In this document: positions 1 to 64,000 of the stretch, piece after piece
Position numbering within the stretch: the first letter of the stretch is position 1
Layout: the number at the start of each line of letters is the position of its first letter
NCBI RefSeq assembly: GCF_040183065.1
Contig: NC_091129.1
Coordinates: 192,501 to 256,500 of the forward strand
DNA length: 64,000 nucleotides
Direction of reading: 5' to 3'
DNA from: Periplaneta americana
Taxonomy: Eukaryota > Arthropoda > Insecta > Blattodea > Blattidae
Notes under the pieces: generated by a model
What the model was told of the DNA's origin: nothing
What the model saw: the letters and a program-made list of their open reading frames with translations, nothing else
Database searches by the model: none
Program-made: the position numbers and the translations under genes

Positions 1-76
1 CTTTGTTTCTGTAAATACTTGGCTAAAGAAGTGTTAATAATTTCATATGTCCAATAAGTTCAATGCACAAATATGA

Positions 77-172
77 AGATATATACAGGATGGCCCACTT
101 AACGCCGTCACCTGCGATAGCGTGTGAAATATTTCAGATATCCAGAAACCGACAATTACAAGTTAAATTAAA
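77..172 (-). repeat. Diverged interspersed repeat, inverted relative of 2590-2695
   Basis: The reverse complement of this stretch aligns with 2590-2695, sharing blocks such as gaaatattt and ccgacaatta and a terminal tatatacagg motif. It looks like a MITE or LINE-tail fragment. No coding content is seen in 1-285. Confidence 0.5.
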
Positions 173-285
173 TCCAAGGGGACATCTAATATACGTAATG
201 TATTTTTTGTATATGAAATAATTGTCAGAATATTAGGCTTAGTTGGTTTCCTTTTAAATAATGGCTGTTATCTTTTGTATTGCAA

Positions 286-1013
286 ATCCCGAAAAGACAA
301 AGTATATGATTATGTCTCGTGACGAGAATATTGTACGAAATGGAAATATAAAAATTAGAAATTTATCTTTTGAAGAGATGGAGAAGTTCAAATATCTGGG
401 AGCAACAGTAACAAATACAAATGATACTCGGGAGGAAATTAAACAGAGAATAAATATGGGAAATGCCTGTTATTATTCGGTTAAGAAGCTTTTATCATCC
501 AGTCTGCTGTCAAAAAATCTGAAAGTTAGAATTTATAAAACAGTTATATTACCGGATGTTCTTTATGGTTCTGAAACTTGGACTCTCACTTTGAGAGAGG
601 AACATAGGTTAAGGGTGTGTTTGAGAATAAGGTGCTTAGAAAAATATTTGGGGCTAAGAGAGATGAAGTTACAGGAGAATGGAGAAAGTTACACAACACA
701 GAACTGCACGCATTGTATTCACCTGACATAATTAGGAACATTAAATCCAGACATCTGAGATGGGCATGGCATGTAGCACGTATGGGTGAATCCAGAAATG
801 CATATAGAGTGTTAGTTGGGAGGCCGGAGGGAAAAAGACCTTTAGGGAGGCCGAGAAGTAGGTGGGAGGAGAATATTAAAATAGATTTGAGGGAGGAGGG
901 ATATGATGATAGAGAATGTATTAATCTTGCTCAGGGTACGGACCAAAGGCGGGCTTATGTGAGGGCGGTAATGAACCTCCAGGTTCCTTAAAAGCCAGTA
1001 AGTAAGTATGTAA
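286..1013 (+). pseudogene. 5'-truncated non-LTR retrotransposon (RTE-like), RT C-terminal part
   Basis: The translation carries the end of a LINE reverse transcriptase: NPEKTKYMIMSRD, KYLGATVTN, LLSKNLKVRIYKT, a 'VLYG.ETWTL' block, 'HVARMGES' and 'GRPEGKRPLGRPRSRW'. It ends at MNLQVP before a TAAG-rich tail. The frame shifts near 615, so it is dead. It is flanked by gtattgcaa (277-285) and gtactgcaa (1014-1022), a target-site duplication. The related unit at about 38843 has the empty site. The family assignment (RTE/BovB type) is from memory of similar proteins. The start of the duplication unit at 298 lies inside this element. Confidence 0.85.
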
Positions 1014-1022
1014 GTACTGCAA

Positions 1023-1598
1023 ATGTTCCATTTGCTCTGTCTAATAACAACTGATTAATTTACAGACTGTTTGAATGTCACCTAGTAGAGTAAACATAAA
1101 CAATGTCTGACGCAACCTCATCATGTTGACTTAATTGAAGACCGAACACACTATAATACTGTAGGCTACACTACTCAGTACAACCCTTATTTCTTCAGTT
1201 CTGTACTGGACAAGTGAAAGATTAGCCATCGGCGAGAAATGTCATTGCACACCGGAGATTTTGTTTTGTTTTTTGAGAATAATTGTTTATTTTTTAGTCT
1301 ACACTACTTTTATGTCTCACTTCAACATGTGCAACACATACGTAGTATTAAAATGTACCTACAAATTGCGATATAATTGACGCACAAATGTAACCAGATT
1401 TGTCCTCCTCTTATTCGAATCTTGGTCAGACATTGTTAATGTTTACTCTTACCGGTGACATTCAAACAGCCAATAAAGCAGCCATATCTTATTACACAGA
1501 GCTAACGTATCATTTGCAACCCAAAACATAGTTGGTTCCCATTTAAAAAAAGAAAGATGACTCTAATATCTTGAAAATTATATCAGGTACAAAAATTA
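1023..1598. other. Intron-like sequence, no gene seen
   Basis: Shared with unit B (about 6084-6660) and more distantly with 38845-39430. No coding pattern, structured RNA or transposon end was recognised. Confidence 0.6.
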
Positions 1599-1606
1599 CT
1601 TTACAT

Positions 1607-2574
1607 CACAGTGCTGCATTGGAGTTAAATCGCTCACTTGAACTCGGTCGAATGTCGCACCCTCGAGTGAGATAAGATCGGTCGTGATACGCTCGTAATG
1701 AATAGAAGCACAGTACAAGGTCATCTCACCGACATGTGTTATCTTGTATGGAAGGCGACAGATAAGATGCACATATGTTTTGCTCACACGGTAAAAATAA
1801 GGCTTTATTTTCTGCGTTTATGACAAACGTTTAATGGAACGTACCAAAACAGTAACATGAAGTTGTAAATAAAATAGTACGAAAAACTCCGATATATAGT
1901 TATTATTGCCAATTAATAATTATTCAATATTTGATGTACCACATATTATATAATATGATAGGTGCATATAGGCCTATAGTGTTCCGCCTATATACTGCGA
2001 CAATGTAGAAACGTTTTACAAAATATTATTGATATAGTAGTACATTAATAATAATATTAGTACAGAGATAACGTCACAGAAAATATAATAAAACGAATAA
2101 TCATGCGGGACAAATGTACAGACGCAACGATTGATACCTTATTATTAGAGATTATTGTTGTTGCTAGAAAACTTGATACGGTTCTTGCATTATCGTGATT
2201 GTCTTCTTCGTTTATAATAATTACATTTACATACAATAACATCTATCAGAAGAGGCAAAAACAAAATCACTCCCGTGTGGGAGAAAAGAAAAAAAAAACG
2301 TTTACCTACAATATTTATATTACATTTTAAAGCAAGTTCTGTAGTTGTGCTATGGAGAGGTTAGTTAAACACTGCAAAGTTTCGAAATGATAAACATCTA
2401 TGATGTTACTACACAGTTCATCACTGTAACAAGCACGGATGTCTAACGCTCGGCTTATATCGTTCGAGGATTTATCGCTCGCGACAATTTTACCCATCAT
2501 GCATGTGCGCTACCAATCGGATTATGCTATGAACTACTTGGCGCTCGAGCGAAAACGTACGATGCAGACCTCTG
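1607..2574. mobile_element. Non-autonomous hAT-like insertion (968 bp)
   Basis: Flanked by the 8-bp direct repeat ctttacat (1599-1606 and 2575-2582). The related locus near 39430-39445 has a single cttttcat, so it looks like the empty site. The right end reads ...cctctg, whose complement cagagg resembles the hAT CAG-type terminus; the left end begins cacagtgctg. The interior is AT-rich with no transposase. The terminal repeats are weak, so the family call rests mainly on the duplication length and the empty site. Confidence 0.6.
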
Positions 2575-2589
2575 CTTTACATGTATCAG

Positions 2590-2700
2590 ATGTAAGTTAA
2601 TTTAACTTTTAATTGTCGGTTTGTGCATATTTGAAATATTTCAGACGCTATTGGAGGTAAAAAATTAAATGGGACACACTATGTATATACAGGCTGATTA
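2590..2700 (+). repeat. Interspersed repeat related to 77-172
   Basis: Homologous in inverted orientation to 77-172, and in direct orientation to about 7652-7760 and 39460-39570. It includes ttaattgtcggtttgtgcat and a tatatacaggctgatt end. No coding content. Confidence 0.5.
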
Positions 2701-2861
2701 CTAAACGTCGTCTTAGAAGACAGGAGTGTGTTAGAGGATATTGTGTTGCTGAAATTCGAGATAAGAACCGTCATTTTATGATGATTAGGTACGGACATAT
2801 TAGGGGCAATACTCAAAATCAAATGGAGTATTAGTTACTTTCGTCCCACAGCCTGTAGTAC

Positions 2862-3146
2862 TTGGAGTTAAATGTCAAAAACACAATAACTATGTGATGT
2901 GTGCGACGTGTACCTGTCTGTCCCTGATATGATCGGAATTCTTCGTTTAATGGCAAGAACTGCGAAGAAAATAACAGTAGTCTAGTTGGTTTGTTTTCAA
3001 GTACTGCACAGTGAGTTCTCTGTACAATAACACTGTTTAAGCTCGCATTACTTGTCTGTCTCTGAAATGATCGGAATTCTTCGTTTAATCGCAAGAACTG
3101 CGAAGAAAATAACAATAGGCTAGTTGGTTTGTTTTCAAGTACTGTA
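2862..3146. repeat. 138-bp tandem repeat, about two copies
   Basis: Repeat unit marked by ttttcaagtactg, atgatcggaattcttcgttt and gaagaaaataacagta. Successive tcaagta marks are 138 bp apart. The array is interrupted at its right edge by the mariner-like element at 3147. Confidence 0.85.
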
Positions 3147-3635
3147 CAGTAAGGTGCGTAAGTCTCGTCACCCCCACCAACTTATTTGTATGTTGCTGTG
3201 CATCCATTTTTATTATGTTGCAATGGTTGATACTTTACGTTCCAGCTTGTTTAGTGATCCAGAACATCACTATGGGCACCATCATTGTCGCTGCACAAAA
3301 TGATGAGGCGCCATGTCCTGTGCGAAATTTGAAAATTCGTTGTGATTTCCCTGAATGCCTCCCTCACAGCTTGCTTCAAATCTTGAATTGTCTGGTATCC
3401 ATGTTTCGAGACATGCTGCTTAATTATTCCCCAAAGGGAAATCACACGCCTTTGCTGCGGAAAATTTCACACAGGACTTGGCGCCGCATCACATGCTCCG
3501 TAATAATGAAGGTCCACATATTATGCTCTGCATCACCCAACAAGCTGAAATGTCACACATCTGCTATGATATGTTCAAAATGGATGCAAATCAACATACA
3601 AACAAAGGGGTTGACAATACTTTCGGACCTATCTG
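3147..3635 (-). mobile_element. Tc1/mariner-type element remnant with transposase C-terminus
   Basis: Flanked by TA dinucleotides inside a split tctgtacagtg target. The ends are imperfect inverted repeats of about 50 bp (cagtaaggtgcg against cagataggtccg, both running into tttgtatgttg). On the minus strand 3445-3251 reads LWGIIKQHVSKHG, then DLKQAVREAFREIT, and ends GAHSDVLDH. This is the usual tail of IS630/Tc1/mariner transposases. The catalytic part is missing, so it is non-functional. The related 41130 locus lacks it. Confidence 0.75.
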
Positions 3636-3639
3636 TACA

Positions 3640-4242
3640 GTGAGTTCTCTGTCCACTGTGACAGTTTAAACTGGCATTACAATACGTATGTGTTTGTCAT
3701 TCTGAAGTAAGGTAAGCACGTGATGTTTACATTGCCTACGTCAAACTGGCGCCGGTTTTCAATGTGTGGTGCGCGAGTCGCCCGTTGTACGGCCTAGCAA
3801 ACCTGTGTGCGTCATGCTTGGAGTAAGGAAGTGTAATTTGGAAGTGCGGGATGTTTGATATGGACAAGTCGGAGTCACAGTCTGAACTGAAATCTTGCAT
3901 ACAAAAGTGTTTAACACGGAAATAATATTTGGCCCGAAAGACAATCGGGAAACATTGCAAGATAGGTATTGGTTCCTATCTTATTTATGCATGTTTTGAT
4001 GTGGTCTATTACGCCCTGGTCTTCGAAGACGGCATTTAGTATTCATCCTGTATGTATATGTTATATGTGTAGATCTAAGATTTCGTGGCAGTTATTCTGA
4101 CGAACATGTCAGCAGCCTACATTGTTTCCTTGGTTTGCTGTCATTGGCATTAGTAATAAATCAGAAGGTACTGCTGACAATTACCGACGCAGTGCTATGT
4201 TTTTAACATGATTTTTTAATAGTTTCTTTTTACCTTTTCCAG
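3640..4242 (+). other. Conserved leader of 'a' cassette (intron)
   Basis: A block including gtcggagtcacagtctgaact, then ...cattgtttccttgg, then aattaccgacgcagt, precedes every 45-nt exon except a3. It is nearly identical to 15640-16249 and recurs before a4-a7. It ends in the polypyrimidine tract and AG at 4241-4242. No coding content is recognised. Confidence 0.7.
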
Positions 4243-4290
4243 CGCAAGTTGCACCGTGTGTGGGCTCAGACAAACGTCTTCACCCCTGAG
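4243..4290 (+). CDS. Candidate micro-exon a1 (48 nt), unknown gene
   Basis: It lies between ccttttccag and gtaactatat, is 48 nt long and is open in phase 0, reading RKLHRVWAQTNVFTPE. It belongs to a class of seven short exons. Six of these share the pattern x-x-[LI]-H-R-x(4)-[TI]-N-[LVI]-[LF]; the rest of the sequence varies freely. The donor is shifted three bases relative to the other members, adding one codon. Compared with a2 in the duplicated unit, 14 of 45 aligned exon bases differ, while about 185 bases of upstream intron differ at roughly 3 sites. Function is not recognised. Exon status is inferred from splice signals, symmetry and the shared pattern; no transcript evidence is available. 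Confidence 0.6.
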
Positions 4291-5040
4291 GTAACTATAT
4301 GTGTATAATATATTATATTACTCAGATGATCTTCCTTAATATTAGTACCACTGGATCCCATATCTAATGTGTTTATTGAACAAAATTCGAGAATTGATTT
4401 CATTTTAGAACACAAGTGTTGATACCGGTTTCGGACTATATGCCTTACTTTAAAAATATTAATTTTGTTCAATCTGCACAATGGATACGAGTAATTGTCT
4501 CTTTATGCTCGACCATGCCGAAATGTACTAATTATACACCTGGTAGCGGTCCTTTAATGCATGTCATTAAAGTACACTACTCAGCCAATGACAAGTCAGC
4601 TTACAGGTGTTCAGCCAATGAATAGTCAGCTTTGTACCGTTATAAAACCGCAAGTATCGATTATTCTCGGATATGCAGTCGAAAGAGAATTAGCGAAAAG
4701 TCACGGAGGCTGGAAATGCAATACTGTCGCAGAAGGTTATGTTCTGTTACTATAATAATTAGCGTAAATTGTAAATAATATTCAAGTAAATTCAATTTGT
4801 CATCTCGTTTTTCAATGTCGAATTCAATAATCAAGGTTATATCAAGTTTAACGGAATTACATCAAGGTCAGTGACATTATTGTTCTTCGGAAAAAAATCA
4901 ATAATTTCGCGTTTGCGCACATCTCACAATTCACGACCTAGAACAAGGTCACTTCCGATCCTGTCAGATACAAATAAAATGTATACATCTGAATAATTTC
5001 AAGTTAGAAATATGGTCGAGCATGAAAAGTCGTATGAAAC
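4291..5040 (+). other. Downstream part of 'a' cassette (intron) with conserved block
   Basis: The intron continues with cttccttaatattagtacc. About 115-130 nt after the exon comes tttcattttag followed by a conserved block (gttgataccgg, ttcggactatatgcctta). That block recurs after a2 and a4-a7, and in diverged form at 29181. It could be a second acceptor or terminal exon, but the frame closes quickly. Otherwise no gene is seen. Confidence 0.55.
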
Positions 5041-5043
5041 TTG

Positions 5044-5142
5044 CCTATAATGGTAATTAAGACGCTCGTATGAATATTACGAAACGAGCTTGCGCTCGTT
5101 TCATAAACATCCATGCTTGCGTCTTAATTACTATTATTATAG
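5044..5142. repeat. Foldback palindrome (about 100 bp)
   Basis: Outer arms (cctataatggtaattaagac and gtcttaattactatta) are complementary, and an inner hairpin reads gaaacgagc/gctcgtttc. The same structure is at 17036-17134 in unit B. It is a foldback MITE or hairpin-forming repeat. Confidence 0.6.
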
Positions 5143-5358
5143 GCTCGTTGCATAATGTACTATTTTTATCCACCTCTCTTAATTCATAATCATTCATAGG
5201 CACATGTCATATTTCCGTCAGATGGACTTTGTTATTCGCGTCCATTTTCGATAATTGAATTATGTTTTGTGAAAAGGTATGTGACAGCAGTTTTCATAGA
5301 AATCCTCTAGGGCAAGGATAAGACGATGTTAGCTCCCAATCATTGTAGAAAACATCGA

Positions 5359-6074
5359 CAAAGTATATGATTATGTCCCGTGACGAGAATATTGTACGAA
5401 ATGGAAATTAAAAAATTAGAAATTTATCTTTTGAAAAGGTAGAGAAGTTCAAATATCTGGGAGCAACAGTAACAAATACAAATGATACTCGGGAGGAAAT
5501 TAAACACAGAATAAATATGGGAAATGCCTGTTATTATTCGGTTGAGAAGCTTTTATCATCCAGTCTGCTGTCAAAAAATCTGAAAGTTAGAATTTATAAA
5601 ACAGTTATATTACCGGTTGTTCTTTATGGTTGTGAAACTTGGACTCTCACTCTGAGAGAGGAACATAGGTTAAGGGTGTTTGAAATTAAGGTGCTTAGAA
5701 AAATATTTGGGACTAAGAGAGATGAAGTGACAGGAGAATGGAGAAAGTTACACAACACAGAACTGCACACATTGTATTCTTCATCTGACATAATTAGGAA
5801 CATTAAATCCAGACATCTGAGATGGGCATGGCATGTAGCACGTATGGGTGAATCCAGAAATGCATATAGAGTGTTAGTTGGGAGGCCGGAGGGGAAAAGA
5901 CCTTTAGGGAGGCCGAGAAGTAGATGGGAGGAGAATATTAAAATAGATTTGAGGGAGGTGGGATATGATGATAGAGAATATATTAATCTTGCTCAGGGTA
6001 CGGACCAAAGGCGGGCTTATGTGAGGGCGGTAATGAACCTCCAGGTTCCTTAAAAGCCAGTAAGTAAGTATGTA
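5359..6074 (+). pseudogene. LINE RT C-terminal fragment, copy in unit B
   Basis: Duplicate of the LINE at 286-1013, but beginning 12 bases inside it because the duplication breakpoint cut it. From 5517 one frame runs without interruption through MGNACYYSVEKLL, VVLYGCETWTL, RKIFGTKRDEVTGEW and GRPEGKRPLGRPRSRW to MNLQVP. The frameshift seen in copy A is therefore younger than the duplication. It has no endonuclease or catalytic RT core, so it is not functional. Confidence 0.85.
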
Positions 6075-6668
6075 AGTATTGCAAATGTTCCATTAACTCT
6101 GTCTAATAACAACTGATTAATTTACAGACTGTTTGAATGTCACCTAGTAGAGTAAACATAAACAATGTCTGACGCAACCTCATCATGTTGACTTAATTGA
6201 AGACCGAACACACTATAATACTGTAGGCTACACTACTCAGTACAACCCTTATTTCTTCAGTTCTGTACTGGACAAGTGAAAGATTAGCCATCGGCGAGAA
6301 ATGTCATTGCACACCGGAGATTTTGTTTTGTTTTTTGAGAATAATTGTTTATTTTTTAGTCTACACTACTTTTATGTCTCACTTCAACATGTGCAACACA
6401 TACGTAGTATTAAAATGTACCTACAAATTGCGATATAATTGACGCACAAATGTAACCAGATTTGTCCTCCTCTTATTCGAATCTTGGTCAGACATTGTTA
6501 ATGTTTACTCTTACCGGTGACATTCAAACAGCCAATAAAGCAGCCATATCTTATTACACAGAGCTAACGTATCATTTGCAACCCAAAACATAGTTGGTTC
6601 CCATTTAAAAAAAGAAAGATGACTCTAATATCTTGAAAATTATATCAGGTACAAAAATTACTTTACAT

Positions 6669-7636
6669 CACAGTGCTGCATTGGAGTTAAATCGCTCACT
6701 TGAACTCGGTCGAATGTCGCACCCTCGAGTGAGATAAGATCGGTCGTGATACGCTCGTAATGAATAGAAGCACAGTACAAGGTCATCTCACCGACATGTG
6801 TTATCTTGTATGGAAGGCGACAGATAAGATGCACATATGTTTTGCTCACACGGTAAAAATAAGGCTTTATTTTCTGCGTTTATGACAAACGTTTAATGGA
6901 ACGTACCAAAACAGTAACATGAAGTTGTAAATAAAATAGTACGAAAAACTCCGATATATAGTTATTATTGCCAATTAATAATTATTCAATATTTGATGTA
7001 CCACATATTATATAATATGATAGGTGCATATAGGCCTATAGTGTTCCGCCTATATACTGCGACAATGTAGAAACGTTTTACAAAATATTATTGATATAGT
7101 AGTACATTAATAATAATATTAGTACAGAGATAACGTCACAGAAAATATAATAAAACGAATAATCATGCGGGACAAATGTACAGACGCAACGATTGATACC
7201 TTATTATTAGAGATTATTGTTGTTGCTAGAAAACTTGATACGGTTCTTGCATTATCGTGATTGTCTTCTTCGTTTATAATAATTACATTTACATACAATA
7301 ACATCTATCAGAAGAGGCAAAAACAAAATCACTCCCGTGTGGGAGAAAAGAAAAAAAAAACGTTTACCTACAATATTTATATTACATTTTAAAGCAAGTT
7401 CTGTAGTTGTGCTATGGAGAGGTTAGTTAAACACTGCAAAGTTTCGAAATGATAAACATCTATGATGTTACTACACAGTTCATCACTGTAACAAGCACGG
7501 ATGTCTAACGCTCGGCTTATGTCGTTCGAGGATTTATCGCTCGCGACAATTTTACCCATCATGCATGTGCGCTACCTATCGGATTATGCTATGAACTACT
7601 TGGCGCTCGAGCGAAAACCTACGATGCAGACCTCTG
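6669..7636. mobile_element. Non-autonomous hAT-like insertion, copy in unit B
   Basis: Duplicate of 1607-2574 with the same ctttacat flanks (6661-6668 and 7637-7644). It was present before the A/B duplication. No coding content. Confidence 0.6.
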
Positions 7637-7924
7637 CTTTACATGTATCAGATGTAAGTTAATTTAACTTTTAATTGTCGGTTTGTGCATATTTGAAATA
7701 TTTCAGACGCTATTGGAGGTAAAAAATTAAATGGGACACACTATGTATATACAGGCTGATTACTAAACGTCGTCTTGGAAGACAGGAGTGTGTTAGAGGA
7801 TATTGTGTTGCTGAAATTCGAGATAAGAACCGTCATTTTATGATGATTAGTTACGGACATATTAGGGGCAATACTCAAAATCAAATGGAGTATTAGTTAC
7901 TTTCGTCCCACAGCCTGTAGTATT

Positions 7925-8735
7925 TGGAGTTAAATGTCAAAAACACAATAACTATGTGATGTGTGCGACGTGTACCTGTCTGTCCCTGATATGATCGGAA
8001 TTCTTCGTTTAGGCGTAAGAACTGCGAAGAAAATAACTGTAGTTGGTTTGTTTTCAAGTACTGTACAGTGCGTTCTCTGTGCAATATCACTGTTTAAACT
8101 CGCATTACCTGTCTGTCTCTGAAATGATCGGAATTCTTCGTTTAATGGCAAGAACTGCGAAGAAAATAACAGTATGCTGGTTGGTTTGTTTTCAAGTACT
8201 GTACAGTGAGTTCTCTGTGCAATATCACTGTTTAAACTCGCATTACATATCTGTCTCTGAAATGATCGGAATTCTTCGTTTAAGCGCAAGAACTGCTAAG
8301 AAAATAACAGTAGGCTAGTTGGTTTGTTTTCAAGTAATGTACAGTGAGTTCTCTGTGCAATATCACTGTTTAAACTCGCATTACATATCTGTCTCTGAAA
8401 TGATCGGAATTCTTCGTTTAAGCGCAAGAACTGCTAAGAAAATAACAGTAGGCTAGTTGGTTTGTTTTCAAGTACTGTACAGTGAGTTCTCTGTGCAATA
8501 TCACTGTTTAAACTCGCATTACATATCTGTCTCTGAAATGATCGGAATTCTTCGTTTAAGCGCAAGAACTGCTAAGAAAATAACAGTAGGCTAGTTGGTT
8601 TGTTTTCAAGTACTGTACAGTGGGTTCTCTGTGCAATATCACTTTTTAAGCTCGCATTACTTGTCTGTGTCTGAAATGATCGGAATTCTTCGTTTAATCG
8701 CAAGAACTGCGAAGAAAATAACAGTAGTTTAGTTG
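7925..8735. repeat. 138-bp tandem repeat, about six copies
   Basis: tcaagta marks fall at 8054, 8192, 8330, 8468 and 8606, exactly 138 apart. Neighbouring units are almost identical. The array continues on the other side of the composite insertion, so unit B holds about eight copies against two in A and one in the third unit. Confidence 0.9.
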
Positions 8736-9085
8736 TAGAAAAGTTTTCCGGGCTATGAGGCCGTGGTCTGTTGGTTGTGAGACCAAAAGTTTCGTTCACT
8801 GCTGCGGTGAACATCTTCAGTGGTGTCTATTGCTGGTGCGGCTGGTTCTACTGCGTGTGCCGATTACAGTCCGCGCTGAGTGAATGAGTGGGGGGAAGTG
8901 GGAGGATAAACTTTAAAGATACGTGAAAACACGTCCTTGCAAGGGGGGAGTTGGGGCTGTGAAAAACTGAATATGTGAGCTCCAAGGCTCTTGGCCACTT
9001 GTCTCACTTCGGGTTTCGCCGCCCCAGTGAAGGAGCGCTAGAAATTTCCAGTGGGTAAGCCGAAAATGGACGTAACTGATTAGCT
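8736..9085 (+). repeat. Left long inverted arm of composite insertion
   Basis: Runs tagaaaagttttccgggc, ...ccgtggtctgttggttgtga, ...gttcactgctgcggtgaaca and on to tggacgtaac. It matches the complement of 14440-14786. The outermost 42 bases of the right arm are absent here. Confidence 0.8.
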
Positions 9086-9229
9086 ACAACATACGGGGGG
9101 GGAGGAGCGGCAGAAGTACAGCGACCTGATCCGGAGGAGAGACGCGATGGAGGAGAAGTCTAGGCACGAAACGGTGATAGCCAGTTTGGCTGTTTGAAGA
9201 TTCGAACGCGTAGGTATTAATCTTACAAT

Positions 9230-9283
9230 AGCCAATTGGCTCTTTGATGATTTTTCTCAGATCAGGAGACCAGCCAATTGGCT
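9230..9283. repeat. Pair of 12-bp palindromes AGCCAATTGGCT (left)
   Basis: Perfect palindromes at 9230-9241 and 9272-9283, both followed by ctttg. Related copies are at 13976-13987 (identical) and 14027-14038 (one base different), downstream of the jockey ORF. Role unknown. Confidence 0.7.
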
Positions 9284-9397
9284 CTTTGGTGACTCCAGTG
9301 ATCTGTACAAGGGGACGATTGAATTCTGTTAGGGCCCGAGTTCGATGTGAATAATCATTAATTTTGAGCCGTCACCAATGTCTGGGGAAGTGAATGC

Positions 9398-9484
9398 AGG
9401 TCCGTGGCCCATTTCTTTTAGGGCTCATCCCGACATTTGTCTTAACGCCTTAGGAAAACCACGGAAAAACCTTAGGCAGGATGA
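9398..9484 (+). repeat. Inner inverted repeat, left copy
   Basis: Reads aggtccgtggcccatttctt through cttaggcaggatga and is complementary to 14060-14144 with few differences. It contains an accacgg/ccgtgg core. It may be the 3' end of a LINE family present in opposite orientation. The 9485-9853 stretch beside it shows nothing recognisable. Confidence 0.75.
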
Positions 9485-9853
9485 TACAGTCTGCGCTGGC
9501 TGCATCGTTGTATATATACTGTTGTCACGCCAGGAGAAGGCGGCTGAAGTACTTAGACGGGGCGGAGGGGAAACAGTCGCGCATGCGCAGCGCGCTGTTC
9601 ACTGCAATATTCCTGTTTCACAAACATCTACTACATGTGTCTGTGAGTCTTTGCGACTTTGTGAAAATAATAGTGCGGTTTTTATTGTAGTGTTTTATTA
9701 GTTTCAACAAGACAATTGTTTTCAGTATACCGCAAATCTTTGTATTGCTTTAGTTATCCTTTGCTTTTCGTGTTAATAATAATATAGTTAATAGAATTTA
9801 TGTTATTGTATACTGTTATTTAGGTTTATAGCAGTTTTTTGTTTATTGTAAAT

Positions 9854-10940
9854 ATGTCGACAAAGAGGAAACAAGGATTGGCAATCTATAGCGAAGAAAG
9901 AAATATTATTAGAAGTACAAAATAATTCTGCGATGAAGAAAAAGAACAACAGTGCCTTTGCATTCCTCTTACGAAACCTACGGCAAAGGTAGAAAAGTAC
10001 TCTAATGTATCCACAAGAACAATACAGCGTATAAGGAATGAAATGAAAGACTGCACAGAAGAAAGTGCGTTGTCGACACCTGAGGGAGAAAAAAAAAACG
10101 GAAACTTCCAGACTAGCGAAACGCAAATGTAGATGACTTCGACGGGAGATTGACAAAAAGATATAATTGAGAATTTTTATTTGAAAAAGAAAGAGGGCCA
10201 CCGGCGTAGCTCAGGAGGTAGCGCGTATGCCTGCTGATCTGCAGTTGCGCTCGGGAGTGAGTGCGATTCCCGCTTGCGCTGACTACCTGGTTGGGTTTTT
10301 TCCGAGGTTTTCCCAAGAGAATGTCAGATAATCTATGGCGAATCCTTGGTTTCATTTCGCCAAATACCATCTCGCCATCATCAATTCAATCGACACTGAA
10401 GAAGCTAGTATCTATTACAGTGTCGTTAAATAACAAGTAAAAAAAATAGTACCAAGCTGCAACAAACTTCTACCCTTTTACAAGAGAAAATTGATTTGAA
10501 ATGAAAGACAACATTAAGACGAATATTGAAGAAGAAGGATTTGTGGTGGAAGAAGTGTGCAGGAAAAAAATATAGGAAAACACTGTAAATTACAATACGT
10601 TAAGATATCTACAGCAAATAAGAAAGCTTAGGAAAGTGGAAAAACCGATTTTGTATCTGGACGAAATGCGGATAGATAGGTCTACCAATTTAGCGTTTCC
10701 CAAGTGCTGGCACGATAAAAATGTTACGGGAGTTTTGACTACCATAAATGTGTCCAGAACACTCATTGTTGTCCATCAGGATGGGGGCGGTGGGGCTAAT
10801 GGCTTTGTTGAGAGATTCGAATTAATATACACGGCTGGAACATAAACAGACGATTGTCATGGACAGATCATACTCCAGCAATTTTGAAAAATGTGATGAT
10901 AGTCATAGCAACAATATTTCATGTCTGACTCCGTTCCCTT
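9854..10940 (+). pseudogene. IS630/Tc1-like transposase relic, interrupted by a SINE
   Basis: Starts MSTKRKQGLAIYSEERNI at 9854. It continues with a helix-turn-helix-like piece (NVSTRTIQRIRNEMK) and, after the SINE at 10198-10442, PSCNKLLPLLQEKIDLK. The DDE part follows: KPILYLDEMRID (10636 onward), KCWHDKNVTGVLTT, TLIVVHQDGG and ANGFVERFELIYTAGT. This order matches a common arthropod IS630-type transposase with the first Asp in YLDE. Several stops and frameshifts are present and the C-terminal Asp/Glu region is not recognisable, so it is inactive. Confidence 0.75.
10198..10442 (+). repeat. tRNA-derived SINE, family 1
   Basis: The head ccggcgtagctcaggaggta resembles an A box and the gagtgcgattcccgc region a degenerate B box. 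The body contains ctacctggttgggtttt and atggcgaatccttgg, and the 3' end is gtcgttaaataa followed by an A-rich tail. Minus-strand relatives are at 25822, 49408 and 62498. It interrupts the transposase relic. Confidence 0.85.
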
Positions 10941-11042
10941 GTAGCCAAGTAAGCGGACCGAAGTTTTCAGGTCAGAGTGTAGCGTAAAATTCCCCCGTCC
11001 CGCCTATCTACTCTCCGCGCCAACTCGTAGCGCGAAGACAGT

Positions 11043-11161
11043 AGTGCGGGAAGGGGGGGGGCTTGCTGTTGTCGCCTCGGTCCACGCTCGAGTGTGCTTC
11101 GCGGGCGGGTTTGCTGTTTTCCACGCGCTCCGCGTCCGCTAGCCCCCCCCCTTCCCGCACT
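11043..11161. repeat. GC-rich perfect inverted repeat before the jockey ORF
   Basis: 21-nt arms, agtgcgggaa then nine G then ct (11043-11063), and the exact complement at 11141-11161, enclose 77 GC-rich bases. This is very unlike the AT-rich surroundings. It ends 9 bases before the first jockey-like ATG, so it may be a foreign 5' addition or a foldback insertion at the truncation point. Confidence 0.75.
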
Positions 11162-11170
11162 ATATATACA

Positions 11171-13849
11171 ATGATGCAGCCAGCGCAGACTGGACATGAG
11201 TTCAGGGCTTTCCTAGACGCTAATAATATAGACGTAGCATTTATAACAGAAACGTTCCTGACACCCCAAGTAAATTTAAGATGCGCGGGGTTTAAAGTCT
11301 ATAGACAAGATAGAGCGGGTAGAAGAGGCGGAGGTGTAGCGGTGTTCGTTCGTTCTTCGATCGCGCACTGTGAGTATCTCCTTCCCCAGCTAGCGGCATT
11401 AGAGGCAGTGGCTATTAGAGCCTACATAGGCAGACTCCCCTTTCTGCTTATGGCTGCCTACAGTCCTCCGGGCACACTAAATGAACGCGATTTAGATATA
11501 GTGACAAGTCTATCCGATAGATTCGTAATCGCCGGCGACCTCAATGCGAAGCACGCTAGCTGGAACTGTCAACGCCCCAATCGGCAGGGCGATAGGCTTT
11601 TTCTAAATTCTACAGGAAACGGATACGTCGTGATGGCCCCTAGGGAACCCACACACGTACCGGCTGCTGCAAATCAACTGCCTGACATATTAGACATCGC
11701 TCTGGTGAAAGGTCTCACAACTAGAGCGAGACTAACAACCCTGGATGATCTTCCGTCCGACCACCTACCGGTGATAATGGAGATCATGCACCCAGTTGAA
11801 CTCTCCCCAACCGCTGAGAAATTCAACTACAAGGCGGCAGACTGGGTGTTCTTCCAAGACCAGGTAGCCGCTACGCTTCCACCACTCCCCCCTGAAGTCA
11901 CTCCGGCAGGGATAGATAGGTCAGTTAACGACCTGACGGAGTGCATAAAGAAGGCAATGGTTGCTGCAATACCGAGACGGATGCAGCTTCCAGCCTATAT
12001 TAGAGACCTAAAGATCGCCCGCAATAGAGCAAGAACATTGTGGAAGCGTACTAGGTTAGATGAACATAGAATAGAAATGAACCGCTTGCGCAGGCGGATC
12101 AGTGAGGCGGTCCACGAAACGGTCGTGGATGCTTGGAAATCCAAGGTTGAAACTATGGACAGCAGAAACATGTCAGATGTCTGGCGTGTATCTCGAGCTC
12201 TGTCCAATCCGTCTCAATATATTCACCCATTAGTAGTCGGTCCAGATGTCACGGCCTTTACTCCTGAGGAGAAGGATACCGCACTGGCAGACGTTCTAGA
12301 GACCACTTTTCAACCCGTGGAACAAAATTTACACTTTCCCCATATCAGAGCTGTTGAGGAATCGGTTCGAGACCTCCTTAGCAGGGAGCCGGAAAATGGG
12401 ATACGACCTACGAACACCCACGAGGTCGCCCATTTCATTCGTCGCCTCGGCCCTCATAAGGCCGCAGGAGCCGACGGTATCCAAGGAATTATATTGCAGC
12501 ATCTCCCAAGGTCAGCTATGAAGCGCATAGCAGAGATAGTTAATAACATCTTGGCTTCCGGTCACTATCCCATTCCCTGGAAAGAGGCTCACGTAGTTCT
12601 CTTTCCAAAGCCCGGAAAGGATAAGACGAATCCAAGCAACTATAGGCCTATTAGTCTCCTCAGTTGTCTCAGCAAACTGGCGGAGCGGGTCATACATAGA
12701 CGCCTCACTGAAGTAGTGTTGCCCCAAATCAGGAACGAGCAGTTCGGTTTTCACCCTGGTCGTTCCACTACACTCCAGGCACTCCGCATGACGGAGGACA
12801 TTACCTGGGCTATGAGCACGAAGCGTGTAGTAGCTGCAGCTTACCTGGACATCGAGCGAGCATTCGACAAGGTTTGGCATGAGGGACTCCTCGTTAAGTT
12901 ACTGGGCATGGGAGTCCCAGATGGAATGATACGCCTCATTTCTAACTACCTCCGAGGCCGTACATTCAAAACCCGTTTAGGCACTAGTTTCTCCACCCCC
13001 CGTGAAATTCACGCAGGAGTCCCACAGGGTTCCATTATCGGGCCCATACTTTTCAATATATTCATTAATGACCTCCCGTTCCGCTATACCCACGGCAGAA
13101 GTAGTCATCTGTATATCTATGCAGACGACACTGCCCTCTTGGCGATGGGCAAAACCTATAGATTAGCGTCCCGTAGATTGCAGTCGATCTTAGATCACCT
13201 GCAGCCGTGGTTCCACGACTGGACAATCAAGGTCAATGTAGAGAAATGTCAGGCCATACTCTTTTCACTAAGAGCGAGGCTCGAAGACATACCACCACCA
13301 CCCACACTTTTCGGACGAGAAATGCCGTGGATGAACCAAATTAAATATTTAGGGATCATTATGGACTCTCATCTCAACTTCCGAGATCACATCCAATCCC
13401 TTCTTCGTAAGGACAACGGGCTGATAGTTAGACACTATCCCATTCTGGCGGCCTTAACTCCTGACAACCTGAGGGTAGGACTTACCACGTATAAGGCCCT
13501 CATTCGCTCTGTCATTACCTATGCCGCACCCGCATGGGGGTTTGCGGCAGTGTCCCATCTCCGTAAACTCCAAGTTGTCCAAAACCAGGTGATTCGACTT
13601 ATTACCCATCTCACCCGAGTCGCCTCGAGAAGAAAGTTCCATGATGAACTAGAGTTGCCAACCATAGACGAGTTCATTGCTCGACTGGCTAGGAACCTGT
13701 ATGCGGAAGCTCGTGCTAACCCCAACCCGCTCATATCTGGCCTCGGCCAGTATGATCCTAGGTTACGGCGTAGACACCAGACAGGTCCATTAGCTATACT
13801 ATTGAGACAGGAGGACAGGGAGGCTGGCGTTACTCCCAGGTTTTGGTAG
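11171..13849 (+). CDS. Jockey-type LINE ORF2 (endonuclease-reverse transcriptase), 5'-truncated
   Basis: Uninterrupted frame of 892 residues from ATG 11171; the same frame stays open back to 11063 but without similarity. The AP-endonuclease domain has ITETF (Glu27), GDLNAKHASWN (near 120) and SDHLPV. The reverse transcriptase follows: KAAGADGI, FPKPGKDKTNPSNYRPISLL, NEQFGFHPGRSTT, YLDIERAFDKVWHEGLL, GVPQGSIIGPILFNIFINDL and the catalytic IYADDTALLA (Y650). A VNVEKCQAI thumb and YLGIIMDSHLNF come next. Jockey ORF2 proteins normally start with a W-N-x-N-G stretch about 20 residues before this point; it is missing, replaced by the GC-rich hairpin. No gag-like ORF1 precedes it. The intact frame suggests a young insertion, but without the first endonuclease Asn it is probably not autonomous. 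Clade assignment (jockey against other I-group LINEs) is by motif recall. Confidence 0.9.
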   Translation: MMQPAQTGHEFRAFLDANNIDVAFITETFLTPQVNLRCAGFKVYRQDRAGRRGGGVAVFVRSSIAHCEYLLPQLAALEAVAIRAYIGRLPFLLMAAYSPPGTLNERDLDIVTSLSDRFVIAGDLNAKHASWNCQRPNRQGDRLFLNSTGNGYVVMAPREPTHVPAAANQLPDILDIALVKGLTTRARLTTLDDLPSDHLPVIMEIMHPVELSPTAEKFNYKAADWVFFQDQVAATLPPLPPEVTPAGIDRSVNDLTECIKKAMVAAIPRRMQLPAYIRDLKIARNRARTLWKRTRLDEHRIEMNRLRRRISEAVHETVVDAWKSKVETMDSRNMSDVWRVSRALSNPSQYIHPLVVGPDVTAFTPEEKDTALADVLETTFQPVEQNLHFPHIRAVEESVRDLLSREPENGIRPTNTHEVAHFIRRLGPHKAAGADGIQGIILQHLPRSAMKRIAEIVNNILASGHYPIPWKEAHVVLFPKPGKDKTNPSNYRPISLLSCLSKLAERVIHRRLTEVVLPQIRNEQFGFHPGRSTTLQALRMTEDITWAMSTKRVVAAAYLDIERAFDKVWHEGLLVKLLGMGVPDGMIRLISNYLRGRTFKTRLGTSFSTPREIHAGVPQGSIIGPILFNIFINDLPFRYTHGRSSHLYIYADDTALLAMGKTYRLASRRLQSILDHLQPWFHDWTIKVNVEKCQAILFSLRARLEDIPPPPTLFGREMPWMNQIKYLGIIMDSHLNFRDHIQSLLRKDNGLIVRHYPILAALTPDNLRVGLTTYKALIRSVITYAAPAWGFAAVSHLRKLQVVQNQVIRLITHLTRVASRRKFHDELELPTIDEFIARLARNLYAEARANPNPLISGLGQYDPRLRRRHQTGPLAILLRQEDREAGVTPRFW

Positions 13850-13975
13850 CCACGACTCAACTCCATGAGACTCCTTGGATAGTGCAACCGCTTTAAAATG
13901 ACCTTGTCTTAACTGGGCTAAACAAAATCCCTCCCTAACAATATCTACTTTTGTTGATCGATGGAAGTATCATAG

Positions 13976-14038
13976 AGCCAATTGGCTAGTATATATCCAT
14001 CGATTCATAGAGTCATTCAACCTAAGAGCCAACTGGCT
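13976..14038. repeat. Pair of 12-bp palindromes (right)
   Basis: AGCCAATTGGCT at 13976-13987 and AGCCAACTGGCT at 14027-14038, both followed by agt, in the jockey 3' untranslated region. Same motif as 9230-9283. Confidence 0.65.
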
Positions 14039-14059
14039 AGTCTCTGATATTGAGACAAC

Positions 14060-14144
14060 TCATCCTGCCTAAGGTATTCCGTGGTTTGCCTCAGGCGTAA
14101 GACAAATGTCGGGATGAGCCCTATAAGAAATGGGCCACGGACCT
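14060..14144 (-). repeat. Inner inverted repeat, right copy
   Basis: Complement of 9398-9484 (tcatcctgcctaaggt ... gggccacggacct). It lies outside the palindromes here but inside them on the left, so the composite is not a simple mirror. 14145-14439 shows no recognisable feature. Confidence 0.75.
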
Positions 14145-14439
14145 ATATGCCCTTCCCCATATATATTCCACCCTTATTATAAACGATGTATGCCCTAGTT
14201 CAGATAATATAAGTAGTCTATTAAATATACGAGGTCACTCAATAAGTCGCAAATTGAAAGGACAGGGACCTCTCAAATTGCAGATTAGATTTCACGGCGC
14301 TTCTTCCGACGGCCTTCACATGCTTTGTCATCGAACAACAGATGACGGCGTCTTGCCATCCTAACGGCAAACACCAGCCAACTCCTCCTCGCCCCGTTCC
14401 GTGATCACTTGATCAATCTCAGCCCCCCTCGCGTATGTG

Positions 14440-14828
14440 GTACCTAAGAGGTTACGTCCAAATTCGGCTTCCCCTTCAAAATTCTCTAAAGCTCCTTCAG
14501 AGGAGCAGCGTAACCCGGAGTGAGACTAGTGGCCAACAGGCTTGGAGCTCACATAGTTAGTTTTGTACAGCCCCCAACCCCTTACAAGGACGCGTTTTGC
14601 GTACCTTTTAAAATTTTCCTCCCAATTCTCCTTCGATTTTTCGATTTTTCGAGCGCAGACTGTAATCGGCACACGCAGTAGAACCAGCCGCACCAGCAAT
14701 AGACACCACTGAATATGTTCACCGCAGCAGTGAACGAAACGTTTGGTCTCACAACCAACAGACCACGGCCTCATAGCCCGGAAAACTTTTCTACTATTGA
14801 CGCCGGCCGTGAAAGTCTACACTCCAAT
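14440..14828 (-). repeat. Right long inverted arm of composite insertion
   Basis: Its complement starts tggagtgtagactttcacgg and continues into ttttccgggctatgaggccg, matching 8736-9085. It holds 42 extra bases at its outer end, including gacgccggccgtgaaag. I recall similar ends from arthropod Penelope-like elements, but this is not verified. Confidence 0.8.
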
Positions 14829-15135
14829 AGTAGTCTAGTTGGTTTGTTTTCAAGTACTGTACAGTGAGTTCTCTATACAATAACACTGTTTAAGCTCGCA
14901 TTACTTGTCTGTCTCTGAAATGATCGGAATTCTTCGTTTAAGAGCAAGAACTGCGAAGAAAATAACAGTAGGCTAGTTGGATTGTTTTCAAGTACTGCAC
15001 AGTGAGTACTCTGTGCAATATCACTGTTTAAACTCGCATTACATATCTGTCTCTGAAATGATCGGAATTCTTCTTTTAAGCGTAAGAACTGCGAGAAAAT
15101 AACAGTAGGCTAGTTGGTTTGTTTGAAGTACTGTA
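14829..15135. repeat. 138-bp tandem repeat, remaining two copies
   Basis: Continuation of the 7925-8735 array after the insertion, with the same tcaagta and atgatcggaattctt marks. Bounded on the right by the mariner-like element. Confidence 0.85.
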
Positions 15136-15631
15136 CAGTAAGGTGCGTAAGTCTCGTCACCCCCACCAACTTATTTGTATGTTGCTGTGCATACATTTTT
15201 ATTATGTTGCAATTGATGTATGGCAATGGTTGATGCTTTACGTTCCAGCTTGTTTAGTGATCCAGAACATCAGTATGGGCACCATCATTGTCGCTGCACA
15301 AAATGATGAGGCGCCATGTCCTGTGCGAAATTTTCCGAAGGAAAATTCGTTGTGATTTCCCTGAATGCCTCCCTAACAGCTTGCTTCAAATCTTGAATTG
15401 TCTGGTATCCATGTTTCGAGACATGCTGCTTAATTATTCCCCAAAGGGAAATCACACGCCTTTGCTGCGGAAAATTTCACACAGGACTTGGCGCCGCATC
15501 ACATGTTCCGTAATAATGAAGGTCTGGATCACCTAACAAGCTGAAACGTCACACATCTGCTATGATATGTTCAAAATGGATGCAAATCAACATACAAACA
15601 AAGGGGTTGACAATACTTTCGGACCTAACTG
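15136..15631 (-). mobile_element. Tc1/mariner-type remnant, copy in unit B
   Basis: Duplicate of 3147-3635 with TA flanks and the same inverted ends. It keeps a short ttttccgaagg segment missing from copy A and lacks about 20 bases near 15530. Transposase C-terminal fragment on the minus strand; inactive. Confidence 0.75.
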
Positions 15632-16249
15632 TACAGTGAGTTCTCTGTCCACTGTGACAGTTTAAACTGGCATTACAATACGTATGTGTTTGTCATTTTG
15701 AAGTAAGGTAAGCACGTGATGTTTATATTGCCTACGTCAAACTGGCGCCGGTTTTCAAAGTGTGGTGCGCGAGTCGCCCGTTGTACGGCCTTGGACTAAA
15801 TCCTAGCAAACCTGTGTGCGTCATGCTTGGAGTAAGGAAGTGTAATTTGGAAGTGCGGGATGTTCGATATGGGCAAGTCGGAGTCACAGTCTGAACTGAA
15901 ATCTTGCATACAAAAGCGTTTAACACGGAAATAATATTTGGCCCAAAAGACAATCGGGAAACATTGCAAGATAGAGTATTGGTTCCTACCTTATTTATGC
16001 ATGTTTTGATGTGGTCTATTACGCCCTGGTCTTCGAAGACGGCATTTAGTATTCATCCTGTATGTATATGTTATATGTGTACATCTAAGATTTCGTGGCA
16101 GTTATTCTGACGAACATGTCAGCAGCCTACATTGTTTCCTTGGTTTGCTGTCATTGGCATTAGTAATAAATCAGAAGGTACTGCTGACAATTACCGACGC
16201 AGTACTATGTTTTTAACATGATTTTTAATAGTTTCTTTTCCTTTTCTAG

Positions 16250-16294
16250 CACATGTTGCATCGTGTGGAAGCGCACACCAACATCTTCAAACTA
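16250..16294 (+). CDS. Candidate micro-exon a2 (45 nt)
   Basis: Sits between ccttttctag and gtaagtagct, is 45 nt and open in phase 0: HMLHRVEAHTNIFKL. This is the position-matched partner of a1 after the A/B duplication. Leu-His-Arg, Thr-Asn and Phe are kept; codons 1, 2, 7 and the last two changed completely. 14 of 45 aligned bases differ in an otherwise almost identical neighbourhood. Its donor is the consensus gtaagt, so the exon is one codon shorter than a1. Confidence 0.62.
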
Positions 16295-17035
16295 GTAAGT
16301 AGCTATATGTGTATAATATATTATATTACTCAGATGCTCTTCCTTAATATTAGTACCACTGGATCCCATATCTAATGTGTTTATTGAACAAAATTCGAGA
16401 ATTGATTTCATTTTAGAACACAAGTGTTGATACCGGTTTCGGACTATATGCCTTACTTTAAAAATATTAATTTTGTTCAATCTGCACAATGGATACGAGT
16501 AATTGTCTCTTTATGCTCGACCATGCCGAAATGTACTAATTATACACCTGGTAGCGGTCCTTTAATGCATGTCATTAAAGTACACTACTCATTAAAGTAC
16601 AGGTGTTCAGCCAATGACAAGTCAGCTTTGTACCGTTATAAAACCGCAAGTATCGATTATTCTCGGATATGCAGTCGAAAGAGAATTAGCTAAAAGTCAC
16701 GGAGGCTGGAAATGCAATACTGTCGCAGAAGGTTATGTTCTGTTACTATAATAATTAGCGTTAATTCTAAATAATTTTCAAATAAATTAAATTTGTCATC
16801 TCGTTTTTCAATGTCGAATTCAATAATCAAGGTTATATCAAGTTTAACGGGATTACATCAAGGTCAGTGATATTGTTCCTCGGAAAAAATCAATAATTTC
16901 GCGTCTGCGCACATCTCACTATTCACGACCTAGAACAAGGTCACTTCCGATCTTGTCAGATACAAATAAAATGTATACATCTGAATAATTTCAAGTTAGA
17001 AATATGGTCGAGCATAAAAAGTCGTATGAAACTTG

Positions 17036-17134
17036 CCTATAATGGTAATTAAGACGTTCGTATGAATATTATGAAACGAGCTTGCGCTCGTTTCATAAAC
17101 ATCCATACTTGCGTCTTAATTACTATCGTTATAG
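17036..17134. repeat. Foldback palindrome, copy in unit B
   Basis: Same arms and inner gaaacgagc hairpin as 5044-5142, with a few substitutions. Confidence 0.6.
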
Positions 17135-17435
17135 GCTCGTTGCATAATGTACTATTTTTATCCACCTCTCTTAATTCATAATCATTCATAGGCACATGTC
17201 ATATTTCCGTCAGATGGACTTTGTTATTCGCGTCCATTTTCGATAATTGAATTATGTTTTGTGAAAAGGTATGTGACAGCAGTTTTCATAGAAATCCTCT
17301 AGGGCAAGGATAAGACGATGTTAGCTCCCAATAATTGTAGAAAACATCGACCTTGATCACGAGTGCATAGCGCATCCAGTACATAGCGTCGTAAAGTAGA
17401 CATCAGGGAAGTACATGCACATGTAGCGAATAAAG

Positions 17436-17600
17436 CAGGGCTGGGCACCAAGAGCGGATTCTACTCTCTCACGGGGAGCCCTATGATTTCTCTTCATCGC
17501 CTTTCTTCCCCGCCGAAAACCGCGCAGCGTTGATTGAGTGACGGATGAATATTAAGCGTCCCCGTTTAGAGACTGGTTCCGCTCCCGATGCCCAGCCCTG
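17436..17600. mobile_element. Short hAT MITE (165 bp)
   Basis: Perfect 12-bp terminal inverted repeats CAGGGCTGGGCA/TGCCCAGCCCTG and a perfect 8-bp duplication gaataaag (17428-17435, 17601-17608). The related sequence at about 42667 has a single gaataaag, so this is a dated insertion with a visible empty site. Confidence 0.9.
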
Positions 17601-17791
17601 GAATAAAGGGAGGAATTATTACAATAACTTGTTTTACTAAATTTCTGGCTATATAATAGGGCTAATTATTCAGTTAATATACATGTGACTTACATAATTA
17701 TATAAACAAATCGCAGAGAGAAGGGTTTTTTAGGAACAAAAAGAGAAATAGGAAAAGTTAATTTGTATGTAAACCATTTTCTTGTTAAAAG

Positions 17792-18046
17792 AATTGAAGA
17801 GTCCACTGCAAGAATGATGGATGTCAGTTTCTTATCGAAAATGAACCTAGACTGTCAATGCATAGCTTAAGACATATAGAATGTACACAGAGAGTTGTAT
17901 GGCATTAACACTGATAGTCATTGTCCAGTAATGGTCGGAATATCTCAGTTAAGCTTGGAGTGCTAAGCATTTCAAACTTTCAATTGCTTCTCCTGCAAAA
18001 TGTATTCCAAATGACATCCATCATTCTTGCAGTGGACTTTTCAATT
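17792..18046. mobile_element. MITE with about 30-bp inverted ends (255 bp)
   Basis: aattgaagagtccactgcaa at the left and its near-complement ttgcagtggacttttcaatt at the right, both extending into gaatgatggatgtca. Homology to the 42.8-kb copy stops where it begins. No coding content. Confidence 0.8.
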
Positions 18047-18092
18047 AAAAATAGATTTACCTTTTAGAAGGGAGAGATGTTGATATTAATTT

Positions 18093-18372
18093 TTTATTAT
18101 AATTGATACAGTCAAAATGAAAACTGACCAAGTGCAAAAAGGAAAGTTTTGAGAAAACTAAAAAAAAAAAAAACTATATTATTCAGTTTCATGTGAATAA
18201 TGACCTGAAAATGTTACATGTACAACTTATTGGCATACAGTTTACTATAATAAAGTTGAATTAATTCTTATTTTCTCACATTTAGATATATGGGTCAGCT
18301 TGTTAGCTTCCTCAACTTTGTTTTTTTGCACTTGGTCAGTTTTAATTTTGACTGTATCAATTATACTGTACT
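18093..18372. repeat. Inverted repeat / MITE-like hairpin (280 bp)
   Basis: Arms containing aattgatacagtcaaaat and gaccaagtgcaaaaa at 18101-18143 are nearly perfectly complementary to 18324-18365. A-rich and T-rich tracts lie inside. Likely a MITE. Confidence 0.65.
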
Positions 18373-20540
18373 TCCCTTTAAGAAATGTAATTTTGTTCCC
18401 CCTAATATGGAAATCCGTCTTTTTTTTTTTTTTTTTTTGGCAAAGAGATTTTTCATCGTGATGTTTTGTTTCTCTGTACAAATCGAGACTAATCTTTCCA
18501 AGTGACTCCAATTCAAAGAAAATGATAAAATTGCATAGGTATTTCAAATTGTACTTAAATGCGCTATGATTAACAATAATAATCAGGCTTAGGGTCCGGT
18601 ACACTTTAGCAACCAATGTGCGTACAATTTGACTATAGAGTTCCTTGAGCATAGTAGAGAGACATACTGTGAATGTAAACAACGACGTCAATGTGCTGTG
18701 TTATATTCTACTCTTAATATTACAATTTAGTGAAGGTGGAAAATGAAATAGCATACATACATTACAAGTTTTCATGTCCCTCAGCGGCATTACAGTGTTA
18801 CAGTGAATATCCATATAGTACATACTTGCAATTAGTTGGAAAAAACTATTCACTATACAATATTGAAAATACACTGCGATGGCCTGAGTTCGTATCGTAG
18901 GGAGAGACGGAAGAATACTGTACCTCTGATCACGATCCGGATTGTACACTAACGCAGAGGTAAACAAAACTCAACGCGCCTGATAATATAATCTGCCGTG
19001 ATGCAAGCTTTACTCAACCAGCAGACTGTTTTCCCACTTGCATGAACTTTAACTCCACTAAACTATTTCCAACTAAAGATTGAAGTAGACGTAAACAAAA
19101 CCGAAATGTATTACTCCGCAATCGCAAGCTAGCTACCAAAGCAGCCACCAGGGCGCATTATTTTCAGCAAGTGAGCACGCAGGGCAGCCATTTCAACACA
19201 TTCATTGAACTAGCCTGTAAAATGCTCACAGAGGGTTAATATTTATTATTTCTCTACTGGGAATAGTGGATTTTATTTTTCTGTAGATTCGTGATTGAAT
19301 GTTAGTCTTTGAAGAGTGGAGAATTTCTTTAATTCTACAGAAATTTATTTGAGGTTGGCAACACTGAATCTCTCACTGTGTTATACCAGTTGTGCTGATG
19401 TGCTCTGTGAAGCTGCAAGTCACCTTGGGAGGAATTTAATGCCTATTACGCATGCGTGTTGCCATAATAAACGTTACAATGATTTAACACGCAATGTCTG
19501 AAACTACTGATATAAACATGTTGTTTAAATCGTAAGAAAGTGTTCTTATAAGCATGTTTAATTCACTCGTATTCCATGTATATTATACATTTTATTATTT
19601 TAGAAGGAACTATATTAATGTGAGGAAGAAGATGACAAGCATGAGTTTGGAGACGTTATGCGTCCAATAGCCAATCAGGAACCATTATGCCACTTGCATT
19701 TATTTACATTTGCATCAATCTTTAGCTGGAAAGAGAGTAGCAACCAGGAGCGCATCATGGGTTCCCATTTTCCCACATCCTCTCTTTCCTATATTCCTGT
19801 ATATAGGCCTACACTAACTCTAGTAATCCCTAGGTTATCATTATCAGAATGTTTGTGCGTTGAACATGTTGCAGATTTGAAATTATTAATATCTTTTCAA
19901 CCAAAAGGCACCCCTTGATTAGAAGGCTGCAACTTTGAGCAATTAGGCACTGATATATGTTGTTGTTGTCTAATGGCACACTGCTTGGTTTATAACGTCT
20001 TTTAACTTTCTACTCAAGGTAGCCAAAATCGGTGCTACCATTTAGTTCGTGTTTCAATTTACTCGTACAATGGTTAATGTTTGAGTAATTTACAGGAATT
20101 ATAATATATAATATTTAAAATTGGCACTGTACTGTTCTCCAACCAGGAGATCAACCGTGAAAGGAATGAGTTTACTATTGCGTCATCTATTGGAGCGAAG
20201 TAGATAGATAATATTACCGTTATAACGTCAGTTTAAAAACCATGCGCTCTCCTGCATATGTTATTTCCTGTATGGCGGGATTAAAAAATCAGGAGATTAA
20301 GAGTGATCTAATTTTGTAACTGGGGTAGTGTAAATATGTGTACCAATGTTATTGTTTGTGCTGTGAGAGCTAGCCAATAGAGATACGAGTACCCACGTGT
20401 GTGACCTTATGTCATCTTATGACATACAAATTCATTCACAGCATCACCCCGTCTCATTCTCTGGAGACTTTCTCGTACAGTACAGTACTTGTATACAAAA
20501 TAGGATATGCGAAGTACCATCTTGCCGGAAGTAATGCTTA
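18373..20540. other. Intron-like sequence, nothing recognised
   Basis: AT-rich, no long frame, no splice-bounded symmetric exon and no transposon ends that I could pair. 19530-19620 is especially AT-rich. Confidence 0.4.
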
Positions 20541-20591
20541 ACGAGAGGATTCGATCCGACACCGGGATGGGAATCCGGTGTGGCTTAGCGG

Positions 20592-21765
20592 CAGCGTTTC
20601 TCAAACTATGGTCCGCCGACCACCTGTGGTCCTCGAGTTCTGCCCTTGTGGTCCTTCGAAAAAGACAGAAGAAAAAATAAAATTCAAACGAATTGCGTAT
20701 CACACTATAGCAGAAAATCTCAGAGTTAGGAAATGGCACATGGCAATCGCCTTTCACTTTTTCTCCCAGTACTAATATTTTATGAAATTTCTTACTCTAT
20801 CCTTCTACCCACTTCCCACTATACTCTCAGCAACAAAAGAGGGATTTAAAGCACTATGAACGTGGCGATTCTCGCCATCTTTTCCTGCAAATCTGGCACC
20901 GAGCCTGTAACCCAGCCAGGGACCACCCGAATTCATAACAGAGGACCAAAGTACCGACACTCAGTCTGCACATTGAAATGGGCACGCACTGTACGTCGTA
21001 CACCAGTAATAGAACGTGTCAAATTGCATCTTTACTTGTTGAAAATCGATCATGTTTATGTATTAATTTTTTTATTTGTTTTTCCAGATGACGATAAGAA
21101 ATTTTAGACTCCGCCTGTTTTAAAATCCGACAGATTTTCTTTCTACAATTACGTGTTTCGTCTGTAAGTGCCGTTTAAATTTCTCGGGTCTCATACACTC
21201 GTTTGAAACAAACAACGCACTCACTCATTGCCACAAGAAAGTAAATCCAAGTTCCAAATAACTCTTGTCATATTTACGAAAGTATAGCTACCACTAGGAC
21301 TAGATATTTCTATAATGGCACTGTAATTAATATATTTCTTCACACACAGTTTCCGAACTATTAGCACTGCCTAAATTAAGCGTATCATCATGTTACTTTC
21401 TTATAAAAAAATCCGGGTCGAAGGCAGATTTCCATTATTTATAATGGGCACTATTTAACAGAGTCGTGGACAACTACTAGCGTGTACCACATAAGAAGGA
21501 TTTCAAACAACTGATTGCTATCAGGCAAGGGAGGAATCAATACTGCACAGAATTTGTTATAAGTTACTTGTGATTGGCTACAAAACATATAATTACGAAA
21601 GTATTGTAATTAATTAATTCTACTTTAAAATACAAATAAACTGGTATTAAAATATACTACAAAAATGATAAATTTGCTTTCGGAGTGAACAAGAGTAAGG
21701 TGGTCTGCGGAACTGTTCTGACTTTAAAAAGTGGTCCCCACTTCAAAAACGTTTGAGAGACGTTG
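20592..21765. mobile_element. Non-autonomous hAT element inside SINE
   Basis: Ends cagcgtttctcaaac and the complement caacgtctctcaaac resemble hAT termini. The host SINE sequence gcttagcgg/gcttagtgg is duplicated on both sides (8-9 bp). Interior of 1.17 kb without a recognisable transposase. Confidence 0.75.
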
Positions 21766-21931
21766 GCTTAGTGGATAAAGCATCAGCACGTAGAGCTGAA
21801 GTCCCGGGTTCAAATCCCGGTGCGGGAGAGAATTTTTCTCCGTTCCACTACAGTTTCATCGTACGATGACACAGAATATCTGCAAGGAAAGATAATATAT
21901 ATGTACTTCGGTACATTAAAATTATATATAT

Positions 21932-22526
21932 ACTGGGTGTTCATTTCAAAGTGTGTCATGACGTCACTGTTGTTGGGTTACCGATTTGAAGCGAGTTTCA
22001 GTTTATATGTTAGAGAAGTTGCCTATTATTTAAGGCGTTCTTCAATCTGAACTTGAGAACGTGTACGGTATAACTTGAACGTCGTAGCAACAGATGGCGG
22101 TCTGTACGGTCTGTGTGCTACCATAACCTCTTTCGAACTGTGTTTTGCGCCGGCAAGTCGTACGCAGGGTATTTGTTATCATCGGTTGCGTACGGTAACA
22201 TTCCACAACACAAATCAAATGCTCCGTGTCCATGTTGACCGTCGAAGTTAATGTCAACAAATACGTAAGTAATCGTCTTAACCCTCTCCCCATATCCCGA
22301 CAGTACGTATTTCCAAACAGTTCACATTCCTGCCACTACCGGCGTTACCGTACGTATCGGTACGTACTCTTCAGAATGAACGCCGTACTTGCTAGCCAAC
22401 TTCTCTGCCTCTTAGATTATACACCTGAGCTGCGGAAGTGTAGGAAGATTGAATTCTCTAGGCTCATCAGCTAGCCACATGACGGCATACAGCGAGCCAA
22501 GGCACATTTTGAACTGAACACCCAGT
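21932..22526. mobile_element. MITE with TA target, 24-bp inverted ends (595 bp)
   Basis: Left actgggtgttcatttcaaag and right complement actgggtgttcagttcaaaa, flanked by TA. It interrupts the SINE sequence between attatata and tatgtatgatatgcg; the uninterrupted form is visible near 60400-60425. No protein recognised. Confidence 0.8.
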
Positions 22527-23079
22527 ATATGTATGATATGCGTAAATCACTTCGTGATTTAAGACGGCGCTTATTCCGTCGGATCCCGGCCAACCATTAA
22601 CTCATAACGAGTGCACCTCCGCACATATGTGGACATTAGTCCTACGTTCATAGACATCTATGACGTAGTGCAGAGGGCGGCCACCAGAGGGAACCCAAGA
22701 GGTGGAACTTAAACTGAGAGGATTCGATCCGACACCGGGATGGGAATCCGGTGTGGCTTAGTGGATAAAGCATCAGCAAGTATAGCTGAAAACCCGGGTT
22801 CAAATCCCATTGCCGGATAGAATATTTTTCTCCGTTCCACTACTCTTTCATCGTACGATGACACAATATCTGCAAGGAAACATCATATGTACTTCGGTAC
22901 ATTAAAATAATATATATCATATGATATCACATCAACATTTACAATTTTATGACATATTTGAAATAAAATTCAGTTATAATTTATAAAAACAGTTTGAAGA
23001 TATTATATCAATGATTTGTTTAAAACACACAGCATGCAAAATTGGGGTCACCCAATTACGGTGGTTAATATCAATAATA

Positions 23080-23636
23080 CAGGGTAGAAGTGAAATAACC
23101 CTGTAGATTGACACGGACGATAAGTGCATTTGAAGGAATAGAAGACATATTCGTTTAGCAATAAAATGCACGGTTAATTACAAAATTAAGTTTGAAGTTT
23201 CAGCAGTCCGGCAACATCGCCGCTAACAGAGTAATCTTTTTTCTAGTAATAAAGATGTAAAAGGTCAACGAACTCAGGTCTGTCTCTGTACGCGAGACTT
23301 TCTCACTACGACGTTACAATCTGTTCGCAGCGTTCAGTGGCTGGAAATTAGCCTAGTGGTTTAAATTAAATTTACAGGAAAAGCATCCACAATATTGAAA
23401 TACACCCGGGGGATACATGATTTTTTATTAGATTTTCTATCGATATGGAGAAAAGTCACTATCCTATCGCAATAGTTAACGAATAAGAGGGTATTAAACA
23501 TTTGGGAAAATAAAAAAAAAAAACATTTTTTTCTGAGAAATCTATGAACTTTCCAATATATTGCACACTTTTTTTATTAGAGAAATCATGATCTGTTCGA
23601 TTTGAAAATATGCAGGGTTATTTCAATTCCACCCTG
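23080..23636. mobile_element. MITE with TA target (557 bp)
   Basis: Ends cagggtagaagtgaaataac and complement cagggtggaattgaaataac, flanked by TA at 23078-23079 and 23637-23638. AT-rich interior, no transposase. Confidence 0.8.
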
Positions 23637-23638
23637 TA

Positions 23639-25523
23639 TTTCAGGCATGTCAAAAATCAGACACTGAAAGTGCAGTGTATGTGCGCGGAACGCCGGTCTG
23701 TGCAGATTGCGTCATTCACGTGTTGCTCTTACCAGTTCTTAGCGGGAGGGATGTACAAGAATCTATTCTGCGCTTCTAGTGTTCAATTAAATTGACATTT
23801 GGACATTATAAACATATTTAGGAGAAGGAAAAAACACAATTATTGTCAGTGTCTATAATTGACAATAATTGTAACACAAGAAAGAATAGACTTACTCAGT
23901 TACAATTCACAATGCAGTCGTTTGTAAAGAATCATTTATTTACATGATTTGTATAAGTATTTGAAGAAAATATAAATATTACAGTAATTTCGAAACAACA
24001 AAAAACGAACACAATATTTCATTTTACATAGTAGGTACTGATTATTTCAAAGTAATACTCTTTCATTGTTCCTCAAGCATTATTGGGACCATTGGTGCAC
24101 AAATGCTAAGAAAGAAAATATTTTACTCCCAATTACATGCAATAGGACATTGTGAGGCTTTTACACTGGAATCATTTCCTTGCTGTATATTAATATAAAT
24201 TCACATTATTATTAATAAATTGGATAAATTAAGCTTGAATTTAAATTTATATATAGTTTATTTAGAAAACGTTGAGAGCAAGTATTAGCAAGTTGGGAGC
24301 GTTACTGAATTGAGTTAAAAGAGTACTTCACAAGCTGTGAAGCGAGGTCATTTTCTTTATGTCAGCTTTAAAGATTTATTAACGTAAGTATATTAGAAAA
24401 TATAGTAACGTGAGGTGGAAAATTCGCCATTATGTATTATTTTTCCAGAAAATTTTTCCGCCTTACAAATAGTTGCTTTCTTCCTTCCTTTACAACCTCA
24501 AGAGCCTCACATGTATTATACTATATTCTCATCACTTATCAGCTTATCAAATAAAAGTTGTAAGTCGTCTAACCATTTATGGCTGTGTTAGTACAGACTC
24601 GAAAACAACATCATTTTCATGTTTGTCTTGCCGTGAGAGTACTAATTAAGAAATAAGAGCTGGCGAATATCATATTTTGAGAACTTTACTAATATGATTT
24701 AAATTCTCATATCACTCTTAGGTCCACATGATATGATGAAAGCCTTTCATTTTAAAATAATTACTATTGGCTGAGGAAAACATCATAACAGTTATGTTAT
24801 ATGATTCGTGATTTCTCTTCTTCGTTATATCTGTGGACTCCTGACTTTATTTTCCATAACGTATTCACAATCACAGCTCAACGAGCACCCGTACTGATCT
24901 GTGTTACTGAAACAAAAGCTGATCTGCTACTATAGGTACTGTACAGCCCTGTCGCGTTCCCCTCCAAGCCGATTCGCTCCCTCCAGGTAGGGGAATAGGA
25001 ACTGCACGTTGCACGCATCTAGTGCACAATGTGCAGGGTTTTGACACGCCTGCTGTATGTAGTTAAAATCAAGGCTTTTGTACAATTTACTTAATTTTGA
25101 GTAATTTATTGGAAACGTGTTCCAATAGATTACATGTTTTGGAATTCGATATGTTGTGACAAATTCTATGTAAAATAATGTGCACTGTGCTGACGACGTG
25201 GCAGTAACATGAGGGAGTTGGAAAATTAATTTCTATTTAAAATTTAAATTTGAAGCGATATATCTTTTATGCGGAATTATCTGTTGCACTGTTACTTACA
25301 TATTATATTCTCCAAAGAAGGATGGTGAAGACTGGAACGTTACCCACGTACTGAATGAAGTTCACAGAAATATATCTTCTGACACGCAACTGACTTTGCC
25401 GGGAGGAACTGCTTGCTATTCTGCACATGTGATGCAATCGTATAACGGGTTCATTAAGCAATACAGTTTCTTATTATAGTATTTAGCAATATGACACTTT
25501 TCAGCGGTGATCATAATTTTACT
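23639..25523. other. Intron-like sequence, nothing recognised
   Basis: No coding region, SINE or paired terminal repeats identified. A gtaagt at 24384 follows a cag, but the 18 bases between lack supporting features. Confidence 0.4.
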
Positions 25524-25821
25524 GCTATTACTAGGGCTAGGATTTTGATGACATTGCATCTTTTTTCTAGTAAGCCAGAAACATAGTTGCTTTAGTATTT
25601 ATATGTTATGTGATAAACTGAGTGTTTTAAGACATATTTGTTAGGGCATTTTTTTTTGCATTATTTGCCTGTTTCAACTCATAAGAGCAGCTTTTGTTTT
25701 ATTCGGATATTTTTGAGGAATTTTCATTTAATTTTGGCCATAAATCCCCATTATTAATATAAAATAATGTTTATTTCCTTTAATATTTGTCTACATATTT
25801 TGTCCATTGATATCCATTATT

Positions 25822-26083
25822 TTTTTACTTGGTTATTTAACGACGCTAGATCAACTACGAGGTTATTTAGTGTCGATGGAATTGGTGATAGCGATATTAT
25901 ATTTGGCGAGATGAGGCCGATGATTCGCCATAGATTACCTGACCTTTGTTTTACAGTTGGAAAAAACCTCGGAAAAAACCCAACCTGATAATCAGCCCAA
26001 GCGGGAGTCGAACCCGCGACCGAGTGCAACTCCGGATCGGCAGGCAAGCGCCTTAACCGACCAAGCTACGTCGATGGCTAATA
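25822..26083 (-). repeat. tRNA-derived SINE, family 1
   Basis: On the minus strand the tRNA-like head (agcttggtcggttaaggcgc and a gggttcgactcccgc B box) leads to the common body and gtcgttaaataa end. Flanked by ccattatttt on both sides, a target-site duplication. Confidence 0.88.
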
Positions 26084-27189
26084 CCCATTATTTTGTATAA
26101 TATTTTAATCGTTTTTCTACACAAATATTGCCATTTTAACGTCGTACACTCCAACCACCCCTCCAATATAGACTCCTCTATTCCTGCTAATTCTGGGTAA
26201 GAGTGGCCTTGTGGTGAGCTACATGGAAATTACATAAGGTAAAATAATTAATTAAAGTGTACCACTTAGAAAAAATTATGTAAAATTAAATAAACTTAAA
26301 TGTTGGTACTACTCTTATGGCCAGTTTTTCCAAGTAATGTTTAATTTGGCTTAACAAATGTTAAATTAACAGCTGGTTTATTTTTAACGTTTTGTTAAGA
26401 TGTTTTCCATTTTTCCAACATAATTTTGTTTAAAATAACCAACACTTAACTTTAACTGTCGTTAATACTATTCTAACTACTCAATAGCAGTTGGTAATGA
26501 TTTTGCATATATAAGACAACTTCTTATTGGCTGATATTATTATTTAAATTCTGTACTATGGAGTAAGTCATGAAACATGTGTAAAATCGTAACCTATTAC
26601 AGTAGCCATGATTCATTCATACAGTACAGAGAATTGATAAATGAAAGTTGCATTGACTGCTATTGAATAATAATAATTATTATGTATGGTTACATTTTAT
26701 AATGCTAAATATGAATTTCTGTTTAGAAAAATCTCAGCATTATGACCACCAGGTGACAATAATTACACGAATGTGTGTGTAGTCAACTGTACAGAAAACC
26801 CCGAGGAGAATTCCGTATCATATAAAATTCTCTAATTTAGGTTCATGCATAAATTATATGTAATTTCGTCCTAAAGAAGCAATTGCTGCTGAAACATTTT
26901 ATTGTTTACTCACTGCGTATTTTGAAGCACTATTGACATCGGCTATAGTTGAAGAGCTAGTAACATAGAATCTAGAGTTAATAGTAGCTAGTGAATTGGA
27001 ACAAGTGGCCTATTTCAACTAGGTAACATACAACTGAGTTTTATTTTAAGACATGAAAGTGATTATTATAACTACATACCGGTACCTAAGAAATATTAGT
27101 AAATTAATACATAATGTGCATTCAAACATAACAAAACTTAATTGATATATTAACTTTCATTTATTACAGTTATATTATAGCTAGCGATG

Positions 27190-27526
27190 AGATATGTTTG
27201 CACTGGCTTAAAACAGAAGCGAAAGAGCTGGATTCTTGGAATTTATAATCGTTTTCTTTCCGATGGAAATTTAATTTTCCAGCAGGATAATCACCCCGTG
27301 CACACCGTCATAAACGTTCAAAGACGGTTCACGGAAAAGCATGAAAAAGAGGATTGACAAATATAGAGACATCCCACCTCAAAATCCAGATCAGTTCTGG
27401 GATCAAGTTCTGGTTACCTGGGAAGATTTCGCTAAGGACCAGAACTATTTCCGCGACCTGGTGGACTCAATGCCCCGAAAATGCCAGGCAGTGATAAACG
27501 CCGATGGCATGTGGACAATGTATTAG
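27190..27526 (+). pseudogene. Tc1/mariner-like transposase C-terminal fragment
   Basis: Reads FQQDNHPVHTVINVQRRFTE (second catalytic Asp of the DDE triad), a frameshift, then RIDKYRDIPPQNPDQFWDQV, DQNYFRDLVDSMPRKCQAV and a stop after MWTMY. The segment carrying the third acidic residue (PDxNPIE..W region) is deleted. Only the last third of a transposase remains; inactive. Confidence 0.8.
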
Positions 27527-27727
27527 ATCCACATGTGTATTTCTTTTATTTTTCTTTAATTTGTTTGTTTATCTTTGTTTTATTTCGGGAAGAAAATTGA
27601 TCTCCCAAGAGTTTCTTAAATTCTCCTAGTGGAGCCAAAGTTGCGAAATAATAAGTTCCACTACACAAAATTATAAAAATGAAGAAAGGTAACATGTATA
27701 AAAATTAATTACGTTAAAAAAAAGTTA

Positions 27728-27806
27728 TCGCCGAGAACCGAACACGGGCCCCTGGGATGGCAAACCAACACGCTACTGACTACTCCATCTGGGTACCATG
27801 ACGTAA
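27728..27806 (-). repeat. tRNA-like sequence (SINE head?)
   Basis: The complement shows tggtacccagatggagtagt and a B-box-like gtgttcggttctcgg separated by tRNA-like spacing. Stems do not pair well enough for a functional tRNA. Confidence 0.4.
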
Positions 27807-28568
27807 TCAGCGCGACGAGGCACATATAGATGCTAGGCTTGAAGTCTACGGACCGTGTAAATAATTCAATGTTCAGTACTAGTTAATGTTTCATTTGGAC
27901 TGATTTACTGAAGCTTGGTGAAACCGTCCCTTACTCTAAACATTCCTCAAAGAGAAACATAACATGTTACTTTCACAACTTTTGTCTGAACAGCTGTGGT
28001 GTTATCCGCCATGTTTAACTGTTTGTTAAATGAGTTAACGGCCTGAAATCCTACATTTAAAGTTAACAGACGGTTAAGAATCTGTTAAGCCAAACTGGTG
28101 TTGAACAAATGGAAAAACTGTATTTAACAAACTGTTGAAGGTTTAACAGTCGTTAAGTCTTCTAACAATACTTCGACAACCCGGCCATTAGAATTTAATT
28201 TTAATTACTAGTTTAAATATTAAGTAGTACAAAACCTCTTTTCCTACTAAGCCAATTATGTAAGAACAATTTTTAGGGTATTTTAAGGGCATTTTTGAAA
28301 GATTTTTAGGTCATAAATGCATTGTTTTAGGTCATTTTTTCATGATTTATACGTCATCAAAATCCTAGCCCTAGCTATTACTTTCAAAATTTTAAGTGTG
28401 TTATTAAAGTTAGTCAGTTCGCGGCCCTCTAAGATTAAACGGGTTGCAAATTTTTTTTTTTCGATTGTTATGAAAATCTACATGTTCACTCTACCTGGTT
28501 CTGAAATTTCTTTTGTCTGACCGATACATATTTTGTTATAATTTTTCTGGTTTATTTTCTTGTTACAG

Positions 28569-28613
28569 GAAGCCAATCCAGACGGTAGAATCTACTTCAG
28601 GAAAGAACCAAAT
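28569..28613 (+). CDS. Candidate micro-exon a3 (45 nt)
   Basis: Preceded by ttattttcttgttacag and followed by gtaagtaact, exactly 45 nt, open in phase 0: EANPDGRIYFRKEPN. The downstream intron keeps diverged copies of the a-cassette landmarks: gtaagtaact, and at 29181 a block resembling ttgataccggtttcggac. It is therefore an older member of the class. The peptide does not keep the Leu-His-Arg...Thr-Asn pattern. Function unknown. Confidence 0.55.
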
Positions 28614-28652
28614 GTAAGTAACTCATGGATGTACATAAGTAACAGTGTAGTA

Positions 28653-29095
28653 ATATACAAATCTGGCTTTCAGGTAGGAGCTCCCTGTAAAGCAGGTTTG
28701 AATAATTTCAAGGAAAAATTGTTCCGGAGCCGGGTATCGATCCCGGGACTCTTCGCTTAGCGCGCTAACGCGCTACCGACTGAGCTACCCCAGGAACTAT
28801 ACACGACACCGTCACAATTTTTCCTTTTATATCCACAGAACTCAAATGAGCTGACAAGACGCCAGAACTCAACTGTGAGTGCCACAAATTAAGTCACACA
28901 GTATTTTGTGTGCACTCATAGTTGAGTTCTGGCATCTTGTCAGCTCATTTGAGTTGTGTGGATGTAAAAGGAAAAATTGTGACGGTGTCGTGTATAGTTC
29001 CTGGGGTAGCTCAGTCGGTAGAGCGTTCGCGCGCTAAGCGAATGGTCCCGGGATCGATACCCGGCTCCGGAAAAGTTTTTCCTTTAAAATTATTC
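28653..29095. repeat. Inverted pair of tRNA-derived SINEs forming a long hairpin
   Basis: Left arm (about 28698-28880) and right arm (about 28912-29095) are complementary over roughly 185 bases. Each arm carries a tRNA-like segment: minus at 28713-28796, plus at 28996-29076, with gggtagctcagtcggtag and gggatcgatacccgg boxes. The whole is flanked by aacagtgtagta at 28641-28652 and 29096-29107. It therefore inserted as one unit into the intron after a3. Acceptor-stem mismatches argue against working tRNA genes. Confidence 0.85.
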
Positions 29096-29107
29096 AACAG
29101 TGTAGTA

Positions 29108-29513
29108 TATTGTGTGCAGTGTATTTCTTATGATACGTGTTTATTTGTTTATTTATTTTCAAAATTTAATTTAATTTCAGGACAGAGATATTAATACCAG
29201 TTTCGAACTACATACCTTCCTTCATTATCGGTAATTGAATTTTGTTTGATGAAATAGGCAAGTAGCTTCGTAATTAATCAAGTTTCTCTAGGACTTACTG
29301 TCTTTAGATATAAAAATAAATGCTACAAGAAAGAGAACACTTCTCATCATTCATATTGCAAACGACCCATAGACCTTCAGTAAATAATTTTATATGTGCG
29401 CGCACAATATTCACATCGTGTTTTACAATACTTTGATAATTCTTTAATTCAGTCAATGTTCCAACTTTATACGATATCTCATCGGTGGTCTTTAATCCAT
29501 ATTTTCGTCGTCG
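29108..29513 (+). other. Intron, diverged 'a' cassette tail
   Basis: Contains ttaatttcag at 29172-29181 followed by gacagagatattaataccag, the diverged equivalent of the block found after the other a exons. Nothing else recognised. Confidence 0.5.
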
Positions 29514-29544
29514 TCGTCATCATCATCATCACCATCACTATCAC

Positions 29545-29577
<33 letters not shown>
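29514..29577. repeat. (CAT)n microsatellite
   Basis: Runs of cat/cac triplets. Confidence 0.9.
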
Positions 29578-29593
29578 AATTTGAAATATTTAG

Positions 29594-29645
29594 GCTTCAT
29601 GACTAATATCGTTTTCCGCGGTTTTTTCTGCTATGAAGTTAAGCA
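29594..29645 (+). other. Possible truncated 'c' exon relic
   Basis: After tatttag, a stretch with frame TNIVFRGFFCYEVKHG resembles NVQSFFYNEVKYTE encoded at 34572-34628, and the bases gaagttaag(c/t)ac are shared. It is cut on the right by a LINE fragment. Evidence is thin. Confidence 0.25.
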
Positions 29646-29647
29646 CG

Positions 29648-29872
29648 GGCAGGGCATGTAGCTCGTATGGGCGAATCCATAAATGCATGTAGTGTGTTAA
29701 GAGAGAGGCCGGAGTGGAAGAGACCTTTGGGGAGACCGAGACATAGATGGGAGGATAATATTAAAATAAATTTGAGGGAGGTGGGATATGATTGTAGAGA
29801 CTGGTTTAACCTTGCTCAGGCTAGGGACCGATAGCGAGCTTATGTGAGGGCGGCAATGAACCTCCGAGTTCT
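29648..29872 (+). pseudogene. LINE 3' fragment (same family as 286-1013)
   Basis: Encodes the last part only: ARMGESINACSVL, KRPLGRPRHRWEDNIKINLR and AYVRAAMNLRVL, with an internal stop. Strongly 5'-truncated insertion. Confidence 0.8.
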
Positions 29873-29962
29873 TTAAAAATTATATTTGCACATATTAAGA
29901 GATAAATGTTTTCGGCTCGAAACTGCCACCTTCATTTACAATATAGTATACCTATCCAATAC

Positions 29963-29966
<4 letters not shown>

Positions 29967-30044
<78 letters not shown>

Positions 30045-30046
30045 TT
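29967..30046. repeat. (TA)n-(CA)n microsatellite
   Basis: About 30 TA units followed by CA units. Confidence 0.95.
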
Positions 30047-30074
30047 TTGATTACACAACTTTTAACACTGTATC

Positions 30075-31525
30075 ACTTCGGAGTATGTATGATGAGACTT
30101 TCTTGTGTTAAATTGTAACATACCTTGTGAACATGTTTCGACCTATTTTGGGTTATCTTCAGAACTGGTCGTTGTTGGTGTTGGCGCCTGTTGTTTCCTG
30201 TGAGTGTGCGTTCGTAGTGTAGAGTCAAAGAGTGTATGTATTTTGAAATTGAGTTGTGTGTTGAGAATATCGTTGGGGTGTGTTTTCGTGTATCTGTATA
30301 TTTCATATTGTTCTAGTGTGTTGAGTTTCTTTCTTTTTGATTAGATGTGCAGTATTTCCATGTCTGTGTTGATGTCTCTGTAGGTGTGGTTGGAATTTGT
30401 GTTGTGTTCTGCATATGTGGAGGTGTTTTGTAATTTTGTTATGGCTGTGATGTGTTCTTTGTAACGTGTTTGAAATGATCTGCCTGTCTGTCCTATGTAG
30501 AAGTTGTTGCAGGTGTTGCATTTGAGTTTGTATACGCCTTTGTGGTTGTATTTGTTTGGTGTTGAGATGTTTTTGTAGAGTGTTATTTGTTCCGTATGCG
30601 ATGTTGTAATTTAATTTCTTGAATGAGGTTGCAATTTTATGTACGATTTTGTGTTCGTGTGTTAGTATGATGTATTTTTTTTGTGTTCTTGTGTTTGTGT
30701 TGTATTCTTCTGTTTTTTGAGGTTTTGTTTTGTCTTACGTATTATGTTCTCTATTATGTTGGGGTTGTATCCGTTTTCTTGTGCTATGTATTTGATTGTG
30801 TTTAGTTCTTCTTTGTAATCCTGTTGGTTCATTGGTATGTTGATTAGTCTGTGTACCATTGTTCGGAATGCAGCTTGTGTTGTGTGGGGTGGTTGGATGT
30901 GTTGTGTATGTATGTGTGTTGTTGTTGTTGTTGTGGGTTTTCTATATACTTTGAATGTGTGTTTGTTGTCTACTTTTGTTATTGTAATGACTTGAAAATT
31001 TATGGGTTTGTTGTTTTCAATTTCTAATGTGTAGTGTAGCTTTGGGTGTATTTTGTTTATGTGTTGATGTAGGTTTTGGATCTGTCTTTTGTTTCCTTTG
31101 TATAGTATTATTAGTAGGCCTATGTCATCTACGTATCTGTGCCATATATGTTGTCTCCGTGTTTGTTATTGCCTTTGTTTTGTATGTATGTCTGTTCTAC
31201 GTGGTGTAAGAATATTTCTGCTAGTATGCTGGAAATGGGTGATCCCATGGGTAGGCCTTCGGTTTGTGTGTAATATATGTTATTGTATGTGAAGTAGTTT
31301 TGTTTTGTGATGATGTCTGTGGTGTGGATGATTTCTTGCATTTGTTCTTGTGGTGTGTTGTTTTTGAGCATTTGTTCTAGTATCTGTGGTGTATCTTTTA
31401 TGGGTATGTTTGTGTATAGGTTAATTATGTCGAAAGTTGCTAATGTTGTACTGTGTGGGATATGTTAACAAGGTATGTTAAAATTTAACACAAAGTCTCA
31501 TCATACATATTCCGAAACATTATAT
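30075..31525 (-). pseudogene. Penelope-like retroelement remnant (RT plus GIY-YIG endonuclease)
   Basis: On the minus strand, RT motifs TEGLPMGSPISSILAEIF (about 31270-31215) and YVDD (31136-31125) are followed by a degenerate linker. A GIY-YIG endonuclease follows near 30545-30440: GVYKLKC, CNNFYIGQTGR and RYKEH. Penelope elements are defined by this RT/GIY-YIG pairing. The N-terminal RT half is missing and there are several frameshifts. Inverted copies of one sequence (tatgtatgatgagacttt and complement) bound it at 30078-30138 and 31450-31525, consistent with the variable terminal repeats of this group. It lies in the intron between a3 and b1. Confidence 0.88.
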
Positions 31526-33459
31526 ATACTGAACGAATACTTGAATATAGGCCTACGTTATAAGGAAGTTGTGAATAATAGATGACAATAGCGAGTATAT
31601 GTGTAGAAAGGGAGAATACTTCTTATGCATAGCTATAGACACGAAGCTGTTATTCCCTGCGTGACTCCTCCTCTTTGCTTACGTCTTAAGAAATGAAGGC
31701 TCTATAAAGTCTAGGTAGGTAGTATCGTTCGCTATTTTTGTTCTTTCATTGCCGAGCTACTAGACGAGGAATCTATTTGCCGTACCGTTAAACATTATCA
31801 TGTCGTAGCTCCTATGATAATAAATCAAACGCACTGTAATTGAGCAAATAATTGAACGGCAAATGACGACCTCCTGTGGTTTCTGCGAACGCCAACGAAA
31901 GAGCTAAAATGGTGGGCGATTATATTAAGTATTTATCGAGCCTTAGGATATGCATAACGTCTTCATCAGCGAATCATAAGACGCACACGTTTAAATGTAG
32001 CCGACCTGCAACGTGATTGACTGCAGGAAATTAGAGCAACAGGACTATAAGATTGGAAATGCGCTACAAAACTGTATAAGACCTATTAAGTAACTGATTT
32101 CGAATGAGCCAGTATAATGCACATGATATAGATAAGTAGTGTAACTCATAAAACATAATTTTTCAGGAGAACAAAATACCTGTTTCGTCAGAAATCACTT
32201 TTCCCTCGTTTACATCCGAATTTTCAAACCCTTCGTCCTGTTCCACTGTCTTTTCTTTACAATCTATTCATTTGCTGTCATTTTTAGGATTATTAATATC
32301 ATTTGTAATTTGTGTTGGTTAGAGCTATGTATAGAGAAATATATTTCCTAATTCTTCGATTTTATTTGAATAGAAGTACGTAGTGATGTAATTAAAAATA
32401 TTAATAATAATATCAAAACTCTTTTACGTTACTCAATTTGGAGATCTTTATATTAAACAATGAAGTATAATAGTTATTTATGCAACAAGTGGATAACTGA
32501 TGTTTATTGCATGATGAATGTTTGTCGCATGATCGATAACGAGTGCTACAATTTTCATGAGTGTCATAATAAGATTATCCACAAGTTAATACAACAATTT
32601 ATGGCATCTTAGCATTATACATTGTAGGAAAGAAATAATGAAAGAAATTCAATTCAGGATCAATAACTGACAAATTATATTCATAATACATTCTGATCGA
32701 TGACTTGCGCCTGGCATTGACATTGAGTAAAGAGTAATGGCTGACCTTGCAGGTTATGTAACAACTGTTCCTTTATTTTGTTAATATAGTTTCTCTGCAC
32801 CACAGAACTGTTTTATGTGATATTACAAAAGTGATACAAAAATTGTTAAAGATTGAAAATAAATGATACGTTACCTTCTGTCCTGCATTCCATTTCTTGT
32901 TAGGCCGCGCGTAGAAGAGAAACCAAGACAGCAAGAGTTCCGGTATTACGTCATTGCAAATACGTCATTGCTTTTATCGGCACGCGTGCCATAATAAGCC
33001 AATTACGCACGATTTTCGACGTAGTAACAATCTGTTTACAATGCTAAGATGGCATAAAAGTATTTATACAGTATGTTTTATGTATTTGATTAATGTCTAT
33101 GAGAGTCATAATGTGACATTTCTTACGATTTGATAATTTAATTTTCTATGATGTGTTTGCTTCAATTTGCAAGGCATTTTCGTTGCTGGTACTGACGTTT
33201 CTTTTCTTTTACTATTAGACATATATATTCTTGTTCGTAAGATGTTTTGACGAGAAAACACTATGGCATTAATTGGAGGCACCAGCACTTTTCCAATAAA
33301 ACTTTTTCTGGTCATCAGACATTTTTGAGAACACTGAAGTCTACATTCCACCCTATCACAATGTGTACTTATATTTCGTTCTGGAAAATTGTTTGGCCTA
33401 AAGACGATTTCATGTTTTTGTACAATGCCTGATATTCTTCAAATCACTTCGTTTTGCAG
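31526..33459 (+). other. Leader of 'b' cassette (intron)
   Basis: From about 32160 this is homologous to 44640-46229, 50440-51890 and 57190-58777. Landmarks are gaaatcacttttgcctcg-like sequence, atcggcacgcgtgcca, cgtagtaacaatctgttta and, just before the exon, caaatcacttcgttttgcag. It represents the form without the SINE found in the other copies at the gtttctc/gattctc site (32793). No coding content. Confidence 0.65.
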
Positions 33460-33540
33460 GGATCAAGTTACTCTGAGAATGGAGCTACACGAGAACAAAT
33501 AAGCAGTTATGAGACGCTTAAGTCACGTGATAGTCACTGG
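33460..33540 (+). CDS. Candidate micro-exon b1 (81 nt)
   Basis: Bounded by cttcgttttgcag and gtgagtaatt, 27 codons, open in phase 0. It begins Gly-Ser-Ser-Tyr-Ser-Glu and ends Ser-Arg-Asp-Ser-His-Trp, and is hydrophilic and serine-rich. The last 50 intron bases before it are identical to those before b2 and b3. The exon itself shares little more than the first five bases (GGATC) with them and is six bases longer. Function unknown. Confidence 0.6.
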
Positions 33541-34571
33541 GTGAGTAATTTTCTCGTATATATGAATTAAAATGGAAGTTGCTTACAGGTAGGGACGGGT
33601 GTTTAGAATTCACCTGCGTCTATTTTTGTCTAAGAGATTTCCATATTTCATAACCAATATAGTTTTCTTTTCTTAGTGCTGGTGTCGAATTGGACACTGT
33701 AAATAAGTAAAGTGTACACAACTTATTCACTTATTAATATTTTACTAAATATTTCAAGAGATAACTACTTTGGAGATATATTTTAAAAATATAAATTTGA
33801 AGCTATGATCATTATAACAAGAGGTATAATTTTGCGATAAACATATTTGCTTTACAAAAAAGTGCATGAATATTTTTTAGTTGTATGGGGTTCTTTCTAT
33901 CCATTTCATAAACTGTAACGAACTACTACTTCACATATGGGATAAATAACAAGATCGTGGATTTCATAATACTTCGAATAAAATAAACCCACAAATGCCA
34001 AATGTACAGTTTTAAGCTAAGCCATACCAATTACAAGTGATCAATATAACTAGTTTAAGATTACATGGTCAAAACCCTGCTACTGCAATCAGTTGAAGCT
34101 TGTGATAAAGGATGAGGAAGTTTCATCTAAACAAATCGGTGTATGCCAGACAAGAAAGCTGACGAGAAGTCATGTGAGTGCGTTATGTTCCTTTGTTATA
34201 GAAAAAATTATTAAATAACAATTCATTGCAATTATATTAAAAGATAATATACTTATTTTAAACAGTTTTAATCAATTCAATACCATACAGAATTAACGAA
34301 TGAATTATTGAACTCCATCAAATGTGCAAATTGACTATCAGATACTCGTACAAAAAATAATCAATAAGAAAAAATGGAGTTCTGCTTTTAGACTAAACTG
34401 TCAAAGGATGAATGTTTGAATTAAATTATTTCGTAGTGATTTAATATTATTTAAAGGAAGGTACCCAAAGAACATATTTATCCTTGCATTTATGTTGGAA
34501 TATTCATGAAAGCTTGCTACAGATTATAATAATTAGGTATAGATTATTAATCTAAAATATTACTGTTTCAG

Positions 34572-34628
34572 GGCAAATATAATGTCCAGTCTTTTTTCTA
34601 CAACGAAGTTAAGTACACAGAGACCTTA
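34572..34628 (+). CDS. Candidate micro-exon c2 (57 nt)
   Basis: After ttactgtttcag, 57 nt open in phase 0: GKYNVQSFFYNEVKYTETL, followed by gtaataataa. The donor GT is weak because it merges with the (AAT)n tail of a minus-strand LINE, so the true 3' end may have been displaced. A partial relative is at 29594-29645. Confidence 0.35.
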
Positions 34629-34689
<61 letters not shown>

Positions 34690-34712
34690 TGATAATGATA
34701 ATAATAATAATA
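34629..34712. repeat. (AAT)n tract
   Basis: Simple repeat directly at the 3' end of the minus-strand LINE; probably its tail. Confidence 0.9.
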
Positions 34713-34721
34713 TTACTATTA

Positions 34722-37055
34722 AGGAACCCGCAGATCATTGCCGCCCTCACATAAGCCCTCCAACCGTTCCTATCCTGTACAATATTAATCCACTCTCTAC
34801 CATCGTATCCCACCACCCTCAAATTCATTTTAATATTATCCTCCTATCTACGTTTCCGCTTCCCCGAAGGTCTTTATCCCTCCCATCTCCCAACTAACAG
34901 TCTACATTCATTACTGGATTCGCCCATTTGTGCTACATGCCTGCCCATTTCAAACGTCTGGCTTTAATGTTCCTACTTAAGTCAGGCGAAGAATACAAAG
35001 CGTGCAGTTTTGCGTTTTGTAACTTTATCCATTCTCCTGTAACTCCATCCCTCTTGGCCTCAAATGATTTCCTACGAACCTTATTCTCAAACACCCTTAA
35101 TCTCTGTTTCTCTCTCAAAGTGAGAGTCCAAGTTTCACAACCATACAGAACAGCTGGTAATATAATTGTTTCATAAATTTTAACTTTCAGACTTTTTGAC
35201 AGCAGACTGGATAACAAAAGCTTCTTAACCGAATATTAATAGGCATTTTCCATATTGATTCCGCGTTTAATTTCCTCCCGAGTATAATTTATATTTGTTA
35301 CTGTTGCTCCAAGATATTTGAATTTTTCCACGTCTTCGAGGGATAAATGTCGAAAATTTATATTCTCATTTCGTACAATATTCTGGTCACGAGACATAAT
35401 CATATACTTTGTCTTTTCGGGATTTACTTCCAAACCTATCGCTTTACTTGGCTCAAGTAAAATTTTCGTGTTTTCGCTAATCGTTTGTGGATTTTCTCCT
35501 AACATATTCGCGGCATTCGCATAGGAAAGAAACTGATGTAACCCGTTCAATTTCAAACCCTATCTGTTGTCCTGAACTTTTCCAATGGCATATTCTAGAG
35601 CGAAATTAAAAAGTAAAGGTGATAGTGCATCTCCTTGCTTTAGCCCGCAGTGAATTGGAAAAGCATGAGATAGAAACTGGCCTATACGGACTCGGCTGTA
35701 ATTTTCAGCGAGATATATTTTAATTAATCGAACTAGTTTCTTGTGAATATCAAATTAAGTAAGAATATTGTACTGGGTGGACAGTATAGAGCAGAACAGG
35801 TTTTACAACTCGCATGACCTTGAGTCCCTCACCTCTGTGCGCAAAGCCGGCCTGCCGTGAAACGTGTTCTGCTCTATACTGTTCACACAGTATAAATCGT
35901 CTCTCTTAACCGAGTCATACGCCCTTTTGAAATCTGTGAATAACTGATGTACTGTACACTTATACTCCCATTTTTCTCCAATATCTGTTGAATAAAAAAA
36001 ATGTTCTATTACGCCTCAAACCGAACTGATTATCCCCAATTATTTCATCTACGTACGGAGTTAATCTTCTCAAAAGAACATTGGACAAAATATTGCACGA
36101 CATTAATAAAAATTATATTCCTCGAACGTTACCACGGTTAGTCTTGTGCCCTTCTTAAAAATAGGTACAATTATGGACCCCTCCCATTGTTTTGGTACAA
36201 TTTACGTTTCCCAAATAGCAAGTACAAGTTTATAAATTTCGCTAGATAAAGCGCTTCCACCCTCTTGTACTAATGATGCAGGAATTTGATCGATACCTGG
36301 AGACTTGTACTTTTTTATAATATATATCACAATTTCGACCTCAGAATGTGTGGGTTCCGGTATAAATGGCTCAAATTTATATTTTAATTTCGTTCCAATC
36401 ATTTCTGTTTGGCGTATGTACATTTAGTACTTGCCCAAAATAGTTTTTCCATCTCTTCAGGATTGAAAGAGAGTATAAAAGCAAGTCACCATTCTCATCC
36501 TTGATCATGTTTACCCTTGCCTGATATTCGTTTTTAAATTTCTTTATAGTCTTATATAATTCTCGAATGTTTTTATTCTTGCTATTTGTTTTTATCTCAT
36601 TCAGTTTTTTCTTCAAGTAACCTCTCTTTTTATTCCCAGTTGGACGACTTACTTTCCGTCTTTCATTGAAATAATTAACTCTATTTTCCTCAACTGGATC
36701 CAGTAAGAATTTCAATTTTGGCCGTTTCCTTCTTTCTACTACCATGTAACAATCTTCAACAAACCACGGTTTCTTATTCTTCGTTTCATAATAACTTATG
36801 CTCTGCTCAGCTGTAATTATGATATTATCTCTGATATTTTCCCAACGCTATTAAAATCAAACTCTTCCTCAACTTCGTCGGAACTTCCTAAAGTGGCAAA
36901 ACTATTCGAAATTTCGACCTGATAATTTTGCTTAGTTAACTCATCCTTTAATTTCAGAATAATGAATTTACTAATATTAACTTGATGCTCTACTCGCTTA
37001 GCTACTGGTAGTCTTTCTCTTAATTCTCCAATTAAAAACAATGGTAAGATATTAC
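34722..37055 (-). pseudogene. RTE-like LINE, linker plus RT region, decayed
   Basis: Reading leftward from 37041: an endonuclease-RT linker (EISNSFATLGSSDEVEEEFD), then KNKNIRELYKTIKKFKNEYQ, IYIIKKYKSPGIDQIPASLV, QWEGSIIVPIFKKGT, GLEVNPEKTKYMIMSRDQNI, KYLGATVTN, VLYGCETWTLTLREKQRLRV and NLRVVGYDGREWIN. It is the most complete copy here of the family behind the other LINE fragments. Frameshifts, stops and a MITE at 35773-35890 inactivate it. Confidence 0.85.
35773..35890. mobile_element. Small MITE (118 bp) inside LINE
   Basis: Flanked by TA. The ends ctgggtggacagtatagagc and complement ctgtgtgaacagtatagagc extend into agaaca.gttt. It interrupts the LINE sequence cleanly. Confidence 0.8.
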
Positions 37056-37244
37056 ATTCTGCCCCCCCCCCCCGAATGTTGGAATGTCTGCTATACTCGT
37101 ATGTCTTCGTTTATCTATCAAGGGGGAAGTTTGATCACAATATCCTCTGAAGGAAGGTCAAAAATATCTGATTGCTCATCATGTAAAAAAAAAAAAATAA
37201 ATTATCAAATCTAGTAAACTTCTTTTGATACTTACTTCCTTACT

Positions 37245-37912
37245 TACTTATGGCTTTTAAGCAATCTGGAGATTCATTGCCTCCATACGTAAGCCCACCA
37301 TCGGTCCCTATCCTGAGCAAGATTAATCCAGTCCCTATCATCACATACCTCAAATTCATTTTAATATTATCCTGTCACCTACCTCTCGGCCTGCCCAAAG
37401 GTCTTTCGTCCTCCGGCCTCCACACTAACACTGTATATACATTTCTCGATTCGCCCATACTTGCTACATGTCCTGCCATTCTCAGACGTCTGGAATTAAT
37501 GTTCCTAATTAAGTGATGTGAATTATTACGTGCGTTCTGCGTTGTGTAACTTTTTCATTCTCCTGTAACTTCATCTTAGCCCAAATGTTTTTCCTAGGAA
37601 CCTTATTCTCAAAAACCCTTAATCTCTGTTCTGTCAAAGTGAGATTCTAAGTTTCACAACCATTAGAACACGACGGTAATAGAACTGTTTTATAAATTCT
37701 TACTTTCAGATTTTTTGACAGCAGACTTGATGACAAAAGCTTCTCAAACGAACATTAACAGACAATGCCCATAGTTATTCTGCATTTAATTTCCTCCCGA
37801 GTATCATTTGTATTTGTTACTGTTGCTCCAAGATGTTTGAATTGATCCACCTCTTCGAAGGCTTAATTTCTTTATTTTTTATATTTCCATTTCGTCTTCT
37901 TTAGATACTGAA
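37245..37912 (-). pseudogene. Second LINE 3' fragment, minus strand
   Basis: Same family as the preceding LINE, covering the KYLGATVTN-like region to the C-terminus in several frames, with the 3' end at about 37245. It lies in tandem, same orientation, with 34722-37055. Confidence 0.75.
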
Positions 37913-38842
37913 CTTCGAATTCTGTTTCACAAATCATTTTACAAATTCTGCAAACAAAAAATTACAATTAGGCTCTCTTTCCTTCCACAAAAATGAGAAC
38001 AAAATTTTCTTCTCTTGATTGTTCTAAATTCGCTCGAGCAATCAACTCAGTGTCATTTACACTTAAAATGGCATTGGTTTCAACTTCTTCCATTTCTGAA
38101 CTTTATCCGTCATATTTCTCTTTTCACACAACTATCTTTTTTCTTTCTTCTATCTCGGTTTTCTCTGGCGTATCTATTAGAACAAGTGCCTTTCGTTTTT
38201 ATGATTATGAGTTTTATTTTTCTGGAAAGAACATAATTTAGTTTTGCCGGGGTTTGCCTCTTGAATTTTCATTTGCTTCGTGGCAAATCCTCCGAAGCTG
38301 AAACCCCACAAAAGCCATTACTAAATACTGTTCTTGATTACTCATAAGAGTAACTTATTTACGAAATTATTTAAAATATAACGAGTCCTTCTGAAAACAG
38401 TTCTCCCCAGGTACACCGTCGCTAAGTACATCAGAAATTAGTAGAATATATCTCAGCAAGTTTTCAAGTCTCAGGTACCGAAAATAAACCAATAACCACA
38501 TGGATACGTAGCGAAAATACCAGGTTTTAAAAATAAAAATCTAAGTTTTTAATCATGTAACTAAAGAATGAATTAAAATAATTCATTAGTTTGAAAATTA
38601 CTTACGTTTTAGATTAAAAAACACATTGCTTCAACAAAAACTAAATCATTCACAGAACAGCTGAATGATGAAATTAAAGTGATCAACTGCTAAAACAAAA
38701 ATTACACCACATAAGTTTGAAAATAAACGAGGCGTCCCCAGCCTAGGGACAACAGCTTCCCTTAATATATTTTTTGTAAAAGAAATAATATTCAATGTAT
38801 GAGAAATAAATGTCATTTTTAAAAGGAAACGAATTAACTTTT
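37913..38842. other. Intron-like sequence, nothing recognised
   Basis: No transposon ends or splice-bounded exon identified. The last 30 bases (gaaac...cttttgtattgcag) resemble the pre-LINE sequence at 250-285, marking the left edge of the third unit. Confidence 0.45.
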
Positions 38843-39618
38843 GTATTGCAGTTGTTCCATTAGCTCTATCTAATAACAACTGATTAATTTACAGACTGTT
38901 TGAATGTCACCGGTAAGAGCAAAGATAAATAACGTGTGTCGCACCCTTATCATGTTGATTTAATTGAAGATCGAACACACCTATAATTCTGTATACTACC
39001 CAATACAACCCTTATTTCTTCAGTTCTGTACTGGAAAATATAAAGATTAGGCATCGGCGAGAAATCTGATTGCACACCGGAGATTTTGTGTTTTGTTTTT
39101 GTGAATAATTATTTATTTTTTATTGTACACTACTATTATGTCTCACTTCACCATGTGCAACACATACTAGTATTAAAATATACAGGACCTACATTGTGAT
39201 TGTGGTTTAATTGACGCACAAATCTAACCAGAATTATCCTCCTCGTATTCGAATCTTGGTCAGACATTGGTAATGTGTATTCTTACCTATGACATTCAAA
39301 AAGCCAATAAAATAGCCAGTTGTTATTAGACAGAGCTAACGCATCATTTGTAATACAAAACATAGTTGGTCCCATTTAAAAAAACAAAGATGACTCTAAT
39401 ATCTTGAAAATTATATCAGGTACAAAAACCCTTTTCATGTATCAGATGTGTCCTTCGATGTAACTTTATTTAACTTGTAATTGTCGGTTTGTGCATATTT
39501 GAAATATTTATCTTGCTATTGGAGGTGAAACGTTAATTGGGACACTCTGTATGTATACAGGCTGATTACTAAACGTCGTCTTCGAAGACAGGAGCGTGTT
39601 AAGGTGGGTACTCACTTA

Positions 39619-39668
39619 GCGAACGAACAACGAACGAATGATGAAGCGACACTTCGTTGTTCGTTCGC
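39619..39668. repeat. Perfect 16-bp inverted repeat with 18-nt loop
   Basis: gcgaacgaacaacgaa at 39619-39634 and its exact complement at 39653-39668, near the left Harbinger end. Probably a subterminal transposase-binding or palindromic structure. Confidence 0.8.
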
Positions 39669-39738
39669 TGTTTGGAGCAACGTACAAATCATTCGCAAAT
39701 GGTCAGAAAACATTCACGTTCGCTGATTATCCGCAATA

Positions 39739-40190
39739 ATGGTAGACGAAAATATAATTATAGCAAGTGCAGCCGTTATTATTATAGGCAGTTTAACAAA
39801 GAGAAAGTTAAAAAACAAAAGGCGATGGTGTCAGACGCCACTCTACGAAAGTCGCAATCAGTATAGAGGCACTGACTTGCTTCATGATTTACGTCGAATG
39901 GAATCGGGACAGTTTCACAACTTCTGTCGCATTTCAGAAACTGACTTCGAAATATTACTGTGCAAAATAGGGTCAACAATTTCCAAGCTGGCGAGAAGCA
40001 ATATCTATTCAGGAAAGGCTAGCATTAACACTTCGAAATCTCGCTACAGGAGATTCGTATACAAGTTTAATGTCTTAATTGAAAGTGTCGAAACAGTTGA
40101 TACCAGGATTGTTCCAGAAATATATACAGCTATAATTGAGGAACTGGAAGATTTTATTAAGTTACGACTGCAATACAGGGGAAAGTTTCA
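39739..40190 (+). pseudogene. Harbinger transposase N-terminal fragment
   Basis: Reads MVDENIIIASAAVIIIGSL, then KNKRRWCQTPLYESRNQYRG, LLHDLRRMESGQFHNFCRIS and TDFEILLCKIGSTISK, in the order seen in Harbinger nucleases. After a frameshift near 40003, ERLALTLRNLATG continues in another frame, and PEIYTAIIEELEDFIK returns to the first near 40110. The catalytic DDE region is absent. Inactive. Confidence 0.75.
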
Positions 40191-40589
40191 ATATACGGAT
40201 ACCTCACTGACAATAATTATCTTAAAATATTAAAAAGAAAGATTTCTCTGTGTTTGTCGAATTCACATCATGCTTACGAAAAGGCATTTTTCAGTTCCAA
40301 TGAATTATTTTGTGTGCACAAGGTTGGAACTTTGTTTTTTCTGGGCGTGAATTTGTCCAAAAGCAACGACATATGTTTATACGCGAACCAAGTTGACTCG
40401 TACACTTCATAACTCCCCATTCCAGATCTTTTTATGAACTTCTGTCTTTCCCTCCGGAATGATGTCAGTAGGGACTAGGGACTCAATTTTCTTTTCCTTA
40501 CAATAAACAACAAATATGTATCCACTGGAAATAAATAAACAAAAATAATTTTCAAATGGAGCAAGTGTTTGACTCGTCTAACTTGCTGC

Positions 40590-40738
40590 TAAACATCTTT
40601 CCAATAGCTTTCCAAACATGTTTTCTTACTTTAGTGTGTGGTAAGAGGATACTAGGGATTCCATAAAGTTTCCTGCTGCTTATATGCGTTAATAAGATTT
40701 ATAACACTCTTCTTCCGTCCACTCCAGTTTCGACATCC
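40590..40738 (-). pseudogene. MADF-type DNA-binding domain relic
   Basis: On the minus strand MSKLEWTEEE is followed, after a frameshift, by INLINAYKQQETLWNP and SKKTCLESYWKDV, with stops between. This fits the MADF pattern (LI..Y....LW......Y....W) of the second Harbinger protein. Decayed. Confidence 0.6.
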
Positions 40739-41294
40739 TGTTGGTGAAACTAAGCGCTGCGTTCCGCTACGAACTACAAACTAGTGGCAAATTCCGTCCA
40801 CAACGAATAACAACTTTCTTTGATGTACCGACAAACGACGGATCACTTCCGAAGGCACACCAAACGATCGGTGGCGATGAAATTCGAGATAAGAACCGTC
40901 ATGTTATGATGAATAGTTATGGAGATATTGGAGGCAATACCGAGAAGTCAAATGGAGTATTAGTTACTTTTGACCCAAAGCGCGTAGTATTTGGAATTAA
41001 ATGTCAAAAATACGACAACAATGTGATGTGTGCGACATGTATCTATCTGTCCCTGAAAGAATCGGAATTCTTCGTTTAAGCGCAAGAACTGCGAAGAAAA
41101 TAACTGTAGTTGATTTGTTTTCAAGTACTGCACAGCGAGTTCTCTGTGCAATGTCACAGTTTAAATTGACATTACGATACGTAGCTGTTTCTCATTTTGA
41201 AGTAAGGTAAGCATGTCATGTTTACATTGCATACGTCTTGCAGACGCCGGTTTTCAAAATGTGGTGCGCGATTCACCCGTTGTTCAGCGTTGGA

Positions 41295-41553
41295 GTCCAC
41301 ACCTGTAGAGTAACGGTCAGCGCGTCTGGGTGAGAAACCGTGTGGCCCGGGTTCGAATCTCGGTCGGGGCAAGTTACTTGGTTGAGGTTTTATCCGGGGT
41401 TTTCTCTCAACCCAATACGAGCAAATGCTGGGTAACTTTCGGTGCAGGACCCATGACTCATTTCACCGGCATTACCACCTTCATATAATTCAGACGCTAA
41501 ATAACCTAGATGTTGATACAGCGTCGTAAAATAACCCAATAAAACAAAAAAAT
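41295..41553 (+). repeat. tRNA-derived SINE, family 2
   Basis: Head gagtaacggtcagcgcgtct and B box gggttcgaatctcgg, body ggttttctctcaaccc and gctgggtaacttt, end gcgtcgtaaaataa plus A tail. Flanked by cagcgttgga/cggcgttgga (41285-41294, 41554-41563). Confidence 0.88.
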
Positions 41554-42018
41554 CGGCGTTGGATTAATTTCTATCAAACCTGTGTGGGTCATGCTTGGAG
41601 TAAGAGAGTGTAATTTGGAAGTGCGGGATGTTTGATATGGACAAATCGGAGTCACAGTCTGAACTGAAATCTTCAATACAAAAGCGTTTCACACAGAAAT
41701 AATATTTGGTCCTGTAGACAATTGGGGAACATTGCAAAATAGAGTATTTGTTCCTATCTTATTTATGCATGCATTGATGTGGCCTATTACGACCTGGTCT
41801 TCGAAGACGGCATTTAGTACTTACACTGCATGTATATGTTATATGCGTAGATCTAAGGATTTAGTCACAGTTTGTCTGACGAACATGGCAGTAGCGTACA
41901 TTGTTTCCTTGGTTTGTTCTTATTAGCATTAGTAATAAATCAGAAGGTACTGCTGACAATTACCGACGCAGTACTATGTTTTTAACATGATTTTTAATAG
42001 TTTCTTTTCCTTTTCTAG

Positions 42019-42063
42019 AGTCGCATCCATCGTGAATTCGGTGACATTAATCTTTTGGAAAAT
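42019..42063 (+). CDS. Candidate micro-exon a4 (45 nt)
   Basis: Between ccttttctag and gtaaataact, 45 nt, open in phase 0: SRIHREFGDINLLEN. The last 90 or so bases of the upstream intron are essentially identical to those before a2, yet 26 of 45 exon bases differ from a2. His-Arg and Asn-Leu-Leu are retained. Function unknown. Confidence 0.6.
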
Positions 42064-42850
42064 GTAAATAACTATATGTGTATACAAGTAGTAGTATATT
42101 ATAAAGCTCTTCCTTAATATTAGTATCACTGGCTCCCATGTCAAACTGTATATTGAAAAAAAAAAATTCAAGAATTGATTTCATTTTAGAGAACAGGTGT
42201 TGATACTGGTTTCGAACTATATGCCTTAACTTAAAAATATTAATTTTGTTTAATCTCCACAATGGATAAAACGAGCAATTGTCTCTTTTTTAATTTATTA
42301 AAGGAACCAAGGTGGAAATTCTAGATAAGATAAAAAACATTGATTTCATAAAAAAATGACAATTATTCCATTGATTCTTTTAATTTTGGAATAATTTCAG
42401 CACGTATTTTGCTTTCTCCATCCTCGATATTTCATGATAAGATCGCTGAATTTGGAATAATAGAATGTACATCCACCTTACCATAAATATCTCTAACGTC
42501 AACCATTGTCTGTGATTAAGCATCTCTTAATATAGCCTATATCAGGGGTGAGACGATATTAGCTCCCAATGACCATAGAAGAGCACGACCTTGATCACGA
42601 GCGCATAGCGCAGCCACTATATAACATCGTAAAGTAGACATCCGGCATGTACATGCACATGCAGCGAATAAAGCCAGCAATTATTACAATAACTTGGGCT
42701 ACTAAATTTTAACTATGTAATAGGGCATATTATTCAGTTATTTAATATACATGTGTATATATAAACCAATCGCAAAGGGAAAGGTTTTTTAGGAACAAAA
42801 AGAGAAATAGGAAAAGTTAATTGTATGTAAACCATTTTCTTGTTAAAAGC

Positions 42851-43596
42851 ATTTATTTATTATGCAAATACTTCACTTCATTGGTTAGGAGAAACTAATA
42901 GGGTCTACCTGCTCGACGTGTGTGATCTCTAAGTATTTTTGAGTATTCATTGAAAAAATATTAATGGCAATATTGATTGAAATAGAGTATATCGATTGTG
43001 TGATTATGAAAATGTAGTCCTCACTCTCCAGTCGTAATTATGTAATGAGTTTTCTTAGAGTGATTTGTGAGATGCACGTAACACGAAAAAACAAATTGAT
43101 TAAATTAAGATATTGAGAGACATCGTAATTTTTGGGGTCAATAATTTAAGGGGATATGTATGGATATGTATGACTTTGAAAACTTCCACAATTTCAGCCT
43201 AAATTTGTGAAATTTAAACTATATCAACAGATCTATAATAATATCATCGATACAAAATTTGATACAATTAGGTCTAATAGTTTTGAAATTATATTTTTAA
43301 GTATATTTTATATTGACGTTACTAAAAAAGTTTCTTGCATCAAAGTTTTCAAAAAGTTTAGTTCATATTTGCTCAAAATCTTGAAAATAGTTATTGGAAT
43401 AAAAGTGAATTAGCTTTTTGAGCTTAGTAATAGTATAAGTTAAGGTGCAATCAAAGATAAAATATTATTTCTAAATTAAAGATACACGTAGTCCAATAAA
43501 AGTAAATATCCAGAAACGAGCAACAAATAAAACATCAACAATACATTTAAAATAAAGAAATAAAAGGAATCTAGATACAAACTATTGATCTTAATG
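42851..43596. other. Intron-like sequence, very AT-rich
   Basis: No recognisable gene or transposon end. Confidence 0.4.
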
Positions 43597-43599
43597 TAA

Positions 43600-43870
43600 A
43601 TTAATTTATCTTCGATGACAATTACGACATCAATTTATTTCTCTCTTCTCCTGAATAAAGCTATTTTTTTCATGTTGCGTCTCATAATGCCGTTTTATGT
43701 TGCTTTTTTTTGCAAATGATATTTTTTTTACACAACAAACACTGGACTTCATCACCATGTTCGAAGCATAAATATTCCTTGAAAGCTTTAAGCGCTTCCG
43801 TTCCGTCATGATGCGCTGCATTTTAAGATCTGTACATCCTTTAGCAATGTTTACAGGTAAAAGAGCTCCG
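43600..43870 (-). pseudogene. hAT-type (GTF2IRD2-like) zinc-finger fragment
   Basis: The minus strand encodes MTERKRLKLSRNI followed by VCCVKKISFAKKSNIKRHYE and TQHEKN, a C2H2-like finger (Cys..His...His) seen at the N-terminus of GTF2IRD2/hAT-derived proteins. The frame ends shortly after; no catalytic domain follows. Alternating gcgcgc near 43873 may be its upstream end. Confidence 0.55.
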
Positions 43871-44327
43871 CGCGCGCGCAGCTGGCATAAAAGAGTTCTA
43901 GCTCGAAATTATTAGTCACCATCGCAAGACTGGCCTACGTTATGGTAAAAATTTTAAGGGAAGAGAACATGTATATTTGGTTTATTTTTATTAAACGATG
44001 TGACTGATATAGATTGTCTGCTTTGGAATAAATTTGACACACATCACAAAATCTCTGTTATTTATATACAATCACATATTTACAAAGATTCATTAAATAT
44101 CTTCATTACTAATGTAACAAGTGCGACAAGATGGATGTTGAATAACATAATAAATAACAAAAGGTATTACTTCATTTAAAGAATTCTGTTATTTAAAAAT
44201 TAAATTTTCTTGTTTAATTGTTCAATATTACTTTCCAATTTTCGCGCACTGTGAAATAAAAAAAAGAATCTGATTAATAGCCGTTCGATTACGCTTAAAC
44301 ACATTTATAGTGCCCAATACCAACAAT

Positions 44328-44328
44328 A

Positions 44329-44371
<43 letters not shown>

Positions 44372-44374
44372 GTA

Positions 44375-44409
<35 letters not shown>

Positions 44410-44513
44410 CATAATGATTTATTTTAACTGGCATTGTTAATGCCGTAGGCCTTCTCTTCCATTCAACGAACAAAAAGTAAAATAGTAATAGTAATAATAA
44501 TAATACATTATAA

Positions 44514-44548
<35 letters not shown>
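44328..44548. repeat. (AAT)n tracts
   Basis: Two long AAT tracts around a block (atgatttattttaactggca ... caacgaacaaaaag) that recurs at 55575 and 57000. Confidence 0.9.
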
Positions 44549-44550
<2 letters not shown>

Positions 44551-45305
44551 TAATAACTGTAATAAATCTGTGCCTCCTTTTTAATTCTCTTTGGCTGGTG
44601 CTCGTTATTTATGAATTATTCAATTTTATTTGGAGACAGAAATTTGAAATATGATACTTTTTCGTCGGAAATCACTTTTGCATCGCTTTCAACCAAATTT
44701 TCAAGCCCTTCGTCCAGTTCCAATGTTTTTCTTTACAATACAATATATGCCTTTGCTGTCGTGTTTAGGGTTATTAATATCATTTGTAGTTTGTATTGGT
44801 TACTGCAATATAATTATAGCGGAATGATTTTCCTTTTTTTTCAATTTTATTTGAAACGAAATATTTAGAGATAGTCTGAGTTATAAATTTTAAGCAAATT
44901 GTAATTGAAAAATATAAATAACAATAACAAACACTTTACGTTACTCAATTTGAAGATTCTTATATTGAACAATAAAATATAATAGTTATTTATGCAACAA
45001 GTGGGTAATCTTGATGTTTATGGCATGATGAATGTTTGTCGCACGAACGATAATGAGTGCTACAATTTTCATGAATTTCATAATAAGATTATCTACGAGT
45101 TGATACAACACTTTATGGCATTTTAGCATTATAAATTGTGGGAAAAATTTATGAAAGATATTCTATTCGGGATCCATAGCTGACAAATTGAAATAATATA
45201 TTGTTATCGATTAGTTACACCTCGCTTTTACATGCAGCAAAGAGTAATGGACGACCTTGAAGGTTACGTCACAAATGTTCTTTTATTTTGTAAACGTAGA
45301 TTCTC

Positions 45306-45558
45306 GTCCACAACCGCGGAGTAACGGTTAGCGTGTCTGGCCGCGAAATCAGGTGGCCCGGTTTCGACTTCCGGTCGAGGCAAGTTACTTCGTTGAGTTT
45401 ATTTTCCGGTGTTTTCCCTCAACCGAATATGAGCAAATGCTGGGTAACTTTGGGTGCGAGACTCCGCACTCATTTTACCGGCATTATCATCTTTTCATTT
45501 AGACGCTAAATAACCTGAGATGTTGATAAAATGTCGTAAAATAAGCTATTAAAAAATT
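45306..45558 (+). repeat. tRNA-derived SINE, family 2
   Basis: Same head and body as 41295-41553, with a degenerate B box (ggtttcgacttccgg). Absent at the related 32793 site. Confidence 0.85.
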
Positions 45559-46229
45559 GTTGAACCCACACAACTGTGTTATGTGATATTACAAAATTGA
45601 TACAAAAGTGTTAAAGATTGAAAATAAATGATACGTTACTTTCTGTCCTGCATTTCATTTCCTGTTACTTTGCGCGTAGAATGGAAAACGAAGATAGCAA
45701 GCGTTCCGGTATTACATCATTACAAATACGACATTGCTTTTATCGGCACGCGTGCCACATAAAGGCAATTACGCACAACTTTCGACGTAGTAACAATCTG
45801 TTTATAATGCTAGGATGGCTTGAAAGTCTTTATGCAGTATGTTTTATGTATTTGATCAATGTCTATGAGAGTCATGATGTGAGACTTCTTGCTATTTGAT
45901 GATTTCATTTTCTGTGATGTGTTTGCTTCAATTTGCATGACACGTTTCGTTGCTGAGACTGAGGTTTCTTTTTGTTTACTATTGGCATATATCATCTTGT
46001 TCGTAAGATGTTTTGACGAGAAAACACTATGGCATTAATTGAATGCACCAGCACTTTCCCAATAAAACCTTTTTTCTGGTCATTAGATATTTTTTGAGAA
46101 CGCTGAAGTCTACATTCCACTTTACCACAATGAGTACTTATATTTCGGTCAGGAAAATTGTTTGGCCTGAAGACGTTTTTCATGTTTTTGTACAATGCCT
46201 GATATTCTTCAAATCACTTCGTTTTGCAG

Positions 46230-46304
46230 GGATCCCCCAATTTGCGACATCAGAAAGCGACAGAATACGCTGACCAGCGAGCGTCCACGTCCAGTGATCA
46301 GGGG
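46230..46304 (+). CDS. Candidate micro-exon b2 (75 nt)
   Basis: Between cttcgttttgcag and gtaagtaaat, 25 codons, open in phase 0. It starts Gly-Ser-Pro-Asn-Leu-Arg-His-Gln and ends Ser-Thr-Ser-Ser-Asp-Gln-Gly; hydrophilic. It is unrelated in most positions to b1 although the surrounding introns align at over 90%. Identical to b3. Confidence 0.6.
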
Positions 46305-47089
46305 GTAAGTAAATTTTTCATATATACATGAATTGACGTGGAATATGCGTATAGTTTGGGAGAATCATTTAGAATTCACCTGCGGCAGAAGGGCAGAAGA
46401 GACCAAGGACGTCCATGTAAACGATGGAGAGATCAATTTTAATTAACATTGAATAATATTTCAGTCTTTTGAACTGTAAATTTTAACATTTTATAAAAAC
46501 TCAGTACAATTATAATAGGCCATATTACTATAATATTTCATGTAAGCACAATACTTGAAGCCGGAAGAGCCAAAGGCCAAAGCCATACTGTTGATGATAT
46601 TGATGATGAGTAATGATTTCAAGGGCAAACCTCTTTGGAGATATATTTGAAAAAGGATACATTTAATGCCGTAATCATTGCAACAAGAGGTGCAATTTTA
46701 AGACATATATTTGCCTTATAAAAAAAACTGCATGAATAATTTTTAGTTGTATGGGGTTATTTCTATCGATGTCATAAATTGTAACGAACTACTACTTCAC
46801 ATACGGTATAAATAACGAATACGTGGATTTCGTAATACTTCGAAAAATTACCTCCACAAAGGCCAAATACACAGCTTTAAGCAGAGTCATATCAGTGATC
46901 AATAAAACTAGTTGAGATTACTTGCTCAAAACCCAGCAGCAATCAACTGGAGCTTGTGATAGAGGATGATTAAGTTCTATCTAAACAAATCGATTTGAGC
47001 CAAGCAAGAAAGCAGGTTAGAACTCATCTGAGTGCAATAGAAGCGTTATATTCCTTCGCTCTAGAATATTCCAAGAGGAAAGTTCAGAA

Positions 47090-47860
47090 TAACATACAGG
47101 ATTTGGAATTGAACGGGTAACATCAGCTTTTTGTCCATTCGAATGACGTGAATATGTTAAGAGAAAATCCACAAAATATTACGGAAAACACGGAAATTTT
47201 ACTTGAAGCAAGTAAAGCGATAGGTGTGGAAGTAAATCCCGAAAAGACAAGGGGTATGATTATGTATCGTGACCAGAATATTGTACGAAATGGAAATATA
47301 AAAGTTGGAGATTTATTCTCCGAAAAAGGTGGAAAATTTCAAATACTTTAGAGAAAAGTAACAAATTTAAATGACACTCGAGAGGAAATAAAACACAGAA
47401 TAATTTATAGGAAAAACTTGTTATTATTCGGTTGAGCAGCTTTTGTCATCTCGTCTGTGTCTAAAAAATCTGAAAGTTAGCATTTATAAACCAGTTATTT
47501 TACCAGCTGTTCTGTATGATTGTCAGACTTGGACTCTCGCTTATCGAAAGAAACAGAGATTAAGGGTGTTTGGGAATAAGGTTTTAGGAAAATATTTGGG
47601 GCTAAGACGGATGAAGTTACAGGAGAATACAGGAAGTTACAACGCAGAACTGCACGCATTGTATTCTTCACCTGAGATAATTAGCAACATTAAATCCAGA
47701 CCTTTGAGATGGGCAGGTCATGTAGTACGTATGGGCGAATCCAGAAGTGCATAGAGAGTGTTAGTTGTGAGATGGGAGGGGAAAAGACCTTTTGGGAGTC
47801 CGAGATACAGGTGGGAGGATAATATTAAAATAATTTTGAAGTATGTGATGAAAGAGACTA
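47090..47860 (+). pseudogene. LINE RT C-terminal fragment
   Basis: NMLRENPQNITENTEILLEA and GVEVNPEKTRGMIMYRDQNI, then after frameshifts SRLCLKNLKVSIYKPVILPA, TWTLAYRKKQRLRVFGNKVL and RPLRWAGHVVRMGESR. Several stops. It joins a cassette sequence (cttgcatacaaaagcgttt) at about 47870, just before the a5 leader. Confidence 0.8.
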
Positions 47861-48218
47861 GATTAATCTTGCATACAAAAGCGTTTCACACCGAAATAAT
47901 ATTTGATCCTATAGACAATTGGGGAAAATTGCAAAATGGAGTATTGGTTCCTATCTTATTTATGCATGCTTTGATATGGCCTATTACGACCTATTCTTCG
48001 AAGACGGCATTTATTATTCATCCTGGATGTATATGTTATATGCGTACATCTAAGGATTTCTCGACAGTTTGTCAGACGAACATGGCAGTAGCCTACATTG
48101 TTTCCTTGGTTTATTCTTATTAGCATTAGTGATAAATCAATAAGTACTGCTGGCAATTACCGACGCAGTACTATGTTTTTAACATTAATTTTAATAGTTT
48201 TTATTTTTCCTTTTCTAG

Positions 48219-48263
48219 ATTCATCTTCACCGCACAAAAGCGGAGACGAACCTGTTGGAAGAA
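48219..48263 (+). CDS. Candidate micro-exon a5 (45 nt)
   Basis: Between ccttttctag and gtaagtaact, 45 nt, open in phase 0: IHLHRTKAETNLLEE. Identical to a6. Its position-matched partner in the X1/X2 duplication is a7. That differs at 17 of 45 bases, while about 215 bases upstream and 200 downstream differ at roughly 7 and 3 sites. Confidence 0.62.
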
Positions 48264-48763
48264 GTAAGTAACTATATATATGTATTCAAGTAGTAGTATA
48301 TTATAAAGCTTAGAGGCTCTTCCTTAATATTAGTACCACTGGCTCCCATACCAAATGGGTCTATTGAAAGAAAAAATTTCAAAATTATTTTCATTTTAGA
48401 ACACGGGTGTTGATACTGGTTTCGGACTATATGCCTTACTTGAAAAATCTCAATTTTTTTTTCAGTCTCCACAATGGATACAATGAGTAATTGTCTCATT
48501 TTTTAAATATATGAAAGAAACCAAGGTGTAAATTCTAGATAAGATTAAAAAATATTAATTTTATAAAGAAATGACAATTTTTCCATTGATTCTTTTAATT
48601 TTGGAATAATTTCAGCACGTGTTTTGCTTTCTCCATCCTCGATATTTCTTGATAAGATCGTTGAATGTGGAATAATAGAATGTATATCCACCTTACCATA
48701 AATATCTCTAACGTGAATCATTGTCTGTTATTAAGCATCTCTTAATATAGCCTACATTATGGT

Positions 48764-49397
48764 AAAAATGTTAAGGGAAGAGAACGTGTAGATTTGGTTT
48801 ATTTTTATTAAATAATGTGACAGATAAGTTATAGATTGTATTAGTATTAGTGTTTTTGTATTAGTATTACGGTCTTACTAATAAACCGTGTGTAGTTTCT
48901 AAACTAGGCGTATGCAGAATTGAGACAGAAAACGTTACTAATAACCCTTGCATAAGCGATGGGTGTATAAACATGCTGTAAGTATACAATGGGAATTCCT
49001 TTTCAGTAGTTATATACACGAAAACCCCTTGATTAAGCGTTGTATATAGAGAAAAATTGGCCGCCCCTCTAACAGCTGTTCGTGTCGACAGTCATTTAAT
49101 GATGATGGTTGCCTTGTAACCGCAGAAGAACAAACCAAAGAACACAGAATAATAGGAATAATATTGCTGTAGCTTGTACTCTTTGACTAAAATATAGTGT
49201 GGTAATCGATCAGAGCTAGTTGTACTATCGATACTTAACACGGCACACTAGAGCGCTCTACCGGATTCAATAGAGAACCTCAGATGTTCTATTACTTTCG
49301 TAATGAAGTAATGACGTAGCTGTGTAACAGCTATACTGTTATACACGACGTATGTAGTGAATATTAGTAAGGAATTTACACACGACTTATAAACGAG
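48764..49397. other. Intron-like sequence shared with 61857-62487
   Basis: Nearly identical to the second copy. No gene or transposon end recognised. Confidence 0.5.
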
Positions 49398-49407
49398 CTA
49401 CTCATTG

Positions 49408-49674
49408 TTTTTTTTTATTTTAGTTGGTTATTTAACGACGCTGTATCAACTACTAGGTTATTTAGCGTCGATGAGATTGGTGATGTCGAGATGATATTTG
49501 GCGAGATGAGGCCGAGGATTCGCCATAGACTACCTTGTATTCACATTACGTTTGGGGAAAAGATCGGAAAAAACCCAACCAGGTAATCGGCCCAAGCGGG
49601 GATCGAATCCGCGCCCGAACGCAACTTCAGACCGGCAGGCAAGCGCGTTAACCGACTGAGCCACGCCGGTGGCA
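49408..49674 (-). repeat. tRNA-derived SINE, family 1
   Basis: T-rich tail at the left, tRNA-like head at the right (complement ggctcagtcggttaacgcgc). Flanked by ctactcattg/ctgctcattg. Confidence 0.88.
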
Positions 49675-50097
49675 CTGCTCATTGTATCAGACAGTTAAAC
49701 GTCTGCATATAGAGTCTTTATTAATAAGACCATTAGTGTTTAATTATTTAACCTGGTAGATATATGACCGCCAGGCCTTCTCTGCCCCTGCCTCTGCTTT
49801 TGAATAAATTTGAGACGCATGACAAAATCTCTGTTATTTTATTGCAATCACATATTATTTACTAAGCTTCATTAAATACTTTCATTACTGATGTAATAAG
49901 TTCGACAAGATGGATACTGAATAACATCATAAATAGCATAAAGTATTATTTCATTTAAACTTATTGTGTTATTTAAAAAATAAATTTTCTTGTTAAATTG
50001 TTCAATTTTACTTTCTAATTTTCGTGCTCTGTGAAATAAAACAAAGAATCCTATCAAAAGCCGATCGATTACACCTCAAACCACATTTATAGGTACC

Positions 50098-50156
50098 AAT
50101 AATAATAATAATATTAATAATAATATAATAATAATAAAATAATAAAAATAGTATAA

Positions 50157-50214
<58 letters not shown>

Positions 50215-50215
50215 G

Positions 50216-50261
<46 letters not shown>

Positions 50262-50353
50262 TCATTTATTTTAGCTGGACGTAAGGTCTTCTCTTCTACT
50301 GATCCAGCAAAAAGACGGTGGTGGTGGTGGTGGTGGTGGTGGTGGTGGTGGTA
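50098..50353. repeat. Compound microsatellite (AAT)n-(CTA)n-(AAT)n and (GGT)n
   Basis: AAT/ATA tract, about 19 CTA units at 50160-50213, another AAT tract, then GGT repeats at 50318-50353. The same compound order recurs near 63190-63490. Confidence 0.95.
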
Positions 50354-50399
50354 ACATTAATAAACTGTGCCACCTTTTTAATTCTCATTTGCCTGGTGC

Positions 50400-50728
50400 T
50401 CGTTATTTATGAGTTATTCAATTTTATCTGGAGACAGAAATTTGAAATATGACACTGTTTTGTCTGAAATCACTTTTGCCTCGTTTTCAACCAAATTTTC
50501 AAGGCCTTCGTCCTGTTCCCCTGTTTTTCTTTACAATGCACTATATCCCTTTGCTGTCGTCTTTAGAGTCATTAACATCATTTGTAGTTTGTGCAGGTTA
50601 CAGCAATACAGTATATAGAGGAATGAATTTCCTTTTTCTTGAATTTTATTTGAACAGAAGTACTTAGAGATAGTCTGACTTATAAATTTTAAGCAATTTA
50701 TAATTGAAAAATATTAATAATAATAATA

Positions 50729-50767
<39 letters not shown>

Positions 50768-51890
50768 TAATAATAATAATAATAATAATAACAAACTTTT
50801 TACAATACTGAATTTGAAGATTCTTATATTGAACAATAAATTATAATTGTTATTTATGCAACTATCGGATAATATTGATGTTTATGGCATGATGAATATT
50901 TTTTTGTCGCACGAACGATAAAGAGCGCTGCAATTTTCATGAGTTTCATAATAAGATTATCTAAGAGTTTGATACAACACTTTAAGGCATTCTATCATTA
51001 TGAATTGTGGGAAAAAATTATTAAAGAAGTTCAATTCGGAATCCACAAATGACAAATTGTATTCATATGTTCTTATCGATTATTTGTGCTTGGCATTGAC
51101 TTTGAGTAAAAAGTAATGTAGGTTACGTTATAAATGATCCTTTATATTGTTAATATAGATTCTCGTCCACAACCGAGGAGTAAGGGTTAGCGTGTCTGAC
51201 CGCGAAATCATATGGCCCAGTTTCGATTCCCGGTAGAGGCAAATTACCTCGTTGATATTTTTTCCGTTTTTTTTTTCTTTAACCGAATATGAGCAAATAC
51301 TAGCTAGCTTTCAGTGCGAGGCACCGCACATGTTGATAAAGCGTCGTAAAATAAGGTACTAAAAATCCCTGAACCACAGATCCGTTTTATGTGATATTCC
51401 AAAGTGATACAAAATTGTTAAAGATTGGACATAAAAGATACGTTACCTTCTGTCCTGCATTTAATTTCTTGTTACTTCCCGTGTAGAATGCATAACCAAG
51501 ACACCAAACATTCCGATATTACATTATAGCATATAGCCTACGACATTGCTTTTATCGGCACGCGTGCCACAATAAGCCAGTTACGCACAATTTTCGACGT
51601 AGTAACAATCTGTTTATAATGCTAGGATGGCATAAAAGTCTTTATGCAGTATGTTTCATGTATTTGATTAATGTCTATGAGAGTCAAAATATGACATTTC
51701 TTACGATTTGATAATTTAATTTTCTATGATTGCATGACACTTTTTGTTGCTGTGACTGACGTTTCTTTTTGTTTGCTATTAGGCATATATCTTCTTGTTC
51801 GTGAGATGTTTTGACGAGAAAACACTATGGCATTAATTGAGGGCACCAGCACTTTTCCAAAAAAAATTGTTTCTTGTCATTAGACATTTT
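50400..51890 (+). repeat. 'b' cassette leader lacking its exon
   Basis: Aligns with the b-cassette leaders to aagactgtttt-like sequence and cattagacattttttga at 51893. There a LINE fragment begins and the final 330 bases plus exon are missing. It includes an (AAT)n tract at 50716-50795 and a SINE at 51175. Confidence 0.7.
51175..51368 (+). repeat. tRNA-derived SINE, family 2, internally deleted
   Basis: Same insertion site as 45306 and 57855, but missing about 50 bases before tgttgataaagcgtcg. Confidence 0.8.
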
Positions 51891-51892
51891 TT

Positions 51893-52722
51893 GAATTTGG
51901 AGTGGAAGGGTAACCATCAGCTTCTTGTCTATTGGAAAGACGTGAATATGTTAAGAGAAAATCCACAAGGGATTAGGGAAAACAAGAAAATGTTTACTTG
52001 AAGCAAGTAAAGCGATTGGTTTGGAAGTATATCCATGAAAGACAAAGGATATGATTATGTTTCGTGACCAGAATATTGTACAAAATGGAAAATAAAGCTT
52101 GGAAATTTATATTCTGAAGAGGAGGAAAATTTCAAATATCTTGAATGAACAGTAAAAAATATAAATGACACTCGAGGGGAAATAAAACGCAGAAGAAATG
52201 TTGGAAGTGCTTGTTATTATTCGGTTGAGCAGCTTTTGTCATCTAGTCTGCGGTTAAAAAATCTGAAGGCTAGAATTTATAGACGAGTTATATTACCGGT
52301 TGTTCTGTATGGTTGTGAGACTTGAACTCTCACTTAGAGAGAGAAACAGAGATTAAGGGTGTTTGGGAATAAGGTTATTAGGAAAATATTTGGGGCTAAG
52401 AGGGGTGAAGTTACAGGAGAATGGAGAAAGTTACACAACGCAGAACTGCACGCATTGAATTCTTCACCTGACATAATTAGGAACATTAAATCCAGACGTT
52501 TGAGATGGGTATGGCATGTAGCACGTATGGGCGAATCCAGAAATGCATATAGAGTGTTAGTTGTGAGACCGGAGGGGAAAACACCTTTTGGGAATCCGAG
52601 TCACAGATGAGAGGATAATATGAAAATGTATTGTGATGTTGGAGACTTGATTAACATTGCACAGGATAGGGACAGATGGCTGGCTTATATGAGGGCGGCA
52701 ATGCAGCTGCGGATTCCTTGAA
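51893..52722 (+). pseudogene. LINE RT C-terminal fragment
   Basis: The same family again: degenerate front, then FGNKVIRKIFGAKRGEVTGE, RRLRWVWHVARMGESRNAY and VVRPEGKTPFGNPSHR, with stops. It replaces the 3' part of a b cassette. Confidence 0.8.
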
Positions 52723-52736
52723 AGCCATTTGTAAGT

Positions 52737-52976
52737 ACCGTAAACTGGGGTTACTTTGAACACAGAGGAAACTCTGACCATTTTTTTTTTTCAGAAAATC
52801 ATATTTAGGTTTCTACATGTTGCATTTGTTATAGATGGAGGTAAATTATCATAAAATCATTCTCATACCAAATTTACCTCCATCTATAACAAGTGCAGCA
52901 TGTAGAAGCCTAAATGTGATTTTCTGAAAAAAATGGTCAAAGTTTTCTCTGTGTTCAAAGTAACCCCAGTTTACGG
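52737..52976. mobile_element. Foldback MITE (240 bp)
   Basis: TA-flanked; arms start ccgtaaactggggttacttt and stay complementary for about 105 bases each side of a short AT-rich centre. It sits immediately behind the LINE end. Confidence 0.9.
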
Positions 52977-53021
52977 TAATAACAATAAAACTGACAATGA
53001 TAATGGTATATACGTAGGCTA

Positions 53022-53158
53022 CATACATAAATACATACATACGTACATACATACATGCATACCTGCATGCATACATACTTATATACATATATATATATAT
53101 ATAGATACATACATACATACATACATACATACATACATGCATACATACATACATGTTC
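53022..53158. repeat. (ATAC)n microsatellite
   Basis: catacata-type repeat with TA interruptions. Confidence 0.95.
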
Positions 53159-53159
53159 T

Positions 53160-53583
53160 GACTCCGGGCAGGTCTTTCACTGCAATCCCAGCATTCCACA
53201 ATCTTTCGTATTTTCTCCCTTCCTCTTAGCCTTCGCATAATGATCCATATATTTTAATATCGTCTATCATCTGAAATCTTCATTTGCCCCGAACTCTTTT
53301 CCCGTTTCCCATTCCCCATTCCTTCCTTCAGTAGCCAGTTTTTTTTTTCATCCAGTGATTCAACCAATTCCTTTTTCTCTTTCTGATCAGTATCAGTATC
53401 AGTCTGTCTTCACCCACTTTTTCCAACACAACTTCATTTCTTATTCTGTCTACACACTTCACACTCTTCATTCTTGTAGATATTCAAATTTCAAACAAAT
53501 GCTTCTATTTGTTTCTTAATCGTAATGTCCATGTTTCTGCCCCATACAATACCACACTCCACACAAAGCCCTTCACTAGTTTC

Positions 53584-53590
<7 letters not shown>
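53160..53590 (-). pseudogene. LINE C-terminal fragment of a second family
   Basis: On the minus strand: KKLVKGFVWSVVLYGAETWT, then in shifting frames KSVKCVDRIRNEVVLEKVGE, KRNWLNHWMKK, MRRLRGREKIRKIVECWDCS. It has the VLYGAETW block of LINE C-termini but differs from the RTE-like family above. Followed on the left by (ATAC)n and on the right by (AAT)n at 53585-53640. Decayed. Confidence 0.75.
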
Positions 53591-53640
<50 letters not shown>

Positions 53641-53644
<4 letters not shown>

Positions 53645-54130
53645 CAACTTACAAAATCGAATCTCCTCGAAGAGGATATAACAGGTCATGCACTCTCTGT
53701 GATGGGGAGCCATAAGCTGATATGTATGCAAGTTTGCGTCTTTACATGAGAAGGTTTTGGAAGTTACGCAAGCTCCGAAAAACCTCTTCGTGCTGCTAAA
53801 AATTTTCAGATTTAGAGTGTGTTTATGAATTATTTCTTAAACAAACCGCAAATAATAATAATAGATCAATTTTATCATTCATTTTTGTTTAAAAAAATGT
53901 TCAATACCATATCCAGTTTTGACAGGGAATGCCTTTTTCAAACATATGGTTAAACGTGCTTGTTCAATTTTACATGAGTGAAGACATGGCTGTTTGTTAA
54001 ACTACTTACGTCTCTATTATCAAAGTAGAAACAATATACTATGCATTATGTGTTTTTTAATTAAATAATATATTCCAAACCAACAATAGGAAAAGTTCAA
54101 GATATAGCTCACTTTAATCAGCTTCTGATG
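53641..54130. other. Intron-like sequence, nothing recognised
   Basis: No gene or paired repeat seen. From about 54140 the a-cassette leader begins (ccta(g/c)(t/c)aaa..tgtgtgcgtcatgcttgga). Confidence 0.45.
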
Positions 54131-54592
54131 TGGACTGAATCCTAGTAAAACTGTGTGCGTCATGCTTGGAGCAAGAAAGTGTAATTTCGAAGTGCGGGAT
54201 GTTTGATATGGACAAGTCGGAGTCACAGTCTGAACTGAAAGCTTCAATACAAAAGCGTTTCACACGGAAATAATATTTGATCCTATAGACAATTGGGGAA
54301 AATAGCAAAATAGAGTATTGCTTCCTATCTTATTTATGAATGCTTTGATGTGGCCTATTACGACCTGGTCTTCGAAGAAGGCATTTATTATTCATCCTGG
54401 ATGTATATGTTATATGCGTACATCTAAGGATTTCTCGACAGTTTGTCAGACGAACATGGCAGTAGCCTACATTGTTTCCTTGGTTTGTTCTTATTAGCAT
54501 TAGTGATAAATCAATAAGTACTGCTGGCAATTACCGACGCAGTACTATGTTTTTAACATTAATTTTAATAGTTTTTATTTTTCCTTTTCTAG

Positions 54593-54637
54593 ATTCATCT
54601 TCACCGCACAAAAGCGGAGACGAACCTGTTGGAAGAA
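54593..54637 (+). CDS. Candidate micro-exon a6 (45 nt)
   Basis: Identical in all 45 bases to a5 and bounded by the same ccttttctag and gtaagtaact. Upstream the leader is fuller than that of a5 (no LINE directly before it). Downstream from about 55100 the sequence follows the 43.9-kb region instead of the a5 flank. It therefore sits at a recombination joint between two cassettes. Confidence 0.6.
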
Positions 54638-55518
54638 GTAAGTAACTATATATATGTATTCAAGTAGTAGTATATTATAAAGCTTAGAGGCTCTTCCTTA
54701 ATATTAGTACCACTGGCTCCCATACCAAATGGGTATATTGAAAGAAAAATTTTCAAAATTGTTTTCATTTTAGAACACGGGTGTTGATACCGGTTTCGGA
54801 CTATATGCCTTACTTGAAAAATATCAATTTTTTTCAGTCTCTACAATGAGTGCAATGAGTAATTGTCTCTTTTTTTTAAATATATGAAAGAAACCAAGGT
54901 GTATATTCTAGATAAGATTAAAAGATATTAATTTTATAAAGAAATGACAATTTTTCCATTGATTCTTTTAATTTTGGAATAATTTCAGCACGTATTTTGC
55001 TTTCTCCATCCTCGATATTTCTTGATAAGATCGTTGAATGTGGAATAATAGAATGTACTTCCACCTTACCATAAATATATCTAACGTCAATCATTGTCTG
55101 TTATTAAGCATCTCTTAAATAGCCTACATTATGGTAAAAATGTTAAGGGAAGAGATCATGTAGATTTGGGTTATTTTTATTAAACGATGTGACTGATACA
55201 GATTGTCTGCTTTTGAATAAATTTGAGTCGCATCACAAAATCTCTGTTATTTATAAACAATCACATATTTACTAAGCTTCATTAAATATCTTCATTACTG
55301 ATGTAACAAGTGCGACAAGATGGATGTTGAATAACATAATAAATAACATAAGGTATTACTTCATTTAAAGAATTGTGTTGTTTAAAAATTAAATTGTATT
55401 GTTTCATTGTTCAATATTACTTTCTAATTTTCGTGATCTGTGGAATAAAACAAAGAATGTGACTAATAGCCGTTCGATTATGCGTAAAAGAAATTTATAG
55501 TGCCCAATAACAACAATA

Positions 55519-55577
<59 letters not shown>

Positions 55578-55610
55578 TTTATTTTAGCTGGCAGTGTTAA
55601 TGCCGTAGGC

Positions 55611-55976
55611 CAGGTATGCTCATTCTCTGACTCCCGATTACGTTCTGTAATCACAACCTTCGAATGTAGAGCGTGCTGTTCCTCGTTCGAAGCTCGACGG
55701 ATGGCTGCGGAAGGCAGCTCAAGTATTTAGTAAACGCACGAACTGTGCGGGACAATGACACAGTCAAAACCTTCTGTAAGCAAACGATCATTCCGTACAG
55801 TGTGGGAGGAAGACTATTTTTGTTGTGAAAACGTAAAGTGTTTACTATGTTGTAAGGCATTGTCAGGAATACTACTGAGCAACATAAAACATTATACGCT
55901 CTGCCATCCAGAACATGCCGAAGTGACAGGGGAGCTGTTTTCTGTAATATGTAGGCCTATTCATATATCAACATCA

Positions 55977-56011
<35 letters not shown>

Positions 56012-56987
56012 GTTGTTATTACTACTACAACTATTGTTATTGTGGCGATTTTATTCCAATAGAAATACATGTTATGATAAAATAATTTTTCAGGGGTCCA
56101 ACGTGCAATAAAGTTTAAATAATTGAAAGCACTTCATGATAGGCCAAACATTGACGAGAGTCGAACAGTTCAGAGTCTTTGTTTAGGAGCAAGTTATGTA
56201 GTATGTTGGGAATTAGCTAAGGCACTAAAAAGCCTTCACGGATGGTGAACTTCTAAAGAGATGTGTGGTGCCTGAACAAAATATAGTTAATTACATCTCT
56301 GTACTGGAACAGCACAAATGTGAATTCACAGAACATAGATTTAATGATTTTAGACGTACGGAAAGTGATATTAATCTTTTTGTTAATATTTCATAGTAAA
56401 TTTAGTACAATCTGTGAGAGTGCAGTTCCAGGACGAGTTAATTGATCTACAAAGTAACGCAGAATTATTCTGAACTAAATGCAGAGAATATGACTTGCCA
56501 AGCATAGAAGTGTTAAAAAATGAACAAAACGCAATATCCCAAGATGAGCTTATTCGCTGTCACTCGAAATATGTGTGCAAACAATTATTTTCGAGAATGA
56601 AGGTTGCTAAATCCAAAAATCCAAACGTAGATCCCGATTAACAGATGAGAATCTTTTGTGCATTGCAGTAAATTAGTTGGAAATAGATTTCCGATTACTT
56701 GCAGAAAAGAATACACATGTTGAATGTGGAATATGAAAATAACATTATTTATGATATAATAGTATCATAACTGTATAAAATATAATAAATAATGTAATAA
56801 CTGAATATTGCAGTGTATACTCTTTCCTTTTTCAAATTCAGTTTCTTATCCGTATTTGTAAGACAGTGAGAGCTATGCCACGGTCGGTGCTGCAATATAG
56901 TTGCGGAGCCCAGTCCGTACGCTGTGTGTGTTATGCAGTGCAGCATCATCCGTGTAATCGGCGCTTTTACAATTTTGAGCATACCTG
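55611..56987 (+). mobile_element. hAT element (1377 bp), GTF2IRD2-like, decayed
   Basis: 12-bp terminal repeats CAGGTATGCTCA/TGAGCATACCTG and an 8-bp duplication ccgtaggc/ccgtaggt (55603-55610, 56988-56995). The paralogue at 44450 shows the single ccgtaggc empty site. From 55755 it encodes VWEEDYFCCENVKCLLCC with a His pair (zinc finger). Broken pieces of a hAT transposase follow: ELAKALKSLHG, VQFQDELIDLQSNAEL, FSRMKVAKSKN and RRSRLTDENLLCIAVN in another frame. Too short for a full transposase and multiply frameshifted. A (TTA)n tract lies at 55978-56011. Confidence 0.88.
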
Positions 56988-57854
56988 CCGTAGGTCTTCT
57001 CTTCCACTCAACGAACAAAAAGTAAAATAGTAATAGTAATAATAATAATAATAATACATTATAAAAATAATAATAGAAATAATAATAATAATAAAATAAT
57101 AACAGTACTAAATCTGTGCTTCCTTTTTAATTCTCTTTGGCTGGTGCTCGTTGTTTATGAATTATTCAATTTTATCTTGAGACAGAAATTTGAAGTATGA
57201 TACTTTTTAGCCCGGTAATCACTTTTGCCTCGCTTTCAACCAAATTTTCAAGCCCTTCGTCCAGTTCCAATGTTTTTCTTTACAACGCAATATATGCCTT
57301 TGCTGTCGTGTTTAGGGATATTAATATCATTTGTATTTTGTATTGGTTACTGCAATATAATTATAGCGGAATGATTTTCCTTTTTCTTCAACTTTATTTG
57401 AACCGAAATACTTAGAGATAGTCTGAGTTGTAAATTTTAAGCAAATTGTAATTGAAAAATATAAATATCAATAACAAACACTTTACGTTACTCAATTTGA
57501 AGATTCTTATATTGAACAATAAAATATAATAGTTATTTATGCAACAAATGGGTAATCTTGATGTTTATGGCATGATGAATGTTTGTCGCACGAACGATAA
57601 TGAGTGCTACAATATTCATGAATTTCATAATAAGATTATCTACGAGTTGATACAATACATTTAAGGCATTTTAGCATTATAAATTGTGGGAAAAAACATA
57701 TGAAAGATATTCTATTCGGGATCCATAGCTGACAAATTGAAATAATATATTGTTATCGATTAGTTACACCTCGCTTTTACATGCAGCAAAGAGTAATGGA
57801 CGACCTTGTAGGTTACATCACAAATGTTCCTTTATTTTGTTAATGTAGATTCTC

Positions 57855-58108
57855 GTCCACAACCGCGGAGTAACGGTTAGCGTGTCTGGCCACGAAATCA
57901 GGTGGTCCAGTTTCGACTTCCGGTCGAGGCAAGTTACTTCGTTGAGTTTATTTTCCGGTGTTTTCCCTCAACCGAATATGAGCAAATGCTGGGTAACTTT
58001 GGGTGCGAGACTCCGCACTCATTTTATCGTCATTATCATATTTTCATTCAGACGCTAAATAACCTGAGATGTTGATAAAGCGTCGTAAAATAAGCTACTA
58101 AAAATTGT
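57855..58108 (+). repeat. tRNA-derived SINE, family 2
   Basis: X2 copy of the SINE at 45306-45558. Confidence 0.85.
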
Positions 58109-58777
58109 CGGACCCACAGAACTGTGTTATGTGATATTACAAAATTTATACAAAAGTGTTAAAGATTGAAAATAAATGTTACGTTACTTTCTGTCCTGCA
58201 ATTCATTTCCTGTTACTTTGCGCGTAGGATGGAAAACGAAGATAGCAAGCGTTCCGGTATTACATTATAGCAAATACGACATTGCTTTTATCGGCACGCG
58301 TGCCACATAAAGGCAATTACGCACAACTTTCGACGTAGTAACAATCTGTTTATAATGCTAGGATGGCTTGAAAGTCTTTATGCAGTATGTTTTATGTATT
58401 TGATTAATGTCTGTGAGAGTCATGATGTGAGACTTCTTGCTATTTGATGATTTCATTTTCTGTGATGTGTTTGCTTCAATTTGCATGACACGTTTCGTTG
58501 CTGAGACTGAGGTTTCTTTTTGTTTACTATTGGCATATATCATCTTGTTCGTAAGATGTTTTGACGAGAAAACACTATGGCATTAATTGAATGCACCAGC
58601 ACTTTCCCAATAAAACCTTTTTTCTGGTCATTAGATATTTTTTGAGAACGCTGAAGTCTACATTCCACTTTACCACAATGAGTACTTATATTTCGGTCAG
58701 GAAAATTGTTTGGCCTGAAGACGTTTTTCATGTTTTTGTACAATGCCTGATATTCTTCAAATCACTTCGTTTTGCAG

Positions 58778-58852
58778 GGATCCCCCAATTTGCGACATCA
58801 GAAAGCGACAGAATACGCTGACCAGCGAGCGTCCACGTCCAGTGATCAGGGG
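58778..58852 (+). CDS. Candidate micro-exon b3 (75 nt)
   Basis: Identical in all 75 bases to b2, with the same acceptor and gtaagtaaat donor. Identity here contrasts with the a5/a7 change in the same duplicated unit. Confidence 0.6.
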
Positions 58853-59649
58853 GTAAGTAAATTTTTCATATATACATGAATTGACGTGGAATATGCGTAT
58901 AGTTTGGGAGAATCATTTAGAATTCACCTGCGGCAGAAGGGCAGAAGAGACCAAGGACGTCCATGTAAACGATGGAGAGATCAATTTAATTAATATTGAA
59001 TAATATTTCAGTCTTTTGAACTGTAAATTTTAACATTTTATAAAAACTCAGTACAATTATAATAGGCCATATTACTATAATATTTCATGTAAGCACAATA
59101 CTTGAAGCCGGAAGAGCCAAAGGCCAAAGCCATACTGTTGATGATATTGATGATGAGTAATGATTTCAAGGGCAAACCTCTTTGGAGATATATTTGAAAA
59201 AGGATACATTTAATGCCGTAATCATTGCAACAAGAGGTGCAATTTTAAGACATATATTTGCCTTATAAAAAAAACTGCATGAATAATTTTTAGTTGTATG
59301 GGGTTATTTCTATCGATGTCATAAATTGTAACGAACTACTACTTCACATACGGTATAAATAACGAATACGTGGATTTCGTAATACTTCGAAAAATTACCT
59401 CCACAAAGGCCAAATACACAGCTTTAAGCAGAGTCATATCAGTGATCAATAAAACTAGTTGAGATTACTTGCTCAAAACCCAGCAGCAATCAACTGGAGC
59501 TTGTGATAGAGGATGATTAAGTTCTATCTAAACAAATCGATTTGAGCCAAGCAAGAAAGCAGGTTAGAACTCATCTGAGTGCAATAGAAGCGTTATATTC
59601 CTTCGCTCTAGAATATTCCAAGAGGAAAGTTCAGAATAACATACAGGAT

Positions 59650-61041
59650 TTGGAATTGAACGGGTAACATCAGCTTCTTGTCCATTCGAATGACGTGAAT
59701 ATGTTAAGAGAAAATCCACAAAATATTACGAAAAACACGGAAATTTTACTTGAAGCAAGTAAAGCGATAGGTGTGGAAGTAAATCCCGAAAAGACAAGGG
59801 GAATGAATACGTATCGTGACCAGAATATTGCACGAAATGGAAATATAAAACTTGGAGATTTATTCTCCGAAAAAGGTGGAAAATTTCAAATATCTTAGAG
59901 AAAATAACAAATTTAAATGACACTCGAGAGGAAATAAAACACAGAATAAATTATAGGAAATGTTTGTTATTATTCGGTTCAGCAGCTTTTGTCATCTCGT
60001 CTGAGTCTAAAAAATCTGAAAGTTAGCATTTATAAACCATATGTATTATTTTAATGTACCGAAGTACATATGATATTTCCATGCAGATATTCTGCGTCAT
60101 CATGCGATGTAAGATTAATGGAAAGGAGAAAAATTCTCTCCGGCGTCGGGATTTGAACCCGGGTTTTCAGCTCTACGTGCTGATGCTTGATCCACTAAGC
60201 CACACCGGATACCACCGCGTCAGATTAAGCGCCAACTTTTGGGTTTCCTCTAGTAGCCGTCCTCTGCACTACGTCATAGAGTCTATGAACGTAGGACCGA
60301 AGTCCACACATGTGTTGAGGTGAACTTTTCTCCGTTCCATTACTTTTACATCGAATGATGACGCAGAATATCTGCATGGAAATATCATATGCACTTCGGT
60401 ACATTAAAATAATATATATGATATGCGTAAATCACTTCGTGATTTAAGACGGCGCTTATTCCGTCGGATCCCGGCCAACTAGTCACTCATAACGAGTGCA
60501 CCTCAACACATGTGTGGACTTCGGTCCTACGTTCATAGACTTTATGACGTAGTGCAGAGGGCGGCCACTAGAGGGAACCCAAGAGTTGGAGCTTAATCTG
60601 AGACGATTCTCTCCGACGTCGGTGTGGTATCCGGTGTGGTTTATTGGATAAAGCATCAGCACGTAGAGCTGAAAACCTGGGTTCAAATCCCGGCGCCGGA
60701 GAGAATTTTTCTCCTTTCCATTACTCTTACATCGTATTTATAAACCAGTTATGTTACCAGCTGTTCTGTATGATTGTCAGACTTGGACTCTCGCTTAGAG
60801 AGAGAAACAGAGATTAAGGGTGTTTGGGAATAAGGGTTTAGGAAAATATTTTAGGCTAAGAGGGATGAAGTTGCAGGAGAATACAGGAAGTTACAACGCA
60901 GAACTGCACGCATTGTATTTTCACCTGACTTAAATAGCAACATTAAATCTAGTCGTGTGAGATGGGCAGGTCATGTAGCACGTATGGGCGAATCCACAAA
61001 TGCATACAGAGTGTTAGTTGTGAGATCGGAGTGGAAAAGAC
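59650..61041 (+). pseudogene. LINE RT fragment split by inverted SINEs
   Basis: X2 copy of 47090-47795: NMLRENPQNITKNTEILLEA up to 60039, then the SINE pair, then TWTLA and AGHVARMGEST up to about 61041. There it is joined by deletion directly to the a7 leader (ccttcctatcttatttatg). Multiple stops. Confidence 0.8.
60040..60736. repeat. Inverted pair of family-3 SINEs
   Basis: The left SINE is in minus orientation (tRNA-like at 60138-60211) and the right one in plus (60630-60704, with ggttcaaatcccgg B box). They are joined through gtacttcggtacattaaaat and ttacttcgtgatttaag-type sequence. Flanked by tttataaacca at 60029-60039 and 60737-60747, so the pair inserted as one unit into the LINE. The anticodon-loop position reads GTA (Tyr-like) but the stems are degraded. 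Confidence 0.85.
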
Positions 61042-61310
61042 CTTCCTATCTTATTTATGAATGCTTTGATGTGGCCTATTACGACCTAGTCTTCGAAGAC
61101 GGCATTTAGTATTCATCCTGGATGTATATGTTATATGCGTAGATGTAAGGATTTCTTGACAGTTTGTCAGACGAACATGGCAGTAGCCTACATTGTTTCC
61201 TTGGTTTGTTGTTATTAGCATTAGTGATAAATCAATAAGTACTGCTGGTAATTACCGACGCAGTACTATGTTTTTAACATTAATTTTAATAGTTTTTTTT
61301 CCTTTTCTAG

Positions 61311-61355
61311 GTTAAATTACATCGATCAAAAGGAGAAACAAACTTACTCGAAGAT
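61311..61355 (+). CDS. Candidate micro-exon a7 (45 nt)
   Basis: Between ccttttctag and gtaagtaact, 45 nt, open in phase 0: VKLHRSKGETNLLED. Ten of 15 residues equal a5 (IHLHRTKAETNLLEE), yet 17 of 45 bases differ. Ten of those lie in codons whose amino acid is unchanged, for example CTG/TTA and TTG/CTC for the two leucines. Function unknown. Confidence 0.62.
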
Positions 61356-61856
61356 GTAAGTAACTATATATGTATTCAAGCAGTATTATATTATAAAGCT
61401 TAGAGGCTCTTCCTTAATATTAGTACTACTGGCTCCCATACCAAATGGGTCTATTGAAAGAAAAAATTTCAAAATTATTTTCATTTTAGAACACGGGTGT
61501 TGATACTGGTTTCGGACTATATGCCTTACTTGAAAAATCTCAATTTTTTTTTCAGTCTCCACAATGGATACAATGAGTAATTGTCTCATTTTTTAAATAT
61601 ATGAAAGAAACCAAGGTGTAAATTCTAGATAAGATTAAAAAATATTAATTTTATAAAGAAATGACAATTTTTCCATTGATTCTTTTAATTTTGGAATAAT
61701 TTCAGCACGTGTTTTGCTTTCTCCATCCTCGATATTTCTTGATAAGATCGTTGAATGTGGAATAATAGAATGTATATCCACCTTACCATAAATATCTCTA
61801 ACGTGAATCATTGTCTGTTATTAAGCATCTCTTAATATAGCCTACATTATGGTAAA

Positions 61857-62487
61857 AATGTTAAGGGAAGAGAACGTGTAGATTTGGTTTATTTTTATTA
61901 AATAATGTGACAGATAAGTTATAGATTGTATTAGTATTAGTGTTTTTGTATTAGTATTACGGTCTTACTAATAAACCGTGTGTAGTTTCTAAACTAGGCG
62001 TATGCAGAATTGAGACAGAAAACGTTACTAATAACCCTTGCATAAGCGATGGGTGTATAAACATGCTGTAAGTATACAATGGGAATTCCTTTTCAGTAGT
62101 TATATACACGAAAACCCCTTGATTAAGCGTTGTATATAGAGAAAAATTGGCCGCCCCTCTAACAGCTGTTCGTGTCGACAGTCATTTAATGATGATGGTT
62201 GCCTTGTAACCGCAGAAGAACAAACCAAAGAACACAGAATAATAGGAATAATATTGCTGTAGCTTGTACTCTTTGACTAAAATATAGTGTGGTAATCGAT
62301 CAGAGCTAGTTGTACTATCGATACTTAACACGGCACACTAGAGCGCTCTACCGGATTCAATAGAGAACCTCAGATGTTCTCTTACTTTCGTAATGAAGTA
62401 ATGACGTAGCTGTGTAACAGCTATACTGTTATACACGACGTATGTAGTGAATATTAGTAAGGAATTTACACACGACTTATAAACGAG
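61857..62487. other. Intron-like sequence, copy of 48764-49397
   Basis: Nearly identical to the X1 copy; no feature recognised. Confidence 0.5.
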
Positions 62488-62497
62488 CTACTCATTG

Positions 62498-62762
62498 TTT
62501 TTTTTATTTTAGTTGGTTATTTAACGACGCTGTATCAACTACTAGGTTATTTAGCGTCGATGAGATTGGTGATGTCGAGATGATATTTGGCGAGATGAGG
62601 CCGAGGATTCGCCATAGATTACCTTGTATTCACATTACGGTTGGGGAAAACCTCGGAGAAAACCCAACCAGGTAATCGGCCCAAGCGTGGATCGAATCCG
62701 CGCCCGAACGCAACTTCAGACCGGCAGGCAAGCGCGTTAACCGACTGAGCCACGCCGGTGGC
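62498..62762 (-). repeat. tRNA-derived SINE, family 1
   Basis: X2 copy of 49408-49674 with the same flanks. Confidence 0.88.
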
Positions 62763-63189
62763 GCTGCTCATTGTATCAGACTGTTAAACGTCTGCATATA
62801 GAGTCTTTATTAGTAAGACCGTTAGTGTTTAATTATTTAACCTGGTAGATATATGACCGCCAGGCCTTCTCTGCCCCTGCCTCTGCTTTTGAATAAATTT
62901 GAGACGCATGACAAAATCTCTGTTATTTTATTGGAATCACATATTATTTACTAAGCTTCATTAAATACTTTCATTACTGATGTAATAAGTTCGACAAGCT
63001 GGATACTGAATAACATCATAAATAGCATAAAGTATTATTTCATTTAAACGTATTGTGTTATTTAAAAAATAAATTTTCTTGTTAAATTGTTCAATTTTAC
63101 TTTCTAATTTTCGTGCTCTGTGAAATTAAGCAAAGAATCCTATCAAAAGCCGATCGATTACACCTCAAACCACATTTATAGGTACCAAT

Positions 63190-63269
63190 AATAATAATAA
63201 AAATATTAATAATAATAATAATAATAATAATGATAATAATAATATAATAATAAAATAATAAACATAATA

Positions 63270-63350
<81 letters not shown>

Positions 63351-63353
63351 TAC

Positions 63354-63408
<55 letters not shown>

Positions 63409-63490
63409 CATTTATTTTATCTGGCCGTAAGGCCTTCTCTTCTACTGATCCAACAAAAAGACGTTGGTGTTGGTGGTGGTGGTGGTGGTA
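63190..63490. repeat. Compound microsatellite, X2 copy
   Basis: (AAT)n, about 28 CTA-type units (63272-63355), (AAT)n and a short GGT tract; longer than the X1 counterpart. Confidence 0.95.
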
Positions 63491-63842
63491 ACATTAATAA
63501 ACTGTGCCACCTTTTTAATTCTCTTTTGCCTGGTGCTCGTCATTTATGAATTATTCAATTTTATCTGGAGACAGAAATTTGAAATATGACACTGTTTCGT
63601 CGGAAATCACTATTGCCTCGTTTTCAACCAATTTTCAAGGCCTTCGTCCTGTTCCACTGTTTTCTTTACAATGCACTATATCCCTTTGCTGTCGTCTTTA
63701 GGGTTATTAACATCATTTGTAGTTTGTGCAGGTTACAGCAGTATATAGGGGAATGAATTTCCTTTTTCTTGAATTTTATTTGAACAGAAGTACTTAGAGA
63801 TAGTCTGACTTATAAATTTTAAACAATTTATAATTGAAAAAT

Positions 63843-63888
<46 letters not shown>

Positions 63889-63998
63889 TTAATAATCTTA
63901 TATATAAAAGTCAATGTGTGTATGTATGTATGTATGTATGTATGTATGTATGTATGTATGTATGTATGTATGTATGTGTGTATGTATGTGTGTATGTA
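63843..63998. repeat. (AAT)n and (GTAT)n microsatellites
   Basis: AAT tract at 63843-63890, then tatgtatg repeats to the window end. Confidence 0.95.
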
Positions 63999-64000
63999 CT

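Follow-up and report, generated by a model that had tools for sequence, protein, structure and literature searches.

Putative cassette exons and duplicated units in the window

The window, a 64-kb stretch of Periplaneta americana DNA, contains ten putative cassette exons of three kinds (a, b and c), which are 45 to 81 nt long and all in phase 0 (Table 1). Judged from the sequence, they probably form an array of short exons, all in frame, within a predicted gene or gene cluster of very large size, which appears to have been multiplied recently to at least 14 places in the genome. The cassette neighbourhood was found to be repeated at a minimum of 12 close loci and at 2 older ones; these locus counts are lower bounds, with about the best 40 matches scored among 94, 72, 128 and 33 first-look matches in the genome searches. 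The exons a1 and a2 each lie in one copy of a duplicated unit of approximately 5.07 kb, and the copy that contains a2 is longer by a further 6 kb insertion. No a, b or c cassette was detected in about 95 kb of readable DNA upstream of the window in a flank search of C13 at E up to 1e-6, and the last 5 kb before the window consist of N. One copy of each distinct C13 cassette was combined into a 248-residue probe, which gave no Pfam match at E up to 1, and cysteine was absent from the cassette peptides examined.

Table 1. Duplicated units and putative cassette exons in the window.
Feature	Position	Strand	Phase	Edges	Sequence	Remarks
Duplicated unit A	284..5356	+				contains a1; self-comparison: 296-3150 versus 5357-8207 at 98.1%, 2911-5359 versus 14902-17351 at 94.2%
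Duplicated unit B	5357..17351	+				contains a2 and the 6 kb insertion (~8735-14825); from self-comparison
Putative cassette exon a1	4243..4290	+	0	CAG|...|GTAACT	RKLHRVWAQTNVFTPE	48 nt, open frame; 13 exact genome copies
Putative cassette exon a2	16250..16294	+	0	TAG|...|GTAAGT	HMLHRVEAHTNIFKL	45 nt; same peptide in 7/8 examined copies
Putative cassette exon c1	28569..28613	+	0	CAG|...|GTAAGT	EANPDGRIYFRKEPN	8 distinct exons among 12 copies examined
Putative cassette exon b1	33460..33540	+	0	CAG|...|GTGAGT	GSSYSENGATREQISSYETLKSRDSHW	
Putative cassette exon a3	42019..42063	+	0	TAG|...|GTAAAT	SRIHREFGDINLLEN	
Putative cassette exon b2	46230..46304	+	0	CAG|...|GTAAGT	GSPNLRHQKATEYADQRASTSSDQG	
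Putative cassette exon a4	48219..48263	+	0		IHLHRTKAETNLLEE	a4-type exon and core within a6-type unit (conversion tract)
Putative cassette exon a5	54593..54637	+	0			exon identical to a4
Putative cassette exon b3	58778..58852	+	0			exon identical to b2
Putative cassette exon a6	61311..61355	+	0		VKLHRSKGETNLLED	

For the comparison across loci, places were taken from the listed matches, 20 of the 33 for c and 20 of 40 each for a1/a2, a4/a6 and b. Edges were called close to the flank match, to within a few bases, by a rule that preferred AG and GT, lengths divisible by three and open frames; 94 of the 96 cassettes received edges, and the other two (L084 and L085) had no upstream match. None of the 52 distinct exons has a stop in phase 0, against 17 and 41 with stops in the other two phases, a count that is partly favoured by the preference of the edge rule for open frames. 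L053 (44 nt, broken frame) was excluded from all groups and L001-L008 from the counts; the rate groups also exclude L083 (78 nt), L064 (odd upstream flank), the remote L088, L107 and L108, and the cassettes a3, a8, a9, b4 and b5.

The divergence step at the putative splice edges

The first-pass annotation had reported, from counts by eye, that a1 and a2 differ far more than the introns duplicated with them, and the alignment bears this out. The coordinates that it gave were right (Table 1), 14 of the 45 paired bases differ (31%), the donor of a1 is displaced by one codon against that of a2, and the step in divergence is located at AG and GT. The 185 bases upstream carry three substitutions, as had been counted, plus two small indels, and outside the exon 68 of 2366 positions differ (2.9%, for a claimed value of about 2%) over the 2.4 kb alignment. 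In the 230 bases on each side of the exon, the figure is 5 of 453 (1.1%). The difference between the exon and the rest is highly significant (Fisher p = 4.7e-12, with the 15 mismatches placed in 4243-4290 by the long alignment included). Outside the exon, no 45-column window holds more than 6 differences, compared with 14 at the exon, and a flank as diverged as the exon, which the annotation had named as evidence against its own claim, was not found in the a1/a2 alignment. Divergence within the duplicated unit is minimal near the exon, is 1.6% in the left half and, in places farther from the exon, rises to about 5-8%.

The excess of exon over flank divergence was also observed in the a4/a6, a7, c1 and c2 pairs. 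In b1 and b2, the exons are unalike, and the flanks differ at 14 of 226 positions upstream and 43 of 184 downstream. The exon was the single divergence peak only in the a1-a2 and b1-b2 scans; other stretches exceeded it in the a4-a6 and c1-c2 scans and were taken as badly aligned unit ends. Counterexamples are present in the window, as the a4/a5 and b2/b3 exons are identical with surroundings 3.6% and 2.7% apart. Among 19 related pairs, no rise of divergence was seen on approach to the exon edge (flank bins 1.1-4.0%, exon 23%).

Conversion was shown once. At 48219, a short tract replaced the whole cassette and entered the introns, leaving an a4 core of 0.28-0.37 kb in an a6-type unit, with a4-type states from -205 to +33 and a6-type states at -214, at -226 and from +113 onward. 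The flanks of this a4-type exon (C13_a4) show 10-14 differences from nine of ten a6 copies, 50 from the remaining one and 15-17 from the rest of the a4-type copies. Mosaic flanks were likewise found in four of nine a1-type copies, where the sequence is a2-like from about +294 onward. The a1/a2 flank sites near the exon agree with the exon grouping without a clash. A conflict between exon and intron genealogies in a1/a2 was considered and rejected, as the site table is consistent with an early branch within a2 that holds the copies of C13, C12:6.9M and C15:140.6M.

Silent, replacement and intron changes across loci

We compared nine cassette positions over 64 haplotype steps, with the adjoining introns as the rate baseline; a candidate baseline stretch upstream is a dispersed repeat. 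Introns had changed at 448 of 37472 site-steps (1.2%). Exon silent sites had changed at 55 of 718 (7.7%, p 4e-25), which is 6.4 times the intron rate, a ratio that may be too high because each small exon offers only about ten silent sites and the simple count may undercount them. Exon replacement sites had changed at 77 of 2588 (3.0%, 2.5 times the intron rate, p 2e-11). The haplotype steps underlying these values are no true phylogeny, and conversion between loci breaks their independence. An alternative count on an intron-only haplotype tree, which gave 17-fold at recent steps, was discarded as biased towards few intron changes and as counting shared exon changes repeatedly.

The exon-like stretches, and not the adjoining introns, carry an excess of ordinary point substitutions, both silent and replacement, which is bounded by the predicted splice sites and present at recent and old depths. 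The silent/intron ratio was 9.6 at recent steps, 5.6 at middle ones and 6.3 at deep ones, and it ranged from 3.2 to 16 across all nine groups, with a6 and b1 not significant alone. The excess is uneven: a1 is identical in 13 copies, and a6 showed one silent and one replacement change only. The recent class comprises five silent and six replacement changes; of the nine recent steps at which an exon changed, seven have one change each and two have two, and steps with at most one intron difference already show one or two new exon changes. The surroundings are likewise young, since 4.4 kb aligned beyond the cassette between the C16 locus and C13 differ by only 2.7% (120 of 4444). This pattern is the reverse of the usual one, in that coding-like stretches change several times faster than adjoining non-coding DNA, even at silent positions.

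Neither of two mutational candidates accounted for the excess. A changed mutation spectrum was rejected, as the transition:transversion mix is alike in exons (57:60) and introns (179:169), and so was CpG decay, as a CpG is involved in just 28 of 117 exon changes, 14 of them transitions.

Assembly errors arise readily in multi-copy regions on small scaffolds, and the first-pass annotation had itself pointed to assembly or haplotype error as a possible source of the exon differences. An assembly, haplotype or annotation artefact is nevertheless very unlikely. Thirteen exact copies of a1 occur at 11 loci, with none at one to three mismatches, and the exon changes are distributed over third, first and second codon positions as 57, 41 and 19. 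The published P. americana assembly is described as made from HiFi and Hi-C reads, and RNA polishing does not figure in its methods as described there, which leaves RNA-polishing error without support.

Purifying selection filters the changes at most cassette positions, since the frame is kept and silent sites change faster than amino acids; the exception is b2, with N/S of about 1. Diversifying selection on the peptide, the usual proposal for venom exons and one of the three causes suggested by the first-pass annotation, would fit the raised replacement rate (2.5 times intron overall and 3.2-7.7 times in b2, c1, a7 and c2), the N/S of 1.0 in b2, and the comparison of C16_b2 with C15old_b2, which revealed nine replacement and no silent changes. 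However, the silent rate exceeds the replacement rate in eight of nine groups and is level with it in b2, and N/S is 0.39 overall by simple site count and 0.03 in a2. The silent-site excess, including the 12-fold value in a2 with its hardly changing peptide, led us to reject diversifying selection as the sole cause, and we regard this explanation as improbable.

Another proposed cause was that the introns have been homogenised around protected exons. Here, conversion or recombination among cassettes and loci would keep the introns alike, and the exons, each under selection for its own role, would retain old differences; the MHC exons are a similar case of protected exons beside homogenised introns. 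The tract at 48219, the a2-like stretches in a1-type copies and the flanks of C13_a4, which are closer to most a6 copies than to a4-type copies, are all consistent with this, and a precedent exists in primate L/M opsin genes, where exon divergence exceeds intron divergence and conversion lies mostly in introns (PMC3213168). On the other hand, a2 has nine silent changes and one replacement change among its copies, with a silent/intron ratio of 12.3; seven of eight copies encode one peptide, which leaves protein-level selection with next to nothing to protect. Exon changes at steps with 0 or 1 intron differences, the lack of any fading of divergence across the splice edges and the agreement of near-exon flank sites with the exon grouping also argue against it. 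Intron homogenisation may act in part, and it fails for a2; as the explanation of the whole pattern, it is a possible but doubtful one.

The remaining proposal, replacement of exons by conversion, is borne out to the extent that conversion does occur at 48219; that tract enters the introns, however, and the recent exon changes came singly or in twos. A piecemeal form, in which small pieces are copied from other cassettes, would change exons more than flanks with each tract, because the cassette exons differ much and the flanks little. In its favour, the first codon of b2 and b3 in C13 is GGA as in b1, whereas CAA, AAA or GAA stands there in the 15 remaining b2 copies that received edges, and 21 of 34 replacement changes in the a groups match other cassettes (16.1 expected, p 0.06). 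In contrast, silent changes in the a groups match other cassettes at chance level (28 of 34 against 29.3 expected, not significant), and several single changes private to individual c1 copies have no counterpart in any c cassette compared. We give such templated copying little credence, and conversion by itself does not explain the silent excess.

Preferred reading and related systems

The reading that we favour, at slightly below even chances, is that the putative exons alone accumulate excess substitutions, which purifying selection filters and which duplication and conversion spread. Whatever drives the excess would act on the exon itself or on the spliced message, and not on the protein alone; it might take the form of exon-confined mutation or of selection on the nucleotide sequence of the message, and segmental duplication and conversion would then move the exons among loci. 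We know of no exon-confined mutational mechanism in animals. A germline process with the spliced message as its intermediate could alter DNA only inside exon borders, as would happen if the transcript were reverse-transcribed with errors and the product then recombined into the gene; in the mirror image of this, excised intron RNA would homogenise the introns alone. Either would place the step precisely at AG and GT, with changes at both silent and replacement sites and an unaltered mutation spectrum, but we consider either a long shot.

The nearest precedents appear to be the exon acceleration of venom genes and the primate L/M opsins. In snake venom toxin genes (accelerated exon evolution, ASSET), introns are more than 85% alike with large differences restricted to exons, and the authors state that the mechanism is not understood (PMC2711939). 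Conserved introns and exon-restricted differences are found here as well. In contrast to the toxin exons, where replacement changes commonly exceed silent ones, N/S is 0.39 here and level only in b2; the toxins are secreted and have conserved cysteines, whereas the cassette peptides have no cysteine and no Pfam match; the cassettes stand singly within large introns; and the recent changes are point changes, not segment switches. Exons that outrun their own introns are thus known from venom genes, with the cause still open there, and the same shape occurs here in an insect genome as an array of short cassettes in many near-identical copies with the strongest signal at silent sites, so that protein-level selection is separable from other forces on the exons. 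As many copies are recent, the question can be tested directly with cockroach reads.

In gibbon L/M opsin genes, as here, exon divergence exceeds intron divergence between copies, and conversion between copies is documented (PMC3213168); among the cassettes, we found one clear tract. Unlike the opsins, which are two related genes in one array, the cassettes occupy at least 14 dispersed loci, the single resolved tract carries the exon along, and the silent excess persists with the peptide unchanged; the protein difference that selection could protect in opsins is present in a1 versus a2 and a4 versus a6 and not in a2. Conotoxin genes also combine introns conserved within a gene superfamily with very diverse coding exons (PMC3862624). 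They are toxin genes of two or three exons, whereas many putative phase-0 mini-exons are present here. Aphid bicycle genes have a layout of many microexons with a characteristic phase and a cysteine motif, and relative to these features the cassettes differ in their phase 0 and in peptides without cysteine. The likeness is that of an insect family whose coding sequence evolves faster than its gene structure (PMC9168663). A cockroach or insect precedent for the pattern was not evident in the literature searched. In mutually exclusive cassettes of the Dscam type, each transcript includes one member of a cluster; here, phase 0 would permit any combination of the cassettes.

Odorant-receptor genes of the same genome served as a control, in which the two informative pairs differed at 2 of 165 and 2 of 165 positions in the exon core and at 10 of 358 and 28 of 322 outside the open frame, a weak control in that the two pairs are from one family and were chosen for alike exon match scores, which favours similar exons. 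These pairs run in the usual direction, with the exon below the non-coding sequence.

Cassette inventory and coding signature

The window contained ten cassettes, in-frame exon-like stretches with AG/GT edges, of three kinds named after their flanks: a1-a6 (45-48 nt), b1-b3 (75-81 nt) and c1 (45 nt). Six further cassettes (b4, b5, a7, c2, a8 and a9) lie on the same contig, C13, no more than 80 kb beyond the downstream end of the window. Among 52 distinct cassette exons, the length was a multiple of three in 51 and no exon had a stop in phase 0, compared with 17 and 41 exons in the other two phases, an outcome that the edge-finding rule partly favours. Exon changes fell on third, first and second codon positions 57, 41 and 19 times, respectively. 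The sequences provide good evidence that the cassettes are translated; their membership in one transcript is putative. A probe assembled from the cassettes revealed no match in Pfam. Additionally, an a4-like copy on C16 (L053) had 44 nt and a broken frame, and it is possibly a decaying cassette.

Divergence of exons and flanks

The first-pass annotation had counted by eye 14 differences between the 45 aligned exon bases of a1 and a2, which lie in duplicated units A and B, and roughly three in the preceding 185 bases. The alignment bore this out: 14/45 exon bases were mismatched, and the 185 bases 5' of the exon contained 3 substitutions plus 2 indels. The flanks differed at 5/453 positions (230 bases per side), and the 2.4 kb alignment minus the exon at 68/2366; the exon was the sole divergence peak, with 14 mismatches per 45 columns versus at most 6 anywhere else. 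In 19 related pairs pooled, flank bins from 240 bases out up to the splice sites showed 1.1-4.0% divergence with no rise towards the exon, and exon divergence was 23%. C16 and C13 were 2.7% apart over approximately 4.4 kb beyond the cassette (119/4504 mismatches in a separate BLAST alignment), so the surroundings are young across kilobases and not only near the exon.

At nine cassette positions, distinct haplotypes, each consisting of the exon and as many as 610 bases of flank, were joined in a minimum spanning tree, and changes were counted along its 64 edges. The rates were 448/37472 (0.0120) in introns, 55/718 (0.0766) at silent and 77/2588 (0.0298) at replacement exon sites. Pooled, the silent/intron ratio was 6.4 (p = 4e-25), replacement/intron 2.5 (p = 2e-11) and replacement/silent (N/S) 0.39, the exact exon/intron ratio being uncertain owing to few silent sites, conversion between copies and simple counting. 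The silent/intron ratio was 9.6 on recent edges (from 5 changes), 5.6 on middle and 6.3 on deep ones. By group, it was 6.6 (a1), 12.3 (a2), 4.0 (a4), 4.2 (a6), 12.2 (a7), 5.1 (b1), 3.2 (b2), 16.0 (c1) and 10.2 (c2), the a6 and b1 excesses each being non-significant alone. N/S reached 1.0 in b2, and a2 had 9 silent changes and 1 replacement. In a simpler tally of variable sites, 7/9 groups had exon/intron ratios between 2.1 and 9.5; the exceptions, neither significant, were b1 (1.7) and a6 (0.4, a set that includes L064, a copy with an odd upstream flank).

Recently duplicated odorant-receptor genes from the same genome showed the usual direction, with exons below the sequence around them. Two informative pairs had 2/165 and 2/165 mismatches in the exon core, and beyond the open frame these pairs had 10/358 and 28/322, in a small control whose pairs were chosen for alike exon match scores, which favours similar exons; a third pair was identical over its whole length.

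Candidate causes

Protein-level diversification as sole cause cannot lift silent above replacement sites. CpG decay was likewise rejected: CpG was touched by 28/117 exon changes and was not depleted (0.048 per base in exons at 46.5% G+C, 0.025 in introns at 33.3%). The transition/transversion mix did not differ between exons and introns.

Conversion does occur among cassettes. The cassette at 48219 is a4-type from -205 to +33, and the unit around it has a6-type sequence at -214 and -226 and again from +113 on; the converted tract thus measures 283-372 bases, intron included. Templated copying was unsupported by silent changes in the a groups, which matched other cassettes in 28/34 cases versus 29.3 expected; replacement changes matched in 21/34 versus 16.1 (p = 0.06). 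We also observed that the first codon of b2 and b3 is GGA, as in b1, and that each of the 15 further b2 copies whose edges were assigned begins with CAA, AAA or GAA; a small conversion crossing the acceptor site is possible.

The strongest rival is that introns were homogenised around protected exons, in the manner of L/M opsins (PMC3213168). This explanation is weakest at a2, whose copies share their peptide and nonetheless differ at silent sites. Because diversification, CpG decay and templated copying fall short and a2 weakens the homogenised-intron explanation, we prefer a reading in which exons alone would gain excess substitutions, mostly filtered by purifying selection. Against such an exon-confined excess, a1 and a6 are almost invariant, the a4/a5 and b2/b3 exons are identical in diverged surroundings, and a4 on C13 and C3 differs at 1/45 exon bases with flanks 3.1% apart. 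The divergence step coincides with the putative splice sites, which may point to the spliced message as intermediate or target of selection.

Introns of venom phospholipase genes reportedly evolve more slowly than silent sites. Unlike venom-type genes, the cassettes are dispersed mini-exons without cysteines and with N/S well under one. They resemble snake toxin genes in having conserved introns beside altered exons, through a mechanism those authors call not understood (PMC2711939), and conotoxin genes in intron conservation, there inside a superfamily (PMC3862624).

Genomic copies and neighbouring elements

The window lies at C13:192501-256500 in an assembly of 3,231,669,367 bases and 91 contigs (published: 3.23 Gb, 91 scaffolds); the published assembly was built from HiFi and Hi-C reads, and RNA polishing is absent from the first part of its methods and from its assembly section. 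Flank searches with a1, b2, a4 and c1 converged on the same loci (Table), with remoter relatives at about 70-74% identity also among the matches listed. Genome-wide, the a1 exon had 13 exact copies spread over 11 loci, and no copy differed from it by 1-3 mismatches; c1 had 3 exact copies and 5 more with 1-2 mismatches. Eight of the close loci are on chromosome-size contigs, and for seven of these (on C9, C12, C13 and C15, but not the one on C3) a contig end is within 10 Mb; the remaining four close loci sit on contigs of 1.3-4.1 Mb. Four close loci have same-strand c-like cassettes (73-74% identity) at a distance of roughly 450-500 kb on their upstream side, and the duplicated block may therefore be larger than half a megabase.

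Table. Positions of cassettes, loci and other elements (window coordinates unless a contig is named)
Feature	Position	Remark
a1 exon	4243-4290	unit A
a2 exon	16250-16294	unit B
b2, b3 first codons	46230-46232, 58778-58780	
L053	C16:157.52M	
Close loci	C3, C9 (two), C12 (two), C13, C15 (two), C18, C21, C23, C26	at least 12 among matches listed
Older loci	C16:157.5M, C15:140.6M	at least 2 among matches listed
Distant c-like cassettes	C15:181.44M, C15:177.61M, C26:0.50M, C21:2.06M	
Insertion	8735-14825	6 kb, unit B
Inverted ends of insertion	8735-9102, 14423-14794	84% alike
138-base repeat	7973-8735	about five head-to-tail copies, duplicated-unit junction
Stray 138-base copies	2911-3150, 14826-15139	
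Related repeats	10194-10446, 25817-26078, 49411-49676, 62500-62765	about 260 bases
tRNA-like stretch	28694-29090	two inverted copies (by eye), just 3' of c1

The insertion presumably holds a reverse-transcriptase-like frame, with a YADD-type motif seen by eye near 13.1 kb. The a1-a2 spacing is about 12 kb at C12:6.9M as well and about 5.1 kb at most other loci, which suggests that C12:6.9M carries the same insertion. The four related repeats resemble a tRNA-derived short element, and the inverted tRNA-like pair seems to form a long hairpin.
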